From Eubacteriales bacterium (GTDB lineage Bacteria > Bacillota > Clostridia > Saccharofermentanales > UBA5734), in NCBI GenBank assembly GCA_028685755.1, contig JAQUDJ010000004.1:20035-75340 (forward strand): DNA of 55,306 bases, in the 5' to 3' direction. Of the stretch, positions 1 to 55,306 are shown piece by piece. Below the pieces are notes generated by a model that ran no database searches, had not been told where the DNA came from, and was given only the letters and a program-made list of their open reading frames with translations. Made by a program: the position numbers and the translations under genes. The stretch's first letter is position 1. Every line of letters starts with the position of its first letter.

Positions 1-1
1 T

Positions 2-1009
2 GGGCCATTAGCTCCCGTATTAGATGCCCTTCAAAACAAAATACTCGAACGGATGATGGCAGGAATTGCCGACGTAATTGAACCCGAAATCAAAGCGTCC
101 CTTTCGGATTTGTTCGGCCAACTCGACGAAATCAGCGACCTGCGACAGAATTTGACCGACGGCTCTTTTGCAGAAATGACGGGACAGATTGTATCACCGG
201 GTGCGCCTGAATTGTCAGGTTTAAACAACTTGATTCAAAGCCTTTCTTGGCAGCAAGTTGATTGGTCGATGGTGGAATCACCGCTTGTGCAGAAATATTT
301 TCTAGCTGAATATAGTTTGGCCTATTTTAATCGAGCTGTTCATATTCGCTTGCAAGACGGTGAATCCGTTGTCATTCGCAATCTGCCGGGCAATGCCTTT
401 TCAGAAATGCCACCGCAACGCACGACTGAATTAGAACAAATGTTAACAGGCTTGCCGGCAGACGAGGCTCAAGCTTGGATACGTGCGCAATTGACCTTTT
501 TGCGCAGCTCGATCACCCTTGCGGAAATGCTACAAGATGAAGCGCAGATGGCGCAATTTCGGTCGTTAGCACTGGCTGCAGTCACGGCAATCAGCGTGCT
601 TTCAAGCGCAACAATTAACATTGATCCCAAAATGCTGACGTGGTTATTTGCCATCGGCCAAGCGATCCAAGAGGGACTTACTCAAACAACTGATTTACTG
701 TCAGGTGAGGAAGTTCCCCTGTTCTCTGAAAATTTGCTCAGCTCATCTAGCGAGGTCGCAAGTAATCTTTTATCAAGTGGCTTATCAAAACTAGACTGGT
801 ATTACAGTGATTATCTGCGCCTGTTTCTGTTGGCTATGCCTAAGGAAACATTGCTCGATCGGATCGGTCAACAAATCACTCGAGCGTTAGGCGAAGATTT
901 TGCGACTGAGATCAGTTTGGAGGTCAATGTCCAAGACCAAGTATTGCCTGGACCTAGCAATGGCCAACATCTATTTTCGCTGAAAATGGGCTATGCTGAT
1001 GGCACTTAA
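2..1009 (+). CDS. DUF5702-like protein, Tad locus (5' partial)
   Basis: The reading frame is open from the first bases of the window, so the gene begins upstream and about 335 C-terminal residues are seen. The segment holding YSDYLRLFLLAMPKETLLDR resembles the end of the DUF5702 family, which occurs in clostridial Tad (tight adherence) pilus loci beside TadE/TadF pseudopilins. Before it lies a helix-rich stretch with a hydrophobic piece (LALAAVTAISVLSSATINI). The next gene overlaps its end by 17 bp and encodes a TadE-like protein, which fits a Tad operon. The molecular role of DUF5702 is not established; by context it is an envelope or pilus-associated protein. The family call is from memory of the pattern. 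The ATG at 53 is internal, not the start. Confidence 0.6.
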   Translation, partial: GPLAPVLDALQNKILERMMAGIADVIEPEIKASLSDLFGQLDEISDLRQNLTDGSFAEMTGQIVSPGAPELSGLNNLIQSLSWQQVDWSMVESPLVQKYFLAEYSLAYFNRAVHIRLQDGESVVIRNLPGNAFSEMPPQRTTELEQMLTGLPADEAQAWIRAQLTFLRSSITLAEMLQDEAQMAQFRSLALAAVTAISVLSSATINIDPKMLTWLFAIGQAIQEGLTQTTDLLSGEEVPLFSENLLSSSSEVASNLLSSGLSKLDWYYSDYLRLFLLAMPKETLLDRIGQQITRALGEDFATEISLEVNVQDQVLPGPSNGQHLFSLKMGYADGT

Positions 1010-1973
1010 AAGAGACTGGCATACGTTTTGTTTTCGGCGCGGCAGTCTCGCACTTGAAACTGCCTTGGTTTTACCAGTCGTCTTATTGATCATCGCATTT
1101 TTCATGGCTTTAAATGTTCACGAGCAGCGACGCTTGTTGGTCGCACAAGCGCTCGATGCAACCTGCGCTGAATTTTCATTGATCAAACCACTCCAGGATC
1201 AATTAGTGCCCGAAAGCTCAACTGCTTCATTTTCGCTCCCCACATGGCTCGTTGATGAAGGAGAAGCGCTTGTCAGCGAAGCACTCATCAGCGCCCGTGT
1301 TATAGATTGGATTGATCAATTGCATGACCAATCCCTGTTTCAGCGCAGCAGCCTTATCCCCCAAGACCTCACTATCGAAATCCAAGATGATTTTCAAACA
1401 TCCGCGTTATGGTTCATTGCGCGTTATCCTGAACAAATTCTGGGGTATACATACACGGCTCACGTTGTTGCGTTGTGTCCCGTCTGGCGCTTGCCAGCTC
1501 TTGCTACGACAATATTATCCGATTCTGAAAAGGATGGGGTGTGGTTACTCGATAATTTCGCGCGTGGGCAGACTTTTCGGCAGATATTTCATGCCAATTT
1601 GCCCTATGATTTTCCGGTGATTGCCAGCTGGGCGAATCAGCGTGCGACGTTGATTCATAGCCTCGATTTGACCGCGCCGACATATCAAAAAACTAGCGAA
1701 ATCAGTAGCGTGCTCCGTGTAAAAATTAGTCAACTCGCCGCGTTTCAAGGCGCGAATTATCAGCGTGAAGCAGAGCAAATTAGGATTAAAGCGTCAGAAA
1801 TCGAGTCCCGCCAAATCATTTTAATCGTGCCAGAAAATTATGATGCAACTCGCTTAGCTTCAGTTATTGATGAGATGATTGCCTTTTCAAACGAACAAGG
1901 AATTCAATTCGTTGTTCGTCCCTATGGCGTTAGTCACCGTTACGATCCGATTCCGATACGATCGACTTCATAA
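993..1973 (+). CDS. TadE-like pseudopilin / Tad pilus-associated membrane protein
   Basis: A 326-residue protein with a short basic N-terminus (ALKRDWHTFCFRRG) followed by SLALETALVLPVVLLIIAFF, one long hydrophobic helix (about residues 18-40) with a glutamate near its start. This is the signature of TadE/TadF pseudopilins and related Tad proteins, which are inserted through this helix and expose the rest outside. The soluble part (about 45-326) has no motif I recognise and is longer than simple TadE proteins (usually 130-200 residues). The start overlaps the upstream DUF5702-like gene by 17 bp; an ATG at 999 is an equally good start. It is the last gene of its operon, since a new promoter follows at 2052-2080. 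Confidence 0.6.
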   Translation: MLMALKRDWHTFCFRRGSLALETALVLPVVLLIIAFFMALNVHEQRRLLVAQALDATCAEFSLIKPLQDQLVPESSTASFSLPTWLVDEGEALVSEALISARVIDWIDQLHDQSLFQRSSLIPQDLTIEIQDDFQTSALWFIARYPEQILGYTYTAHVVALCPVWRLPALATTILSDSEKDGVWLLDNFARGQTFRQIFHANLPYDFPVIASWANQRATLIHSLDLTAPTYQKTSEISSVLRVKISQLAAFQGANYQREAEQIRIKASEIESRQIILIVPENYDATRLASVIDEMIAFSNEQGIQFVVRPYGVSHRYDPIPIRSTS

Positions 1974-2051
1974 ATCCCGAAATGGCTACTGGATAGAATC
2001 GATTCCGTCTTTGCACAAAACGATTCACCAGACTACGCAAAGATCGTTTCC

Positions 2052-2080
2052 TTGTAACTTCAGAGGGGTTGCGGTAAAAT
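2052..2080 (+). promoter_or_regulatory. sigma-A-type promoter for yerC-secA
   Basis: TTGTAA at 2052-2057 and TAAAAT at 2075-2080 are separated by 17 nt. Transcription would start near 2087, about 43 nt before the yerC start codon. It is the only good promoter in the 156-bp gap after the Tad genes and separates the two units. Confidence 0.6.
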
Positions 2081-2129
2081 TTTAGGCGTGTTGCAACGCG
2101 CCGAAATCGGCTGTAACTGAGGTAAAGCC

Positions 2130-2435
2130 ATGAACCGCAAACTTAAAGATCAAGATACCGATCTTTTATTCAAAGCCATAATGAGTTTGAAGAGCGAGCA
2201 AGAATGCTACGATTTTTTTGAGGACGTCTGTACGATTGCTGAAATCAAATCCCTCTCGCAACGCTTACACGTCGCACGGATGCTGCGTGAGAAAAAAACC
2301 TATATCGAAATTTGCGATTCAACCGGTGTGAGCACCGCGACAATCAGCCGTGTTAACCGTGCTTTAGCGTACGGGGCCGATGGCTATAAATTAGTCCTTG
2401 ACCGCTTAGATCAGGACGCCGCAACGAAAGGATAA
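2130..2435 (+). CDS. yerC: YerC/YecD family TrpR-related DNA-binding protein
   Basis: 101 residues with the TrpR-superfamily fold pattern. The core IAEIKSLSQRLHVARMLRE is followed by the helix-turn-helix TYIEICDSTGVSTATISRVN (about residues 57-76), typical of the YerC/YecD family of Firmicutes. In the Trp repressor the same fold binds operator DNA with tryptophan; no ligand is known to me for YerC. The start has GAGGT upstream with suitable spacing. secA begins 6 bp after its stop, so the two are cotranscribed, and YerC may regulate its own operon. The family assignment is firm; the targets are unknown. Confidence 0.85.
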   Translation: MNRKLKDQDTDLLFKAIMSLKSEQECYDFFEDVCTIAEIKSLSQRLHVARMLREKKTYIEICDSTGVSTATISRVNRALAYGADGYKLVLDRLDQDAATKG

Positions 2436-2441
2436 TTAAAC

Positions 2442-5306
2442 ATGGGTATCTTAGATAAAATGTTCGGCACGCATTCCGATCGCGAGATCAAACGAATGAT
2501 GCCGATCATTGAAGCCGTTGAAAAACAGGCACCACGCTATCAGCAAATGTCTGAAACAGAATTAATTAGCCAGACAGACACTTTCAAGGCACGACTTACA
2601 GCAGGAGAGACTTTAGATGATATCTTGCCGGAGGCTTTCGCGACCGTTCGTGAAGCGGCTTTACGGGTTTTAGACATGTATCATTATCAGGTTCAGCTCA
2701 TCGGTGGTTTAGCCTTACATCAAGGTCGTATCGCGGAGATGAAAACAGGTGAAGGCAAAACCTTGATGGCGACACTGCCAGTTTACCTCAATGCGTTGAC
2801 TGGGCGCGGCGTCTATGTTGTCACGGTTAACGATTACCTTGCACGACGCGACAGTGAATGGATGGGCAAGATTTATCGTTATTTAGGCCTCTCAGTTGGC
2901 TTGATCGTTCACGGGTTAAGTAATGAGCAAAGGCGCGCTGCCTATGCTGCGGATATTACCTACGGCACAAATAACGAATATGGTTTTGATTACCTGCGTG
3001 ACAACATGGTCACCTATAAAGAACAACGTGTGCAACGTGAGCTCAATTTTGCGATTGTTGATGAAGTCGATAGCATTTTGATCGACGAAGCGCGGACCCC
3101 GCTGATTATTTCCGGTCAAGGTGACGAATCATCAGATCTTTACGAACGGGCTAATCGCCTGATCAAGGGCTTGCGTGTCCGCGTGATCCAAGAAACTGAT
3201 GATAAGCAAGATTTAGAAGAAATCAGCGCCGAAGCCGACTACATTGTCGATGAAAAGGCTAAATCAGCCGTACTCACAGCAAGTGGTGTCAAAAAATCCG
3301 AAACATATTTTAAGGTCGACAATCTCTCCGATCAGGAAAACTATCAGATCAATCATCACATCAACAACGCCATGCGCGCGCATGGGATCATGCACATCGA
3401 TCAGGATTACGTCATCAAAGATGGCGAAGTCATCATCGTTGACGATTTTACGGGTCGATTAATGTTTGGACGACGTTATAGTAATGGTTTGCATCAAGCG
3501 ATCGAAGCCAAAGAAGGCGTTAAAATTGAAAATGAGAACAAAACGCTAGCTACCGTAACGTTCCAGAACTACTTCCGGATGTTCAAAAAGCTCTCGGGCA
3601 TGACGGGTACCGCTTTGACGGAAGAAAATGAATTCCGGGCGATCTATAGTCTCGATGTCATTTGCATTCCTACCAATCGCCCGATGGTTCGTATCGATCA
3701 AGCGGATGCCGTATATAAGACCCAAAACGGTAAATATCAATCTGTTTTAACGGAGGTCATCGCAGCTAACGCGAAAGGTCAGCCCGTCTTGATCGGGACG
3801 ATCTCTGTTGATAAGTCCGAATATTTGTCGAGCTTATTCAAGCGCAACGGCATTGCCCATAATGTTTTGAACGCCAAGCAACACGAACGGGAAGCTGAAA
3901 TTGTAGCCCAGGCCGGTCGCATGGGCGCTGTGACGATCGCGACCAACATGGCTGGACGTGGTACGGACATCTTGTTAGGCGGTAACCCAGAATATCTCGC
4001 AAAACAAGAATTGCGCAAAAGTGGCATGCTCGAAGAATTGATTGATGCCTCAACAGCCCATCATGAAACGGCTGATCCGCTCGTGCTCGATGCCCGCAAC
4101 CGCTACACTGAATTTTACAATCGATTCAAGAGTCAGACATCGGTTGAACGTGAAAAAGTAATCGCGGCTGGAGGCCTGTTTATCCTCGGTACCGAGCGCC
4201 ATGAATCTCGCCGCATTGATAATCAGTTGCGCGGTCGCTCTGGTCGCCAAGGTGATCCGGGTCGTAGCAAATTTTATCTATCACTTGAGGATGATTTGAT
4301 GCGCCTCTTTGGTGGTGATCGCATGACCACAGTCTTTGCGGCACTAGGTGTTGATGAAAGCATGGAAATTGAACATAGCATGCTCTCGAAGGCGATCGAA
4401 TCTGCTCAGAAAAAGGTTGAAGGCCGCAACTTCAGCATCCGCAAGCACGTCCTTGAATATGATGATGTGATGAATAAACAACGTGAAATGATCTATACCC
4501 AGCGCAAACAGGTGCTCGAAGGTGAAGATCTCCATGTGTATTATCAAAAGATGATTGGCCATGTTATCACCGAAACGATGCTCGATTTCTGTGCTGATCA
4601 GCCCAATTCGGAATTGTGGGATGTCGCGGGAATTCAGGCTAAGCTTCTTGATTTATGCGGTGAATTACCATCCCTCAAAAAGCTATCCGGTCAACATCAT
4701 GGTCTCGATGCTGAATCGCTAACAGAAGAACTCGTCGCCGAAGCGTTAACCCGCTTTGAAAGCCGTGTTGCAGATATCGGCACGCCTGAATTGATGCGCG
4801 AAGCAGAACGCGTCATTTTACTCAGGACCGTCGATAGTCATTGGATGGATCACATCGATCAAATGGATGACTTGCGCGACAGTATCGGCATGCGTGGCTA
4901 TGCTCAGCATGATCCGGTCATCGAATACAAAAAAGAAGGCTTCTCAATGTTTGAGGAGATGACTAAGGATATCCAAGTCGATGCCGTGCGGCTCATGATG
5001 CGTGCTCGTTTTAATGTCGAAAACATCATGCAGCGCCATGCCGTTGCTAAAAACCTTTCAGAAGGCCATGGCGGTAGTGGTTTCAGCGATGACGAGGCAG
5101 AATCTTCAAGCAATAAGCCTGCAACATTCAACAACGCCAATCCTGTTTCAAATAAAGCACCTAGCATGCCAAGCTCACGTCCAACGGCTGCCCCTACCAA
5201 ACAAACCATCCCACAACACCGTGACGAGGCCAAAGTGGGTCGCAACGACCCCTGCCCTTGTGGCAGTGGTAAAAAATATAAAAATTGTCATGGTCAAAAT
5301 AGTTGA
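2442..5306 (+). CDS. secA: SecA preprotein translocase ATPase
   Basis: SecA is the cytoplasmic motor that pushes unfolded preproteins through SecYEG using ATP. The 954-residue product shows Walker A GEGKT (103-107), DEVD (207-210) with [11 protein letters not shown] just after, [12 protein letters not shown] and [14 protein letters not shown]-type helicase motifs, and a C-terminal zinc SEC-C motif (C938, C940, C949, H950) that in other species contacts SecB or the ribosome. It is longer than Bacillus SecA (about 840). Extra length is visible near residues 225-270 and in a Ser/Pro/Asn-rich linker (about 875-930) before the zinc motif. The start has AAAGGAT upstream and lies 6 bp after yerC. 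The purine nucleoside phosphorylase gene follows within about 20 bp. Confidence 0.97.
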
Positions 5307-5327
5307 TTGAATCAGCGAGGTAAAAGG

Positions 5328-6167
5328 ATGTCAGACTTAAAAGAAACAGCCGTCTATGAACAACAGATTCAAGCCGCTGCAGACTATTTACGCGCAATAA
5401 AACCAGGACAAATTGATGTTTTGTTGATTTTGGGATCCGGCCTAGGTGCACTCGCCGAAAAAGTCGGACAACCCACAATCGTTGATTATGCAGACATACC
5501 AGGTTTCCCGAAAGCGACCGTTTTTGGGCATGCCGGTAAGTTGTTTATTGGCAGTTGGGGTGAGAAGCGTATTGCCGTGATGCAGGGCCGTTTCCATTAT
5601 TATGAAGGTCATGATCTGCGCGCAGTGACATTACCGATTCGTGTCATGCAGGCGCTTGATGTAAAGACCTTAATCCTGACAAACGCAGCTGGTGGCATGG
5701 GTGATGGGATGAAAGCTGGCGATTTGATGTTGATTACCGATCACATCAGTTTCTTTACTGAATCGCCTTTGCGTGGCGGTAATTTGGACAACTTTGGGGT
5801 GCGCTTTATCGATCAAACTCAAGTCTATGCAAAGTCCCTCGGTGCATTAGCCCAATCTGTCGCTGCTGAACAAGGTACACTTTTGCATCAGGGTGTTTAT
5901 TGTTTTTGTAAAGGACCGCAATTTGAAACGCCAGCTGAGATTCGTATGCTAAAACTATGTGGTGCTTCAGCTGCTGGGATGTCAACCGTTCCGGAAGCGA
6001 TTGTCGCCGTCCACGGCGGGATGTCGGTTCTCGGCCTAACGTGTATCACCAACTTGGCATCAGGCCTCTCAGGCCAGCCCTTAAGCCACCAGGAAGTACT
6101 TGAAGTCGGGGCACAAGCAAGTGGCAAGATGATCGATCTCTTATCAGGTATCTTGGATCGCATTTGA
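5328..6167 (+). CDS. punA: Purine nucleoside phosphorylase (trimeric class)
   Basis: Catalyses phosphorolysis of inosine/guanosine-type nucleosides to the base and ribose-1-phosphate in purine salvage. Visible features: LILGSGLG phosphate loop, GRFHYYEGHD, LTNAAGGM, GPQFETPAEIR, and GMSTVPEAIVAVH with a later TN pair (ITNLASG) that reads 6-oxopurines in this class. Length is 279 residues, normal for the family. I place the start at ATG 5328, which has GAGG 7 nt upstream; a TTG at 5307 directly after the secA stop would add seven residues but has no ribosome binding site. An oddity is CFC in the loop before GPQFETP. Together with the next two genes it could salvage the purine of MTA and SAH after deamination. 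Substrate preference within 6-oxopurines is inferred. Confidence 0.92.
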   Translation: MSDLKETAVYEQQIQAAADYLRAIKPGQIDVLLILGSGLGALAEKVGQPTIVDYADIPGFPKATVFGHAGKLFIGSWGEKRIAVMQGRFHYYEGHDLRAVTLPIRVMQALDVKTLILTNAAGGMGDGMKAGDLMLITDHISFFTESPLRGGNLDNFGVRFIDQTQVYAKSLGALAQSVAAEQGTLLHQGVYCFCKGPQFETPAEIRMLKLCGASAAGMSTVPEAIVAVHGGMSVLGLTCITNLASGLSGQPLSHQEVLEVGAQASGKMIDLLSGILDRI

Positions 6168-6193
6168 TTAAAAGATTAATTTTCATTAAATTC

Positions 6194-6248
6194 GTTTCAA
6201 AAAATTGAAACAACAAAAATGAAAAAGCAAAAATGAAACAACAAAATC
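6194..6248 (+). repeat. AT-rich inverted repeat and 14-nt tandem repeats upstream of ahcY
   Basis: GTTTCAA(6194-6200)-AAAA-TTGAAAC(6205-6211) is a perfect 7-bp palindrome. It overlaps three tandem copies of a 14-nt purine-rich unit starting at 6207, 6221 and 6235 (GAAACAACAAAAAT, GAAAAAGCAAAAAT, GAAACAACAAAATC). They lie in the 144-bp gap before ahcY. No clear terminator or strong promoter is visible in the gap; a weak TTCAAA/TATTTA pair exists at 6254-6280. Function unknown: operator, UP-element-like sequence or unstructured leader are possible. Confidence 0.6.
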
Positions 6249-6311
6249 AATATTTCAAATTCACTTACATCGAATATTTAAACCCGACTTGAATCACAGG
6301 AGGACTCCAAA

Positions 6312-7574
6312 GTGGCATATGCTGTCAAAGATATTAATTTAGCGCCAGCTGGTAAACTCAAAATCGAATGGGCTGCAGCGAATATGCCGGTTCTCGCTAA
6401 AATTGGCGAGGAATTCGAAAAAAACAAACCGTTGAAAGGCCTCCGCATTGCGGTGAGCGTTCACGTTGAAGCTAAAACCGCTTGGTTGGCTAAAACACTT
6501 GTAAAAGGTGGCGCAGAGGTCAGTCTGACCGGCTGTAACCCCTTATCAACCCAAGATGATGTCGCGGCTGCGCTAGCCGCTGAGGGTATGCAGATCTTCG
6601 CAGTACATGGTGCAGATCCGGAAACGTATGTTGGGCATTTGCGTCAAGCCCTTGCGATCAAACCGCATCTGATCATTGATGATGGTGGCGATTTTGCCCA
6701 ACTATTACATACTACCGAAAAGCATCTGACAACTGATTTAATCGGTGGCAGTGAAGAGACCACAACGGGTGTCAAACGCTTAAAAATCCTCGAACAAGAG
6801 GGTAAATTGTTGTATCCGGCCATTGCGGTCAATGATGCACGTTGCAAGCATTTGTTCGACAATCGTTTTGGGACGGGCCAATCCGTCTGGACATCGATTA
6901 TGACCTTGACCAATTTGGTCGTAGCGGGCAAGACTGTCGTCGTCAATGGCTTTGGCATGTGCGGCAAAGGCGTTGCCTTACGAGCTGCAGGTTTAGGCGC
7001 GCGCGTCGTTGTCACTGAAATAGACCCCGTCAAAGCCTGTGAGGCATTGATGGAAGGATATGAAGTCATGAACATGGATCAGGCTGCTGCTGAAGGCGAT
7101 GTGTTCTGTACGGTTACAGGATGTCGCGATGTTATCACAAACGAGCATTTCCCGAAAATGAAAGATGGCGTTATATTGTGTAATGCTGGCCACTTTGACG
7201 TCGAAATCAATCTCAATCAACTCGCTGCGAGTTCAAAATCGATTAATATTGTTCGCCCGAATATCCAAGCTTATGAACAACTAGACGGCCGTCGTATCCA
7301 TATACTTGCAGAAGGTCGACTCGTTAATTTAGCAGGCGGTGATGGACATCCGGCTGAAATTATGGATATGAGCTTTGCATTGCAAGCGATGTCTGTCTTA
7401 TATCTTGCGCAAATTGGTAAAACTCTGAAACCTGGTGTTTATAATCTACCTGCAGAAATTGACGATCGTGTCGCATCGTTATTACTCGAACATAAGAAGC
7501 GTTCAATAGACGTCCTGACGCCTGAACAAGCTTACTATCTCGATAACTGGGATTTGGAGATGATTGAAAATTGA
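6312..7574 (+). CDS. ahcY: Adenosylhomocysteinase (SAH hydrolase)
   Basis: Reversibly splits S-adenosylhomocysteine, the product inhibitor of SAM methyltransferases, into adenosine and homocysteine using tightly bound NAD. The 420-residue protein has the substrate-domain motifs DDGGDF and GGSEETTTG, the lysine/aspartate segment NDARCKHLFDNRFGTGQS, and the Rossmann motif VNGFGMCGKG, followed by GHFDVEI. It is the short form lacking the 40-residue insertion of the eukaryotic/proteobacterial enzyme. GTG start with a perfect AGGAGG 7 nt upstream. It overlaps the deaminase gene by 4 bp (TTGA), so the two are translationally coupled. Confidence 0.95.
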   Translation: MAYAVKDINLAPAGKLKIEWAAANMPVLAKIGEEFEKNKPLKGLRIAVSVHVEAKTAWLAKTLVKGGAEVSLTGCNPLSTQDDVAAALAAEGMQIFAVHGADPETYVGHLRQALAIKPHLIIDDGGDFAQLLHTTEKHLTTDLIGGSEETTTGVKRLKILEQEGKLLYPAIAVNDARCKHLFDNRFGTGQSVWTSIMTLTNLVVAGKTVVVNGFGMCGKGVALRAAGLGARVVVTEIDPVKACEALMEGYEVMNMDQAAAEGDVFCTVTGCRDVITNEHFPKMKDGVILCNAGHFDVEINLNQLAASSKSINIVRPNIQAYEQLDGRRIHILAEGRLVNLAGGDGHPAEIMDMSFALQAMSVLYLAQIGKTLKPGVYNLPAEIDDRVASLLLEHKKRSIDVLTPEQAYYLDNWDLEMIEN

Positions 7575-8902
7575 AGCAACCCGCTGTTCTTTTTAAAAAC
7601 ATTCAAATTGTCACGCCCATGCCAGGCGGACCAGTTCTATCCCTGACAAATGCTTTTGTCGCTGTCGCTGCCGGCGAAATTCGCTATGTTGGCCAATTTG
7701 AGGACACTGCTGTACAGATTCTCAAGGACTGTGGCTTTGCAGAATACGAGTCATACGATGGCCGTCGCAAAATCCTTTGGCCAACGATGGCTAATACCCA
7801 TGGTCATATTCCAATGACTCTAATGCGTAATCAAGCCGATGACGCAGTATTGCACACATGGCTTTTCGAGATGATTTTCCCGCGTGAAAAATACTTGACC
7901 CCTGATCATGTACTCAACGGGACGCGTTTAGGTATGGCAGAAATGATCCGCAGCGGCACGGGGACAGCGGCAGATATGTATTACTATAGCGAATCAGTCG
8001 TGGAAGCTGCTCTCGAATCTGGGATGCGTTTAAATGTGTGCTTCGATGGTAAAGCGACAGGCAGTGATGGCAAAACCCATCTCGTGCGGCCGTCGCTCGA
8101 AAAATTCATTGCGGATTGCCAAACATATGGCCAAGGCCGGATCAATCCCGCACTGCTTGTGCACTCACTTTATTTATACGAGCCAGATCTCCATCGTGAG
8201 TTATCTGAGACGGCCCAAGCCTTGAACTGTTTTGTCCAAGTTCATATTGCAGAAACCAAACGAGAAGTCGAAGAGAGTCTTGCCAAATATGGCAAACGAC
8301 CAGCCTCCATGCTCGCGGAACTCGGATATTTCAAATCGCCGACGATCGCTGCCCATTGTGTCCATCTAGATGATGCAGAGCGCGAAATCCTCAAAGCCCA
8401 TTCTGTTTTCGTCGCACACAATCCGACGAGCAACTTGAAGCTGGGCAGTGGGATTGCTGACGTGGCAGCGATGCTTCGTGCGGGACTTCGCGTCGGACTG
8501 GGGACGGATGGGGCAGCTAGTAACAATAATTTAAATCTTTATCAGGAAATGCGTCTGGCATCATTGTTGGCCAAAGGGACCAGTGGCGATGCCGCTTTAT
8601 TGCCAGCAGACGCACTGATCGAAATGGCCACCTTACATGGTCAAAAAGGCCTTGGTTTTGAGCGTTCGGGGTGTATTGCAGTGGGTTATGAAGCAGACCT
8701 CCAAATTTTAAATGCAGATCAGCCTGCAATGTGGCCGCTTGGTGAACCTACTTCCGCGCTTGTTTATAGCGCCGATGCCGCTTTTGTTGAATCCTTAATG
8801 GTCGCTGGACAGTGGTTGCTGTACAAAAATGATTTACAAACGCTCGATGAAGAAAAAATAAAAGCGGATGCGCTGCGCAGTTCTGCCCGCCTCAATCCTT
8901 GA
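7571..8902 (+). CDS. mtaD: 5-methylthioadenosine/S-adenosylhomocysteine deaminase (amidohydrolase)
   Basis: 443-residue amidohydrolase of the MtaD/TrzN-like group. Metal ligands are visible in the expected order: HxH in NTHGHIPMTLMR, then His in VHIAETKREVEE, His in AAHCVHLDDAE, and Asp in GLGTDGAASNNNLN. Family members deaminate MTA, SAH or adenosine to the inosine analogues. TTG start overlapping the ahcY stop by 4 bp, with GGAG upstream inside ahcY. The coupling to ahcY and proximity to a purine nucleoside phosphorylase support a SAH/MTA/adenosine role rather than guanine or s-triazine deamination, but the exact substrate is inferred. The stop codon lies inside the -35 box of the following tRNA promoter. 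Confidence 0.85.
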   Translation: MKQPAVLFKNIQIVTPMPGGPVLSLTNAFVAVAAGEIRYVGQFEDTAVQILKDCGFAEYESYDGRRKILWPTMANTHGHIPMTLMRNQADDAVLHTWLFEMIFPREKYLTPDHVLNGTRLGMAEMIRSGTGTAADMYYYSESVVEAALESGMRLNVCFDGKATGSDGKTHLVRPSLEKFIADCQTYGQGRINPALLVHSLYLYEPDLHRELSETAQALNCFVQVHIAETKREVEESLAKYGKRPASMLAELGYFKSPTIAAHCVHLDDAEREILKAHSVFVAHNPTSNLKLGSGIADVAAMLRAGLRVGLGTDGAASNNNLNLYQEMRLASLLAKGTSGDAALLPADALIEMATLHGQKGLGFERSGCIAVGYEADLQILNADQPAMWPLGEPTSALVYSADAAFVESLMVAGQWLLYKNDLQTLDEEKIKADALRSSARLNP

Positions 8903-8926
8903 CAGCAAGACGTTTCATGATAAAAT
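8899..8926 (+). promoter_or_regulatory. promoter of tRNA-Thr
   Basis: Consensus TTGACA (8899-8904) and TAAAAT (8921-8926) with a 16-nt spacer. The -35 overlaps the mtaD stop codon. The predicted start, about 8933, is 8 nt before the tRNA. Confidence 0.8.
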
Positions 8927-8940
8927 AAACAAGGCAAAAC

Positions 8941-9015
8941 GCCGCTGTGGCTCAGGGGTAGAGCAATTCACTCGTAATGAATAGGTCGTGGGTCCGATTC
9001 CCACCAGCGGCTCCA
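8941..9015 (+). tRNA. tRNA-Thr (anticodon CGT)
   Basis: Complete cloverleaf. The acceptor GCCGCTG pairs with CAGCGGC; the D-stem is GCTC/GAGC, the anticodon stem ATTCA/TGAAT with loop CTCGTAA (anticodon CGT at 8973-8975), and the T-arm GTGGG/CCCAC with loop TCCGATT. CCA is encoded at 9013-9015. Reads codon ACG. Confidence 0.95.
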
Positions 9016-9019
9016 GCCG

Positions 9020-9067
9020 AAAAAACCACTTTGCAGTAGATTATATCTACAAGTAAAGTGGTTTTTT
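9020..9067 (+). terminator. terminator after tRNA-Thr
   Basis: AAAAAACCACTTT (9020-9032) pairs perfectly with AAAGTGGTTTTTT (9055-9067); an inner GTAGA/TCTAC stem extends the hairpin. The T-tract is part of the 3' arm and A-tract of the 5' arm, so it could work in both directions. Confidence 0.85.
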
Positions 9068-9082
9068 GCATATCTGGTAGCG

Positions 9083-9103
9083 TAGCGAACAAAAATAGCG
9101 AAC
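9083..9103 (+). repeat. direct repeat TAGCGAAC x2 upstream of copZ-like gene
   Basis: TAGCGAAC occurs at 9083-9090 and 9096-9103, 13 bp apart, followed by overlapping TATGCT boxes at 9108 and 9113 that could serve as a -10. No good -35 was found. It is a possible operator for the small metal-binding gene at 9155; it does not match the CopY consensus I know. Confidence 0.35.
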
Positions 9104-9154
9104 GGTTTATGCTATGCTTAAAAGACAAAACCATCATGACAAAGGAGAATAGCG

Positions 9155-9382
9155 ATGAATTCTATCTTATTAAAAGTCGGGGGCATGACCTGCCAACATT
9201 GCGTCAAACACGTCACAGAAGCGCTTCAAGAATTACCGGGTGTCGTTGCCGTATCAGTTGATTTAGTTTCAGGTAAGGCGACCGTTGAAATCGAAGAAGC
9301 CTATTTTAATATGGATGAAGCTGCCGAAGCGATCGCGGATGCAGGATATGATTTCCTTGGACAACTCGAACCGTTGTCATAG
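9155..9382 (+). CDS. CopZ-like heavy-metal-associated domain protein
   Basis: A 75-residue single HMA domain with the metal site GGMTCQHCVKHV (C13 and C16) near the N-terminus, followed by the beta-alpha-beta pattern of ferredoxin-like metallochaperones. Such proteins bind Cu(I) and pass it to a copper P-type ATPase. A good AAAGGAGA binding site precedes the ATG. No copper ATPase or CsoR/CopY regulator is adjacent, so it stands alone here. Metal specificity (Cu rather than another soft metal) is inferred from the MTCxxC motif. Confidence 0.88.
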   Translation: MNSILLKVGGMTCQHCVKHVTEALQELPGVVAVSVDLVSGKATVEIEEAYFNMDEAAEAIADAGYDFLGQLEPLS

Positions 9383-9443
9383 TGCACAAAAACGCAATAC
9401 ACTATTGTGATCAATGCACAAACACTGTGTAAATTCACCGAAA

Positions 9444-9511
9444 TGTCAATAAAATGACAGGGAATATTTGAGATTTTCGTCAATTGAATTGAAAAATGAC
9501 TGCGATATAAT
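9444..9511 (+). promoter_or_regulatory. promoter with upstream palindrome for the 85-residue small gene
   Basis: TTGAAT (9484-9489) and TATAAT (9506-9511) with a 16-nt spacer. Transcription would start near 9518, leaving a leader of about 100 nt before the ATG at 9621. A TGTCA-N6-TGACA palindrome at 9444-9459 lies just upstream and could bind a regulator. The rest of the 238-bp gap (9383-9620) shows nothing else clear. Confidence 0.6.
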
Positions 9512-9620
9512 GAAAATGCAAACGAAATTAGCAGTTCAACGGACTGTTTAGCGTTTGACCAAATGAGTAAATGAATTGATGAATGTCAACAAACAAATAT
9601 CCTTAAGGAGGATACAGACC

Positions 9621-9878
9621 ATGGGCCGTGCATTTAACATGAATAATATTGATGTGAAAAATTTTCTCAAGGCGCTCGATAATTGCAAAGGTGACGTCAT
9701 GCTGGTCACAGCAGAGAACGATCGTTTCAATCTGAAGAGCAAACTTAGCCAATTAGCGGGTGTTATCAATCTTATCGAAGGGGGTCGAATTCTCGACGCC
9801 AAGATCTATTGCGATAACGCCGAAGATGAATCCTACTTGTTCCGCTTGAATTTGTTTGGCGAAACAACCGCTGAATAA
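9621..9878 (+). CDS. conserved small clostridial protein of unknown function
   Basis: 85 residues: MGRAFNMNNIDVKNF, then CKGDVMLVTAENDRFNLKSK (about residues 20-40) and a hydrophobic LAGVINLIEGGRI stretch. It resembles short clostridial proteins with the pattern KGxVxLVTxEGDRLNLKSKL that databases often misname polyA polymerase; no nucleotidyltransferase motif is visible and I assign no function. Start chosen at 9621, where AAGGAGG lies 9 nt upstream. An ATG at 9576 in the same frame has no ribosome binding site. It has its own promoter (9484-9511) and terminator (9933-9965), so it is a monocistronic unit, which hints at a high or independently controlled level. Confidence 0.75.
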   Translation: MGRAFNMNNIDVKNFLKALDNCKGDVMLVTAENDRFNLKSKLSQLAGVINLIEGGRILDAKIYCDNAEDESYLFRLNLFGETTAE

Positions 9879-9932
9879 TTCACCTTTCCAGACCGCTAAC
9901 TTTTTGATCAAGCCTTTTCAAACCGCCATTAT

Positions 9933-9965
9933 TGCAAATCAGAGTAATCTGATTTGCATTTTTTA
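9933..9965 (+). terminator. terminator of the small-gene unit
   Basis: GCAAATCAGA (9934-9943), loop GTAA, TCTGATTTGC (9948-9957): a perfect 10-bp stem followed by about six T. Confidence 0.92.
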
Positions 9966-9974
9966 TAGCCACTG

Positions 9975-10003
9975 CTGTCAGAGACCAGATAATTTGGTAC
10001 TAT
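9975..10003 (+). promoter_or_regulatory. promoter predicting a leaderless thpR-like mRNA
   Basis: CTGTCA (9975-9980), 17-nt spacer, TACTAT (9998-10003) preceded by TGG (extended -10). Only 6 nt separate the -10 from the ATG at 10010, so the transcript should start at or next to the start codon. No Shine-Dalgarno is present. Confidence 0.55.
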
Positions 10004-10009
10004 TTAACA

Positions 10010-10546
10010 ATGGATTATGCGTTGATAGCTTGTTTTGAATCGGTAGGCGATTACAAAGTCCGTCGCCTCATGCGCCATTTGGCGGAGAATAATGTGAATG
10101 ATATCTATGAGCAATTCGGCTTCAAGCCGCATATCACGCTCACTGAGTTTTCGACGGATAATTTTTCGGCAGTCTGTGATTTAATCAATTCTCTAGCAAA
10201 TCGATTAGATTCAGTCGATGTGCGTTTTTCAAGTCTCGGGATTTTTCCTGGTCAACAAGGTGTTTTCCATTTAGTACCGACGATCAACGAATCCCTTTTG
10301 GCGATGCAACGCAGCGTGCGCACCGCACTTGCACCATTTTGTCAGGATTTTGCGCCATTTTACGAAGAAAAAGAATGGGTACCGCATTGCACGCTCGTTT
10401 TAGAGATGGATCCGCTCGAATTACCTCGAGCCTATGCGGTCATGCTTGACCAATTCCAACCTTTTGACACCCGACTCATTTCACTAGAGATCATAACGTG
10501 TTGTCCATTTCGCACCGAATTACATGCTGATTTTAGTCAATCTTAA
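10010..10546 (+). CDS. 2'-5' RNA ligase / 2H phosphoesterase family protein
   Basis: 178 residues with the two HxT motifs that define the 2H phosphoesterase superfamily: PHITLTEF (near residue 40) and PHCTLVLE (near residue 126). Members (LigT/ThpR, YjcG) act on 2',3'-cyclic phosphates or 2'-5' linkages in RNA; the in vivo substrate here is unknown. The N-terminus MDYALIACFE fits the first beta strand of the fold, so the start is probably right although there is no Shine-Dalgarno and the predicted promoter lies immediately upstream (leaderless candidate). ridA follows 18 bp downstream and is likely cotranscribed. Confidence 0.82.
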   Translation: MDYALIACFESVGDYKVRRLMRHLAENNVNDIYEQFGFKPHITLTEFSTDNFSAVCDLINSLANRLDSVDVRFSSLGIFPGQQGVFHLVPTINESLLAMQRSVRTALAPFCQDFAPFYEEKEWVPHCTLVLEMDPLELPRAYAVMLDQFQPFDTRLISLEIITCCPFRTELHADFSQS

Positions 10547-10564
10547 CCGATAGAGGAGTTTGCT

Positions 10565-10939
10565 ATGAAAATTATTTATACAAAAAATGCCCCTGAGCCG
10601 ATTGGACCGTATTCACAAGCTGTTATTGCTAATGGCCACTTGTACACATCTGGCCAAATTGGCCTCAATTCGATGACGGGCGAATTGGCTGGTCAAGACA
10701 TAGAAAGTCAAACCAAACAGGTCCTAATCAATTTAGCTGCTGTGCTCGAAGCTGCAGGTTCATCACCTGCCAAAGTCATCAAGACAACGATCTTTTTGCA
10801 GGATTTAGCTGATTTTGGAGTTGTTAATGGCTTGTACGGCTTGTTTTTTGAACCACACAAGCCGGCCCGATCGACTATTCAAGTCGCGGGGTTGCCTAAA
10901 GGGGCAAAAATTGAGATTGAGTTGATTGCAACGATTTAA
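10565..10939 (+). CDS. ridA: RidA family enamine/imine deaminase
   Basis: 124 residues matching RidA (YjgF/YER057c/UK114) throughout: IGPYSQAVIANGHLYTSGQI at the start, FLQDLADFGVVN in the middle and ARSTIQVAGLPKGAKIEIE at the end, including the arginine that binds the substrate carboxylate. RidA hydrolyses reactive 2-aminoacrylate-type enamines/imines released by PLP enzymes. GAGGAG lies upstream of the ATG. The stop codon falls in the first copy of a 20-bp tandem duplication that carries part of the downstream terminator. Confidence 0.95.
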   Translation: MKIIYTKNAPEPIGPYSQAVIANGHLYTSGQIGLNSMTGELAGQDIESQTKQVLINLAAVLEAAGSSPAKVIKTTIFLQDLADFGVVNGLYGLFFEPHKPARSTIQVAGLPKGAKIEIELIATI

Positions 10940-10975
10940 ACTGAACGAAAGCGTCTTAAAATGAACGAAAGCGTC
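10936..10975 (+). repeat. 20-bp tandem duplication at the ridA 3' end
   Basis: TTAAACTGAACGAAAGCGTC (10936-10955) is followed immediately by TTAAAATGAACGAAAGCGTC (10956-10975), one mismatch. The first copy contains the ridA stop codon; the second encodes the last residues of the convergent MFS gene and the 5' arm of the terminator. Confidence 0.9.
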
Positions 10976-12476
10976 GGAAGATCCGGCGCTTTTTTTCGTC
11001 AAAATAGGATTGCCCTGCGGCATTTGCTTCAGCGACAAAAGCGCGGAATGACATGGCAGTCGGCTCACTCAAGTTGCGAGCGAAAACGAGTAGGGTTATC
11101 ACACGTAGCGTAAACGAAATCATGAGTAGGACATGGAAGGGATTCATGATTTGGCCACGGAAAAAGGTCCATTTTGCCTGTAATAAAAAATCTTTCAACA
11201 CATCGGACAAAAAGCCGCCGAGCATAATTGCAGGAACGAACCCTAACAATGACATCGCGACGTTTTTCATTGCGAGATAGGTGCTGCGAGCCTCGTGTGG
11301 TGCTAAAAAGATCGCTAAACTCATGATGGCCAATTCAATCCCGATATTAAATGTCCCTGAAAGCATGTTAAGTGGATAAACAAACCAATTTGAATTGGGT
11401 GTCGTAAACATCCACGAGAGGGGCAGTATAGTTGAGATCCCGCACGACAAGAGTAATATCGGGCGAAAGCCATAGCGGTCGAAGGCTTGGCCAATTTTTC
11501 GCAAAAAGAGAATTGTGGCGATTGCCGGGATGATTTGCGTCATTAAAGTCATTTGACCGAGTGAAAAATGCAAGGTGTTTAGCATGTAGACGTTGTAATA
11601 CGGTCCGGATATTTGCAATGAAAAATTCCAAAAGATCGCAAAGAGTAAATAAGCACGGTATTGTTTGTGGTTCAAGGGCGCTAAAAATGCTTTGAAGGAG
11701 AAAGCGGTCTTTGTTTGTTTTTTCCCTGGGTGATACCAAGGCAAATAGGCTTTTTCTGGGGGTCTAACTTGAAAATAAAAGGCGATGTCAATCAAACCAA
11801 AAAGGGCGGCCATGCCAAAGAAAAATGTGTATTTAAAGGCCCAACCATCAAGTAGGGATAAAAGTTGGGACATAATCAGTGCATAAAAAAGCATCGCAAC
11901 GGTAAATATCATTTGCCGTGTGCTAAAGTACCGTCCTTTGATTTCACTCGGGATCATGGCGCCAAACCAGGTGTTGAGGGCAGAGTCGGCAATCCAATTA
12001 AAGGACGACATCAGGATAATCACAACGACAACGACGGTGTATGCAGAAGCGGTGCTCATTTGATGTGAAAAGAGTGGCAAGATCGCTAAAACGAAATAGA
12101 GCGTTTTGGACAGGGCAGCAAAAATGATAAAGGACGTTTTGATCTGGCCAAAGCGATTAATAAATAGGGTAAACGGTATTTGAATCAGGACTGTGATGAA
12201 GGGTAGTGTGAGAATCAGGCCATAGGCGCTGTCACTGATCCCAAGATGATTCTTGAGATAGGCTGTAAAGAGCGGTGAGGCACCGGGGTAGCCTGTAATT
12301 ACAAACAGGACAATTCCAAAAACAATTGAGAGAATCGCACCCCGCAAGTCACGCCGAGTTGGCTGATCGAGCATCATGCCATAGCTTGAGCGCATCTCAT
12401 GTGGCGCTGTTTCGGTGTGATTATCTTCTAACGATTGTGTCGGTAAAGCAGCGTTTCGATCAAGCGGGAATTTCAT
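10956..12476 (-). CDS. MFS transporter, substrate unknown
   Basis: 506 residues with about twelve hydrophobic segments, starting after a 45-residue polar N-terminal tail (first helix about GAILSIVFGIVLFVITGYPG). INRFGQIK between helices 2 and 3 and IGQAFDRYGFRP in the second half resemble MFS loop motifs. The C-terminus is a basic tail (KKRRIFRRFRSF). I cannot assign a substrate. The start has an AAAGGGGG binding site and an extended -10 box. The gene is divergent from the ECF sigma operon and convergent with ridA, whose terminator it overlaps; it is a single-gene unit. Confidence 0.85.
   Translation of the reverse strand: MKFPLDRNAALPTQSLEDNHTETAPHEMRSSYGMMLDQPTRRDLRGAILSIVFGIVLFVITGYPGASPLFTAYLKNHLGISDSAYGLILTLPFITVLIQIPFTLFINRFGQIKTSFIIFAALSKTLYFVLAILPLFSHQMSTASAYTVVVVVIILMSSFNWIADSALNTWFGAMIPSEIKGRYFSTRQMIFTVAMLFYALIMSQLLSLLDGWAFKYTFFFGMAALFGLIDIAFYFQVRPPEKAYLPWYHPGKKQTKTAFSFKAFLAPLNHKQYRAYLLFAIFWNFSLQISGPYYNVYMLNTLHFSLGQMTLMTQIIPAIATILFLRKIGQAFDRYGFRPILLLSCGISTILPLSWMFTTPNSNWFVYPLNMLSGTFNIGIELAIMSLAIFLAPHEARSTYLAMKNVAMSLLGFVPAIMLGGFLSDVLKDFLLQAKWTFFRGQIMNPFHVLLMISFTLRVITLLVFARNLSEPTAMSFRAFVAEANAAGQSYFDEKKRRIFRRFRSF
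10968..10996 (+). terminator. ridA terminator inside the MFS coding region
   Basis: AAAGCGTCGGA (10968-10978), loop AGA, TCCGGCGCTTT (10982-10992) with one G-T pair, then a run of T to 10996. It lies within the last codons of the convergent MFS gene. Confidence 0.85.
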
Positions 12477-12502
12477 GGGTGCCCCCTTTGGCGGTCGCGT
12501 TT

Positions 12503-12511
12503 ATTATACCA
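12503..12511 (-). promoter_or_regulatory. extended -10 promoter of the MFS gene
   Basis: On the minus strand TGGTATAAT (12511-12503) gives a start near 12496, 20 nt before the ATG. The -35 is weak (CCAATT region), typical of extended -10 promoters. The divergent sigma-factor promoter is about 60 bp away. Confidence 0.6.
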
Positions 12512-12551
12512 CTTACGACCGTTTTAATTGGCCATAGCGAAGTATTAAATC

Positions 12552-12579
12552 CAGACAAATCGCGTGCCTATGATATAAT
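12552..12579 (+). promoter_or_regulatory. promoter of the ECF sigma/anti-sigma/polA operon
   Basis: CAGACA (12552-12557), 16-nt spacer, TATAAT (12574-12579) preceded by TGA (extended -10). The predicted start near 12586 is 28 nt before the sigma-factor ATG. It looks like a sigma-A promoter; I did not find a clear ECF-type AAC...CGTC pair, so autoregulation is not shown. Confidence 0.6.
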
Positions 12580-12613
12580 AACGACGACTAATTTTCATGG
12601 CAAAGGCGGATCA

Positions 12614-13225
12614 ATGGCCGATCTCAACGAACAAGGTTTATTGCAAAAAGCACAAAACGGCGACACGGAGGCCTTCGATGAAATCGTGCAGCTTTATTTG
12701 CCGCGAATTTATCGGTTGTGTTTCAATTGGACCGGCCATCAACAAGATGCGGAGGATTGTACGCAAGAATCCTTTCTAAAAGCTTATCGGGCCTTAGCTA
12801 ACTATCGGGGTCAATCGTCTTTTTATACGTGGTTATATCGAATTGCCGCAAATACTTGCCATGATTTTCATCGTTCAAAGAAAAATCAAACGTTTGTTTT
12901 TCTCGATCAAACTTTTGGTGAAGATGAACAACCGGTGCAACTTGCTGATCAGGGCTTTTTGCCGGATGAAATTGCGATCAATCACGAACTTGGTGTCACA
13001 CTTTGCCAGAGCATTCAACAGCTTAATGAGCCGATGCGTGATGTCTTGATTTTGCGCGATGTCGAAGGTTTTTCTTATGGTGAGATTGCTCAGTTGCTAA
13101 AAATATCTGAGGGCACAGTCAAATCGCGCTTGTTTCGTGGCCGTGGCCAAGTCGTCCGCACGCTGCAGCGGGAACAAATTAGCCAGGAATCGCGTCATAT
13201 TCAGCAAGGGAGGGTTGCGCCGTGA
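12614..13225 (+). CDS. ECF-type RNA polymerase sigma factor
   Basis: 203 residues with sigma region 2 (GDTEAFDEIVQLYLPRIYRL; DAEDCTQESFLKAYRALANY; FYTWLYRIAAN) and region 4 (LNEPMRDVLILRDVEGFSYG; ISEGTVKSRLFRGR), and no regions 1 or 3: an extracytoplasmic-function sigma factor of the RpoE/SigW kind. It directs RNA polymerase to a stress regulon. Start at ATG 12614 with AAAGGCGG upstream; the frame is open further upstream but that part runs through the promoter. It overlaps the anti-sigma gene by 4 bp. Trigger and regulon are unknown. Confidence 0.92.
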   Translation: MADLNEQGLLQKAQNGDTEAFDEIVQLYLPRIYRLCFNWTGHQQDAEDCTQESFLKAYRALANYRGQSSFYTWLYRIAANTCHDFHRSKKNQTFVFLDQTFGEDEQPVQLADQGFLPDEIAINHELGVTLCQSIQQLNEPMRDVLILRDVEGFSYGEIAQLLKISEGTVKSRLFRGRGQVVRTLQREQISQESRHIQQGRVAP

Positions 13226-14193
13226 ACAATTGGCTACATCAACTGTCCGCTGACCAGCGCGATTTGATCCTTTTTGATTATGCTGAAGGGTTATTGGCTA
13301 TTGCCGATGTCAAACGATTAGAAGACCACTTAAGCGGTTGTGATGCTTGTCGCGATCAACTAGCTGAATATCAGCGATGGACGAAGGATTATGCACCGGC
13401 TATCCAAAGTATGCAGCGTGATTTAAAAACGCTGTCACCGTTAGATGGACTTTCAGAGAAGATCAAGTTAGCAATATTAAATGAGCCTATCTTAGCAGCC
13501 CGATCAAAATCTGAGATTAAAGTCATCAAACCGCAACATATTTGGGCACTGCCATCGCGCTTCCGATCGAGCTCAGTTGTTCGGCGTTGGGCGAGTATCG
13601 CGGCGGCTGTTGTCATTTTAGTTGGGGCTGGATTAGTCTACCAAAATTCACAACTCCAGTCAGCATTTCAATCAACTTGGCAACCTCAAGGCAAACAAGC
13701 GAACGAGCTCAATTTAGCGATGGCTGCTGATGAAGCGCTGCCTGCAGATTCCCCTATCGCTGCAGATGCGCCGCAAACTGAAATGGCACCGACTTTAGCT
13801 GGGGAAGGCCAAGCAAGGCTATTTATGACAGCACCGATCCCGGTGTGGGCGGATGCCTTGGCGGCAGACTTTATCTTGCCTTTAGCCGATGCGTCCGATC
13901 CAAGCCGACTGTTGACTGTGCGCGATTTGATGCCATCGGTAATAGCTGCAATTTGGCTAGACCCTGACGTGCTGATCGCCGCCATTCCAAAATATGAGAG
14001 TCAAAAAATAGTTGCCGCATTGGAACAAGCGATACTTCAATTGACACCGGAAAGCGCGATAATGCTCAACGATCAACAATCGATTGAAGCGCTCTTAGAG
14101 ACATATCTTTCACCTGACGATCGCGCACTAGCAAGGCCAATAATTCTTCAACCCGATTGTGATTATCTTGTAATAAGCATCGGAGGACATTAA
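13222..14193 (+). CDS. zinc-finger anti-sigma factor, membrane-anchored
   Basis: 323 residues. The N-terminal ZAS-type zinc motif H36-x3-C40-x2-C43 (HLSGCDACRDQL) is the known sigma-binding fold. One transmembrane helix follows at about 123-140 (RWASIAAAVVILVGAGLVY), then an extracytoplasmic domain of about 180 residues, Ala/Asp/Leu-rich, without a motif I recognise. GTG start overlapping the sigma gene (GTGA) with GGGAGGG upstream. By family, it holds the sigma factor at the membrane until a signal, often proteolysis, frees it. polA starts 1 bp after its stop. Confidence 0.88.
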   Translation: MNNWLHQLSADQRDLILFDYAEGLLAIADVKRLEDHLSGCDACRDQLAEYQRWTKDYAPAIQSMQRDLKTLSPLDGLSEKIKLAILNEPILAARSKSEIKVIKPQHIWALPSRFRSSSVVRRWASIAAAVVILVGAGLVYQNSQLQSAFQSTWQPQGKQANELNLAMAADEALPADSPIAADAPQTEMAPTLAGEGQARLFMTAPIPVWADALAADFILPLADASDPSRLLTVRDLMPSVIAAIWLDPDVLIAAIPKYESQKIVAALEQAILQLTPESAIMLNDQQSIEALLETYLSPDDRALARPIILQPDCDYLVISIGGH

Positions 14194-14194
14194 A

Positions 14195-16966
14195 TTGAAC
14201 CCAAAACTGATGCTGATTGATGGCAACAGCTTAATTAACCGGGCATTTTTTGGTTTAGCTGGTCGGAGCCGCTTGACTGCACCCGATGGCACGCCGACTG
14301 GTGCGCTTTTTGCGTTTATCAATATGTACTTGCGGTTTTGCGATGAATTAGGTCCGGATAAAGTCATTGCGGCATTTGATCGCAAAGAACCGACGTTTAG
14401 GCACGCCCTATATGATGGTTACAAGTCAACGCGTAAGGGCATGCCCGATGATTTGGCTGCTCAGATGCCGATTTTAAAGAAACTGGTCGGTTTGCTAGGC
14501 ATTGGCCAAATTGAAATGCCTGGTTACGAAGCGGATGATTTAATAGGAACCCTCGCTAAGACTGCTGCGGCAACGGGCTTTGACGTCGTGATCCTAACTG
14601 GTGACAAAGATAGTTTTCAGTTGGTTGATGACCACATTTCAATCTGGCAACCGGTCACGAAAACCGGCAAAACCGAAGTGCAAAAATATGATTTTGCAAG
14701 TATCGTCGAACGCTATGGGATAAGACCGGAACAATTTGTCGATTTGAAAGCCCTGATGGGTGATCCGTCGGACAACATTCCAGGTGTTCGTGGTATCGGC
14801 GAGAAGGGTGCGATGGATTTGATTGCCCAATTTGGCAGTTTAGATGCATTGTATGCGCAGATCGATCAGGTCAAAGCGACTCTAGCTGTTAAACTGCGGG
14901 AAAGTCGTGAAATGGCCTATTTGTCACAAACCTTGTCACGAATCAATTGTGACGTTCCATTAACCGTTTCCCTGCAAGACTTAAACGGTCTAGAAATGGA
15001 TCGAGCCGGGCTTAAAGCGGCGTTGATGGAACTAGACTTCCGCAGCTTGATCAATCGCCTAGGCTTAACAAATGAAAACGGACTAACACAAGACCAACTA
15101 GTACCGCAAGAAACGTTGTTAGTAGAAGCTAGTGATATCAGCAGCTTCGTGATCGCACTTGAACAGGCCCAAAAGAGCCAAGATGTGATGGCCTGGGTCA
15201 TCGCTCCAGACCACTCGTTCCGTTGGCAGTTGGCAAGTCGGGATCCCTTAGCTGTTCAGACTGTTGCGCCGGACCATTTTAGTGCCGCCTGGGAAAATCT
15301 CGTCAAATCAGGCATTAGCACTATTTGTTACGACTACAAGAGGTCATTACGTCAATATCAATTAATGCCGCTAAGAGGTCCAATTTACGATGTGGTTGTA
15401 GCAGCCTATCTCTTGAATCAGCTTGAAGGTAAACCGGACTTAGAGCGCCTGTATCAACGAGCGACTAACCAATCCTGGCCGTGGTCGATTATCCCAACGC
15501 AAGATGTATCACTAGCACTGACAGCGCTTGCATCGCCGACTGGTGAAACTTCAGCTACTCAAGCAACGCGTAAATTTGTGCAACAGGATCTGTTCTCGAT
15601 AGCTGATACGGTTGATTCACTACAAATACCTGAACAAGTCCAGTCAATCCGCGCTGCAGTCCTCGAAGAAACACCCGTCGCCGTTATTGCAATACAACGG
15701 ATGGCTCAAGCCCAAAAAAAGGCAATTGATGAGCGTGGGATCAGTCGCTTGGCGTATGACATCGAACTGCCGTTAGCTGGCATTCTCGCACAAATGGAAT
15801 TAAAGGGATTTTCGATCGATCAGACTGTCTTAGCGGATTTATCTGAATCGATGCAGCTCCGGATCGACGCCTTGCAAAATGACGTTTATGCCTTGAGTGG
15901 CAAAACCTTTAATCTCCAATCACCCAAACAGTTAGGTCAAGTTCTGTTTGAACATTTGGGACTCTCAACGGGTAAAAAGCGGACGGGTGGTAATTATTCA
16001 ACTGATTCTGAAGAACTCGAACGTTTGATGGACCAACACCCGGTTATAGCACTCATTATCGAGCATCGGTTACTTGCCAAACTGCGTTCGACATTTGTCG
16101 AAGGCTTACGCAAAGCGATCGATCCAATTGATGGACGGGTACATACGACTTTTAATCAGGTCTTAACAGCAACGGGCCGATTGAGTAGCACGGATCCTAA
16201 TTTGCAAAATATTCCGATTCGCTCGGAACAAGGAAATAAAATTCGTTCAGCATTTGTTGCTGCGCCCGGGTTTGTATTACTCGATGCCGATTACTCGCAG
16301 ATTGAATTACGCTTGCTAGCCCATTTGGCCCAAGATCCTGCGATGTTATCAGCATTTAATCGTCATGAAGATATCCATATGAATACGGCATGTCATATTT
16401 TCAACTTACCCCCCGAACTCATCACAACTGGGCAACGTTCAATTGCCAAAACGATGAATTTTAGTATTGTTTATGGGATCAGTGATTTTGGCTTAGCCCG
16501 TGATTTGGGCGTGTCGTTTAAGCTCGCCCATGAATATATCGAAGGCTATAATCAACAGTACCCGCATGTTCGCAGTTATCTAGATGGCTTAGTCAAAAAA
16601 GCGTATGAAACTGGATATGTCGAAACCTTGTTTGGTCGGCGCCGCTTTTTACCGGAATTACAATCGGCCAACCGTAATTTGCGCCAATTTGGCGAACGGG
16701 CGGCGATGAATACACCTATCCAAGGGACGGCTGCGGATTTGATAAAGCTTGCGATGGTTCGAACCCAAAATCTATTCGATGAAGCAGGTTTAACATCACG
16801 TCTCGTGCTTCAAGTCCACGATGAATTGATTGTCGAAGCGCCCTTAGCTGAAGCAGATCAGGCTGCCGACTTGCTCAAGCTTGCGATGGAAAATGCGTTG
16901 CAGCTGGATGTGCCGCTGATTGCCGAGGTCCATCAAGGTCAGCGATGGAGCGACTGTAAGGACTAA
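14195..16966 (+). CDS. polA: DNA polymerase I
   Basis: 923 residues. The 5'-3' exonuclease domain (about 1-290) shows LMLIDGNSLINRAFFG, YEADDLIGTLA, LTGDKDSFQLV and GDPSDNIPGVRGIGEKGA. The middle domain (about 300-510) lacks the DxE exo I motif, so proofreading is predicted to be absent, as in Taq and Bacillus Pol I. The polymerase domain has motif A DADYSQIELRLLAHLAQD, motif B RSIAKTMNFSIVYGISDFGL and motif C QVHDELIVE. It fills gaps in repair and removes Okazaki primers. TTG start with GGAGG 8 nt upstream, inside the anti-sigma gene, so it is probably translated from the ECF operon mRNA. coaE follows after 58 bp. Confidence 0.97.
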   Translation: MNPKLMLIDGNSLINRAFFGLAGRSRLTAPDGTPTGALFAFINMYLRFCDELGPDKVIAAFDRKEPTFRHALYDGYKSTRKGMPDDLAAQMPILKKLVGLLGIGQIEMPGYEADDLIGTLAKTAAATGFDVVILTGDKDSFQLVDDHISIWQPVTKTGKTEVQKYDFASIVERYGIRPEQFVDLKALMGDPSDNIPGVRGIGEKGAMDLIAQFGSLDALYAQIDQVKATLAVKLRESREMAYLSQTLSRINCDVPLTVSLQDLNGLEMDRAGLKAALMELDFRSLINRLGLTNENGLTQDQLVPQETLLVEASDISSFVIALEQAQKSQDVMAWVIAPDHSFRWQLASRDPLAVQTVAPDHFSAAWENLVKSGISTICYDYKRSLRQYQLMPLRGPIYDVVVAAYLLNQLEGKPDLERLYQRATNQSWPWSIIPTQDVSLALTALASPTGETSATQATRKFVQQDLFSIADTVDSLQIPEQVQSIRAAVLEETPVAVIAIQRMAQAQKKAIDERGISRLAYDIELPLAGILAQMELKGFSIDQTVLADLSESMQLRIDALQNDVYALSGKTFNLQSPKQLGQVLFEHLGLSTGKKRTGGNYSTDSEELERLMDQHPVIALIIEHRLLAKLRSTFVEGLRKAIDPIDGRVHTTFNQVLTATGRLSSTDPNLQNIPIRSEQGNKIRSAFVAAPGFVLLDADYSQIELRLLAHLAQDPAMLSAFNRHEDIHMNTACHIFNLPPELITTGQRSIAKTMNFSIVYGISDFGLARDLGVSFKLAHEYIEGYNQQYPHVRSYLDGLVKKAYETGYVETLFGRRRFLPELQSANRNLRQFGERAAMNTPIQGTAADLIKLAMVRTQNLFDEAGLTSRLVLQVHDELIVEAPLAEADQAADLLKLAMENALQLDVPLIAEVHQGQRWSDCKD

Positions 16967-17024
16967 AAGTAACATTTGACTTACCCACTGTTGATTGAAC
17001 TGACAATCTGGAGGACTTTTACTG

Positions 17025-17714
17025 ATGTTTCTTATAGGCATAACCGGGGGAATTGGCTGTGGCAAATCAACGGTTGCCCGACTCTGTCGTGATGCTGGAT
17101 TGGCGGTCATTGACGCTGATGAAATTTCCCGCGAAGTCACATTGCCTGGTGGAACAGCAATTGCCCCTATTATTGAGAAATTTGGCAAAACGATGGTCAA
17201 TACTGAAGGTGGACTTGATCGCAGTAAAATGGCCAAATTAGCCTTTGGTGATCGTAAAGTCCTCGATCAATTGAGCCAGATTATTCATCGCGAAGTTATC
17301 ACTGAAATGAAGCGACGGATTGATGGCCATGTCCAGAAAAAAACCAAAGCCCTTGTATTAGACGTGCCAATTCCGGTCAAACAAGGCTTCCGCGACACGG
17401 TCGACCAAGTTTGGGTTGTCTGGGCTGATGAAAATGTCCGCATTGATCGCTTGCGTGGACGTGGCGTAACCGAAGAAGAGGCGCGCCGGCGCATGGCGAT
17501 GCAAATGACGAAAGATGAATATGAAGAAATTGCCGATCGAATGATCGATAATAATCAAGATTATGTGCAGTTAGTGGATCAAGTTGAAGCGCTGTTAAAA
17601 CAGGAGCTTGGTAATCGCGGGATTCGCTTCGAATCGCTTCAGAAAACGGACGTTTTAGCTGAGAAAATTGTCTCTGCAGAGGAAGATAAAGCGGACGTGA
17701 TGACCGATGAATAA
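17025..17714 (+). CDS. coaE: Dephospho-CoA kinase
   Basis: 229 residues with the P-loop GITGGIGCGKST (about 5-16), DADEISREV, and VLDVPIPVKQGF as in CoaE, and the lid-like RGRGVTEEEARRRMAMQM. It phosphorylates the 3'-hydroxyl of dephospho-CoA, the last step of coenzyme A synthesis. GGAGG precedes the ATG. A C-terminal tail of about 30 residues (LQKTDVLAEKIVSAEEDKAD) extends beyond the usual 200. The polA-coaE order is common in Firmicutes. The stop overlaps the next start by 8 bp. Confidence 0.95.
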   Translation: MFLIGITGGIGCGKSTVARLCRDAGLAVIDADEISREVTLPGGTAIAPIIEKFGKTMVNTEGGLDRSKMAKLAFGDRKVLDQLSQIIHREVITEMKRRIDGHVQKKTKALVLDVPIPVKQGFRDTVDQVWVVWADENVRIDRLRGRGVTEEEARRRMAMQMTKDEYEEIADRMIDNNQDYVQLVDQVEALLKQELGNRGIRFESLQKTDVLAEKIVSAEEDKADVMTDE

Positions 17715-18144
17715 TAAATCGATAATCCCCGAAGCGCCCCAAAAAACAGCTTTGTTGATTTTGCTTTTCATTCAATTTGTCGCAACGCTGGTGACGCTTG
17801 TCGTGGAGGGACTTCAAACGAATTCTCTATTCTCGATTCGGGCGTGGCTTGGTATCAGTATAACGGTGACCTTATTAGTTATCGATCTCTCATGGTTCAT
17901 GTATGCTTGGCTTAATCGTGTGAATAACGTACAAAAAATGGCACTGCTGCGCGTTCAACCAGCTGTGGCTTGGCTGATTTATCATAGTGCTGTTTTGCCA
18001 ATCATTTTACTGACTGATCGACTGACAAACTTGCAAACTGCTTCCCTGATCGGCGTGCATGTCGCATTGCTCGTTATGGGATTATTACCGATTGGACTCA
18101 TGTTTTGGCTTGATCGATATTTGGTCAGAAAATTCAACGTTTAA
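17707..18144 (+). CDS. small four-helix membrane protein, unknown function
   Basis: 145 residues with four predicted transmembrane segments: ALLILLFIQFVATLVTLVVE, LGISITVTLLVIDLSWFMYA, WLIYHSAVLPIILL and HVALLVMGLLPIGLMFWL. No family recognised. Its ATG overlaps the coaE stop by 8 bp, so it is translated with coaE. It ends 4 bp before the 3' end of the convergent ychF; no clear terminator lies between them. Confidence 0.7.
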   Translation: MNNKSIIPEAPQKTALLILLFIQFVATLVTLVVEGLQTNSLFSIRAWLGISITVTLLVIDLSWFMYAWLNRVNNVQKMALLRVQPAVAWLIYHSAVLPIILLTDRLTNLQTASLIGVHVALLVMGLLPIGLMFWLDRYLVRKFNV

Positions 18145-18148
18145 CAAC

Positions 18149-19240
18149 TTAAACGTTGAAACGGAAGAGCACGATATCGCCGTCTTGCATGATGTATTCT
18201 TTGCCTTCCGAACGGACGAGCCCTTTTTCTCTCGCGTTGGCATACGTGCCACAAGCCATTAAATCACTGTAATTAACAATTTCTGCCCGAATGAAACCGC
18301 GTTCAAAATCAGAGTGGATTTTGCCGGCTGCTTGTGGTGCTTTGGTGCCCCGTTTGATCGTCCAAGCCCGGACCTCAGTTGGGCCGGCTGTCAAGAATGA
18401 CATCAACCCTAAAAGGTGATAACCAGCTTTGATGATTTTGTCGAGGCCAGATTCTTGGAGCCCTAAATCAGTCAAAAATAAGGCGCGTTCTTCGTCATCG
18501 AGAACGGAAATTTCCTCTTCAATTTTGGCGCTAATCGTGACCACTTCGGCGTCTTCAGTTGCCGCGATTTCCCTGACTTTTGCCACGACTGCTGGCTCTG
18601 TTCCTGCTAAGGAATCTTCAGAAATATTGGCCACATAGAGGACTGGTTTAATCGTCAGCAAGAAGAGATCTCGCAAATAGACAATTTCATCCTCGTCAAA
18701 CTTCAATGTGCGGGCACATTGACCGGATTCGAGACAAGCGAGAATTTTTTCTTGAACTTCAAGTTCAGCCTGGAATTTTTTGTCGCCACCCTTGAGCATT
18801 TTACGGGTTTTGTCGATGCGGCGTTCCATGTATTCCATGTCACTGAGTATCAATTCTAAGTTAATCGTTTCGATGTCGCGAGTAGGGTCTGTTGCCCCGT
18901 CGACATGCATGACATTTTCATCTTCAAAGCAACGGACGACATGAACAATTGCGTCCACCTCGCGAATATTGGCAAGAAATTTGTTGCCGAGTCCTTCACC
19001 TTTACTCGCCCCACGGACGAGACCGGCAATATCCACAAATTCGATGGTCGCTGGGGTGTATTTATCAGGGTTGTACATGTCAGATAATTTGTCGAGTCTT
19101 GGATCCGGGACCGCAACCACACCGACGTTCGGATCAATCGTACAGAATGCGTAATTTGCGACAGCCGCACCGGCTTTGGTGATGGCGTTAAATAGGGTGC
19201 TTTTGCCGACATTGGGCAATCCAACGATACCTAATTGCAT
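18149..19240 (-). CDS. ychF: YchF/OLA1 family P-loop ATPase
   Basis: 363 residues matching YchF from end to end: G1 [19 protein letters not shown], the switch region with [20 protein letters not shown], a coiled-coil insertion (about 130-200), and the C-terminal TGS domain ([20 protein letters not shown], then [11 protein letters not shown]). The family prefers ATP over GTP, binds ribosomes and is linked to oxidative and stress responses. The gene is on the minus strand with AGGAGG near the ATG and its own promoter. Confidence 0.97.
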
Positions 19241-19270
19241 ATAAATCCTCCTGGCTCGTAAACCAGACGT

Positions 19271-19299
19271 ATTATGGCAGATTATTCGATTTCGGGCAA
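19271..19299 (-). promoter_or_regulatory. ychF promoter
   Basis: On the minus strand TTGCCC (19299-19294), 17-nt spacer, CATAAT (19276-19271); predicted start about 19264. Three TGTCG-containing repeats (TTGTCGAAAAATGTCGAAAT and the following TTGTCG, 19304-19329) lie just upstream and could be regulatory. No equally good promoter for the divergent yifB was found; TTGACC near 19357 lacks a convincing -10. Confidence 0.6.
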
Positions 19300-19435
19300 T
19301 CCGTTGTCGAAAAATGTCGAAATTTGTCGTACGAATACGGCTTGTTTTCGTCTGTTGACCTGCTAGGCTGAGAAAAAAGAAGTAGACAAATCAACAATCG
19401 AGAACATGAAAATAACAGTCGGAGGCACAATTGGT

Positions 19436-21100
19436 ATGCGATATGGCAAAGTCTATTCCGCAGCAATTCATGGAATCGATGGAATTTTGGTTGTAATTGA
19501 AATTGCATTATTGCCGGGATTGCCCGGCTTTGAAATAGTTGGACTGGGCGATTCTGCGATCAGAGAATCGCGCAATCGGATCCAAGCCGCGATCAGGAAC
19601 AGTGGCTTTGATTTTCCGGTTAGCCGGGTAACGGCGAGTTTAGCGCCTGCTTGGTTACGCAAAGAAGGCAGTGGTTTCGATTTGCCAATTGCAGTCGCTA
19701 TTTTGATAGCATCGGGTCAGCTACGTCTGCCCACAATATATCAACAGCACATGCCGGCGATCGTCGGTGAATTAAGTTTAGATGGGCAAGTCCGCGCGAC
19801 GCCGGGTGTTTTTAATCGCGTCGCAACCTGTGCGGATGAGCATCTGCTCCGAATGTTTGTTCCCGCTGATAATTTGATTGAAGCACAAGCCGTCGAAGCA
19901 AGTGATCTGAAATTATTTCCAGTCCTTTCGTTGCACCATTGTGTTGAGCTGTTACGCCAAGCTGACCCACTCGTGCCAATCGAATTTCCCGAGGTAGCAA
20001 CCACCCGCTTAGTGGCTTATCATGCGGCACGAGCACCATTGCAACAACCGAGTCCAGTTCCGGATATCTCGCATATTGTTGGTCAACCTAAAGCTGTTCG
20101 TGCACTGACAATAGCAGCCTCCGGTTGGCATCATTTACTATTGCTCGGTTCACCAGGTAGTGGCAAAACATCCCTTGCTACAACAATTCCCGGTCTTTTG
20201 CCCCCGCTCGAGTATCAAGAGTCGCGCTTAGTTACGCGTATCCACAGTGCGGCAGGTCAAATGCCTGCAGCAGCTGGGTTGATTCGCACGCGACCATTTT
20301 GCGCGCCACATTTTACGGTCACACGAGCCGCGCTAGTTGGTGGTGGTAGTCCACCGGTTCCTGGCCTATGTAGTTTGGCGCACAGCGGCGTGCTTTTTCT
20401 CGATGAACTCACCCAGATGGATTCGCGGACGCTAGATGTTTTACGGCAACCCCTAGAAGCTCGCCAAGTACAACTGGCCCGGTTGAAGTCAAACATAACT
20501 TTCCCTGCTGATTTTCTCCTCGTCGCCGCGGCTAATCCGTGCCAATGTGGCGAATATTTTGAGCCAGGTCACCGTTGTCATTGTTCAACAGAAGCCGTCG
20601 AGCGCCATATCAGTAAAATCAGCGGTCCTTTGTTAGATCGAATTGATTTAGCCGTTGAAGTGTTACGACCTAAGGCTAACATGTTGCGTAAAACGGTGGA
20701 AAAATCGGCGAAATTGGCTGTTAAGCAGACGAAATCTGATGCATGTTCCAATCAAGAACAAGCTATCGAGGATTCGGCAAGCATTCGGGAAAAAATATCG
20801 ATGAGCTGGGCTTTGCAACAAGAACGGTGTGCATATCATCAAATTGAACCGATTTGGAACGGTCGTTTAATCCACGATGATTTAGCCGCTGTTTTTGAAA
20901 TTCCGACCGAAGTTCTTGATATCGCGCAGGCAATCGCTGAAAGTCTCCGCCTGAGTGTCCGTAGTTATCAGAAAATATTGCGCGTTGCCCGATCAATTGC
21001 AGACCTCGAACAATCAACGAGTGTACTGCCTGATCATTTATATGAAGCTGTCCAGTACCGAATGCGATTGTTAGATGATCGAACGGGAGGTCCATCATGA
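19436..21100 (+). CDS. YifB/ComM-type Mg-chelatase-like AAA+ ATPase
   Basis: 554 residues. N-terminal Lon-like domain (YGKVYSAAIHGIDGILVVIE; GLGDSAIRESRNRI), AAA+ core with Walker A LLGSPGSGKTSL and Walker B GVLFLDELTQM, the NPCQCG...CHC zinc-like segment, SGPLLDRIDLAVEV, and the C-terminal YifB helical domain (RSYQKILRVARSIADLE). ComM homologues are hexameric helicases promoting branch migration during natural transformation. Start at ATG 19436 with GGAGG 10 nt upstream; ATG 19406 lacks a binding site. It overlaps dprA by 4 bp, which fits a DNA-uptake/recombination role. Confidence 0.9.
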   Translation: MRYGKVYSAAIHGIDGILVVIEIALLPGLPGFEIVGLGDSAIRESRNRIQAAIRNSGFDFPVSRVTASLAPAWLRKEGSGFDLPIAVAILIASGQLRLPTIYQQHMPAIVGELSLDGQVRATPGVFNRVATCADEHLLRMFVPADNLIEAQAVEASDLKLFPVLSLHHCVELLRQADPLVPIEFPEVATTRLVAYHAARAPLQQPSPVPDISHIVGQPKAVRALTIAASGWHHLLLLGSPGSGKTSLATTIPGLLPPLEYQESRLVTRIHSAAGQMPAAAGLIRTRPFCAPHFTVTRAALVGGGSPPVPGLCSLAHSGVLFLDELTQMDSRTLDVLRQPLEARQVQLARLKSNITFPADFLLVAAANPCQCGEYFEPGHRCHCSTEAVERHISKISGPLLDRIDLAVEVLRPKANMLRKTVEKSAKLAVKQTKSDACSNQEQAIEDSASIREKISMSWALQQERCAYHQIEPIWNGRLIHDDLAAVFEIPTEVLDIAQAIAESLRLSVRSYQKILRVARSIADLEQSTSVLPDHLYEAVQYRMRLLDDRTGGPS

Positions 21101-22308
21101 TTGGCGATGAATTAGCGGCGGCGATGCATTTGACGGCGTGTCAGCGTGATAATCGCATTCACCATCGCGTGTTTCGCACATTGACTGACCAATTTCAAAC
21201 CGCTAGTGCTTTGATTGAAACACCGCAACAGGATCTGAGGGCGATCCTATTGGGAATCCTGCAAGATTTTGGCGAAGAACATAATCAGCATCAATTTCTG
21301 GCAAACCAAAAAGCAATCGAGCCATTTCTAGCTGGAATAAAGAATCAAGTGCGCTATCAGGAAAAACGAGAGCAAGCGATGCGGGTAGAATCGTTTGAAA
21401 TATTCCCCTTGCTCAGTGGTTCCCCGCGATACCCCTACCGTTTGAAAAATGTCGATTCTGCCCCGAGTGTATTATATGCACGGGGTCGCCAGTTAGATCG
21501 CCTCCTCGCGCAACCGCTTTGGGTTACCGTTGTGGGGACACGGATTCCAACTCTATATGGCCAGCTTGTGACCGAGGCAATTACCCGCGATTTGGCAATT
21601 CAAGGTGTTGTGATCGTCAGTGGTTTAGCACGTGGAATAGATACGCTTGCCCATGAAGTCGCCTTAGAGCATGCCGGACTGACTGTCGCGGTCATCAGTT
21701 GTGGTCTGGATTTGGTTTATCCACCGGAAAATAAGCATTTACTCGAGCGTATTGTCGAACAAGGTGTTGTGTTTTCAGAGCATCCACCGGGCGTTCAAGC
21801 TTTAAGACAATATTTTCCAGCGCGCAATCGGTTGCTCAGCGGCTTAGCGGATGCTATTGCCGTAATGGAAGCTGCTGAAAAGAGTGGCACGTTGATCACT
21901 GCTGATTTTGCGAGTGAACAAAATCGCGATGTTTTGGCTGTGCCGGGCAATATTTTGGACCGTGCCAGTGTCGGTTGCCATCAACTAATCCGAGACGGCG
22001 CAAAATTGCTCGAAACGGCCCAAGACATATTTGATTTATTTCCAAAGCAAAATCTGCTCCAACTCGCCATTCCAACTTCCGTTCAAGATGGGCAAATCGC
22101 GTTCGACCGGATGCGCTTAACGACCGAACAGCAACGCTTTTTACAGGCATTGCGCGGTCAAACTTTATCCATAAACCAGTTGGTGCAGTATCTCAAATTA
22201 CCGATTAGCCAAGTGATTCATATTATTTCATTTCTTGAAATGAATCGCCTGGTTGCAGAAAACCGTGGCCGATATGCTTTGACAGCGATTGGACATTGCA
22301 GTATATAA
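21097..22308 (+). CDS. dprA: DNA-processing protein DprA
   Basis: 403 residues with the Rossmann-like DprA core: GSPRYPYRLK, VVGTRIPTLYG, IVSGLARGIDTLAHEVALE, SGLADAIAVMEAAEKSGTLI and the C-terminal winged-helix-like segment (about 335-400). DprA binds incoming single-stranded DNA and loads RecA. ATGA overlap with yifB. The 3' end carries the promoter of topA. The com uptake genes themselves are not in the window, so competence is only possible. Confidence 0.95.
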   Translation: MIGDELAAAMHLTACQRDNRIHHRVFRTLTDQFQTASALIETPQQDLRAILLGILQDFGEEHNQHQFLANQKAIEPFLAGIKNQVRYQEKREQAMRVESFEIFPLLSGSPRYPYRLKNVDSAPSVLYARGRQLDRLLAQPLWVTVVGTRIPTLYGQLVTEAITRDLAIQGVVIVSGLARGIDTLAHEVALEHAGLTVAVISCGLDLVYPPENKHLLERIVEQGVVFSEHPPGVQALRQYFPARNRLLSGLADAIAVMEAAEKSGTLITADFASEQNRDVLAVPGNILDRASVGCHQLIRDGAKLLETAQDIFDLFPKQNLLQLAIPTSVQDGQIAFDRMRLTTEQQRFLQALRGQTLSINQLVQYLKLPISQVIHIISFLEMNRLVAENRGRYALTAIGHCSI

Positions 22309-22309
22309 T
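22279..22309 (+). promoter_or_regulatory. topA promoter inside dprA
   Basis: TTGACA (22279-22284) followed by TATATA (22302-22307, spacer 17) or TATAAT (22304-22309, spacer 19). The -10 overlaps the dprA stop codon. The predicted start is about 50 nt before the topA ATG. Confidence 0.6.
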
Positions 22310-22368
22310 GTATCGAAACACGGAATTCGCCCCTTTTGATGGGGAATATGGATAAAAGGAAGCAACGA

Positions 22369-24573
22369 ATGGGCAAGAATCTCGTAATTGTCGAATCACC
22401 GGCCAAGGCCAAAACCATCGGCCGCTACCTCGGACAAAATTATCGCATCACCGCTTCTGTCGGTCACATCCGCGATTTGCCAGCTTCAAAAATAGGCGTG
22501 GATGTCGATGATCATTTTAAACCGCAATACATCACCATGAAGGGCAAAGAGAAAGTTATTGCTGAGCTCAAGGATATGGCGTCCACGGCTGACCGCATTT
22601 TTATCGCAACTGACCCCGACCGTGAGGGGGAAGCGATTGCTTGGCATATTGCGCAGATTTTAAAGATTGACGAAACAAGCAACTGCCGCATTACCTTCAA
22701 TGAAATAACCGAACCGGCCGTGACCGCTGCCGTTGACCATCCACGCTCGATTGATATGAACCTCGTTAATTCTCAACAAGCACGCCGGATTCTTGATCGC
22801 TTAGTTGGTTATGAATTGAGCCCGCTCCTTTGGAAAAAAGTTCGCAAAGGCTTATCAGCCGGACGTGTTCAGTCCGTCGCAACGAAAATTGTTGTCGATC
22901 GCGAACGGGAAATCAGCAAATTCAAACCTGAAGAATATTGGCTCTTGACGGCCTTTTTACATAAAAAGGCCAAAGACCCAACCTTCAAAGCGCGTTATCA
23001 CGGCGAACTTGTCAAAGGTAAAGTCGAAAAAGTAAAACTAGGCAATCAAGCGCAAACCGAGGCAGTCTACCAAGCCGTCGATGGTCAGCCCTTTACTGTC
23101 GCTAAAGTCAAACTAGGCAACAAACAAAAGCAACCTTATGCACCGTTTACAACTAGCACCTTACAACAGGAAGCATCGCGTTATCTTGGTTTCACAGCCA
23201 AAAAGACGATGAGTGTGGCCCAACAACTTTATGAAGGGGTTGAATTACCTAAAGTTGGCGCTATGGCGCTAGTCACCTATATACGTACTGACTCCGTTCG
23301 CGTTTCGACTGAAGCCGAACAAGAGGCCAGAAATTACATTCTTGAGAAATACGGGCCAGACTACTTACCCAAATCACCCCGTAAATTTCAAAATCGCAAC
23401 AAAACGCAGGACGCCCATGAAGCGATACGTCCAGCGCATTTTGATTTGCCACCCCACCAGATCAAGGCGATGATCTCAGCAGACCAATTCCGCCTTTACC
23501 AGTTGATCTGGGATAAATTTATGGCTTCTCAAATGGCAGCTGCATCCGTTGACACCGTAGTTGCTGATATAACATGCCAAAGCCATCTTTTCCGTGTTAG
23601 CGGTGAAACGATCAAGTTCCCAGGTTTCCTCGCACAATACGGCGTGTCGCTTGTCGACAGCGAACCGGAGAAAGAAACCGACGACGAGCTCAAGCAAAAA
23701 TTACCGCAACTGACCGAGGGAGAAACCTTACTTCTCGACAAACTTACTAGTGAACAAAAATTCACACTGCCACCCGCTCGTTATACCGAAGCGAGTTTGA
23801 TCAAAGCGATGGAAGAGAAGGGGATTGGTCGTCCATCGACTTATGCACCGACCATATCGACAATTTTAGACCGCAAATACGTCGAAAAAGATAAAAAATA
23901 TCTCTTGCCGACTGAACTTGGCAAAGCAGTTACCGAATTACTTGAGAAAAATTTTGAATCGATTGTCGATGTAACATTTACGGCGGGCATGGAAAAGGAT
24001 CTCGATACAGTTGAATCCGGTGAGAACAATTGGGTCGAAGTACTCAACGTTTTCTATCCGCCATTCCATGAGAAAATTGTCGCAGCTGGCAAAACGGTCG
24101 AGCGCGTAAAAATCGCCGACGTCCCCACCGGTGAAAAATGTCCATTGTGCCTTGAGGGTGACCTCGTCATCAAAGAAGGGCGTTTTGGGAAATTCATCGC
24201 TTGCTCAAATTATCCCACTTGCAAACACACAAAAAATATTGAAGTTGAGATCAAGGCCCATTGCCCAAAATGTGGCTCCGGCCTTGTCCAACGGGTTTCT
24301 AAGAAATTTAAGGGTAGTCGCTTTTATACCTGTGATAAACAGGGCCAAGATCCAAACTGTGATTTCATCAGCTGGGACTTGCCGATCGATGGCAGCGAAT
24401 GCAAAACCTGCGGCAGCTATATGGTTTTAAAACGCTTTAAAGGTCGCACCTATCCCAAATGTGGCAGCCGCGAATGCCCATCGAATCAGAAGAAGGAAAA
24501 GCCGGCTGAAGTAACTGAACAAACAGAAGCGTCGGATCAGGTAGATACCAAAACCGAAACGACCAAGGACTAA
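22369..24573 (+). CDS. topA: DNA topoisomerase I
   Basis: 734 residues of type IA topoisomerase, which relaxes negative supercoils. Visible: TOPRIM LVIVESPAKAKTIGRYLG and DPDREGEAIAWH, the active-site tyrosine in LVTYIRTDSVRVS (about residue 310), and QDAHEAIRPAH. Three C-terminal zinc fingers follow (CPLC...CSNYPTC; CPKCG...C; CKTCG...CGSREC). Start at ATG 22369 with AAAGGA 8 nt upstream; the frame is open to a TTG at 22336 but that part lacks a ribosome binding site. trmFO follows after 3 bp, a standard Firmicutes order. Confidence 0.97.
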   Translation: MGKNLVIVESPAKAKTIGRYLGQNYRITASVGHIRDLPASKIGVDVDDHFKPQYITMKGKEKVIAELKDMASTADRIFIATDPDREGEAIAWHIAQILKIDETSNCRITFNEITEPAVTAAVDHPRSIDMNLVNSQQARRILDRLVGYELSPLLWKKVRKGLSAGRVQSVATKIVVDREREISKFKPEEYWLLTAFLHKKAKDPTFKARYHGELVKGKVEKVKLGNQAQTEAVYQAVDGQPFTVAKVKLGNKQKQPYAPFTTSTLQQEASRYLGFTAKKTMSVAQQLYEGVELPKVGAMALVTYIRTDSVRVSTEAEQEARNYILEKYGPDYLPKSPRKFQNRNKTQDAHEAIRPAHFDLPPHQIKAMISADQFRLYQLIWDKFMASQMAAASVDTVVADITCQSHLFRVSGETIKFPGFLAQYGVSLVDSEPEKETDDELKQKLPQLTEGETLLLDKLTSEQKFTLPPARYTEASLIKAMEEKGIGRPSTYAPTISTILDRKYVEKDKKYLLPTELGKAVTELLEKNFESIVDVTFTAGMEKDLDTVESGENNWVEVLNVFYPPFHEKIVAAGKTVERVKIADVPTGEKCPLCLEGDLVIKEGRFGKFIACSNYPTCKHTKNIEVEIKAHCPKCGSGLVQRVSKKFKGSRFYTCDKQGQDPNCDFISWDLPIDGSECKTCGSYMVLKRFKGRTYPKCGSRECPSNQKKEKPAEVTEQTEASDQVDTKTETTKD

Positions 24574-24576
24574 TTC

Positions 24577-25905
24577 ATGCGAAAAATAACGATAATTGGC
24601 GCTGGTCTTGCCGGTTGTGAAGCAGCTTGGCAAGTGGCGAAGCGTGGAATCCCTGTTGTCTTGATTGATATGAAACCTGGCCAAATGAGTGAGGCACATC
24701 ACAACCCGAATCTGGCGGAACTCGTTTGTAGCAATTCCTTGCGGGCCAATCGCTTAGAAAACGCAGTCGGCTTGCTGAAGGAAGAGATGCGGCGTCTCGA
24801 CTCCCTGATTTTAGCCTGTGCAGATGCTACGGCAATCCCCGCCGGTGGCGCCTTAGCGGTCGACCGCGATTTGTTTGCACAATGCGTGACCGATCGAGTC
24901 AAAAACCATCCTTTAATCGAATTTCGTTCGGAACGGGTCGATGTTGTGCCTGAACAACTCGATGCTCCGCTGATCATAGCCTCCGGGCCATTAACCGATG
25001 GTACGCTTTTCGATTCAATCCGCGATCGCTTAAAACTCGCTACCTTGCATTTTTTTGATGCAGCAGCACCTATCGTGACCATCGACTCAATTGATTTATC
25101 AATTGCTTTTCGCCAGTCTCGCTATGGTCGTGGGGGCGATGATTACATTAATTGTCCGATGAACGAAGCCGAATATCAGGCATTTTACACGGAATTAGTC
25201 GCAGCAGAATTAGCAGAAGTCAAAGATTTTGACCGGGAAATTGTCTTTGAAGGTTGCATGCCTGTTGAATCGATGGCCAAACGCGGTGTTGATACCATTC
25301 GTTTTGGTCCACTCAAACCAGTCGGTTTAGTTGATCCTCGTACCGGTGCAGAACCTTATGCATGTGTTCAATTGCGCCAAGATAATCAAGCTGCAAGTTT
25401 ATATAATCTGGTCGGATTTCAGACCAGACTCAAGATTGGTGAACAAAAGCGCGTCTTTAGCATGATACCTGGCTTACAACAGGCTGAATTTGTTCGTTTT
25501 GGCGTGATGCACCGCAATACTTATCTGCCGTCACCTGAAATGCTTGATCCGACCTATCGCGTGCGCCGTGATGAACCGATCTACTTTGCTGGTCAGATGA
25601 CCGGGGTCGAAGGTTATATTGAATCGGCTTCATCAGGCCTGTTAGCCGGTATTCAAGCAGCACTTGAGTACCAGGATTTGCCAATTCCAGCGCGCTTAGC
25701 CGTTTTGCCAACTCGCGAAACAGTCATCGGATCGCTGGCGCATTATATCGCCTCGGCTGAAAACAAACATTTTCAACCGATGAATGCAAATTTTGGATTG
25801 ATTGCGCCACTTGTTGGGAAATTTCGCAAAAAAACAGATCGTCAACAAGCAGTAATCGAACGTGCATTGCTAGAAATCGATCAAGTAGTTGGAAAATTGT
25901 TATAA
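24577..25905 (+). CDS. trmFO: tRNA (uracil-54-C5)-methyltransferase, folate/FAD-dependent
   Basis: 442 residues matching TrmFO: FAD-binding ITIIGAGLAGCEAAWQVAKR at the N-terminus, NLAELVCSNSLRANRLENAV and IPAGGALAVDRDLFAQ. The central FEGCMPVESMAKRGVDTIRF and the late GVEGYIESASSGLLAG are also present. It makes m5U54 in tRNA using 5,10-methylene-tetrahydrofolate. It follows topA by 3 bp with AAGGA in the topA end. An extended -10 box (25898-25906) for the next gene overlaps its stop. Confidence 0.97.
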   Translation: MRKITIIGAGLAGCEAAWQVAKRGIPVVLIDMKPGQMSEAHHNPNLAELVCSNSLRANRLENAVGLLKEEMRRLDSLILACADATAIPAGGALAVDRDLFAQCVTDRVKNHPLIEFRSERVDVVPEQLDAPLIIASGPLTDGTLFDSIRDRLKLATLHFFDAAAPIVTIDSIDLSIAFRQSRYGRGGDDYINCPMNEAEYQAFYTELVAAELAEVKDFDREIVFEGCMPVESMAKRGVDTIRFGPLKPVGLVDPRTGAEPYACVQLRQDNQAASLYNLVGFQTRLKIGEQKRVFSMIPGLQQAEFVRFGVMHRNTYLPSPEMLDPTYRVRRDEPIYFAGQMTGVEGYIESASSGLLAGIQAALEYQDLPIPARLAVLPTRETVIGSLAHYIASAENKHFQPMNANFGLIAPLVGKFRKKTDRQQAVIERALLEIDQVVGKLL

Positions 25906-25906
25906 T
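25898..25906 (+). promoter_or_regulatory. extended -10 promoter upstream of the yesL-like gene
   Basis: TGTTATAAT at 25898-25906 (TGn + TATAAT) overlaps the trmFO stop codon. The -35 is weak. Predicted start about 25913, 30 nt before the ATG. Confidence 0.5.
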
Positions 25907-25942
25907 CAATTGAGCGGTTTTTGATGTTCAGGAGGAAAGTAA

Positions 25943-26863
25943 ATGGCAGGCTTTTTAGGCTTTTTTGATTTCACCAAAGAAGGTCCTGGCGTTCAAAAAA
26001 ATGAACCAGATAAAGGACCCTTTTTAGAAACGCTGGATATTCTCATGCGGCGCTTTTGGGAACTAATCAAAGTAAATCTCATGATGATTATGTTTCAGCT
26101 TCCGGCTTTGATCATCGGTTTTGGGACGTCATTAATCGTATTGAGCTCGCTATTTCCATCGTTATCTGTTGAATCGATATCACAAACCATTCTCAATATT
26201 GACAGTGCAGCAACGAGCCAGGCGCTTGAAACTGCAGCTATGACCCAATTAACATTGCTGTACGTGATTATTGCGATAGCCTTAGTTTCCTTGATGGTCT
26301 TTGTAATTGGTCCGTTTCAAGCAGGCTTCTCGTTTATCTTAAGAAATTATATTCGCGACGAACATGTCTTCACATGGTCTGATTTCTGGGATCATACAAA
26401 AGCCAATCTTAAGCAGTCTGTACTCGCGAGTTTAATAAGTTTTGGTGTAACGCTCATTTTAGTTATTAATATCGCATTTTATCGCAATGCAACAACCTTT
26501 CTCAACGAACAAGTTCGGTTCATCATTCAGATTCTCATGGTTTTGTTGGGGTTATTATGGGTGATGATGCAGGCGTATATTTACCCGCTAATCGTCACAT
26601 TTAAATTGACGTTGCCACAGATTTATCGCAATGCGCTTTTGTTTGCGTTTTTGCGATTTCCATACAACGTGATGCAGGTCTTCATTAACGTTATCTTTGT
26701 GATTATCATTCCGGGTGTGATGATGTACTATCAGTCTGGATTTTCACTGATTCTGGCGTTCTTTTGGTATGCTTTATTCGCCTTTTCGTTCCCGCAATTT
26801 TTTGCGATGTCGACGGTCTGGCGCTCACTTGATAAGTTTATGATTCAACGTCAAACTACCTAA
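25943..26863 (+). CDS. YesL/DUF624 family membrane protein
   Basis: 306 residues with a start typical of the YesL family (FFDFTKEGPGVQKNEPDKGP), five to six hydrophobic helices and the conserved loop RNYIRDEHVFTWSDFWDHTK. YesL proteins in Firmicutes are often near carbohydrate transport genes, but no transporter is adjacent and the biochemical role is unknown. AGGAGG lies upstream of the ATG. The stop overlaps the 3' end of convergent dapB by 8 bp. Confidence 0.82.
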   Translation: MAGFLGFFDFTKEGPGVQKNEPDKGPFLETLDILMRRFWELIKVNLMMIMFQLPALIIGFGTSLIVLSSLFPSLSVESISQTILNIDSAATSQALETAAMTQLTLLYVIIAIALVSLMVFVIGPFQAGFSFILRNYIRDEHVFTWSDFWDHTKANLKQSVLASLISFGVTLILVINIAFYRNATTFLNEQVRFIIQILMVLLGLLWVMMQAYIYPLIVTFKLTLPQIYRNALLFAFLRFPYNVMQVFINVIFVIIIPGVMMYYQSGFSLILAFFWYALFAFSFPQFFAMSTVWRSLDKFMIQRQTT

Positions 26864-27611
26864 TTAAATCCTGCATATTGTATCGTCCGGCAGGTTTGTC
26901 ATGGACAAATCGTGCGGCAGCGACTGCACCTCTAGCAAAAACAAACCGAGATTGAGCGCTGTGGTGAATCGAGATGGTTTCTTCGCCGCCCGCAAAAAGT
27001 ACAGTGTGTTCGCCGACAATGGTTCCACCGCGGACCGCGTGAATTCCTAATTCATTGCCATCGCGTTTTTGGCGCACTTGAGAACGATCGTAAACATATT
27101 CGAGTTGGTGATCGAGCGTTTCATTGATCGCATCGGCAATCATCAAAGCCGTACCGGAAGGCGCATCGACTTTGAGTTTGTGATGGGCTTCAATTATTTC
27201 AATATCAAAATCGGGGTATAAGATTGAAGCGGCTTTTTGCGCAAGGCTGATCAAAATATTGACGCCAAGTGACATATTTGCCGACACAAAAATCGCGCTG
27301 CTACTTGAAAGAAGATCGAGTTCTGCTTTGAGTGTGGCATCAAGACCTGTTGTACAAATTACAGCCGGTTTTTTTACTTGGCGAATTAATTCAAATAAAC
27401 TTGGCAAGGCGGTGGGATTTGAAAAATCGATAATTACATCAAAATCAACGGTACAATCTGTTGCCCGGGCAAAAACTGGGAAGGATTGGTTGACAGTTTG
27501 GTTTTGGTCGTAACCCGCAACAATCTGCATATCCTGACTATCTGCTGCCAATTGGGCAATAACTTGCCCCATACGGCCGTTACAGCCGCTCATTAAAATG
27601 CGTAATGCCAT
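26856..27611 (-). CDS. dapB: 4-hydroxy-tetrahydrodipicolinate reductase
   Basis: 251 residues: nucleotide-binding ILMSGCNGRMGQVIAQLA at the N-terminus, and the signature EAHHKLKVDAPSGTALMIAD carrying the catalytic histidine and lysine. It reduces the DapA product with NAD(P)H in the diaminopimelate/lysine pathway, feeding peptidoglycan and lysine. It follows dapA by 23 bp with AAGGAG before the ATG, forming a dapA-dapB operon on the minus strand. Confidence 0.96.
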   Translation of the reverse strand: MALRILMSGCNGRMGQVIAQLAADSQDMQIVAGYDQNQTVNQSFPVFARATDCTVDFDVIIDFSNPTALPSLFELIRQVKKPAVICTTGLDATLKAELDLLSSSSAIFVSANMSLGVNILISLAQKAASILYPDFDIEIIEAHHKLKVDAPSGTALMIADAINETLDHQLEYVYDRSQVRQKRDGNELGIHAVRGGTIVGEHTVLFAGGEETISIHHSAQSRFVFARGAVAAARFVHDKPAGRYNMQDLIR

Positions 27612-27634
27612 GTAAGCTCCTTCAAAGGTGATGT

Positions 27635-28513
27635 TTAGATGAGCTGAAAATCTGCCATGGTCTTGAGAATGTGTTTGGCAGTCGCTTCATTGGGTTCACA
27701 GAGTGGCATCCGACAGTCACCGACACCAAAACCCATCTGGGCTAGAGCGTATTTGACGGGGATTGGATTCACATCTGAAAACATAGCTTTTATCAGTGGC
27801 ACGAGGCTCGTTTGAATGCGAGTTGCTTCGGCGGTATCGCCGGATAAATAAGCTTCAACCATATCGTGGGTTTGTTGTGGCACAATGTTGGCAATGACTG
27901 ATATAACACCCTTGCCGCCATAAGAGAGCATTGGCATGACGAAAGCATCTTCGCCACTATACAAATTGATGGTATGGGCGCATTGATATACAACATCGGG
28001 GACTTGTTCGAGTTTGCATTCTTTTAAGCCGTTGATATTCGGCAAATGTGCTAAGCGCGCAATCGTTTCGGGGTTGATATTCATGCCGGTGCGTGAGGGA
28101 ACATTGTACAGAATCATCGGTATGTTGACAGCATCAGCAACTGCTTTGAAATGGCGATATAGGCCCTCTTGTGAGGCTTTGTTGTAATAGGGCGTGACGC
28201 ACAAAAGGCCGTCGACGCCCAAAGCTTCCGCTTTTTTACTGAGCTCGACTGCATGCCGTGTATCATTGCTGCCAGTGCCAGCGATTACCGGAATACGGCC
28301 GGCGACTGTTTTAACGACAAAATCAATTGTCGCTAAATGTTCGTGATCAGGCATAGTTGAGGCTTCACCCGTTGTCCCTGCGACAACGATCGCATCGGTG
28401 CCATTTGCAATGTGGAACTCACAAAGCTCAGCGAGGACTTCAAAGTTGACTCCGGTCTCCGTAAAAGGTGTGACAACCGCAACGGCGGAACCTGTGAAAA
28501 TCGGTTTTTTCAT
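27635..28513 (-). CDS. dapA: 4-hydroxy-tetrahydrodipicolinate synthase
   Basis: 292 residues: AGTTGEAST with the catalytic threonines, the tyrosine and arginine in LYNVPSRTGMN, and the Schiff-base lysine in INGLKECKLEQ. It condenses pyruvate with aspartate semialdehyde as the first committed step to diaminopimelate. Start at 28513 (MKKPIF), where the minus-strand GGAGGA lies 7 nt upstream; an adjacent ATG at 28516 and longer open frame are possible but less likely. Confidence 0.96.
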   Translation of the reverse strand: MKKPIFTGSAVAVVTPFTETGVNFEVLAELCEFHIANGTDAIVVAGTTGEASTMPDHEHLATIDFVVKTVAGRIPVIAGTGSNDTRHAVELSKKAEALGVDGLLCVTPYYNKASQEGLYRHFKAVADAVNIPMILYNVPSRTGMNINPETIARLAHLPNINGLKECKLEQVPDVVYQCAHTINLYSGEDAFVMPMLSYGGKGVISVIANIVPQQTHDMVEAYLSGDTAEATRIQTSLVPLIKAMFSDVNPIPVKYALAQMGFGVGDCRMPLCEPNEATAKHILKTMADFQLI

Positions 28514-28565
28514 CATGTTGTCCTCCAAGGTAAAAACCCGAAAATATGGGGGTTCAAACAGTGCC

Positions 28566-28608
28566 ATCATACCATCGGCTGTACTTTAACGTCAATTCTC
28601 GCTATAAT
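28566..28608. promoter_or_regulatory. divergent overlapping promoters of dapAB and queA
   Basis: Minus strand (dapA): TTGACG (28595-28590), 18-nt spacer, TATGAT (28571-28566). Plus strand (queA): TATAAT at 28603-28608 with a poor -35 (TGTACT at 28580-28585). The plus -10 ends 8 nt before the queA ATG, predicting a leaderless mRNA. The two promoters interleave, so polymerases may compete. Confidence 0.65.
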
Positions 28609-28616
28609 GACAAACC

Positions 28617-30820
<2,204 letters not shown>

Positions 30821-30824
30821 GTTC

Positions 30825-30854
30825 TTGCACTGTCAATTGTACTCGTGCTAAACT
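30825..30854 (+). promoter_or_regulatory. promoter of yajC and the SCIFF unit
   Basis: TTGCAC (30825-30830), 18-nt spacer, TAAACT (30849-30854) preceded by TGC (extended -10). Predicted start near 30861, before yajC at 30918. Confidence 0.5.
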
Positions 30855-30917
30855 AGCTTAGCCCTGCAATCGGCACATAGTCGGTCTTAGCAGATGATCT
30901 TTTAGGAGGAAACTCGC

Positions 30918-31232
30918 ATGAATTCAATCGCTACTTTAACAGCAACCGCCAGCAGCTGGCAGAGCATGCTCGGAACTTTATTACCTTTGGCCTTGATGTT
31001 CGGCTTGATGTATCTGTTGCTAATCCGTCCACAGCGCAAAAAAGAAAAGAAATTGCGTGAGCAGATTAACTCCATGGGCGTTGGCGACAAAGTCGTTTCT
31101 GCCGGCGGTGTTGTCGGCAAAGTCGTCAATATCAAAGATGATGAAGTCACCGTTTCAACTTCTGTGGCGAATACTTTGATCACGTTCAAAAAATCTTCGA
31201 TCAGCACGATAATCAAACCTGTCAGCGAATAA
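30918..31232 (+). CDS. yajC: YajC, Sec translocase accessory subunit
   Basis: 104 residues: one transmembrane helix (LLPLALMFGLMYLLLIRPQR, about 24-43) followed by the soluble YajC domain (RKKEKKLREQINSMGVGDKV; AGGVVGKVVNIKDDEV). YajC associates with SecDF-YidC at the membrane. AGGAGG lies upstream. SecD/SecF, the usual neighbours, do not follow; the SCIFF peptide gene does. Confidence 0.93.
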   Translation: MNSIATLTATASSWQSMLGTLLPLALMFGLMYLLLIRPQRKKEKKLREQINSMGVGDKVVSAGGVVGKVVNIKDDEVTVSTSVANTLITFKKSSISTIIKPVSE

Positions 31233-31307
31233 TTACCACAACATTCGCGAAGCTTTCACAAATCCAGTAATTTAGCGTCAAAAAGGACGATTGCGGAGGA
31301 ATTAATT

Positions 31308-31454
31308 ATGAAACACATTAAAACCATCAGTGGTGTCTGTATCCAAAGCGCAGTAGGCCAGAGTGCCTGCGGCGAATGCCAGACCTCCTGCCAATCTGCT
31401 TGCAAGACCAGCTGCACCGTTGCCAATCAAGCTTGCGAATCCAACGAACGCTAA
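31308..31454 (+). CDS. SCIFF ranthipeptide precursor (six cysteines in forty-five)
   Basis: A 48-residue Cys-rich peptide starting MKHIKT and ending with the SCIFF core CGECQTSCQSACKTSCTVAN followed by QAC. Cysteines are at 11, 21, 24, 28, 32, 36 and 43: the six canonical ones plus an extra at position 11. SCIFF peptides are near-universal in Clostridia and receive thioether crosslinks to non-cysteine residues from a radical SAM maturase. GCGGAGGA lies 8-10 nt before the ATG. The maturase gene begins 100 bp downstream after a terminator-like hairpin. The mature function is not established. Confidence 0.95.
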   Translation: MKHIKTISGVCIQSAVGQSACGECQTSCQSACKTSCTVANQACESNER

Positions 31455-31502
31455 TCCCATAGGTCTTTAAGCACTTTTATTTGAATTGATGACAACCGCA
31501 AG

Positions 31503-31535
31503 ATAGTGAAAGGCCACATGGCTTTTCACTATTTT
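31503..31535 (+). terminator. attenuator-like hairpin between SCIFF peptide and maturase
   Basis: ATAGTGAAAGGCC (31503-31515), loop ACAT, GGCTTTTCACTAT (31520-31532): a 13-bp stem with one G-T pair, followed by a short T-run (TTTT then C). Probably a leaky terminator that lets more precursor than maturase mRNA be made. Confidence 0.75.
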
Positions 31536-31554
31536 CTGCTTAAAAGGAGATACC

Positions 31555-32907
31555 TTGGTACATCTGTTTAACTTTCAACAGGATCAGCTCGCTTTTGATT
31601 CAGAGAGCGGAGCCCTACATGTTGTAGATCTGACCTCAGCTGCAGTCATACAAGCATTTATTGATAACGTTGGCCAAAAACCGTCAGATCACGTTTTGGC
31701 TGAACTTAAAAATCAATTTGGCGAGGATGTCACAGACTGCTGTGATGATATTGAGACGTTAATTGCTCGTGGCGAATTGTTTGCGCCACCGCAACATATC
31801 ACGCCAGAACAACTTTACCCAGATCAACCGCGCATCAAATCGATGTGCCTTCATATCTCGCATGATTGTAATTTGCGATGTAAATACTGCTTTGCTGGTA
31901 CCGGTGATTTTGGTACCGGTAGACGAATCCATCTTGATTTGGCAACCGGAAAAAAGGCAATCGATTTTCTGATTGAAGCATCTGGACCACGCCGGAATTT
32001 AGACATTGATTTTTTTGGCGGTGAACCACTTTTAAATTGGCCTGTCGTGACCTCACTTGTTGAGTACTGTGAGCAAAAAGGCCGTGAGACCGGCAAAGTC
32101 CTCCGGTTAACGATGACCACAAATGGAGTTCTACTCGATGAAGTAAAATCAACATATATAAATGAACATTTTAAAAATGTAGTTTTAAGCTTAGATGGCC
32201 GCCCTGATGTGCACGATCGGATGCGCCCCGATGCTGGTGGAAAAGGTTCTTACACCCGCGTCGCTGATCATTTTAAAGAATTTATTAAACTACGTGGAAC
32301 AGGTGAATACTATTTGCGCGGGACATTTACCGGTTACAATCTCGATTTCACGAAAGATGTCCTACACATGGCAACGGTTGGTCAACAATTATCGATGGAG
32401 CCGGTTGTTGCGCCACCTGGCAGTGGTTACGAAATCAGCCCAAATGACTTGCCCGTGATTGAAGCAGAGTACGAGAAACTAGCCTTGGAAATGCGGGCGG
32501 CGAAAGCGCGGGGCGAATCGTTTAACTTTTTCCACTTTATGCTTGACTTAAATCACGGTCCCTGTGCCTTTAAGCGGATCAAGGGCTGTGGTGTGGGGAT
32601 CGAATATTGTGCGGTTACGCCTGACGGCGATATCTATCCGTGCCATCAATTTGTCGGTGAAGAAGCTTATATCATGGGCAATGTCCATGATCAGCCGATT
32701 ACACTCAACCAAACTGTTCAAAGTCCTTTTTATAGCTTGCTTGTTCCGGACAAAACAGAATGTCAGACCTGTTGGGCAAAGTATTTTTGCAGTGGCGGCT
32801 GTGCGGCCAATAGTCTCCATGTAAACGGACGTGTTGATGGAGTCGATCCAATCAGCTGTCAATTGCAGAAAAAGCGACTTGAATGTGCGCTGTGGCTCAA
32901 AACGTAA
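31555..32907 (+). CDS. SCIFF radical SAM maturase
   Basis: 450 residues. The N-terminal about 90 residues look like a peptide-recognition region. The radical SAM cluster motif is C105-x3-C109-x2-C112 (CNLRCKYCFAG). The C-terminal SPASM domain has cysteines at 337, 345, 352, 363, 403, 406, 412, 416, 435 and 444 (GCGVGIEYCAVTPDGDIYPC; CQTCWAKYFCSGGC), enough for two auxiliary iron-sulfur clusters. It installs thioether links in the SCIFF peptide encoded just upstream. TTG start with AAAGGAGA a few bases upstream. The call is firm from the pairing and length. Confidence 0.95.
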   Translation: MVHLFNFQQDQLAFDSESGALHVVDLTSAAVIQAFIDNVGQKPSDHVLAELKNQFGEDVTDCCDDIETLIARGELFAPPQHITPEQLYPDQPRIKSMCLHISHDCNLRCKYCFAGTGDFGTGRRIHLDLATGKKAIDFLIEASGPRRNLDIDFFGGEPLLNWPVVTSLVEYCEQKGRETGKVLRLTMTTNGVLLDEVKSTYINEHFKNVVLSLDGRPDVHDRMRPDAGGKGSYTRVADHFKEFIKLRGTGEYYLRGTFTGYNLDFTKDVLHMATVGQQLSMEPVVAPPGSGYEISPNDLPVIEAEYEKLALEMRAAKARGESFNFFHFMLDLNHGPCAFKRIKGCGVGIEYCAVTPDGDIYPCHQFVGEEAYIMGNVHDQPITLNQTVQSPFYSLLVPDKTECQTCWAKYFCSGGCAANSLHVNGRVDGVDPISCQLQKKRLECALWLKT

Positions 32908-32959
32908 TTATAAAAATGCATCTATGATTTGCCAATAAAACCGTAAATGAGGTTGATCC

Positions 32960-33484
32960 ATGATTCGAAGTTACCAAGGTAAAACACCCATTGTCGATCC
33001 CACATCATTCGTAGCTGATACAGCTGTTTTGATCGGGGATGTGGTGATCGGTGCTGAAAGCTCAGTTTGGTACAATTCCGTCCTTCGCGGTGACGATGCG
33101 CCGATTGTGATTGGGGATCAGAGCAATATTCAAGACCTATGTATGCTACATGATCATGTTTTGATTGGACATCGCGTAACAGTGGGCCATCATGTGACTT
33201 TACATGGCTGCACGATTGAAGATGATGCATTGATCGGCATGGGCTCGACGATATTAGATGGCGCAGTTGTCGGACGCGGCGCTTTAGTGGCAGCCGGTTC
33301 ACTCGTTTTAGCCAATACGCAAATTGAAGCCGGTGCGATGTACGCAGGTAGCCCTGCTGTTTTCAAAAAGCATTTAAATCAAGCGCGACTTGCAGCGAAT
33401 CAGACATCGGTCGAACATTATTTAAATCACCTAAAGCACGTTCACCTGATTGATCAGGCAAAGGATCGACCACATGATGATTAG
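32960..33484 (+). CDS. gamma-carbonic anhydrase-like hexapeptide protein
   Basis: 174 residues forming a left-handed beta helix with hexapeptide repeats (VLIGDVVIGAESSVWYNSVL; RGDD; QDLCMLHD; GHHVTLHGCTI). The histidines at HD, GHHV and LHGC match the metal-binding set of the gamma-carbonic anhydrase/YrdA/PaaY family. Many family members have no proven carbonic anhydrase activity, so the reaction is uncertain. GAGG lies upstream of the ATG. It follows the SCIFF maturase by 52 bp with no visible terminator. Confidence 0.85.
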   Translation: MIRSYQGKTPIVDPTSFVADTAVLIGDVVIGAESSVWYNSVLRGDDAPIVIGDQSNIQDLCMLHDHVLIGHRVTVGHHVTLHGCTIEDDALIGMGSTILDGAVVGRGALVAAGSLVLANTQIEAGAMYAGSPAVFKKHLNQARLAANQTSVEHYLNHLKHVHLIDQAKDRPHDD

Positions 33485-33520
33485 CAGGAATTTTCGCTTA
33501 AGTTATCGAATAATAGATTA

Positions 33521-35380
33521 GTGAGTAGTGCAGGCAATAATCGCCCCATCCCCGACGAACTTGTCGAAGAAATCAAGGCTAAGAATGATATTGTCGCCGT
33601 CGTCGAACAATATGTCCGCCTTGACAAACGAAGCGGTTCCAATTATTTCGGTTTGTGTCCATTTCATAATGAGGACACGCCGTCTTTTTCGGTCGCCCCT
33701 AATAAACAAATATTTTATTGCTTTGGGTGCCACAAAGGTGGCAATGTCATTCAGTTCGTCCGCGAACTCGAAAAATGTACGTGGCCTCAAGCGCTCAAAA
33801 TACTGGCCGATCGCGCTTCCATCAAATTACCCGAATCTGACGATGAGGCCTACCGCGAAAAACTCGAATTCAATAGCCGCATTTCAACGCTGTATTTAGA
33901 AGCCGCGCGTTATTACTATCGTCAATTAACTGGACCTGCTGGCCAAAATGCCCGCGCCTATCTTAAGAATAGGGCAATCAGTGATAGTACGGCCAAAAAA
34001 TTCGGCTTAGGGTTTGCACCGGATGAATGGGATGGCCTCGTTAAGCATTTTGCTCAGTTAAATATCACCGATCCCGTCTTGCTCGATAAATCTGGCTTGT
34101 GTAAGCGTGGCAACAAAGGCGGTTACTATGATATTTTCCGCAATCGCCTGATGTTTCCAATTTTTGATGCAATGGGCAAAATCGTCGCATTTGGCGGCCG
34201 TAATCTCGACCAAGCCCTACCTAAATACATGAACTCGCCTGAAACACCGATTTATACCAAGGGTCGTCATTTGTATGGCTTAAATATTGCCAAATCAAGC
34301 AACGAAAAACGTTTGATCTTGGTGGAAGGCTACATGGACACAATCGCCATGCACCAAGCTGGTGTCGATTATGCCGTCGCGGCACTAGGGACGGCGATGA
34401 CGGAGGCTCAAGCAAATCTCCTGCGCAAATATACCGAAAACGTGATTGTTTGTTTTGACGCAGATGCTGCCGGACAAACAGCCGCCTTAAAGAGCTTAGA
34501 TATTTTGACATCGCGTGGTCTGAAAGTCCTCGTTTTACAAATGCCAGACGGAAAAGATCCTGACGAATTTATCAAAAAGCATGGCGCAGAACGTTTTCGC
34601 GCCTTGGTTGATCAAGCCTTACCCGTAATTGATTTTAAAATTGAAGTCGCACGCCGAACGTCAACGCATCAAGATCAATTTAATATTTTAAGTTTTCAAG
34701 ATCTCGCTTGTACCATTTTAGCGCAAGAAGACAATGCCATTGTGCGTGAGTTGTACGCTGGCAAAATTGGGACGATGATTCACACTTCTGCAGAAAGTGT
34801 GATGCGTGAGATCGATCGCCGTCGGACTGTCCAACCAACCAACAAAACGGACACCTTGCATCAGCAGTTATCCGACCGTTTGAATCACACTGATCTAGAT
34901 GCGCAAACTAACTCGCAAACGGCAAATGATTTGGCGATTCGTGAAGAAATTTATTTTCTTAGCCTCCTCGCTGATCAGCCGTCACTCCTCGCCCTCTTGA
35001 AGGACCAACCGGGAATAGATGATTTTTCACCAGGGGCAATGCAACAGGTGGCGGGTCGTGTGTTCAAATTGCTCAGTGAGCAAAAAGCATTTGACACATC
35101 AATTTTGATGAATTGTGCCGAGGCTTTGATGGTCAACGAACGGATGTTGAGCGATTTATTTGCAACGGCTAGTCTGAAGCTCGAGGGTAATTTTTCAGGC
35201 CAAGAACCTGCAAATACTGCAACAGAATTGTTGCGTGAAATGCGTCTTAACCATCTGCGTCGTCAACTTCGCGAAGCCCAAGCGTTGGCAGAGGACTTAT
35301 CACAGCCAGAAAAGGCAGCGCTTGCCCGCCAACGCTTGCTCGATCTCAATTTACACATTAAGCAATTGCGACAACGCTGA
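33521..35380 (+). CDS. dnaG: DNA primase
   Basis: 619 residues: N-terminal CHC2-type zinc finger ([20 protein letters not shown] then CFGCHKGGN), core with [31 protein letters not shown] and [15 protein letters not shown], and a C-terminal helicase-interaction region. It makes RNA primers at the replication fork. The only possible start before [10 protein letters not shown] is GTG 33521; there is no Shine-Dalgarno, and AATAAT at 33509-33514 ends 6 nt upstream, so the mRNA may be leaderless. rpoD follows 55 bp downstream, a macromolecular-synthesis operon order. Confidence 0.97.
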
Positions 35381-35435
35381 TTCAACACATCGTTTTCGTA
35401 GAAATAAATTCATATCATTTCATGGAGGAATAGAA

Positions 35436-36500
35436 ATGGCTGAAAAGAAACAAGGATTGTTGACCGATTTACTGAACAAAGCCCATGCTTCCAACAACAA
35501 AATTTCTTACAAAGATGTCATGACCGCGATTGAAACCTCGGACATTGATCTCGATCAGGCAGAAAAAGTCCTCGATCGCTTGGAAGCGATGGGTGTTGAA
35601 GTTGTCGCAGATAATGTTGAAGAAGATACGACTCAAGAAAACGATCTCGACATCAGTTCGATTGATGGTGTGGGTGTCGATGATCCAGTCCGCATGTATC
35701 TCAAAGAAATCGGCAAGGTCCCGCTGTTGACAGGCGCAGAAGAAAAACAACTTGCGCAAGCCATGCTCGATGGCGATATGGATGCAAAAGAGCGTCTTTG
35801 TAACGCGAACTTGCGATTGGTTGTCAGTATTGCTAAACGTTATGTTGGTCGTGGTATGCAATTCCTTGATTTAATTCAAGAGGGTAATCTCGGTTTGATC
35901 AAAGCCGTTGACAAATTTGACCATGAAAAGGGCTTCAAATTTTCAACATACGCAACGTGGTGGATCCGACAGGCTATCACTCGAGCCATAGCGGACCAAG
36001 CTCGGACGATTCGAATTCCCGTTCACATGGTTGAAACGATCAATAAACTTATTCGCATTCAACGTCAGCTCATTCAAGAACTCGGCCGTGAACCGGAGGC
36101 TGAAGAGCTTGCCAAAGAAATGGGCATGACTGTTGAAAAAGTCCGAGAAATCATGAAAATTTCCCAAGAGCCCGTTTCACTCGAAAAACCAATCGGCGAG
36201 GAGGAGGATAGTCATCTCGGTGATTTTATACCGGATGACGATGCCCCCTCACCGGCTGATCAGGCAGCATTCACCCTGCTCAAAGAACAGCTGCTAGAAG
36301 TCCTCAAAGGCTTGACTCCGCGCGAAGAAAAAGTTTTGCGTTTGCGTTTTGGTCTTGACGATGGACGGACGCGCACCCTTGAAGAAGTTGGCAAAGAATT
36401 CAACGTGACTCGTGAACGCATACGTCAAATTGAAGCAAAGGCACTGCGCAAAATGCGTCATCCAAGTCGCAGTAAAAAACTGAAAGATTATCTTGATTAG
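35436..36500 (+). CDS. rpoD: Primary RNA polymerase sigma factor (sigma-70/SigA)
   Basis: 354 residues: short region 1.1, region 1.2 ([19 protein letters not shown]), region 2 ([39 protein letters not shown]), region 3, and region 4 with the helix-turn-helix [20 protein letters not shown]. It is the housekeeping sigma factor, recognising TTGACA/TATAAT-like promoters such as those noted here. Start at ATG 35436 with GGAGG upstream; the frame is open into dnaG but that part is shadow. Confidence 0.98.
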
Positions 36501-36518
36501 GTTACGATTCAATTCAAG

Positions 36519-37208
36519 ATGGAACGGATGACGATGACTCAGCAGCCGGGAAGACGAATGCCAGATTTATCAGTCCGTCTACAGGCGGTGCTTGATTGTG
36601 TTCGACCGTGTCAATGTCTGTATGATATTGGTACCGATCATGCTTTTTTGCCGATTGAAGCCATTTCCCGCGGTGTTACTCAACGAGCGGTCGCATCGGA
36701 CATTGGTGAAGGACCCATTCGATCGGCACATCGCAATATCAAACGTTTTGCCATGTCGGATAAAATTATGACAGCCGTGACGCCTGGCTTACATGGCCAT
36801 GAGCCTCAAGCTCACGATGCAGTCGTGATGGCGGGGCTAGGCGGCTTGGAAATGATCGATATTTTACATGCGGCAGGGCCTCTTGAAGCACAACTTATTT
36901 TGCAGCCGCAAAAATCGGCCATGGAATTGCGTATTTGGTTGGACGATAACGGTTATTTCATCACGCACGAGGCCTTAGTCCGTGATCGCGCTAAAATGTA
37001 TGCAATTATTACTGTTAAACACAGGACGCCGGAGCAACAAAAGACCCTGTCACCGATTGATGCATATCTCGGACCAATCCTCCGGCAAAAAGAGCCCGAA
37101 TTGTTTAGCGATTACCTCGACGAACGCATTGACCACTTGCGCAAGGCTGTGCGCAGCCAACCCCACCTGCAAAATGTTTTGGATCAAATCACGGAGGTCT
37201 ACAGATGA
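36519..37208 (+). CDS. trmK: tRNA (adenine-22-N1)-methyltransferase
   Basis: 229 residues matching TrmK: LYDIGTDHAFLPIEAISRG (SAM motif I), VASDIGEGPIRSAHRNI, VVMAGLGGLEMIDIL and LQPQKSAMELRIWL. It makes m1A22 in some tRNAs. The start is uncertain: ATG codons at 36519, 36528 and 36534 are all possible and none has a strong ribosome binding site. It overlaps the nif3-like gene by 4 bp, the usual Firmicutes pair. Confidence 0.92.
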   Translation: MERMTMTQQPGRRMPDLSVRLQAVLDCVRPCQCLYDIGTDHAFLPIEAISRGVTQRAVASDIGEGPIRSAHRNIKRFAMSDKIMTAVTPGLHGHEPQAHDAVVMAGLGGLEMIDILHAAGPLEAQLILQPQKSAMELRIWLDDNGYFITHEALVRDRAKMYAIITVKHRTPEQQKTLSPIDAYLGPILRQKEPELFSDYLDERIDHLRKAVRSQPHLQNVLDQITEVYR

Positions 37209-38008
37209 CAGATATTCGATTGGGCGATTACCTAAACCAGATCGATCAAATTATCCCACTGAATTTCGCTGAGTCATGGGATAAAGTCGGGTTATTGATT
37301 GGTGATCCAGATTCAATAGTCACGGCTATCGTTTTGACGCTCGATATCACCGAAAAGACAATCGAATTAGCAGAGGCTAATCAAGCGAATTTGATCATTG
37401 CCCATCATCCGATTATTTTTTCACCAATAGGATCCCTCCGCGAAGATAATGCGGAACAATCACTCATTCGCACATTAATTCACAAGGACATCGCTGTTAT
37501 TGCTTTACATACCAATTTGGACGCCGTTTCAGGAGGCACGGCTGACTCGTTGGCCGATGCACTTGAGCTGTCCGAAATTTCTCGGTTTGTTTTTGCACCT
37601 TTAGTCAATCGACCTGAATATGGGCATGGTCGTGTTCTTGAACTGACGGACCCTCTCCAACTAATTGATCTCAAAAAACTGACAGCGCAACGCTTGCAAA
37701 GCAGTGGCGTACGCATCAATACAGATCGAGATTTAGCTGTTCAACGAATAGCAGTTTTCCCTGGATCGTTTGATGAAAGCTGGATCACGCAACTTAACGA
37801 ATTTGAAATAGATGCCATCATCACGGGTGAACTCAAACACCATGTCGGTCTAATGCTTGCCGCTCGCAATATTGCAGCACTCGATACCGGCCATGATGTC
37901 AGTGAACGTGTTGTTTTGCCACGGCTTTTGCATCAATTGCATGCTTTGGCACCGGATTTAGCCTTTGCTGTCGACTTTGGCTTCGATTATAATAAGATGA
38001 CTTTCTGA
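37205..38008 (+). CDS. Nif3-like dinuclear metal center protein
   Basis: 267 residues of the NIF3/YqfO family: IIAHHPIIFSP, ALHTNLDAVSGGT, ITGELKHH and a late GHDVSERV supply the His/Asp/Glu ligands of a dinuclear metal site in a hexameric toroid. The insert domain of the longer YqfO form is absent. Sometimes called GTP cyclohydrolase I type 2, but the physiological role is unclear. Its last codons (FDYNKMTF and stop) overlap the promoter -10 and P1 helix of the RNase P RNA gene. Confidence 0.9.
   Translation: MTDIRLGDYLNQIDQIIPLNFAESWDKVGLLIGDPDSIVTAIVLTLDITEKTIELAEANQANLIIAHHPIIFSPIGSLREDNAEQSLIRTLIHKDIAVIALHTNLDAVSGGTADSLADALELSEISRFVFAPLVNRPEYGHGRVLELTDPLQLIDLKKLTAQRLQSSGVRINTDRDLAVQRIAVFPGSFDESWITQLNEFEIDAIITGELKHHVGLMLAARNIAALDTGHDVSERVVLPRLLHQLHALAPDLAFAVDFGFDYNKMTF
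37965..37993 (+). promoter_or_regulatory. rnpB promoter inside the nif3-like gene
   Basis: TTGCTG (37965-37970), 17-nt spacer, TATAAT (37988-37993). Predicted start 38000-38001, which coincides with the base of the RNase P P1 helix. Confidence 0.65.
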
Positions 38009-38354
38009 GTAAGCTGGACAACCGCGGGCGCAGTGCCGAAAGGCCGCGCGTGAGGAAAGTCCGGGCTCCATAGGGCAAAGGTGCCGGGTAACTCCCGGTG
38101 AAGGCGACTTTAAGGATAGTGCAACAGAAATAGACCGCCGGTCTTCGGATCGGTCAGGATGGAAAGGCGAGGTAAGAGCTCACCAGCAGTCTGGCGACAG
38201 ACTGGCTCTGTAAACCCCACCTGGAGCAACACCGTGGAGAGACATTTTGTGGCCCGCAAGTCTCGGGGAGGTGGCTGGAGCTGATCAGAAATGGTCGGCC
38301 TGGATAGATGGTTGTTCAAGACAGAACCCGGCTTATAGGCTTACTCAGAAAGTC
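37999..38354 (+). ncRNA. rnpB: RNase P RNA (bacterial class A)
   Basis: The catalytic RNA of RNase P, which trims tRNA 5' leaders. Conserved core elements are present in order: GAGGAAAGTCCGGGCTC (from 38052), ACAGAAATAGACCGCC (from 38124), GGTAAGAGCTCACCAGC (from 38171) and GACAGAACCCGGCTTA (from 38320). The ends GACTTTCTGAGTAAGC (37999-38014) and GCTTACTCAGAAAGTC (38339-38354) pair perfectly as a 16-bp P1, and complementarity runs outward with few mismatches to about 37986/38367. The nif3 stop codon (38006-38008) lies inside P1. The exact 5' and 3' ends are inferred. Confidence 0.93.
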
Positions 38355-38366
38355 ATCTGATTATCA

Positions 38367-38396
38367 TGTGTATTTGAACATAGTGTGTATTTGAAC
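38367..38396 (+). repeat. 17-bp direct repeat between rnpB and purM
   Basis: TGTGTATTTGAAC occurs at 38367-38379 and 38384-38396, a period of 17 bp, just before the ribosome binding site of the purM-like gene. Function unknown. Confidence 0.75.
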
Positions 38397-38412
38397 TAAT
38401 TCGGAGGTCCAT

Positions 38413-39585
38413 TTGAAAGCAGAAAGTTACTTGTCTCGTGGCGTTTCGCCGACGAAAGACGACGTCAAAAAGGCAGTTTCCAACCAATCCAAAGGCCTAT
38501 ACCCGGGCTCATTTTGTAAGATCATCCCCGATCTTGCCGGTGATCCTGATTTTTGTTGTGCAGTCCATGCTGATGGTGCCGGCACTAAGTCGTCAGTCGC
38601 ATATCTGATGGCTCAGGAAACGGGCAATCCGAAATGGTATCGCGGGATCGCGCAAGATTCGCTCGTCATGAATACCGATGATTTGATTTGCATCGGGGCA
38701 ACAACGGATTTCAAAATTTCTAATACAATCGGCCGCAATGCCCATCGCATCGATGCTGCAGCATTAGCACAAGTCATCGGTGGCTATGATGCGGTCATCG
38801 ACCAGCTCGCTGAATATGGCGTTGCCATTGAAATGACGGGTGGGGAAACAGCAGACGTTGGTGATTTAGTTCGGACGATAATCTGCGATTCGACTGTTGT
38901 TGTGCGTCTGCCACGGGCCGAAGTGATCAGTGCAGCTAACATCAAACCTGGTCAAGTGATCGTTGGTTTATCATCGTCTGGTCAAACAACCTATGAATCA
39001 GTCGAAAATAGTGGCATTGGATCCAATGGGTTGACCGGTGCACGCCATTTAATATTACACAAAGACTATTTGACCCGTTACCCGGAGTCTTGCTCGGAAA
39101 CATTGCCTGAGGACAAAGCTTATTGTGGACATTTTCATTTGATGGACCACCTGCCTGGCTCTTCATTGACTGCTGGCGAAGCATTGCTATCACCAACCCG
39201 CACCTATTTACCGGTTGTTCGTGAAATGCTAAAGCTGTATCGTTCATCGATCAGTGGCATTATCCATTGCACAGGCGGCGGTCAGGTCAAATGCAAAGAC
39301 TTCGGCCATGGAATCCGTTACATCAAAGATAATCTTTTCCCAACACCCGCCATCTTTGCCGCAATTCTTGACGCGGGTGAAGTCGGTGCTCAGGAAATGT
39401 ATCAGATCTTCAACATGGGACATCGTTTAGAAATCTATTGTGATGAGGCAACTGCAGCCGGAATAATTGCGCTATGCGCAGACTATGAACTTGGCGCGCA
39501 AATCATTGGGCGTACCGAGCAATCAAGCAAAACAGGAGAGAACGAGGTTGTGATTATTGATCGTGACCAGACCTTCACCTGGTAA
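38413..39585 (+). CDS. purM: Phosphoribosylformylglycinamidine cyclo-ligase-like (long form)
   Basis: 390 residues of the PurM/AIR synthase superfamily: SYLSRGVSPTKDDVKKAV, HADGAGTKSSVAYLMAQETG, DSLVMNTDDLICIGA, TGGETADVGDLVRT, SPTRTYLPV, CTGGGQVKCKDF and MYQIFNMGHRLEIY. PurM makes aminoimidazole ribotide in purine synthesis. It is about 45 residues longer than the usual bacterial PurM and looks like the long form I know from Bacteroidetes. No other pur gene is adjacent. TTG start with GGAGG 5 nt upstream. The gene stands alone between rnpB and the rpsO promoter. Confidence 0.8.
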   Translation: MKAESYLSRGVSPTKDDVKKAVSNQSKGLYPGSFCKIIPDLAGDPDFCCAVHADGAGTKSSVAYLMAQETGNPKWYRGIAQDSLVMNTDDLICIGATTDFKISNTIGRNAHRIDAAALAQVIGGYDAVIDQLAEYGVAIEMTGGETADVGDLVRTIICDSTVVVRLPRAEVISAANIKPGQVIVGLSSSGQTTYESVENSGIGSNGLTGARHLILHKDYLTRYPESCSETLPEDKAYCGHFHLMDHLPGSSLTAGEALLSPTRTYLPVVREMLKLYRSSISGIIHCTGGGQVKCKDFGHGIRYIKDNLFPTPAIFAAILDAGEVGAQEMYQIFNMGHRLEIYCDEATAAGIIALCADYELGAQIIGRTEQSSKTGENEVVIIDRDQTFTW

Positions 39586-39589
39586 TGTC

Positions 39590-39618
39590 TAGACATTATA
39601 TGTAAAAAATGGTAATAT
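39590..39618 (+). promoter_or_regulatory. rpsO promoter
   Basis: TAGACA (39590-39595), 17-nt spacer, TAATAT (39613-39618) preceded by TGG (extended -10). Predicted start about 39625. Confidence 0.7.
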
Positions 39619-39624
39619 ACCGTG

Positions 39625-39703
39625 AAGTCTGCCGTGGTCAAGGTTGAGGGACGACTCCGACCCCCTACGTTGCCAGAGGCTAATTTACAAATTTGGAGGA
39701 AAT
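39625..39703 (+). promoter_or_regulatory. structured rpsO leader (candidate S15 autoregulatory RNA)
   Basis: About 79 nt from the predicted start to the ATG. TCTG/CAGA and CGTGG/CTACG stems enclose a GC-rich hairpin (GGG...CCC), giving a multi-stem fold just upstream of the ribosome binding site. S15 represses its own mRNA through varied leaders in many bacteria. The pairing was found by eye only. Confidence 0.45.
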
Positions 39704-39967
39704 ATGGACAAAGAACGTAAAGCAGAACTGATCAAAGAATACGGCCTGAAAGAAGGCGACACCGGTTCACCGGAAGTTCAGATCGCTCTTTTGACCGAAC
39801 GAATCAATCACCTCACCGAACATCTCAAGACTCATAAGAATGATCACCATTCCCGTCGTGGTCTCCTGATGATGGTTGGTCGTCGCCGCGGTCTTCTCGA
39901 TTATCTCACCAGCTTAGACATTGAACGTTATCGTTCGACAATCAGCAGACTGAATATCCGTAAGTAA
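39704..39967 (+). CDS. rpsO: 30S ribosomal protein S15
   Basis: 87 residues, normal for S15: [36 protein letters not shown] and [21 protein letters not shown]15 binds 16S rRNA early in 30S assembly. Start at ATG 39704 with GGAGGA upstream; the longer open frame upstream is the leader. A strong terminator separates it from pnp, as in the classic rpsO-pnp arrangement. Confidence 0.98.
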
Positions 39968-39989
39968 GACTGTCATAACAACAAAGAAT

Positions 39990-40022
39990 ATTGGCGGACG
40001 GTTTGCCCGTCCGCCAATTTTT
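39990..40022 (+). terminator. rpsO terminator
   Basis: ATTGGCGGACGG (39990-40001), loop TTTGC, CCGTCCGCCAAT (40007-40018): a perfect 12-bp GC-rich stem followed by TTTTT. Confidence 0.93.
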
Positions 40023-40060
40023 CTTCAATCACTTTTAAATTTCTTGCGCCGCTGTAGAGG

Positions 40061-40110
40061 GTAGATTGCACTTCTGATCGAACGTGGATGTCGACAGATG
40101 CGGAATCTAC
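40061..40110 (+). promoter_or_regulatory. long hairpin in the pnp leader
   Basis: GTAGATT (40061-40067) pairs with AATCTAC (40104-40110). Inner GCA/TGC, TCTG/CAGA and TCGA/TCGA stems give about 18 bp with small bulges and a 9-nt loop. It lies 43 nt before the pnp ATG. In E. coli a leader hairpin at the same place is cut by RNase III and controls pnp; the equivalent role here is inferred. No clear separate pnp promoter was found between the rpsO terminator and the hairpin. Confidence 0.6.
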
Positions 40111-40153
40111 AAACTACCGCCACGCAGAAAAAATAATGTATGGAGGTATTCCC

Positions 40154-42490
40154 ATGAGTGCTCGTAAATTCGAAACTACACTCGCTGGTCGCCCGCTCGT
40201 CGTAGAGACCGGCCACATCGCACAATTCGCCAACGGATCTTGTTTGATTCGCTACGGTGAAACCGTCATCATGTCGACTGCAACAGCATCGACAACACCC
40301 CGACCAGGTATCGATTTTTTCCCGTTGTCGGTTGACTACGAAGAAAAAATGTACAGTGTTGGCAAATTCCCAGGCGGTTTTATTAAACGTGAAGGCCGTC
40401 CGACCGAAAAAGCCATCCTGACTTCCCGTGTCATCGACCGTCCGATCCGCCCGCTTTTCCCAAAAGATCTGCGCAACGATTGTGCTGTTGGTAACATCGT
40501 TATGTCGGTTGATCAGGATAACGCACCTGAAGTCGCGGCGATGATTGGAACATCAATCGCAATCGCTATCTCGGATATCCCGTGGAATGGCCCAATTGCC
40601 GGCGTTCATATCGGTTTAGTTGATGGCCAAGTCATCATCAATCCGAATGAAAAGCAACGCGCAGAAAGCCAAATGCAAATTACATTAGCGGGTACAGAGG
40701 AAAAGGTCTGCATGATTGAAGCCGGTGCTAATGAAGTACCAGATGACGTCATGCTCAATGCCATCATTGAAGGCCATAAGGTCATTCAAGATGTCTGCCG
40801 CTTTATCAAAAGCATTGTTGCTGAAATTGGCAAACCAAAATTCAGCTATGTGTCTTCAGAATTACCTGAAGATGTCTTTGCTGCCGTTAAAGCATTTGCT
40901 TACACCGGTATGCGTGAAGCCGTACTCTCAGATGACAAATCTGTTCGCGACGGAAAAGTCGGCGAACTAAAAGCACTAACCGCAGCACATATCAATACAA
41001 TCAACCCGGACTGGGCTGTTTACATCGGCGATGCCATGTACAAGCTTGAGAAGAAAGTTGTCCGTGAATATTTGTTCAAAGAACACAAACGTGTCGATGG
41101 ACGTGGCCTTGATCAGATTCGCGCTTTGTCTGCTGATGTGGGCATTCTGCCCCGTGTCCATGGTACCGGGCTCTTCCAGCGTGGTCAGACACAGGTTCTG
41201 ACCGCTTGCACCTTAGCGCCTTTATCAAAGGTTCAACACTTGGACGGCCTCGACAACGAAGAAGAAAAGCGCTACATGCACCATTACAATTTCCCGCCGT
41301 TTTCAGTTGGTGAAGCCAAATCAACACGCTCCCCAGGTCGTCGTGAAATTGGTCACGGTGCCTTAGCTGAACGTTCACTCGTACCGGTCCTGCCGAGCGA
41401 AGCTGAATTCCCATACGCCATCCGTTGTGTCTCGGAAATCATGATGTCGAATGGTTCGACTTCCCAAGGCTCTGTTTGTGCCAGTACATTGGCTCTAATG
41501 GATGCTGGTGTTCCGATCAAAAAGCCAGTTGCGGGCATTTCTTCAGGTTTAATTGTCAATGAAGAAAATGACAAAGACTATTTGGTATTTATGGATATCC
41601 AAGGTATCGAAGACTTCTTTGGCGACATGGACTTTAAAGTTGCAGGGACTGTCGATGGGATCACCTCAATCCAGGTTGATATTAAAGTAGACGGCCTGTC
41701 CTATGACATCATCCGCGATGCCTTTGCGATGACCCACAAAGGTCGTCTCCAGATCATCAACGACGTCATGCTTCCGGCAATTAGCGCACCGCGCACGGAA
41801 CTGTCACCTTTTGCTCCCAAAATCGTTCAGATCCAAATTCCAGTCGACAAGATTCGTGAAGTTATCGGTTCTGGCGGCAAAGTGATCAATCGCATCATTG
41901 AAGAAACCGGCGTTGAGATTGATATCGAAGATGATGGGCGCGTTTTTGTTGCTTCTCCGAATAGCGCAGCTGCTGACAAAGCGATTTCAATCATCAAAGG
42001 GATCGCCAATGATCCAGATCCGGGCCAGGTATTTGAAGGCCGTGTTACACGTCTGATGAACTTTGGTGCATTTGTTGAATTCCTACCAGGTAAAGAAGGA
42101 CTTGTCCACATCTCCAAACTCGCCTGGAAGCGCGTAGAACGCGTTGAAGACGTCGTCAGTGAAGGTGACCTCGTCAACGTTAAAGTGCTCGAAATAGACG
42201 GTCAAGGCCGCATCAATTTGTCGATCCGTGATTGCTCCGAAAAGCCAGCTGACTTTGTCGAAAACGATGGTGGTGATCGTGGTGGCCCGCGTGGTCCCAT
42301 GCGTGATCGTGGCGAACATCGCGACAGTCGTGGTCCCCGTCCGGATCACGGTGGCGATCGCGGCCCGCGTCCCGGCGGTGATCGGAATGGCCCGCGTGGC
42401 CCGCGTCCTGATCATGCTTCGGATCGTCCACGTTTTAACGAACGTCGCGATGAACCCAAAAAACCAGGCGGCCGTGAAATCGAATTCTAG
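40154..42490 (+). CDS. pnp: Polyribonucleotide nucleotidyltransferase (PNPase)
   Basis: 778 residues: two RNase PH domains (first with [18 protein letters not shown] and [14 protein letters not shown]; second with [24 protein letters not shown] and [10 protein letters not shown]), a KH domain ([20 protein letters not shown]) and an S1 domain ([20 protein letters not shown]). A disordered tail rich in Arg, Gly and Asp follows (about 711-778, units such as [18 protein letters not shown]). It degrades RNA 3' to 5' by phosphorolysis. Start at ATG 40154 with GGAGG; the ATG further upstream is in the leader. The RG-rich tail is longer than I expect for the family. Confidence 0.98.
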
Positions 42491-42527
42491 GCCTTAGCTT
42501 TTCATCGCAAATTCCGATATAGAACAG

Positions 42528-42566
42528 AAGCCTGGCAGTTGGATCAAACCATCTGTCAGGCTTTTT
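42528..42566 (+). terminator. pnp terminator
   Basis: AAGCCTGGCAG (42528-42538) pairs with CTGTCAGGCTT (42553-42563) with one G-T pair, then TTT. Confidence 0.85.
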
Positions 42567-42572
42567 CTTGCC

Positions 42573-42601
42573 TTGACACTGTGCGTAAATATCAGTAAAA
42601 T
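42573..42601 (+). promoter_or_regulatory. promoter of tRNA-Pro
   Basis: Consensus TTGACA (42573-42578), 17-nt spacer, TAAAAT (42596-42601); predicted start about 42608, 5 nt before the tRNA. Confidence 0.85.
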
Positions 42602-42612
42602 CAACAAGTCGT

Positions 42613-42690
42613 CGGGGTGTAGCTCAGTTTGGCTAGAGTGCTTGCTTGGGGTGCAAGAGGTCGCCTGTTCGAGTCAGGTCACTCCGACCA
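42613..42690 (+). tRNA. tRNA-Pro (anticodon GGG)
   Basis: Acceptor CGGGGTG/CACTCCG (one G-U), D-stem GCTC/GAGT, anticodon stem CTTGC/GCAAG with loop TTGGGGT (anticodon GGG at 42648-42650), T-arm GCCTG/CAGGT with loop TTCGAGT, discriminator A, CCA encoded at 42688-42690. Confidence 0.95.
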
Positions 42691-42697
42691 CTAAAAG

Positions 42698-42726
42698 ACC
42701 GTTGAGATTTACGCTCAGCGGTTTTT
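42698..42726 (+). terminator. terminator after tRNA-Pro
   Basis: ACCGTTGAG (42698-42706) pairs with CTCAGCGGT (42714-42722) with one G-T pair, then a T-run. Confidence 0.85.
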
Positions 42727-42746
42727 GCTTTTTAGCGGTTCGCTTC

Positions 42747-42755
42747 TGTTACAAT
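42747..42755 (+). promoter_or_regulatory. extended -10 promoter of the GH2-like gene
   Basis: TGTTACAAT at 42747-42755 (TGn + TACAAT) with a weak -35 (TTGCTT at 42725-42730, spacer 19). Predicted start about 42762, 30 nt before the ATG. GGAG at 42783-42786 is the ribosome binding site. Confidence 0.5.
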
Positions 42756-42791
42756 AAGTAAGATTCATTTAATTAAAACGACGGAGCCACC

Positions 42792-45700
42792 ATGCCATCT
42801 CGAATTTTTCCCGGGCGCCAGAACCGGCCGGATTGGAATAATCTTAATTGTCGCGAGCGCAATCGTTTCCCGCGACATGCCTATATGACACATTACCCGG
42901 ATCAACTGACCTGTGAAAACGCGCTCGATAACAATCGGCGTTATCTTTCGCCACATATCCAGTTGCTCAACGGATCTTGGGATTACAAATTATTTGAGAC
43001 CGTTGCCCAAATGCCGGAAAACATATTCGCATATCGCACTGGCTTTGATGCGATTGAAGTCCCTGCGAGTTATTCGATCAGCCGTTTAGTGCAACGCAAG
43101 CATCATCAAGTCCTAAACTGGCCTTTTCCGGTCAATCCACCGTATATTCCAGAAGATATTCCGGTTGGTGTTTATCACCGATGCGTCCAATTCGAACAGA
43201 ATTGGGGGAACTTACGAAAGCGGCTTGTATTCCATGGCGTGATGTCAGCCTATCACGTGGTCGTCAACGGCCGGATCGCCGGCTATGCTCAAAACGGATT
43301 GATGACGCATGAATTTGATGTCACGAGTCTTGTACATGATGGCGTGAATGAACTTTTTGTCCTTGTTTATCCTTTTTCAGCAGCGAGTTATTTAGATGAT
43401 GCTGGGTTCGGATTGCGTTCAGGGATTGTTGGGGACGTTTATATCGAAGCTGTTTCGACAGTGTCTCTGGTTGATCTTGCCATTCAAACAACGCAATTAA
43501 AAGCTGATGTGCAGGCATGGAATCTAGCACTCGACATCAACGTTATTTCATATCGCGTCGCCAAAGAATCCTTGCATGTGAGAATCACGCTCAAAAAGGA
43601 TGGCGAACTCCTTTCTTTCGATGAAATTCCCCTATCAGTTGTCGCTGAGGCTGATGGGATTGATCACCCCGTTCCGAGTCTTCTCGATGAGCCATACGAT
43701 AAAGCGGTTCAGCGCGTTCTCACCGGTTCAAAATCGATCGAACTCGACCACATCCTACCTTGGTCAGATGAAACACCAGAACTTTATGATCTTTTTTTGA
43801 CCTGTGTCGATGCTGCCGGTCGAGAATATGGCTGTGTCCACCAATCTGTCGGGTTTCGTGAACTAAAACAAATTCAAGGTGTTTGGCAGCTCAATGGCCA
43901 ACCTTTAAAACTCTTCGCGATTCGTTATCAACCTCAGCTCAATGCTTTTCCGAATCGTGAAAATCTGTCACATCACGTGCGTGAACTGCGCATGATTCGT
44001 CAACAACACTTAAATACTGTCGTGTTACCAGGCATGGCGATTGATCCACTGTTCTTTGAACTGTGCAATCATTTTGGTGTATTTGTCATTCAAGATAATG
44101 GGATCGGCACGTTGTCAAAATCCTGGCTACAGGATCAAATCCAGCCAACCAAACCGATCAGTCCGAAAGAAACGCAATTGCAAATGGCTTGGGAACACGC
44201 AATTGATGATCGGATCACATCGCAAATACACCGTGATCAAAATCAAGCCTGTTTGCTTGGTCATGTGATGGCGGATTCAATTTTTGAATGGGTTAAATCG
44301 ATCGAACAAAGATCAATCGATTCGCTTACCACCAAATTCACCATATTAGATCAAGCGATTGATTTATTAGGTGCTGGGCCAGGTGATTTGAGCAAAACGC
44401 TTGAAGCAATCCAAAATCATGCGACTTGCGCAGGCCTCGTTTGTGGCCATTGGGAGACGGTTCGAAACGGTGCTCATTCTGCCAAGGATAAGCGCTTTGC
44501 TGGTTCACTAGGTGTATTGCGCGCTTCTATCAATGCGTTAAGTATTCAGGCACTCGATCTTGCGAACGGTGTTATTACCATACAAAACAAGCAAAAGTTT
44601 CAGAATTTACAAAATATTCGCTTGCATTGGCAAGTCCTCCGCAATGGCATTTTAGCTGAAGCGGGTGAACTGAATTGTCCAGAACTAAAACCACGCGACA
44701 TCACTCAATTAACTATTGAATATGGACCAGTAAACTTCCGTGATGGCGCAACTTACCGCTTGCAAGTGATAGCTAGCGTCATTGACGCAACGTTGTGGCA
44801 GACAGCTGATTCAATTATTTTGACCTGGGATGGGTTAATTACCGCCGCGAACGATTTTCGAGATCCCTATTTACAGGCCATAAGACCTTTGATCAATGGC
44901 CAACGCCAAAAACTGCGTCTCGATCAAGATCGACACCTTCTCGTTGTTTCAGGTCCGCGCTTTTGGATTGTCTTCAATCGCATATCTGCCATGTTAGAAA
45001 GTTGGCGCTGTGGCGATCAAGAATGGCTTGCTTTCGCCCAAACTACCCATGCAGCCCATCGTGGAAGTCTGGGTCAACCGATTATTTTTTGGCGGCCGTC
45101 ACTTGCTCAGGATTCAAGTTATCTCGAAAGCTGGCTAAATGCTGGCCTCAACCAGCTTGTACAAACTGTCGATGAGGTCACGCATACCTGTGATGGAGCT
45201 GTCGCAGAAATAGTCGTACAGAGTCGCTATGGACCAATTGGCCAGAAAGCCCTCATACAGGTCCGAACAATCTATAAAATAGCTGATGACGGCCAAATGA
45301 CGATCCAAGCTGATTTACTAGATTCCGGCACGGTCCAACCCGAATGGCTGCCACGCTTTGGATTTCGCTTATTTCTACGAAAACAATATGATCGTGTCAT
45401 CTGGTCTGGCTTAGGACCTGACCCGGCTTGGCCAGGACATTTATCAACAAATCTCCCGGGTCAATATGTCCAAGCACTTGATTCCATGATGTCATCAACA
45501 CCATTAGAAATTAAAGAATATGCCCCACATGCTGAGACGAATTGGCTTAGTTGTATTGATCAGAAAGGCAATGGATTATTGATTGAAAATAGTCAGCCGT
45601 TTAGCTTCCAAGTTCGCGATTACGTTTTAGAAGATATCGCTGAAACGGGAATTGAAACCAAACAACTGCATCAAAATTTAATTGAACTTTGCCTTGATTT

Positions 45701-45839
45701 TTATTACAAACCAGTTGGCAAAAGCGTTCAAAATCAGGACGAAGCTAGTGAAAATTATCAAGAAAAGCTGTTAGAAAAGTCAGTTTCACATGCTGGATTC
45801 TTGACATTGACGCCGTCAACTGGCTTCCCGCCAGTTTAA
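42792..45839 (+). CDS. LacZ-like glycoside hydrolase family 2 protein, probable pseudoenzyme
   Basis: 1015 residues with the full LacZ layout: N-terminal jelly roll (LNGSWDYKLF; PFPVNPPYIPEDIPVGVYHR; VNGRIAGYAQNGL; SGIVGDVYIEA), immunoglobulin-like domains (VGFRELKQIQGVWQLNGQPL), a reduced TIM barrel (about 380-560) and the C-terminal beta domain (from about 715). By eye alignment to E. coli LacZ the acid/base Glu461 in WSLGNES becomes Asp495 in GHVMADS, and the nucleophile Glu537 in ILCEYAHAMGN becomes Gln521 in ILDQAIDLLGA. The metal-site ETHG becomes GTLS (439-442), and NRHEHHP becomes IRYQPQL. Only 26 residues separate the two catalytic positions instead of 76. The frame is intact and has a promoter, ribosome binding site and terminator, so it is maintained. 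It probably binds rather than cleaves; ligand unknown. No signal peptide was seen. Confidence 0.8.
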   Translation: MPSRIFPGRQNRPDWNNLNCRERNRFPRHAYMTHYPDQLTCENALDNNRRYLSPHIQLLNGSWDYKLFETVAQMPENIFAYRTGFDAIEVPASYSISRLVQRKHHQVLNWPFPVNPPYIPEDIPVGVYHRCVQFEQNWGNLRKRLVFHGVMSAYHVVVNGRIAGYAQNGLMTHEFDVTSLVHDGVNELFVLVYPFSAASYLDDAGFGLRSGIVGDVYIEAVSTVSLVDLAIQTTQLKADVQAWNLALDINVISYRVAKESLHVRITLKKDGELLSFDEIPLSVVAEADGIDHPVPSLLDEPYDKAVQRVLTGSKSIELDHILPWSDETPELYDLFLTCVDAAGREYGCVHQSVGFRELKQIQGVWQLNGQPLKLFAIRYQPQLNAFPNRENLSHHVRELRMIRQQHLNTVVLPGMAIDPLFFELCNHFGVFVIQDNGIGTLSKSWLQDQIQPTKPISPKETQLQMAWEHAIDDRITSQIHRDQNQACLLGHVMADSIFEWVKSIEQRSIDSLTTKFTILDQAIDLLGAGPGDLSKTLEAIQNHATCAGLVCGHWETVRNGAHSAKDKRFAGSLGVLRASINALSIQALDLANGVITIQNKQKFQNLQNIRLHWQVLRNGILAEAGELNCPELKPRDITQLTIEYGPVNFRDGATYRLQVIASVIDATLWQTADSIILTWDGLITAANDFRDPYLQAIRPLINGQRQKLRLDQDRHLLVVSGPRFWIVFNRISAMLESWRCGDQEWLAFAQTTHAAHRGSLGQPIIFWRPSLAQDSSYLESWLNAGLNQLVQTVDEVTHTCDGAVAEIVVQSRYGPIGQKALIQVRTIYKIADDGQMTIQADLLDSGTVQPEWLPRFGFRLFLRKQYDRVIWSGLGPDPAWPGHLSTNLPGQYVQALDSMMSSTPLEIKEYAPHAETNWLSCIDQKGNGLLIENSQPFSFQVRDYVLEDIAETGIETKQLHQNLIELCLDFYYKPVGKSVQNQDEASENYQEKLLEKSVSHAGFLTLTPSTGFPPV

Positions 45840-45844
45840 ACAAC

Positions 45845-45874
45845 AAAAAAGCATCTGTTTCCAGATGCTTTTTT
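45845..45874. terminator. bidirectional terminator between the GH2-like gene and tRNA-Trp
   Basis: AAAAAAGCATCTG (45845-45857), loop TTTC, CAGATGCTTTTTT (45862-45874): a perfect stem with A-tract and T-tract, serving the plus-strand GH2-like gene and the minus-strand tRNA. Confidence 0.93.
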
Positions 45875-45879
45875 GGGGC

Positions 45880-45954
45880 TGGCAGGGGAGACGCGATTCG
45901 AACACGCAACCAGCGGTTTTGGAGACCGCTGCTCTACCATTGAGCCACTCCCCT
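45880..45954 (-). tRNA. tRNA-Trp (anticodon CCA)
   Basis: On the minus strand: acceptor AGGGGAG/CTCCCCT, D-stem GCTC/GAGC, anticodon stem GCGGT/ACCGC with loop CTCCAAA (anticodon CCA at 45922-45920), T-loop TTCGAAT, discriminator G, encoded CCA at 45882-45880. Confidence 0.95.
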
Positions 45955-45967
45955 AAGCGCGAAAATT

Positions 45968-45996
45968 ATCATAGCATTGCCCTGTGCCGATGTCAA
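45968..45996 (-). promoter_or_regulatory. promoter of tRNA-Trp
   Basis: Minus strand TTGACA (45996-45991), 17-nt spacer, TATGAT (45973-45968) preceded by TGC. Predicted start a few bases before the tRNA 5' end at 45954. Confidence 0.85.
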
Positions 45997-46029
45997 CGGC
46001 TTCTCACCGGTTAATAGTCCCTTTTTTAA

Positions 46030-46059
46030 TTGCCAGTGCAACTTAAAGAATGTTATGAT
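46030..46059 (+). promoter_or_regulatory. promoter of proC
   Basis: TTGCCA (46030-46035), 18-nt spacer, TATGAT (46054-46059) preceded by TGT (extended -10). Predicted start about 46066, 53 nt before the proC ATG. Confidence 0.6.
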
Positions 46060-46118
46060 TTGGATGATTGACCGCTACAAAAGCGTTGCAAACAATGTCC
46101 GTTAATGGAGGATTTCAC

Positions 46119-46928
46119 ATGAAGCTGGCAGTCATCGGTACGGGTCAAATGGGTCAAGCCTTAGTCTATGCGATTATTAAACAAGGTGTCATAGCGCCTG
46201 AAAAAATCACACTTTATGACCCGGCTCTCGATAAAGCACAATCTCTTGCTCAAGAGCTTGGCTGTAAAGCTTCTTTGACCGGTCATGAAGCTGTGAACAC
46301 CGCAGATGCAATCCTTTTTGCGGTCAAACCGCAAGTGATGCGTTTTGTTGTTGAGGATCTCAGCGATGATATCCGCAAAGAAGCATTGATTATTTCAATC
46401 GCTGCTGGTGTGACGCTTGCTCAATTGCGCGCGTGGTCAGGCCCGTCTGTGGCAATTGCGCGTGTCATGCCTAATATGCCAGCAATGGTCGCAAGCGGTG
46501 TGAGCGCAGTTTGTTTTGATCTTGTCAGTGAAGACATGCAAACATGGACCACAAAATTATTAGAAGCGAGTGGTCTTGTTTTTAAAGTGAATGAATCCGC
46601 GATGGATGCAGTAACCGGCCTGTCTGGCAGTGGTCCTGCTTATGTGATGCTCGTCATTGAAGCAATGGCTGATGGGGGCGTACGGATGGGCTTGCCGCGT
46701 GACATGGCTCTGCAAATGGCTGCCCAGACCGTGCTTGGCTCGGCTAAACTAGTTCTTGAGACCGGCAAGCACCCGGGTGTTTTAAAAGATCAAATCTGCT
46801 CACCGGCCGGAACTACGATCGAAGCCGTTTATGAGCTTGAGGCCGGTGGCCTCCGCGCTGCTTTGATCAATGCCGTATCAGTTGCCACTGAACGGTCGCG
46901 CGAATTAGCCAAAGGATCAAAATCCTAA
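46119..46928 (+). CDS. proC: Pyrroline-5-carboxylate reductase
   Basis: 269 residues: Rossmann motif AVIGTGQMGQALVYAIIKQG, then LFAVKPQVM, RVMPNMPAMVASGVSAVC and the signature TGLSGSGPAYVMLVIEAMAD. It reduces pyrroline-5-carboxylate to proline with NAD(P)H. Start at ATG 46119 with GGAGG 7 nt upstream; a longer open frame from 46068 overlaps the predicted mRNA start. rnhA begins 2 bp after the stop. Confidence 0.96.
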   Translation: MKLAVIGTGQMGQALVYAIIKQGVIAPEKITLYDPALDKAQSLAQELGCKASLTGHEAVNTADAILFAVKPQVMRFVVEDLSDDIRKEALIISIAAGVTLAQLRAWSGPSVAIARVMPNMPAMVASGVSAVCFDLVSEDMQTWTTKLLEASGLVFKVNESAMDAVTGLSGSGPAYVMLVIEAMADGGVRMGLPRDMALQMAAQTVLGSAKLVLETGKHPGVLKDQICSPAGTTIEAVYELEAGGLRAALINAVSVATERSRELAKGSKS

Positions 46929-46930
46929 CT

Positions 46931-47380
46931 ATGACTTCTAATATGCCGATAGTTGAAATCTATACAGATGGTGCTTGTTCAGGTAATCCCGGACCTGGCG
47001 GCTGGGCCGGCATCTTAATCGCAAATGGCTCGGAAAAAGTTGTATCAGGTTATGAAGTTGCGACTACGAACAATCGCATGGAATTAACGGCGGCAATTGA
47101 AGCCTTGAAGCGCTTAAATAAACCATGTAAAGTCCGAGTTTTCAGTGATAGTGCCTATCTCGTTTCAGCATTCAATCAAGGTTGGCTCAAAAATTGGCAG
47201 CGTAATGGCTGGAAAAATGCGGCGAATGATCCGGTTAGCAATCCTGATCTCTGGCAAGCTTTGCTCGCTGCAAGCTCAGCCCACGAGGTCGAATGGATTA
47301 AAGTCAAAGGCCATGCTGACAATGAATACAACAACCGCTGTGATAAAATTGCTGTCGCAGAAATCAAAAATCGAGGATAA
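46931..47380 (+). CDS. rnhA: Ribonuclease HI
   Basis: 149 residues with the four-carboxylate active site: first Asp in EIYTDGACSGNPGPGGWAG, Glu in NNRMELTAAIEAL, Asp in VFSDSAYLVSAF and the last Asp in the NNRCD segment, with the loop GWKNAANDPVSNPDLW and the His of KVKGHADNEYN. It cuts RNA in RNA-DNA hybrids. No strong ribosome binding site; probably translated by coupling to proC. An internal ATG at 46943 is an alternative start. Confidence 0.96.
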   Translation: MTSNMPIVEIYTDGACSGNPGPGGWAGILIANGSEKVVSGYEVATTNNRMELTAAIEALKRLNKPCKVRVFSDSAYLVSAFNQGWLKNWQRNGWKNAANDPVSNPDLWQALLAASSAHEVEWIKVKGHADNEYNNRCDKIAVAEIKNRG

Positions 47381-47384
47381 ACTT

Positions 47385-47972
47385 ATGGGTGATTTGCCCA
47401 CACCTTTTCATGAAGAAACAACGGCGATGGATCAGCATTTTGATGGTCGCGTTTTTAAAGTAGAAGTCCATCAGGTGCGTTTGCCAGATGGCAAAATGGC
47501 TATGCGTGAAATTGTTCGACATAATGGTGGCGCTTGCATTGTAGCTGTCGATGATCAAGAAAACGTCTATCTTGTTTCACAATTTCGCAAACCCTATGAG
47601 CAGGAATTACTTGAATTACCTGCTGGTAAACTTGAAATCGGCGAAGACCCGCTCGTTTGTGCGACGCGCGAATTGATGGAAGAAACCGGGTTACGAGCTG
47701 CATCAATGACTTGGTTAGCGACGGTTTATCCCTCGCCAGGCTATTGTAGTGAAACGTTATCCATTTATTTAGCGACTGAATTGACTTACGGTGAAAACAA
47801 TTTAGATGATGGTGAATTTCTAAGCGTACATGTTTATCCACTCCATGAAGCGTTAGCGATGATTGATCGCGGTGAGATTCGTGATGCAAAAACACAAGTT
47901 GGCTTATTACGTGCTCGGCGCGTATTAGATCAACGACGCGAAAATAGCAGCGAATTACCTTTGGAGGATTGA
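47385..47972 (+). CDS. nudF: Nudix hydrolase, ADP-ribose pyrophosphatase type
   Basis: 195 residues with a perfect Nudix box: GKLEIGEDPLVCATRELMEE followed by TGL. PSPGYCSETLSIYLA resembles the loop after the box in ADP-ribose pyrophosphatases (NudF/YqkG). It hydrolyses ADP-ribose or similar NDP-sugars. Start at ATG 47385, with GAGG 8 nt upstream; the frame is open into rnhA but that part is shadow. ftsK starts 6 bp after the stop, using a ribosome binding site within nudF. Confidence 0.88.
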   Translation: MGDLPTPFHEETTAMDQHFDGRVFKVEVHQVRLPDGKMAMREIVRHNGGACIVAVDDQENVYLVSQFRKPYEQELLELPAGKLEIGEDPLVCATRELMEETGLRAASMTWLATVYPSPGYCSETLSIYLATELTYGENNLDDGEFLSVHVYPLHEALAMIDRGEIRDAKTQVGLLRARRVLDQRRENSSELPLED

Positions 47973-47977
47973 GAATA

Positions 47978-50785
47978 GTGGCACGAAAAAAGGCTGTCAC
48001 CCCGAAAAAAGTCAATCATCAAACGGAAATTAGCGCAGTTTTTGCATTGGCAGCTGCTGTTTTAATGGGTGTTGCCTATTATTGGCCAGGCGCTCAAGCC
48101 GGTTGGCTAGGTAAAACGGCTTTAATGCTTGGAAAAGGCTTTTTTGGTATTGGGGCTTATGCCATACCAGCACTATTATTGTTTATCGCGATTGAGTATT
48201 TTTTCGTCAAAAATGTCAAAAAGGCCAATTGGCGGATGATATTTGTTGTCGGCTTTTTAGTCTCTTTAACATCACTTGTGCATCTTTTTGCAGTTGACCA
48301 AAGTCTCTTTCAAAAGCTTTTTCAAACTGATGATGGGACCTTTTCCGCGATTCAAGCCGTTGGCATGCTCTGGAAAACCGGAGTGAACCCTGCTTTGATT
48401 TCGGATGCAACACATTTAACGGGCGGACTTATTCCAGGTTTGATTGGACAAGCGCTCTTAGCATTAGCTGGACCGATCGGTTCAAAAATTTTAACTAGTG
48501 CATTAGTGCTTGCCTTTTTAGTATTGATAACCAATATTTCTTACACCCAAACAGTCCATAACACGGCTAAGGCTATGCGTGACACCAGTAAAATGGTCGA
48601 CACCGCAGTGCGTTCTGCCCGCGAGCGTGAAGCAACAGCACGACGTGACGCCCAACACGATACCGAATCAAACGTTTCACATTACGAAACCAAAGCCCAA
48701 GCAAAATCTTTTGATATTGAAGTGAGTGCTTCTACTGCAGAAGACACGCGCCGTACCATGCTGCAAGGGTGGTCAGATTTTTGGCAAAAGCGGAGTACTT
48801 TACGCAAAACTGCAGAACCAGATGCGAACGAAACATTTCATGATGGTGGCTTTACTACCATAACAGGGGGCACTTCATCGACTAATCCCGGAATCAGTTT
48901 TGACGGGTTTACGGATGAAGAAGCTAAGGTTGCCGATTTTATCAAAACGTCAAAGCTACCATACTCACTGGGCAAAGATGAAAATGGTTTTCTAACGATC
49001 ATTCAAAATCCGTTTATGGATCAACATGATGACTCAGAAAATGGCTCAACCGGTGACTTTATTGTAGAACCACCTAAAAAGCGCCGAACAACAGTCAAAA
49101 AAGATGGACTTACTTTAGAAACTGCAGTTGATGCACAAGCAGATGACAATGATGATCGGGACGACCGTTCGAGTTGGACGGATCGTTCTGAACTTGGATC
49201 GGTAACACATGGCATTTCCAAATCTTCTGTCAATCGCAAAGTATCACCGGGTGGGCAGCTTGAACTCGATGTGCCTTATGCTGCACCGCCACTCAGCTTG
49301 TTACGTGATGACAATATCTCGCAAAATGTCAAGAACAGCCAGAGTTCAATCGAAGCGTTAGGGAGAAAACTCGAACAAACCTTAGAAAGCTTCGGCGTAT
49401 CGGCGAAAGTTGTGCATTTCACCACGGGTCCGACGATCACGCGATTTGAATTATCACCTGGTCCAGGGGTTAAGGTCAGTAAAATAGTCAATCTCGCTGA
49501 TGATATCGCACTCAACTTGGCTGCGATGGGGGTACGTATCGAAGCCCCGATCCCTGGTAAAGCTGCAATAGGCATTGAAATCCCGAATAAAGAGACGATG
49601 CCTGTTTTGCTCAAAAGTCTCATGGATAGTGCGGACTTCAAAAATGCTAAATCACCGTTGACAGCAGCAATCGGGCGCGATATTCAGGGCAACCCACTCT
49701 TATGTGATCTGGCAAAAATGCCGCATATGCTGATTGCCGGCGCGACAGGCTCGGGTAAATCCGTCTGTATCAATTCAATTTTGATGAGTATTTTGTTTAA
49801 GGCAAGTCCGGATGAAGTCAAAATGCTGATGATCGATCCGAAAGTTGTTGAACTCAATATCTACAACGGTATTCCACATTTAATCCATCCGGTTGTGACA
49901 GACCCCAAAAAAGCAGCAGGGACTTTACAATGGGCAGTCAACGAAATGATACGCCGTTACAGTTTATTTGCAGCGAAATCCGTTCGAGACATTGCATCTT
50001 ACAACGCATCTGTTGGCTTTGATCTCGATGATGATGACGAAGAGAAGCTGCCTTTAATCTTGATCGTGATTGATGAACTATCTGATTTAATGGCGACGAC
50101 ACCTACGGAAGTTGAAGATGCAATTGCTCGCTTGACAGCGATGGCACGCGCTGCGGGAATTCATTTGATCATCGCGACCCAACGTCCCTCGGTCGATGTC
50201 ATCACAGGGGTTATCAAAGCGAATATCCCCTCACGAGTCGCTTTTGCTGTAGCCTCTCAAATCGATTCACGGACTATCCTAGATATGGCTGGTGCCGAAA
50301 AATTACTCGGCAAAGGTGATATGTTATATTACCCACAAAGTGCTGCCAAACCGATTCGCGGTCAAGGTGCATTTATCACCGATGCAGAGGTCGAACGTGT
50401 TATAGCACACGTCAAAAGCTTACATAAGACGAGTTACGACCAACGTGTAGCCGAAGCTATTTCATCCTCTGCGGTGGCCAATGGTCGTAAAGAGAAAGAT
50501 GAACCAGGCGAGAATGATGAATTGCTGCCGCAAGCCCTACAGATTTGCGTAGAAACCGGCTATGCTTCCGTCTCACTCTTGCAACGGCGCATGACTGTTG
50601 GATATCCTAGGGCGGCACGCTTGATTGATCGCATGCATGAGTTAGGCTACATCGGTGGCTTTGAAGGCAGTAAACCGCGAAAAGTTTTAATTACACTGAA
50701 TCAATTACTTGAAATGCAAATGAAAGCACAAATTGTCGATCGCTCGACTGATGCTGACGATGATGAGGACGATGACCTGATATGA
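47978..50785 (+). CDS. ftsK: FtsK/SpoIIIE DNA translocase
   Basis: 935 residues: about four N-terminal transmembrane helices (ISAVFALAAAVLMGVAYYWP; GIGAYAIPALLLFIAIEYFF; MIFVVGFLVSLTSLVHLFAV; ILTSALVLAFLVLITNIS), an acidic low-complexity linker (about 190-440), the motor domain with Walker A IAGATGSGKSVCIN and Walker B LIVIDELSDLMA, and a C-terminal winged-helix gamma domain (about 850-915, YASVSLLQRRMTVGYPRAAR). It pumps chromosomal DNA through the division or spore septum. GTG 47978 is the chosen start with GGAGG 10 nt upstream; a TTG at 47969 lies too close to that site. ATGA overlap with ygiQ. Confidence 0.96.
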   Translation: MARKKAVTPKKVNHQTEISAVFALAAAVLMGVAYYWPGAQAGWLGKTALMLGKGFFGIGAYAIPALLLFIAIEYFFVKNVKKANWRMIFVVGFLVSLTSLVHLFAVDQSLFQKLFQTDDGTFSAIQAVGMLWKTGVNPALISDATHLTGGLIPGLIGQALLALAGPIGSKILTSALVLAFLVLITNISYTQTVHNTAKAMRDTSKMVDTAVRSAREREATARRDAQHDTESNVSHYETKAQAKSFDIEVSASTAEDTRRTMLQGWSDFWQKRSTLRKTAEPDANETFHDGGFTTITGGTSSTNPGISFDGFTDEEAKVADFIKTSKLPYSLGKDENGFLTIIQNPFMDQHDDSENGSTGDFIVEPPKKRRTTVKKDGLTLETAVDAQADDNDDRDDRSSWTDRSELGSVTHGISKSSVNRKVSPGGQLELDVPYAAPPLSLLRDDNISQNVKNSQSSIEALGRKLEQTLESFGVSAKVVHFTTGPTITRFELSPGPGVKVSKIVNLADDIALNLAAMGVRIEAPIPGKAAIGIEIPNKETMPVLLKSLMDSADFKNAKSPLTAAIGRDIQGNPLLCDLAKMPHMLIAGATGSGKSVCINSILMSILFKASPDEVKMLMIDPKVVELNIYNGIPHLIHPVVTDPKKAAGTLQWAVNEMIRRYSLFAAKSVRDIASYNASVGFDLDDDDEEKLPLILIVIDELSDLMATTPTEVEDAIARLTAMARAAGIHLIIATQRPSVDVITGVIKANIPSRVAFAVASQIDSRTILDMAGAEKLLGKGDMLYYPQSAAKPIRGQGAFITDAEVERVIAHVKSLHKTSYDQRVAEAISSSAVANGRKEKDEPGENDELLPQALQICVETGYASVSLLQRRMTVGYPRAARLIDRMHELGYIGGFEGSKPRKVLITLNQLLEMQMKAQIVDRSTDADDDEDDDLI

Positions 50786-52815
50786 CCTTTATTCCGACTA
50801 ACTTTGAAACAATGGCCGACTTAGGTTGGGATGAACTTGATTTTTTATTTATTTCAGGTGATGCCTATGTTGATCATCCAAGCTTTGGTGCCGCGCTTTT
50901 ATGTAAATTATTAATGAGTGAAGGCTTTAAAGTTGGGATTATTGCGCAACCAGATTTAAATAGCTCAAAATCCTTACATGTTATGGGGCGGCCACGGCTT
51001 GGCGTTCTCGTTTCTTCTGGAGTTGTCGACTCCATGGTCAACAATTATACAGCTTCGCGCAAACCCCGCTCCGATGATCGCTATTCACCGGGTGGGAAGG
51101 GTGGCAAGCGACCAGACCGGGCACTCGTTCGATACTGTAATTTGGTCCGCGAACAATTCGGTGATATCCCATTGATTATAGGTGGTGTTGAGGCAAGTTT
51201 AAGGCGATTTGCGCACTTTGATTATTGGGCTAATGCCGTGCGACGGACGATTTTACAAGATACACAAGCAGATATTCTCGTCTATGGCATGGGCGAACGT
51301 GCACTGATCCAAATTGCTGTTCTCTTGGCTCGCAATGTTCCCATCTATAAAATCAACAAAATAGAAGGCACCTGTATTCTCGCACGCACCGATCGATTAC
51401 CTAAAGATCTTGCGAACTGGTTAGCAGAACAAGCCGAAATTCAGCAATCGTCAAATGGAACGCTGTTAAATCAGGGTGTTTTGACTGAATTGCCAAATAA
51501 TGAACAGTATATTTTGCTCCCTGGGTTCAATGAGGTATCGACTGATAAAATCGCTTATGCCTTAGCATTTCGTCACCAATATGCCGAACAAGCGCCAATT
51601 GATGGCAAAACATTAATCCAACGGCACAGTGATCGCTATCTCGTCCAAAATCCACCACAATCGCCTTTGGCAACCAAAGAACTCGATCGAGTCTATGCTT
51701 TGCCTTTTGAACGGGTGCCACACCCCATGTATCAAGCTCAAGGTGGTGTTCCTGCAGTTGAAGAAGTGCGCTTTTCGATCAATAGCCATCGTGGCTGTTA
51801 TGGCGGCTGTAATTTTTGTGCCATAACCTTTCACCACGGTAGAATTGTCACGCACCGCAGTGAAGCCTCGATTTTACAAGAAGCTCGCCAACTAATCGCT
51901 GATCCTGATTTTAAAGGCTACATTCACGATTTAGGTGGCCCCACAGCCAATTTTTTTGAACCTGGTTGTGCCAAACAAGAGAAGGGGCACGTTTGCAAAG
52001 ATCGACAGTGTATGAGTCCGGAAATTTGCCCCGCTTTACGAACAGATCACACATCTTATTTGAAAATACTGAGGCAAGTTCGACAATTGGACGGGGTTAA
52101 AAAGGTTTTCATCCGTTCGGGGATTCGCTTTGACACCGCCATGCTTGATTTAAAATCTGGTTTTCTCGATGAGGTTTGTGCCCATCATATTAGTGGGCAA
52201 CTTAAAGTTGCACCTGAACATATCAGTAGAACGACGTTACGGGCGATGGGCAAACCAGGCCCTGAAACCTACCAAGCTTTTAAAACAAAATATGAGGCGA
52301 TCAACAAACAGTTAAATAAAAAGCAATTTTTAGTTCCATATTTAATCTCGGGACACCCAGGGACAACCCTTGAAGACGCAATTGAATTGGCTTGCTATAT
52401 CAAAGCTAATCGTGTGATGCCCGAACAAGTTCAAGATTTCTATCCAACTCCAGGTACAGTCTCTACGACCATGTATTATACTGGTCTCGATCCTTTAACA
52501 GGCGAATTGATTCACGTCCCGGATCAGTCGGAAAAACGCCAACAGCGAGCGCTGTTGCAATTCAACAAGCCACAAAACCACGACTTCGTGCTTCAGGCAT
52601 TACGGCAAGCAGGACGTCTCGATCTAATCGGATATGGGCCTAACTGTCTGATACCACCACGTGTACGTCAATATCGGGAGGATTCAACACATGACAACAC
52701 TGATCAAAGGCAAAGAACTGGCAGCCGACATGCGCCAGGCGTTAGCAATCAAAATCAAACAAACGTACGAGGCGACGGGAAAAAGACCCGGTTTGGCGGT
52801 CATTCAGGTCGGTGA
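50782..52815 (+). CDS. YgiQ family radical SAM protein
   Basis: 677 residues. N-terminal YgiQ domain (ELDFLFISGDAYVDHPSFGA; IIGGVEASLRRFAHFDYW), radical SAM motif C-x3-C-x2-C in CYGGCNFCAITFHHGR, QLKVAPEHIS, VPYLISGHPGTTLEDAIE, and ending LIPPR followed by a polar tail rich in Asn, Gln, Arg and Gly. The reaction is unknown. It overlaps ftsK by 4 bp. Its last 125 bp lie over the start of folD in another frame, so about 40 C-terminal residues are encoded by double-use DNA. Confidence 0.9.
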   Translation: MTFIPTNFETMADLGWDELDFLFISGDAYVDHPSFGAALLCKLLMSEGFKVGIIAQPDLNSSKSLHVMGRPRLGVLVSSGVVDSMVNNYTASRKPRSDDRYSPGGKGGKRPDRALVRYCNLVREQFGDIPLIIGGVEASLRRFAHFDYWANAVRRTILQDTQADILVYGMGERALIQIAVLLARNVPIYKINKIEGTCILARTDRLPKDLANWLAEQAEIQQSSNGTLLNQGVLTELPNNEQYILLPGFNEVSTDKIAYALAFRHQYAEQAPIDGKTLIQRHSDRYLVQNPPQSPLATKELDRVYALPFERVPHPMYQAQGGVPAVEEVRFSINSHRGCYGGCNFCAITFHHGRIVTHRSEASILQEARQLIADPDFKGYIHDLGGPTANFFEPGCAKQEKGHVCKDRQCMSPEICPALRTDHTSYLKILRQVRQLDGVKKVFIRSGIRFDTAMLDLKSGFLDEVCAHHISGQLKVAPEHISRTTLRAMGKPGPETYQAFKTKYEAINKQLNKKQFLVPYLISGHPGTTLEDAIELACYIKANRVMPEQVQDFYPTPGTVSTTMYYTGLDPLTGELIHVPDQSEKRQQRALLQFNKPQNHDFVLQALRQAGRLDLIGYGPNCLIPPRVRQYREDSTHDNTDQRQRTGSRHAPGVSNQNQTNVRGDGKKTRFGGHSGR

Positions 52816-53548
52816 AGATCCAGCATCATCTATTTATGTGAATAACAAGAAAAAGGCCTGCGAAGAAACAGGTATGTTGTCCTATGGTTACCATTTGCCA
52901 ATCGAAACTGACGAGCATGATTTGCTTGAATTGATTGAACAGCTCAATCAAGACCCATCGGTTCATGGTATTCTCTGCCAATTGCCCTTGCCTAAACAAA
53001 TGAATGAATTCAAAATCATATCATCGATCAATCCATCAAAAGATGTCGATGGGTTTCATCCGGTCAATGTGGGCTTGCTGACAATCGGGAAAGATGCCCT
53101 TGTGTCTTGTACCCCTGCCGGCGTCATTGAAATGCTCAAAGCTTACAAAATTCCGCTTGTTGGCGCCAATTGTGTCATTGTCGGCCGCAGTAATATTGTC
53201 GGCAAACCGGTCGCCCAACTCATGCTCAAAGAGCACGCAACTGTGACCATTACCCATTCACGGACCAAAAATTTGCCTGCTGTTTGTCGGCAAGCTGATA
53301 TTTTAATTGCTGCCATTGGCAAAGCCGAAATGATTACCGCAGAATACGTCAAGCCCGGTGCCGTTGTCATTGATGTTGGAATAAACCGCAACGCTGCTGG
53401 CAAAGTTGTTGGTGACGTCGATTTCGCGAGTGTCTCACCCATCGCTGAAGCGATCTCACCGGTGCCGGGTGGCGTCGGCCCCATGACAATCGCCATGTTG
53501 TTGATGAATACGTTTACCGCATTTCAAAGAATAGAAGGTATCATTTAA
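52691..53548 (+). CDS. folD: Methylene-THF dehydrogenase/cyclohydrolase
   Basis: 285 residues: active-site YVNNKKKACEETG with the catalytic lysine, GILCQLPLPKQMN, KDVDGFHPVNVG, VGRSNIVGKPVAQLML and PVPGGVGPMTIAMLLMNT. It interconverts 5,10-methylene-, methenyl- and 10-formyl-tetrahydrofolate, supplying one-carbon units for purines and for TrmFO. Start at ATG 52691 with GGGAGG 9 nt upstream, inside the ygiQ 3' end. cinA overlaps the stop by 1 bp (TAATG). Confidence 0.97.
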   Translation: MTTLIKGKELAADMRQALAIKIKQTYEATGKRPGLAVIQVGEDPASSIYVNNKKKACEETGMLSYGYHLPIETDEHDLLELIEQLNQDPSVHGILCQLPLPKQMNEFKIISSINPSKDVDGFHPVNVGLLTIGKDALVSCTPAGVIEMLKAYKIPLVGANCVIVGRSNIVGKPVAQLMLKEHATVTITHSRTKNLPAVCRQADILIAAIGKAEMITAEYVKPGAVVIDVGINRNAAGKVVGDVDFASVSPIAEAISPVPGGVGPMTIAMLLMNTFTAFQRIEGII

Positions 53549-54843
53549 TGCGTACAGCTGAACAAAGTTCAATTCATATCGGTGAAATACTCTGCGTTGG
53601 TACGGAATTATTACTCGGCCAGATCACGAATACCAATGCGTCATGGCTTGCCCGCCAACTGACCTTGCTTGGTATTTCGTCTTATTATCAAACGGTAGTC
53701 GGTGACAATCCAGACCGGATGCGTCAAGCGATGCGCGTGGCAGCCGATCGTTCAGACTTGATTGTTATTACTGGCGGCCTCGGTCCGACTGCTGATGATT
53801 TAACCATGGCGATTGCTGCCGAAGTAGCCGGGCAACCGCTTATCGAACACGCGCCGAGTCGAGCAGCAATTGCCGATTTTTTTCAACGTTTAAATCGCAC
53901 CAATATCACTGAAAATAACTGGAAACAAGCAATGATGCCACGTGACGGGCTCATAATGCCTAATAACAATGGCACAGCACCAGGCGCAATTATTGAATTT
54001 GAATTTAATGGCCGCCCCAAAGTTATGATCCTTTTGCCAGGCCCACCGTCTGAAATGACCTTGATGTTTCAAGAAGCAGCCGCTCCTTACTTAGAAAAGC
54101 GTACATCGACTCGATTTCGCCACCATTTTGTTCGCCTGATTGGGATTGGGGAATCCGCTGCTGAAACACAGCTCAAGGATTTGATCGATCGTCAAGAAAA
54201 CCCAACTCTTGCCCCATATGCTTCTGAAGGCGAGGTAATGTTCCGTGTGACCCAGCTCGTCCATTCGGATGCAGAACTAGACAATACAGCAGAATTAATT
54301 GAAGAAATCAAATCTCGGATGGGCGAATATATATACGAGATAGGTACTCGGAGTATGCCTGCCGTGGTAAAGGATCTCCTCAATGAACGCCATTTAACAA
54401 TTAGTTTCGCCGAATCATGCACGGCAGGTTTAGTGAGTTCGACCTTTGGCGAATTGCCAGGGGTATCGAATGTTTTTAAAGGAGCGCTTGTCGCTTATGA
54501 TAATGACGTGAAAATCAACCAACTTCATGTCGATTCCGCTAGCCTCGAACAATTTGGCGCAGTCAGTGAAGCAGTGGCGTCAGCAATGGCAACCGGATGT
54601 CGTGACGTCTTTAAAACAGATTATGCAGTTGCAGTGACGGGGATTGCAGGTCCTGAAGGTGGAACACCCGAAAAACCGGTTGGCCTCGTTTACCTGGCAG
54701 TGGCCTATGAAGGCGGCTTCTCGGTTCGGAAAATACAAATACCAGGCAACCGTGCACGCGTGCGCAACGTGTCCGCCTTAAACGCGTTTGATTTAGTGCG
54801 CAAGACACTCTTAGCCCGTGAGGATGGTCAACACCAATCGTGA
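53548..54843 (+). CDS. cinA: CinA family protein (nicotinamide-nucleotide amidase / ADP-ribose pyrophosphatase)
   Basis: 431 residues, two domains: an N-terminal MoaB-like domain (LCVGTELLLGQITNTNASWL; ITGGLGPTADDLTMAIAAE; LLPGPPSEMTLMF) and a C-terminal CinA domain (ISFAESCTAGLVSSTFGELP with the catalytic Ser-Cys region; GIAGPEGGTPEKPVGLVYLA). CinA hydrolyses damaged pyridine nucleotides and is linked to competence in some Firmicutes. 1-bp overlap with folD and 4-bp overlap with murJ (GTGA). In many Firmicutes cinA is next to recA; it is not here. Confidence 0.93.
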   Translation: MRTAEQSSIHIGEILCVGTELLLGQITNTNASWLARQLTLLGISSYYQTVVGDNPDRMRQAMRVAADRSDLIVITGGLGPTADDLTMAIAAEVAGQPLIEHAPSRAAIADFFQRLNRTNITENNWKQAMMPRDGLIMPNNNGTAPGAIIEFEFNGRPKVMILLPGPPSEMTLMFQEAAAPYLEKRTSTRFRHHFVRLIGIGESAAETQLKDLIDRQENPTLAPYASEGEVMFRVTQLVHSDAELDNTAELIEEIKSRMGEYIYEIGTRSMPAVVKDLLNERHLTISFAESCTAGLVSSTFGELPGVSNVFKGALVAYDNDVKINQLHVDSASLEQFGAVSEAVASAMATGCRDVFKTDYAVAVTGIAGPEGGTPEKPVGLVYLAVAYEGGFSVRKIQIPGNRARVRNVSALNAFDLVRKTLLAREDGQHQS

Positions 54844-55306
54844 ATACCATCGTAAAACCGAAAATATATAATCATCAGCTTGCGACGCTTGTGATGATGT
54901 TCGGGCTACTACTTAGTAAGGTTAGTGGCCATTTACGAGAAATCTTGATCGTGCCCATGCTTGGTTATGGAATTAATTCGGATGCTTTTATTATTGGCTT
55001 CCAAATTCCGGACCTTTTTTACCAATTATTGGTTGGTGGCGCGATCGCAGCCGCAGTAACACCTAGCCTCTCACACGCCCTTGAGAAAGGTGAAGAGCGA
55101 ACGGGTTGGCGCAGTGTCAGTATCTTGATAAATTATGCCGCGATTGCGATGGTTGTCGCTGTTTTGCTTGGTGAATTACTGACGCCTCAGTTGATCTCAG
55201 CCTACAATCAGTCCAAATCGCCCGAAATCACGCAACTTGCAATGGGTGTTTCGCGAGCGCTTTTCCCCCAGACCTTTTTTATGATGTTGGCAGCATTAGC
55301 AATTGG
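54840..55306 (+). CDS. murJ: MurJ/MviN lipid II flippase (3' partial)
   Basis: About 155 residues are visible and the frame stays open to the end of the window. The N-terminal sequence LLLSKVSGHLREILIVPMLG and the following DAFIIGFQIPDLFYQLLVGG then AIAAAVTPSLSHALEKGEE match the start of MurJ/MviN of the MOP exporter superfamily, with at least three hydrophobic helices. MurJ flips lipid II across the membrane for peptidoglycan synthesis. GTG start overlapping the cinA stop by 4 bp. Confidence 0.9.
   Translation, partial: MNTIVKPKIYNHQLATLVMMFGLLLSKVSGHLREILIVPMLGYGINSDAFIIGFQIPDLFYQLLVGGAIAAAVTPSLSHALEKGEERTGWRSVSILINYAAIAMVVAVLLGELLTPQLISAYNQSKSPEITQLAMGVSRALFPQTFFMMLAALAI

Follow-up and report, generated by a model that had tools for sequence, protein, structure and literature searches.

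The window, that is, the whole stretch of 55,306 nucleotides that was analysed, encodes a LacZ homologue of 1015 residues in which the LacZ fold is kept and the catalytic residues are gone. This protein, here called pseudo-LacZ, is probably a conserved pseudoenzyme of the LacZ type (GH2) whose outer shell serves for binding. Judging from the aligned sequences and the models, the pseudo-LacZ proteins should be non-catalytic and unable to hydrolyse glycosides. Few enzymes are as well studied as LacZ, and this lineage has kept its whole body and discarded its catalytic centre. Pseudoenzymes are already known, also in other glycoside hydrolase families, and the present one is a GH2/LacZ case. A 2025 survey of GH2 gives the catalytic nucleophile as an invariant glutamate (PMC12243196), and no inactive bacterial GH2/LacZ lineage was found in the open-access literature, the coverage of which was incomplete. 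The family also includes two catalytically intact proteins, a syntenic homologue and a sister, with which the lineage offers a natural experiment on the transition from enzyme to pseudoenzyme.

Fold and domain structure

The open reading frame of 1015 codons was confirmed, and the protein is, as had been read from the sequence alone, a full-length homologue of LacZ. Pfam matches to the window protein are Glyco_hydro_2_N (E=6.7e-24), Glyco_hydro_2 (1.5e-5), LacZ_4 (1.8e-9) and Bgal_small_N (3.5e-24), and the top matches in a sequence search of the PDB and in NCBIfam are beta-galactosidases. The NCBIfam model PRK10340 is matched with an E-value of 1.5e-106, yet far under the curated cut-off of that model; genes of this kind could be counted among lactose degraders by similarity-based annotation pipelines. 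The AlphaFold2 model of the window protein has a mean pLDDT of 80.2 and a pTM of 0.80, and in a Foldseek search with this model LacZ structures rank first. It can be superposed onto E. coli LacZ with a Z-score of 33.7 and an r.m.s.d. of 3.1 over 892 residues, with a sequence identity of 21%. The model of a second member of the clade, from genome G004 (pLDDT 84.4), superposes onto the same structure with a Z-score of 34.9 over 873 residues. Both the Pfam domains and the structural match show the five-domain LacZ architecture in the window protein (Table 1); the domain order is that of E. coli LacZ, and the structural match spans the full length.

The third domain departs from this similarity. 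Strands were counted from the DSSP string of each model, so the numbers are to be read as about six and about five: in the window model, barrel strands are formed by residues 374–378, 409–412, 431–435, 488–492, 518–520 and 548–553 (six, not eight), and in the G004 model by residues 358–363, 392–395, 414–418, 461–465 and 536–541 (five). A complete (beta/alpha)8 barrel is absent in both modelled members. The Pfam barrel profile Glyco_hydro_2_C scores 18.6 bits on the window protein, with a cut-off of 21, and 16 to 66 bits on the pseudo members, in which the aligned part stops at positions 126–163 of 302; the half of the barrel that holds both glutamates in LacZ is thus not recognised. On two intact sisters the same profile scores 308.5 and 311.7 bits, reaching position 300. 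No invariant or nearly invariant column of the clade alignment holds a barrel glutamate, and a concealed alternative pair of acids was therefore rejected; such barrel residues as are invariant are few and mostly structural in type.

Table 1. Features of the pseudo-LacZ locus, in window coordinates.
Feature	Position	Strand	Remark
tRNA-Pro(GGG)	42613..42687	+	left locus boundary
-10 box TACAAT	42750..42755	+	unchanged across five genomes of the genus
Ribosome-binding site core GGAG	42783..42786	+	
Pseudo-LacZ gene	42792..45839	+	1015 aa; fold of LacZ, catalytic residues missing
Domain 1 (residues 1–233)	42792..43490	+	jelly-roll; best conserved part in the clade
Domain 2 (residues 234–356)	43491..43859	+	
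TIM barrel remnant (residues 357–594)	43860..44573	+	about six strands, not eight; Pfam barrel model unmatched in its second half
Codons of Asp495-Ser496	44274..44279	+	replacing Asn460-Glu461 (acid/base)
Codon of Gln521	44352..44354	+	replacing Glu537 (nucleophile)
Domain 4 (residues 595–690)	44574..44861	+	
Domain 5 (residues 691–1015)	44862..45836	+	Bgal_small_N
Clade-specific domain 5 motif (residues 708–745)	44913..45026	+	R709, R714, H715, R723, W725, N729, R739
Inverted repeat flanked by A- and T-runs	45844..45875	.	probable bidirectional terminator; assigned by the scan to the minus strand
tRNA-Trp(CCA)	45883..45954	-	right locus boundary

Catalytic site and relatives

Catalytic residues were mapped by alignment with E. 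coli LacZ and with other intact LacZ-type proteins. The sequence-only reading had claimed that both catalytic glutamates and the metal ligands are replaced, and all the residues that it named are indeed replaced in the window protein, where the motifs concerned lie at residues 490–496 (GHVMADS), 518–524 (ILDQAID), 439–442 (GTLS), 377–383 (IRYQPQL) and 195–203 (FSAASYLDD). Its pairing of the nucleophile Glu537 with Gln521 is also that of our alignment. For the acid/base residue it was right about the loss and one position off in register: Glu461 pairs with Ser496, and it is Asn460 that pairs with Asp495.

According to the alignment, the window protein is without N102, D201, H357, H391, E416, H418, N460, E461, Y503, E537, H540, W568, F601 and N604. 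Several of these losses had escaped the earlier reading: N102 has become valine, D201, H391 and W568 have become glycine, and Y503, F601 and N604 are deleted. The metal ligands Glu416 and His418 correspond to glycine and leucine, respectively. Every galactose contact of LacZ that was checked is lost, with substitutes that vary from member to member. The two catalytic positions are separated by 25 residues, versus 63 to 82 in full-length intact relatives; one divergent protein lies outside this range, with 89. The earlier estimate of a shortening by about 50 residues is thus right. E. coli LacZ and pseudo-LacZ thus differ in the glutamates, the metal ligands, the galactose contacts and the barrel, which in the latter has about five or six strands.

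Orthologues were found in other genomes of the same clostridial family. Fifteen full-length or nearly full-length proteins, from genera g1, g3, g4, g8 and g9, lack both glutamates; a sixteenth member, from G022, is cut by a contig end. Recurrence of the substitutions in homologues had been proposed as a check, and the loss does recur, with E461 and E537 gone in all 15 members. None of them has glutamate at the acid/base position, and at the nucleophile position the members other than the window protein have proline, other residues or a deletion. N460, E416, H418 and H540 are gone in all, or all but one, of the 15. No clade member contains an internal stop codon, and all full-length LacZ relatives sampled outside the clade retain both glutamates.

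In the tree, the 15 pseudo proteins form a single clade (SH-aLRT 100), nested with the intact LacZ proteins of the family, which indicates common descent with LacZ. The neighbouring branches, G010 (genus g5) and G012 (genus g6), belong to the same family and have intact active sites. The two members from g4 are the most divergent and still bear the clade signature. The nearest intact relative, the LacZ of G010 (L044:2514-5735), differs from pseudo-LacZ in having kept all catalytic residues and in its Pfam barrel score (308.5 bits, the first of the two scores quoted above); it comes from a single contig of 7 kb, in a MAG with 6% contamination. An order-wide scan at E<=1e-40 gave matches confined to the family, and scanning 84,980 species genomes for a sequence pattern yielded 13 loci, all in Clostridia MAGs (for example Mageeibacillus sp. 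UBA5747 and UBA5734); how far the clade extends beyond the family is judged from this pattern scan and from the order and class searches. A phage origin was rejected, only distant phage matches (about 24% identity) being among the matches listed.

Constraint and possible function

Selection was estimated on relatives of the window gene, because synonymous sites are saturated between the latter and its congeners. The dN/dS ratio (NG86) is 0.127 for the pair G003/G005 and 0.14–0.19 for congeneric pairs of g1. Neighbouring genes in g1 pairs have ratios of 0.03–0.04 (pnp), 0.05–0.09 (purM-like), 0.07 (ftsK), 0.09 (proC), 0.08–0.19 (nif3) and 0.14–0.29 (trmK). Fisher tests against equal rates, performed on the whole gene in two pairs, gave p=1e-90 and 3e-77; for the barrel alone dN/dS is also well under 1 (p about 5e-19 in each of two pairs). 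The comparison of dN/dS across relatives that had been suggested earlier thus indicates purifying selection, at 0.13–0.19. It bears directly on the idea that pseudo-LacZ is a decaying pseudogene before its first stop codon, to which its fast divergence could be attributed (about 40% identity to congeners, versus about 85% for pnp). With intact frames in every member, these ratios and tests, and a conserved promoter and ribosome-binding site, decay is effectively refuted for the relatives measured and is barely credible as an explanation. The earlier view of a maintained, non-catalytic protein holds, with a loss shared by 15 relatives. Among the marks of a pseudoenzyme, descent from catalytically competent relatives, loss of catalytic residues across orthologues and maintenance by selection were found.

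The distribution of constraint over the domains is inverted relative to intact LacZ, having shifted from the barrel to the outer beta-sandwich domains, which selection maintains most strongly. When conservation is compared by domain, the barrel ranks top in 12 of 13 pairs of intact proteins and lowest or second lowest in all 11 pseudo pairs. Of five pairs compared by dN/dS, four likewise have their highest ratio in the barrel and one its second highest; in three pairs, domain 1 is lowest. The pseudo clade, with a mean identity of 36%, has 31 fixed positions that are rare in intact LacZ proteins: 13 in domain 1, four in domain 2, 14 in domain 5 and none in the barrel. The same count in two intact clades, with mean identities of 51% and 40%, gives six and one positions, respectively. 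The fixed set of domain 5 includes the motif residues of Table 1 together with S720, E736, C800, D801 and G802. Eighteen of the 31 residues are also present in the G010 protein, eight in that of G012 and at most seven in other intact proteins. Most of the shell signature therefore predates the loss of catalysis, and the notion that the 31 positions were gained when catalysis was lost was rejected.

The earlier reading had proposed sugar binding, a scaffold or a regulator as the role of the protein. The best fit is an outer shell that acts as a scaffold or binds a ligand. If pseudo-LacZ were instead a lectin or sugar sensor of the cytoplasm, its fold would still bind a carbohydrate, either within domain 1 or within a pocket built anew, and signal its presence. 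Domain 1, which is conserved best, has "sugar binding" in its Pfam name, and the window genome encodes a galactokinase; the name, however, does not demonstrate sugar binding. Binding in the old pocket is weakened by the loss of the galactose contacts and by the variety of their replacements, which form no conserved set. The barrel pocket evolves fast, and no adjoining transporter or regulator gene is conserved at the locus, so that we consider a sensor of this kind unlikely. LacZ is a tetramer, and pseudo-LacZ might be a subunit of an active GH2 enzyme, or regulate one; it would then form mixed oligomers with a catalytic paralogue and tune it. Several genomes of the family do encode an intact LacZ or other GH2 proteins besides. 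However, the window genome (G000, 96.6% complete), in which the pseudo-LacZ gene is present in one copy, and genomes G006 and G008 hold no other GH2 match above cut-off. A GH2 partner is thus not a general requirement; partnership with an active GH2 was rejected as a general role, and the proposal as a whole is improbable.

A new catalytic activity, based on different residues in a remodelled barrel, would agree with the maintenance of the protein and with the purifying selection that the fast-evolving barrel still experiences. It is hard to reconcile with the loss of barrel strands in the models, with the absence of clade-specific positions and of any invariant or nearly invariant glutamate from the barrel, and with the structural type of most of its few invariant residues, and we regard it as very improbable.

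Binding through the outer shell remains the reading that we favour. The protein would be cytoplasmic, as a signal sequence is not apparent, and would fold as a LacZ-like shell that has lost glycoside hydrolysis. The conserved surface of domains 1, 2 and 5, marked by the arginine- and tryptophan-rich motif of residues 708–745, may bind something, candidate ligands being another protein or an anion, whether a small molecule or a polymer. The conserved shell residues could also be structural rather than form one surface patch. More tentatively, we propose that a second, non-hydrolytic function of the LacZ shell, with a putative bound partner, appeared in a LacZ that was still catalytic and, after loss of the barrel, was kept as the sole job of the protein. 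With its intact active site and 18 of the 31 shell residues, the G010 protein is a possible living intermediate.

Locus and origin

The gene order at the locus is PNPase, tRNA-Pro(GGG), pseudo-LacZ, tRNA-Trp(CCA) (on the opposite strand), proC, rnhA, a nudix gene and ftsK. This order holds in g1, g3 and g8, in some cases with extra inserted genes, and the partial contigs of g9 agree with it. The genes that separate pseudo-LacZ from proC vary from genus to genus, and no conserved partner gene was found there. A promoter, a ribosome-binding site and a terminator had been claimed for the gene. The -10 box and the GGAG core are kept in four congeners, which bears out part of this claim; a clear -35 box was not found upstream of the gene in the window. 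The inverted repeat behind the gene is present, although the scan lists it on the minus strand and its role as a terminator is only probable; it probably serves both pseudo-LacZ and the convergent tRNA-Trp gene. Another hairpin (42694-42726) is located between tRNA-Pro and the promoter. As the two hairpins bound the unit, the pseudo-LacZ gene is probably monocistronic.

In G012, an intact LacZ-type enzyme occupies the same chromosomal slot, between the same two tRNA genes. Together with the tree, this is most simply explained if the pseudoenzyme is an orthologue of a catalytic LacZ and not a drifted duplicate; pseudo-LacZ would then derive from an ordinary LacZ sited between tRNA-Pro and tRNA-Trp. 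Glycoside hydrolase pseudoenzymes with which it can be compared are the polygalacturonase-like GH28 proteins of beetles, which are described as having originated by gene duplication beside active copies (PMC6549527), and Klotho, a pseudoglycosidase (PMC10628560). In these, as in pseudo-LacZ, selection has kept a glycoside hydrolase fold after the loss of catalytic residues; they belong to other families and are eukaryotic. The present case differs from that of the beetle proteins in that the orthologue itself was inactivated, in some genomes as the sole GH2 protein.

The slot between the two tRNA genes thus contains an intact LacZ, a pseudo-LacZ or nothing, depending on the genus. In g2 it is empty, with tRNA-Trp and tRNA-Pro about 130–140 bp apart and no LacZ (L145 of G001, 11873-12164; L146 of G002, 11512-11792), and the function is therefore dispensable in these two genomes. 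In g4 the segment is inverted and pseudo-LacZ lies tail-to-tail with PNPase (L046 of G008, 7946-11174; L048 of G009, 15689-18466); in G008 the inversion takes tRNA-Pro along with pseudo-LacZ.

Further features were observed elsewhere in the window. A protein resembling PurM/AIR synthase is encoded at 38413-39585 (+). It scores 112 bits, far under the PurM cut-off of 236, yet its identity within the genus is about 80% and its synteny extends over the family; it is probably not PurM itself. A class A RNase P RNA (38006-38351, +, 282 bits) lies directly between the NIF3-like gene and this PurM-like gene. The open reading frame of the Nudix protein (47145-47972, +) begins inside the RNase H gene; the protein has about 265–275 residues in the genus of the window genome, versus about 180–195 in other genera, reflecting either an amino-terminal extension that overlaps rnhA or a wrongly assigned start.
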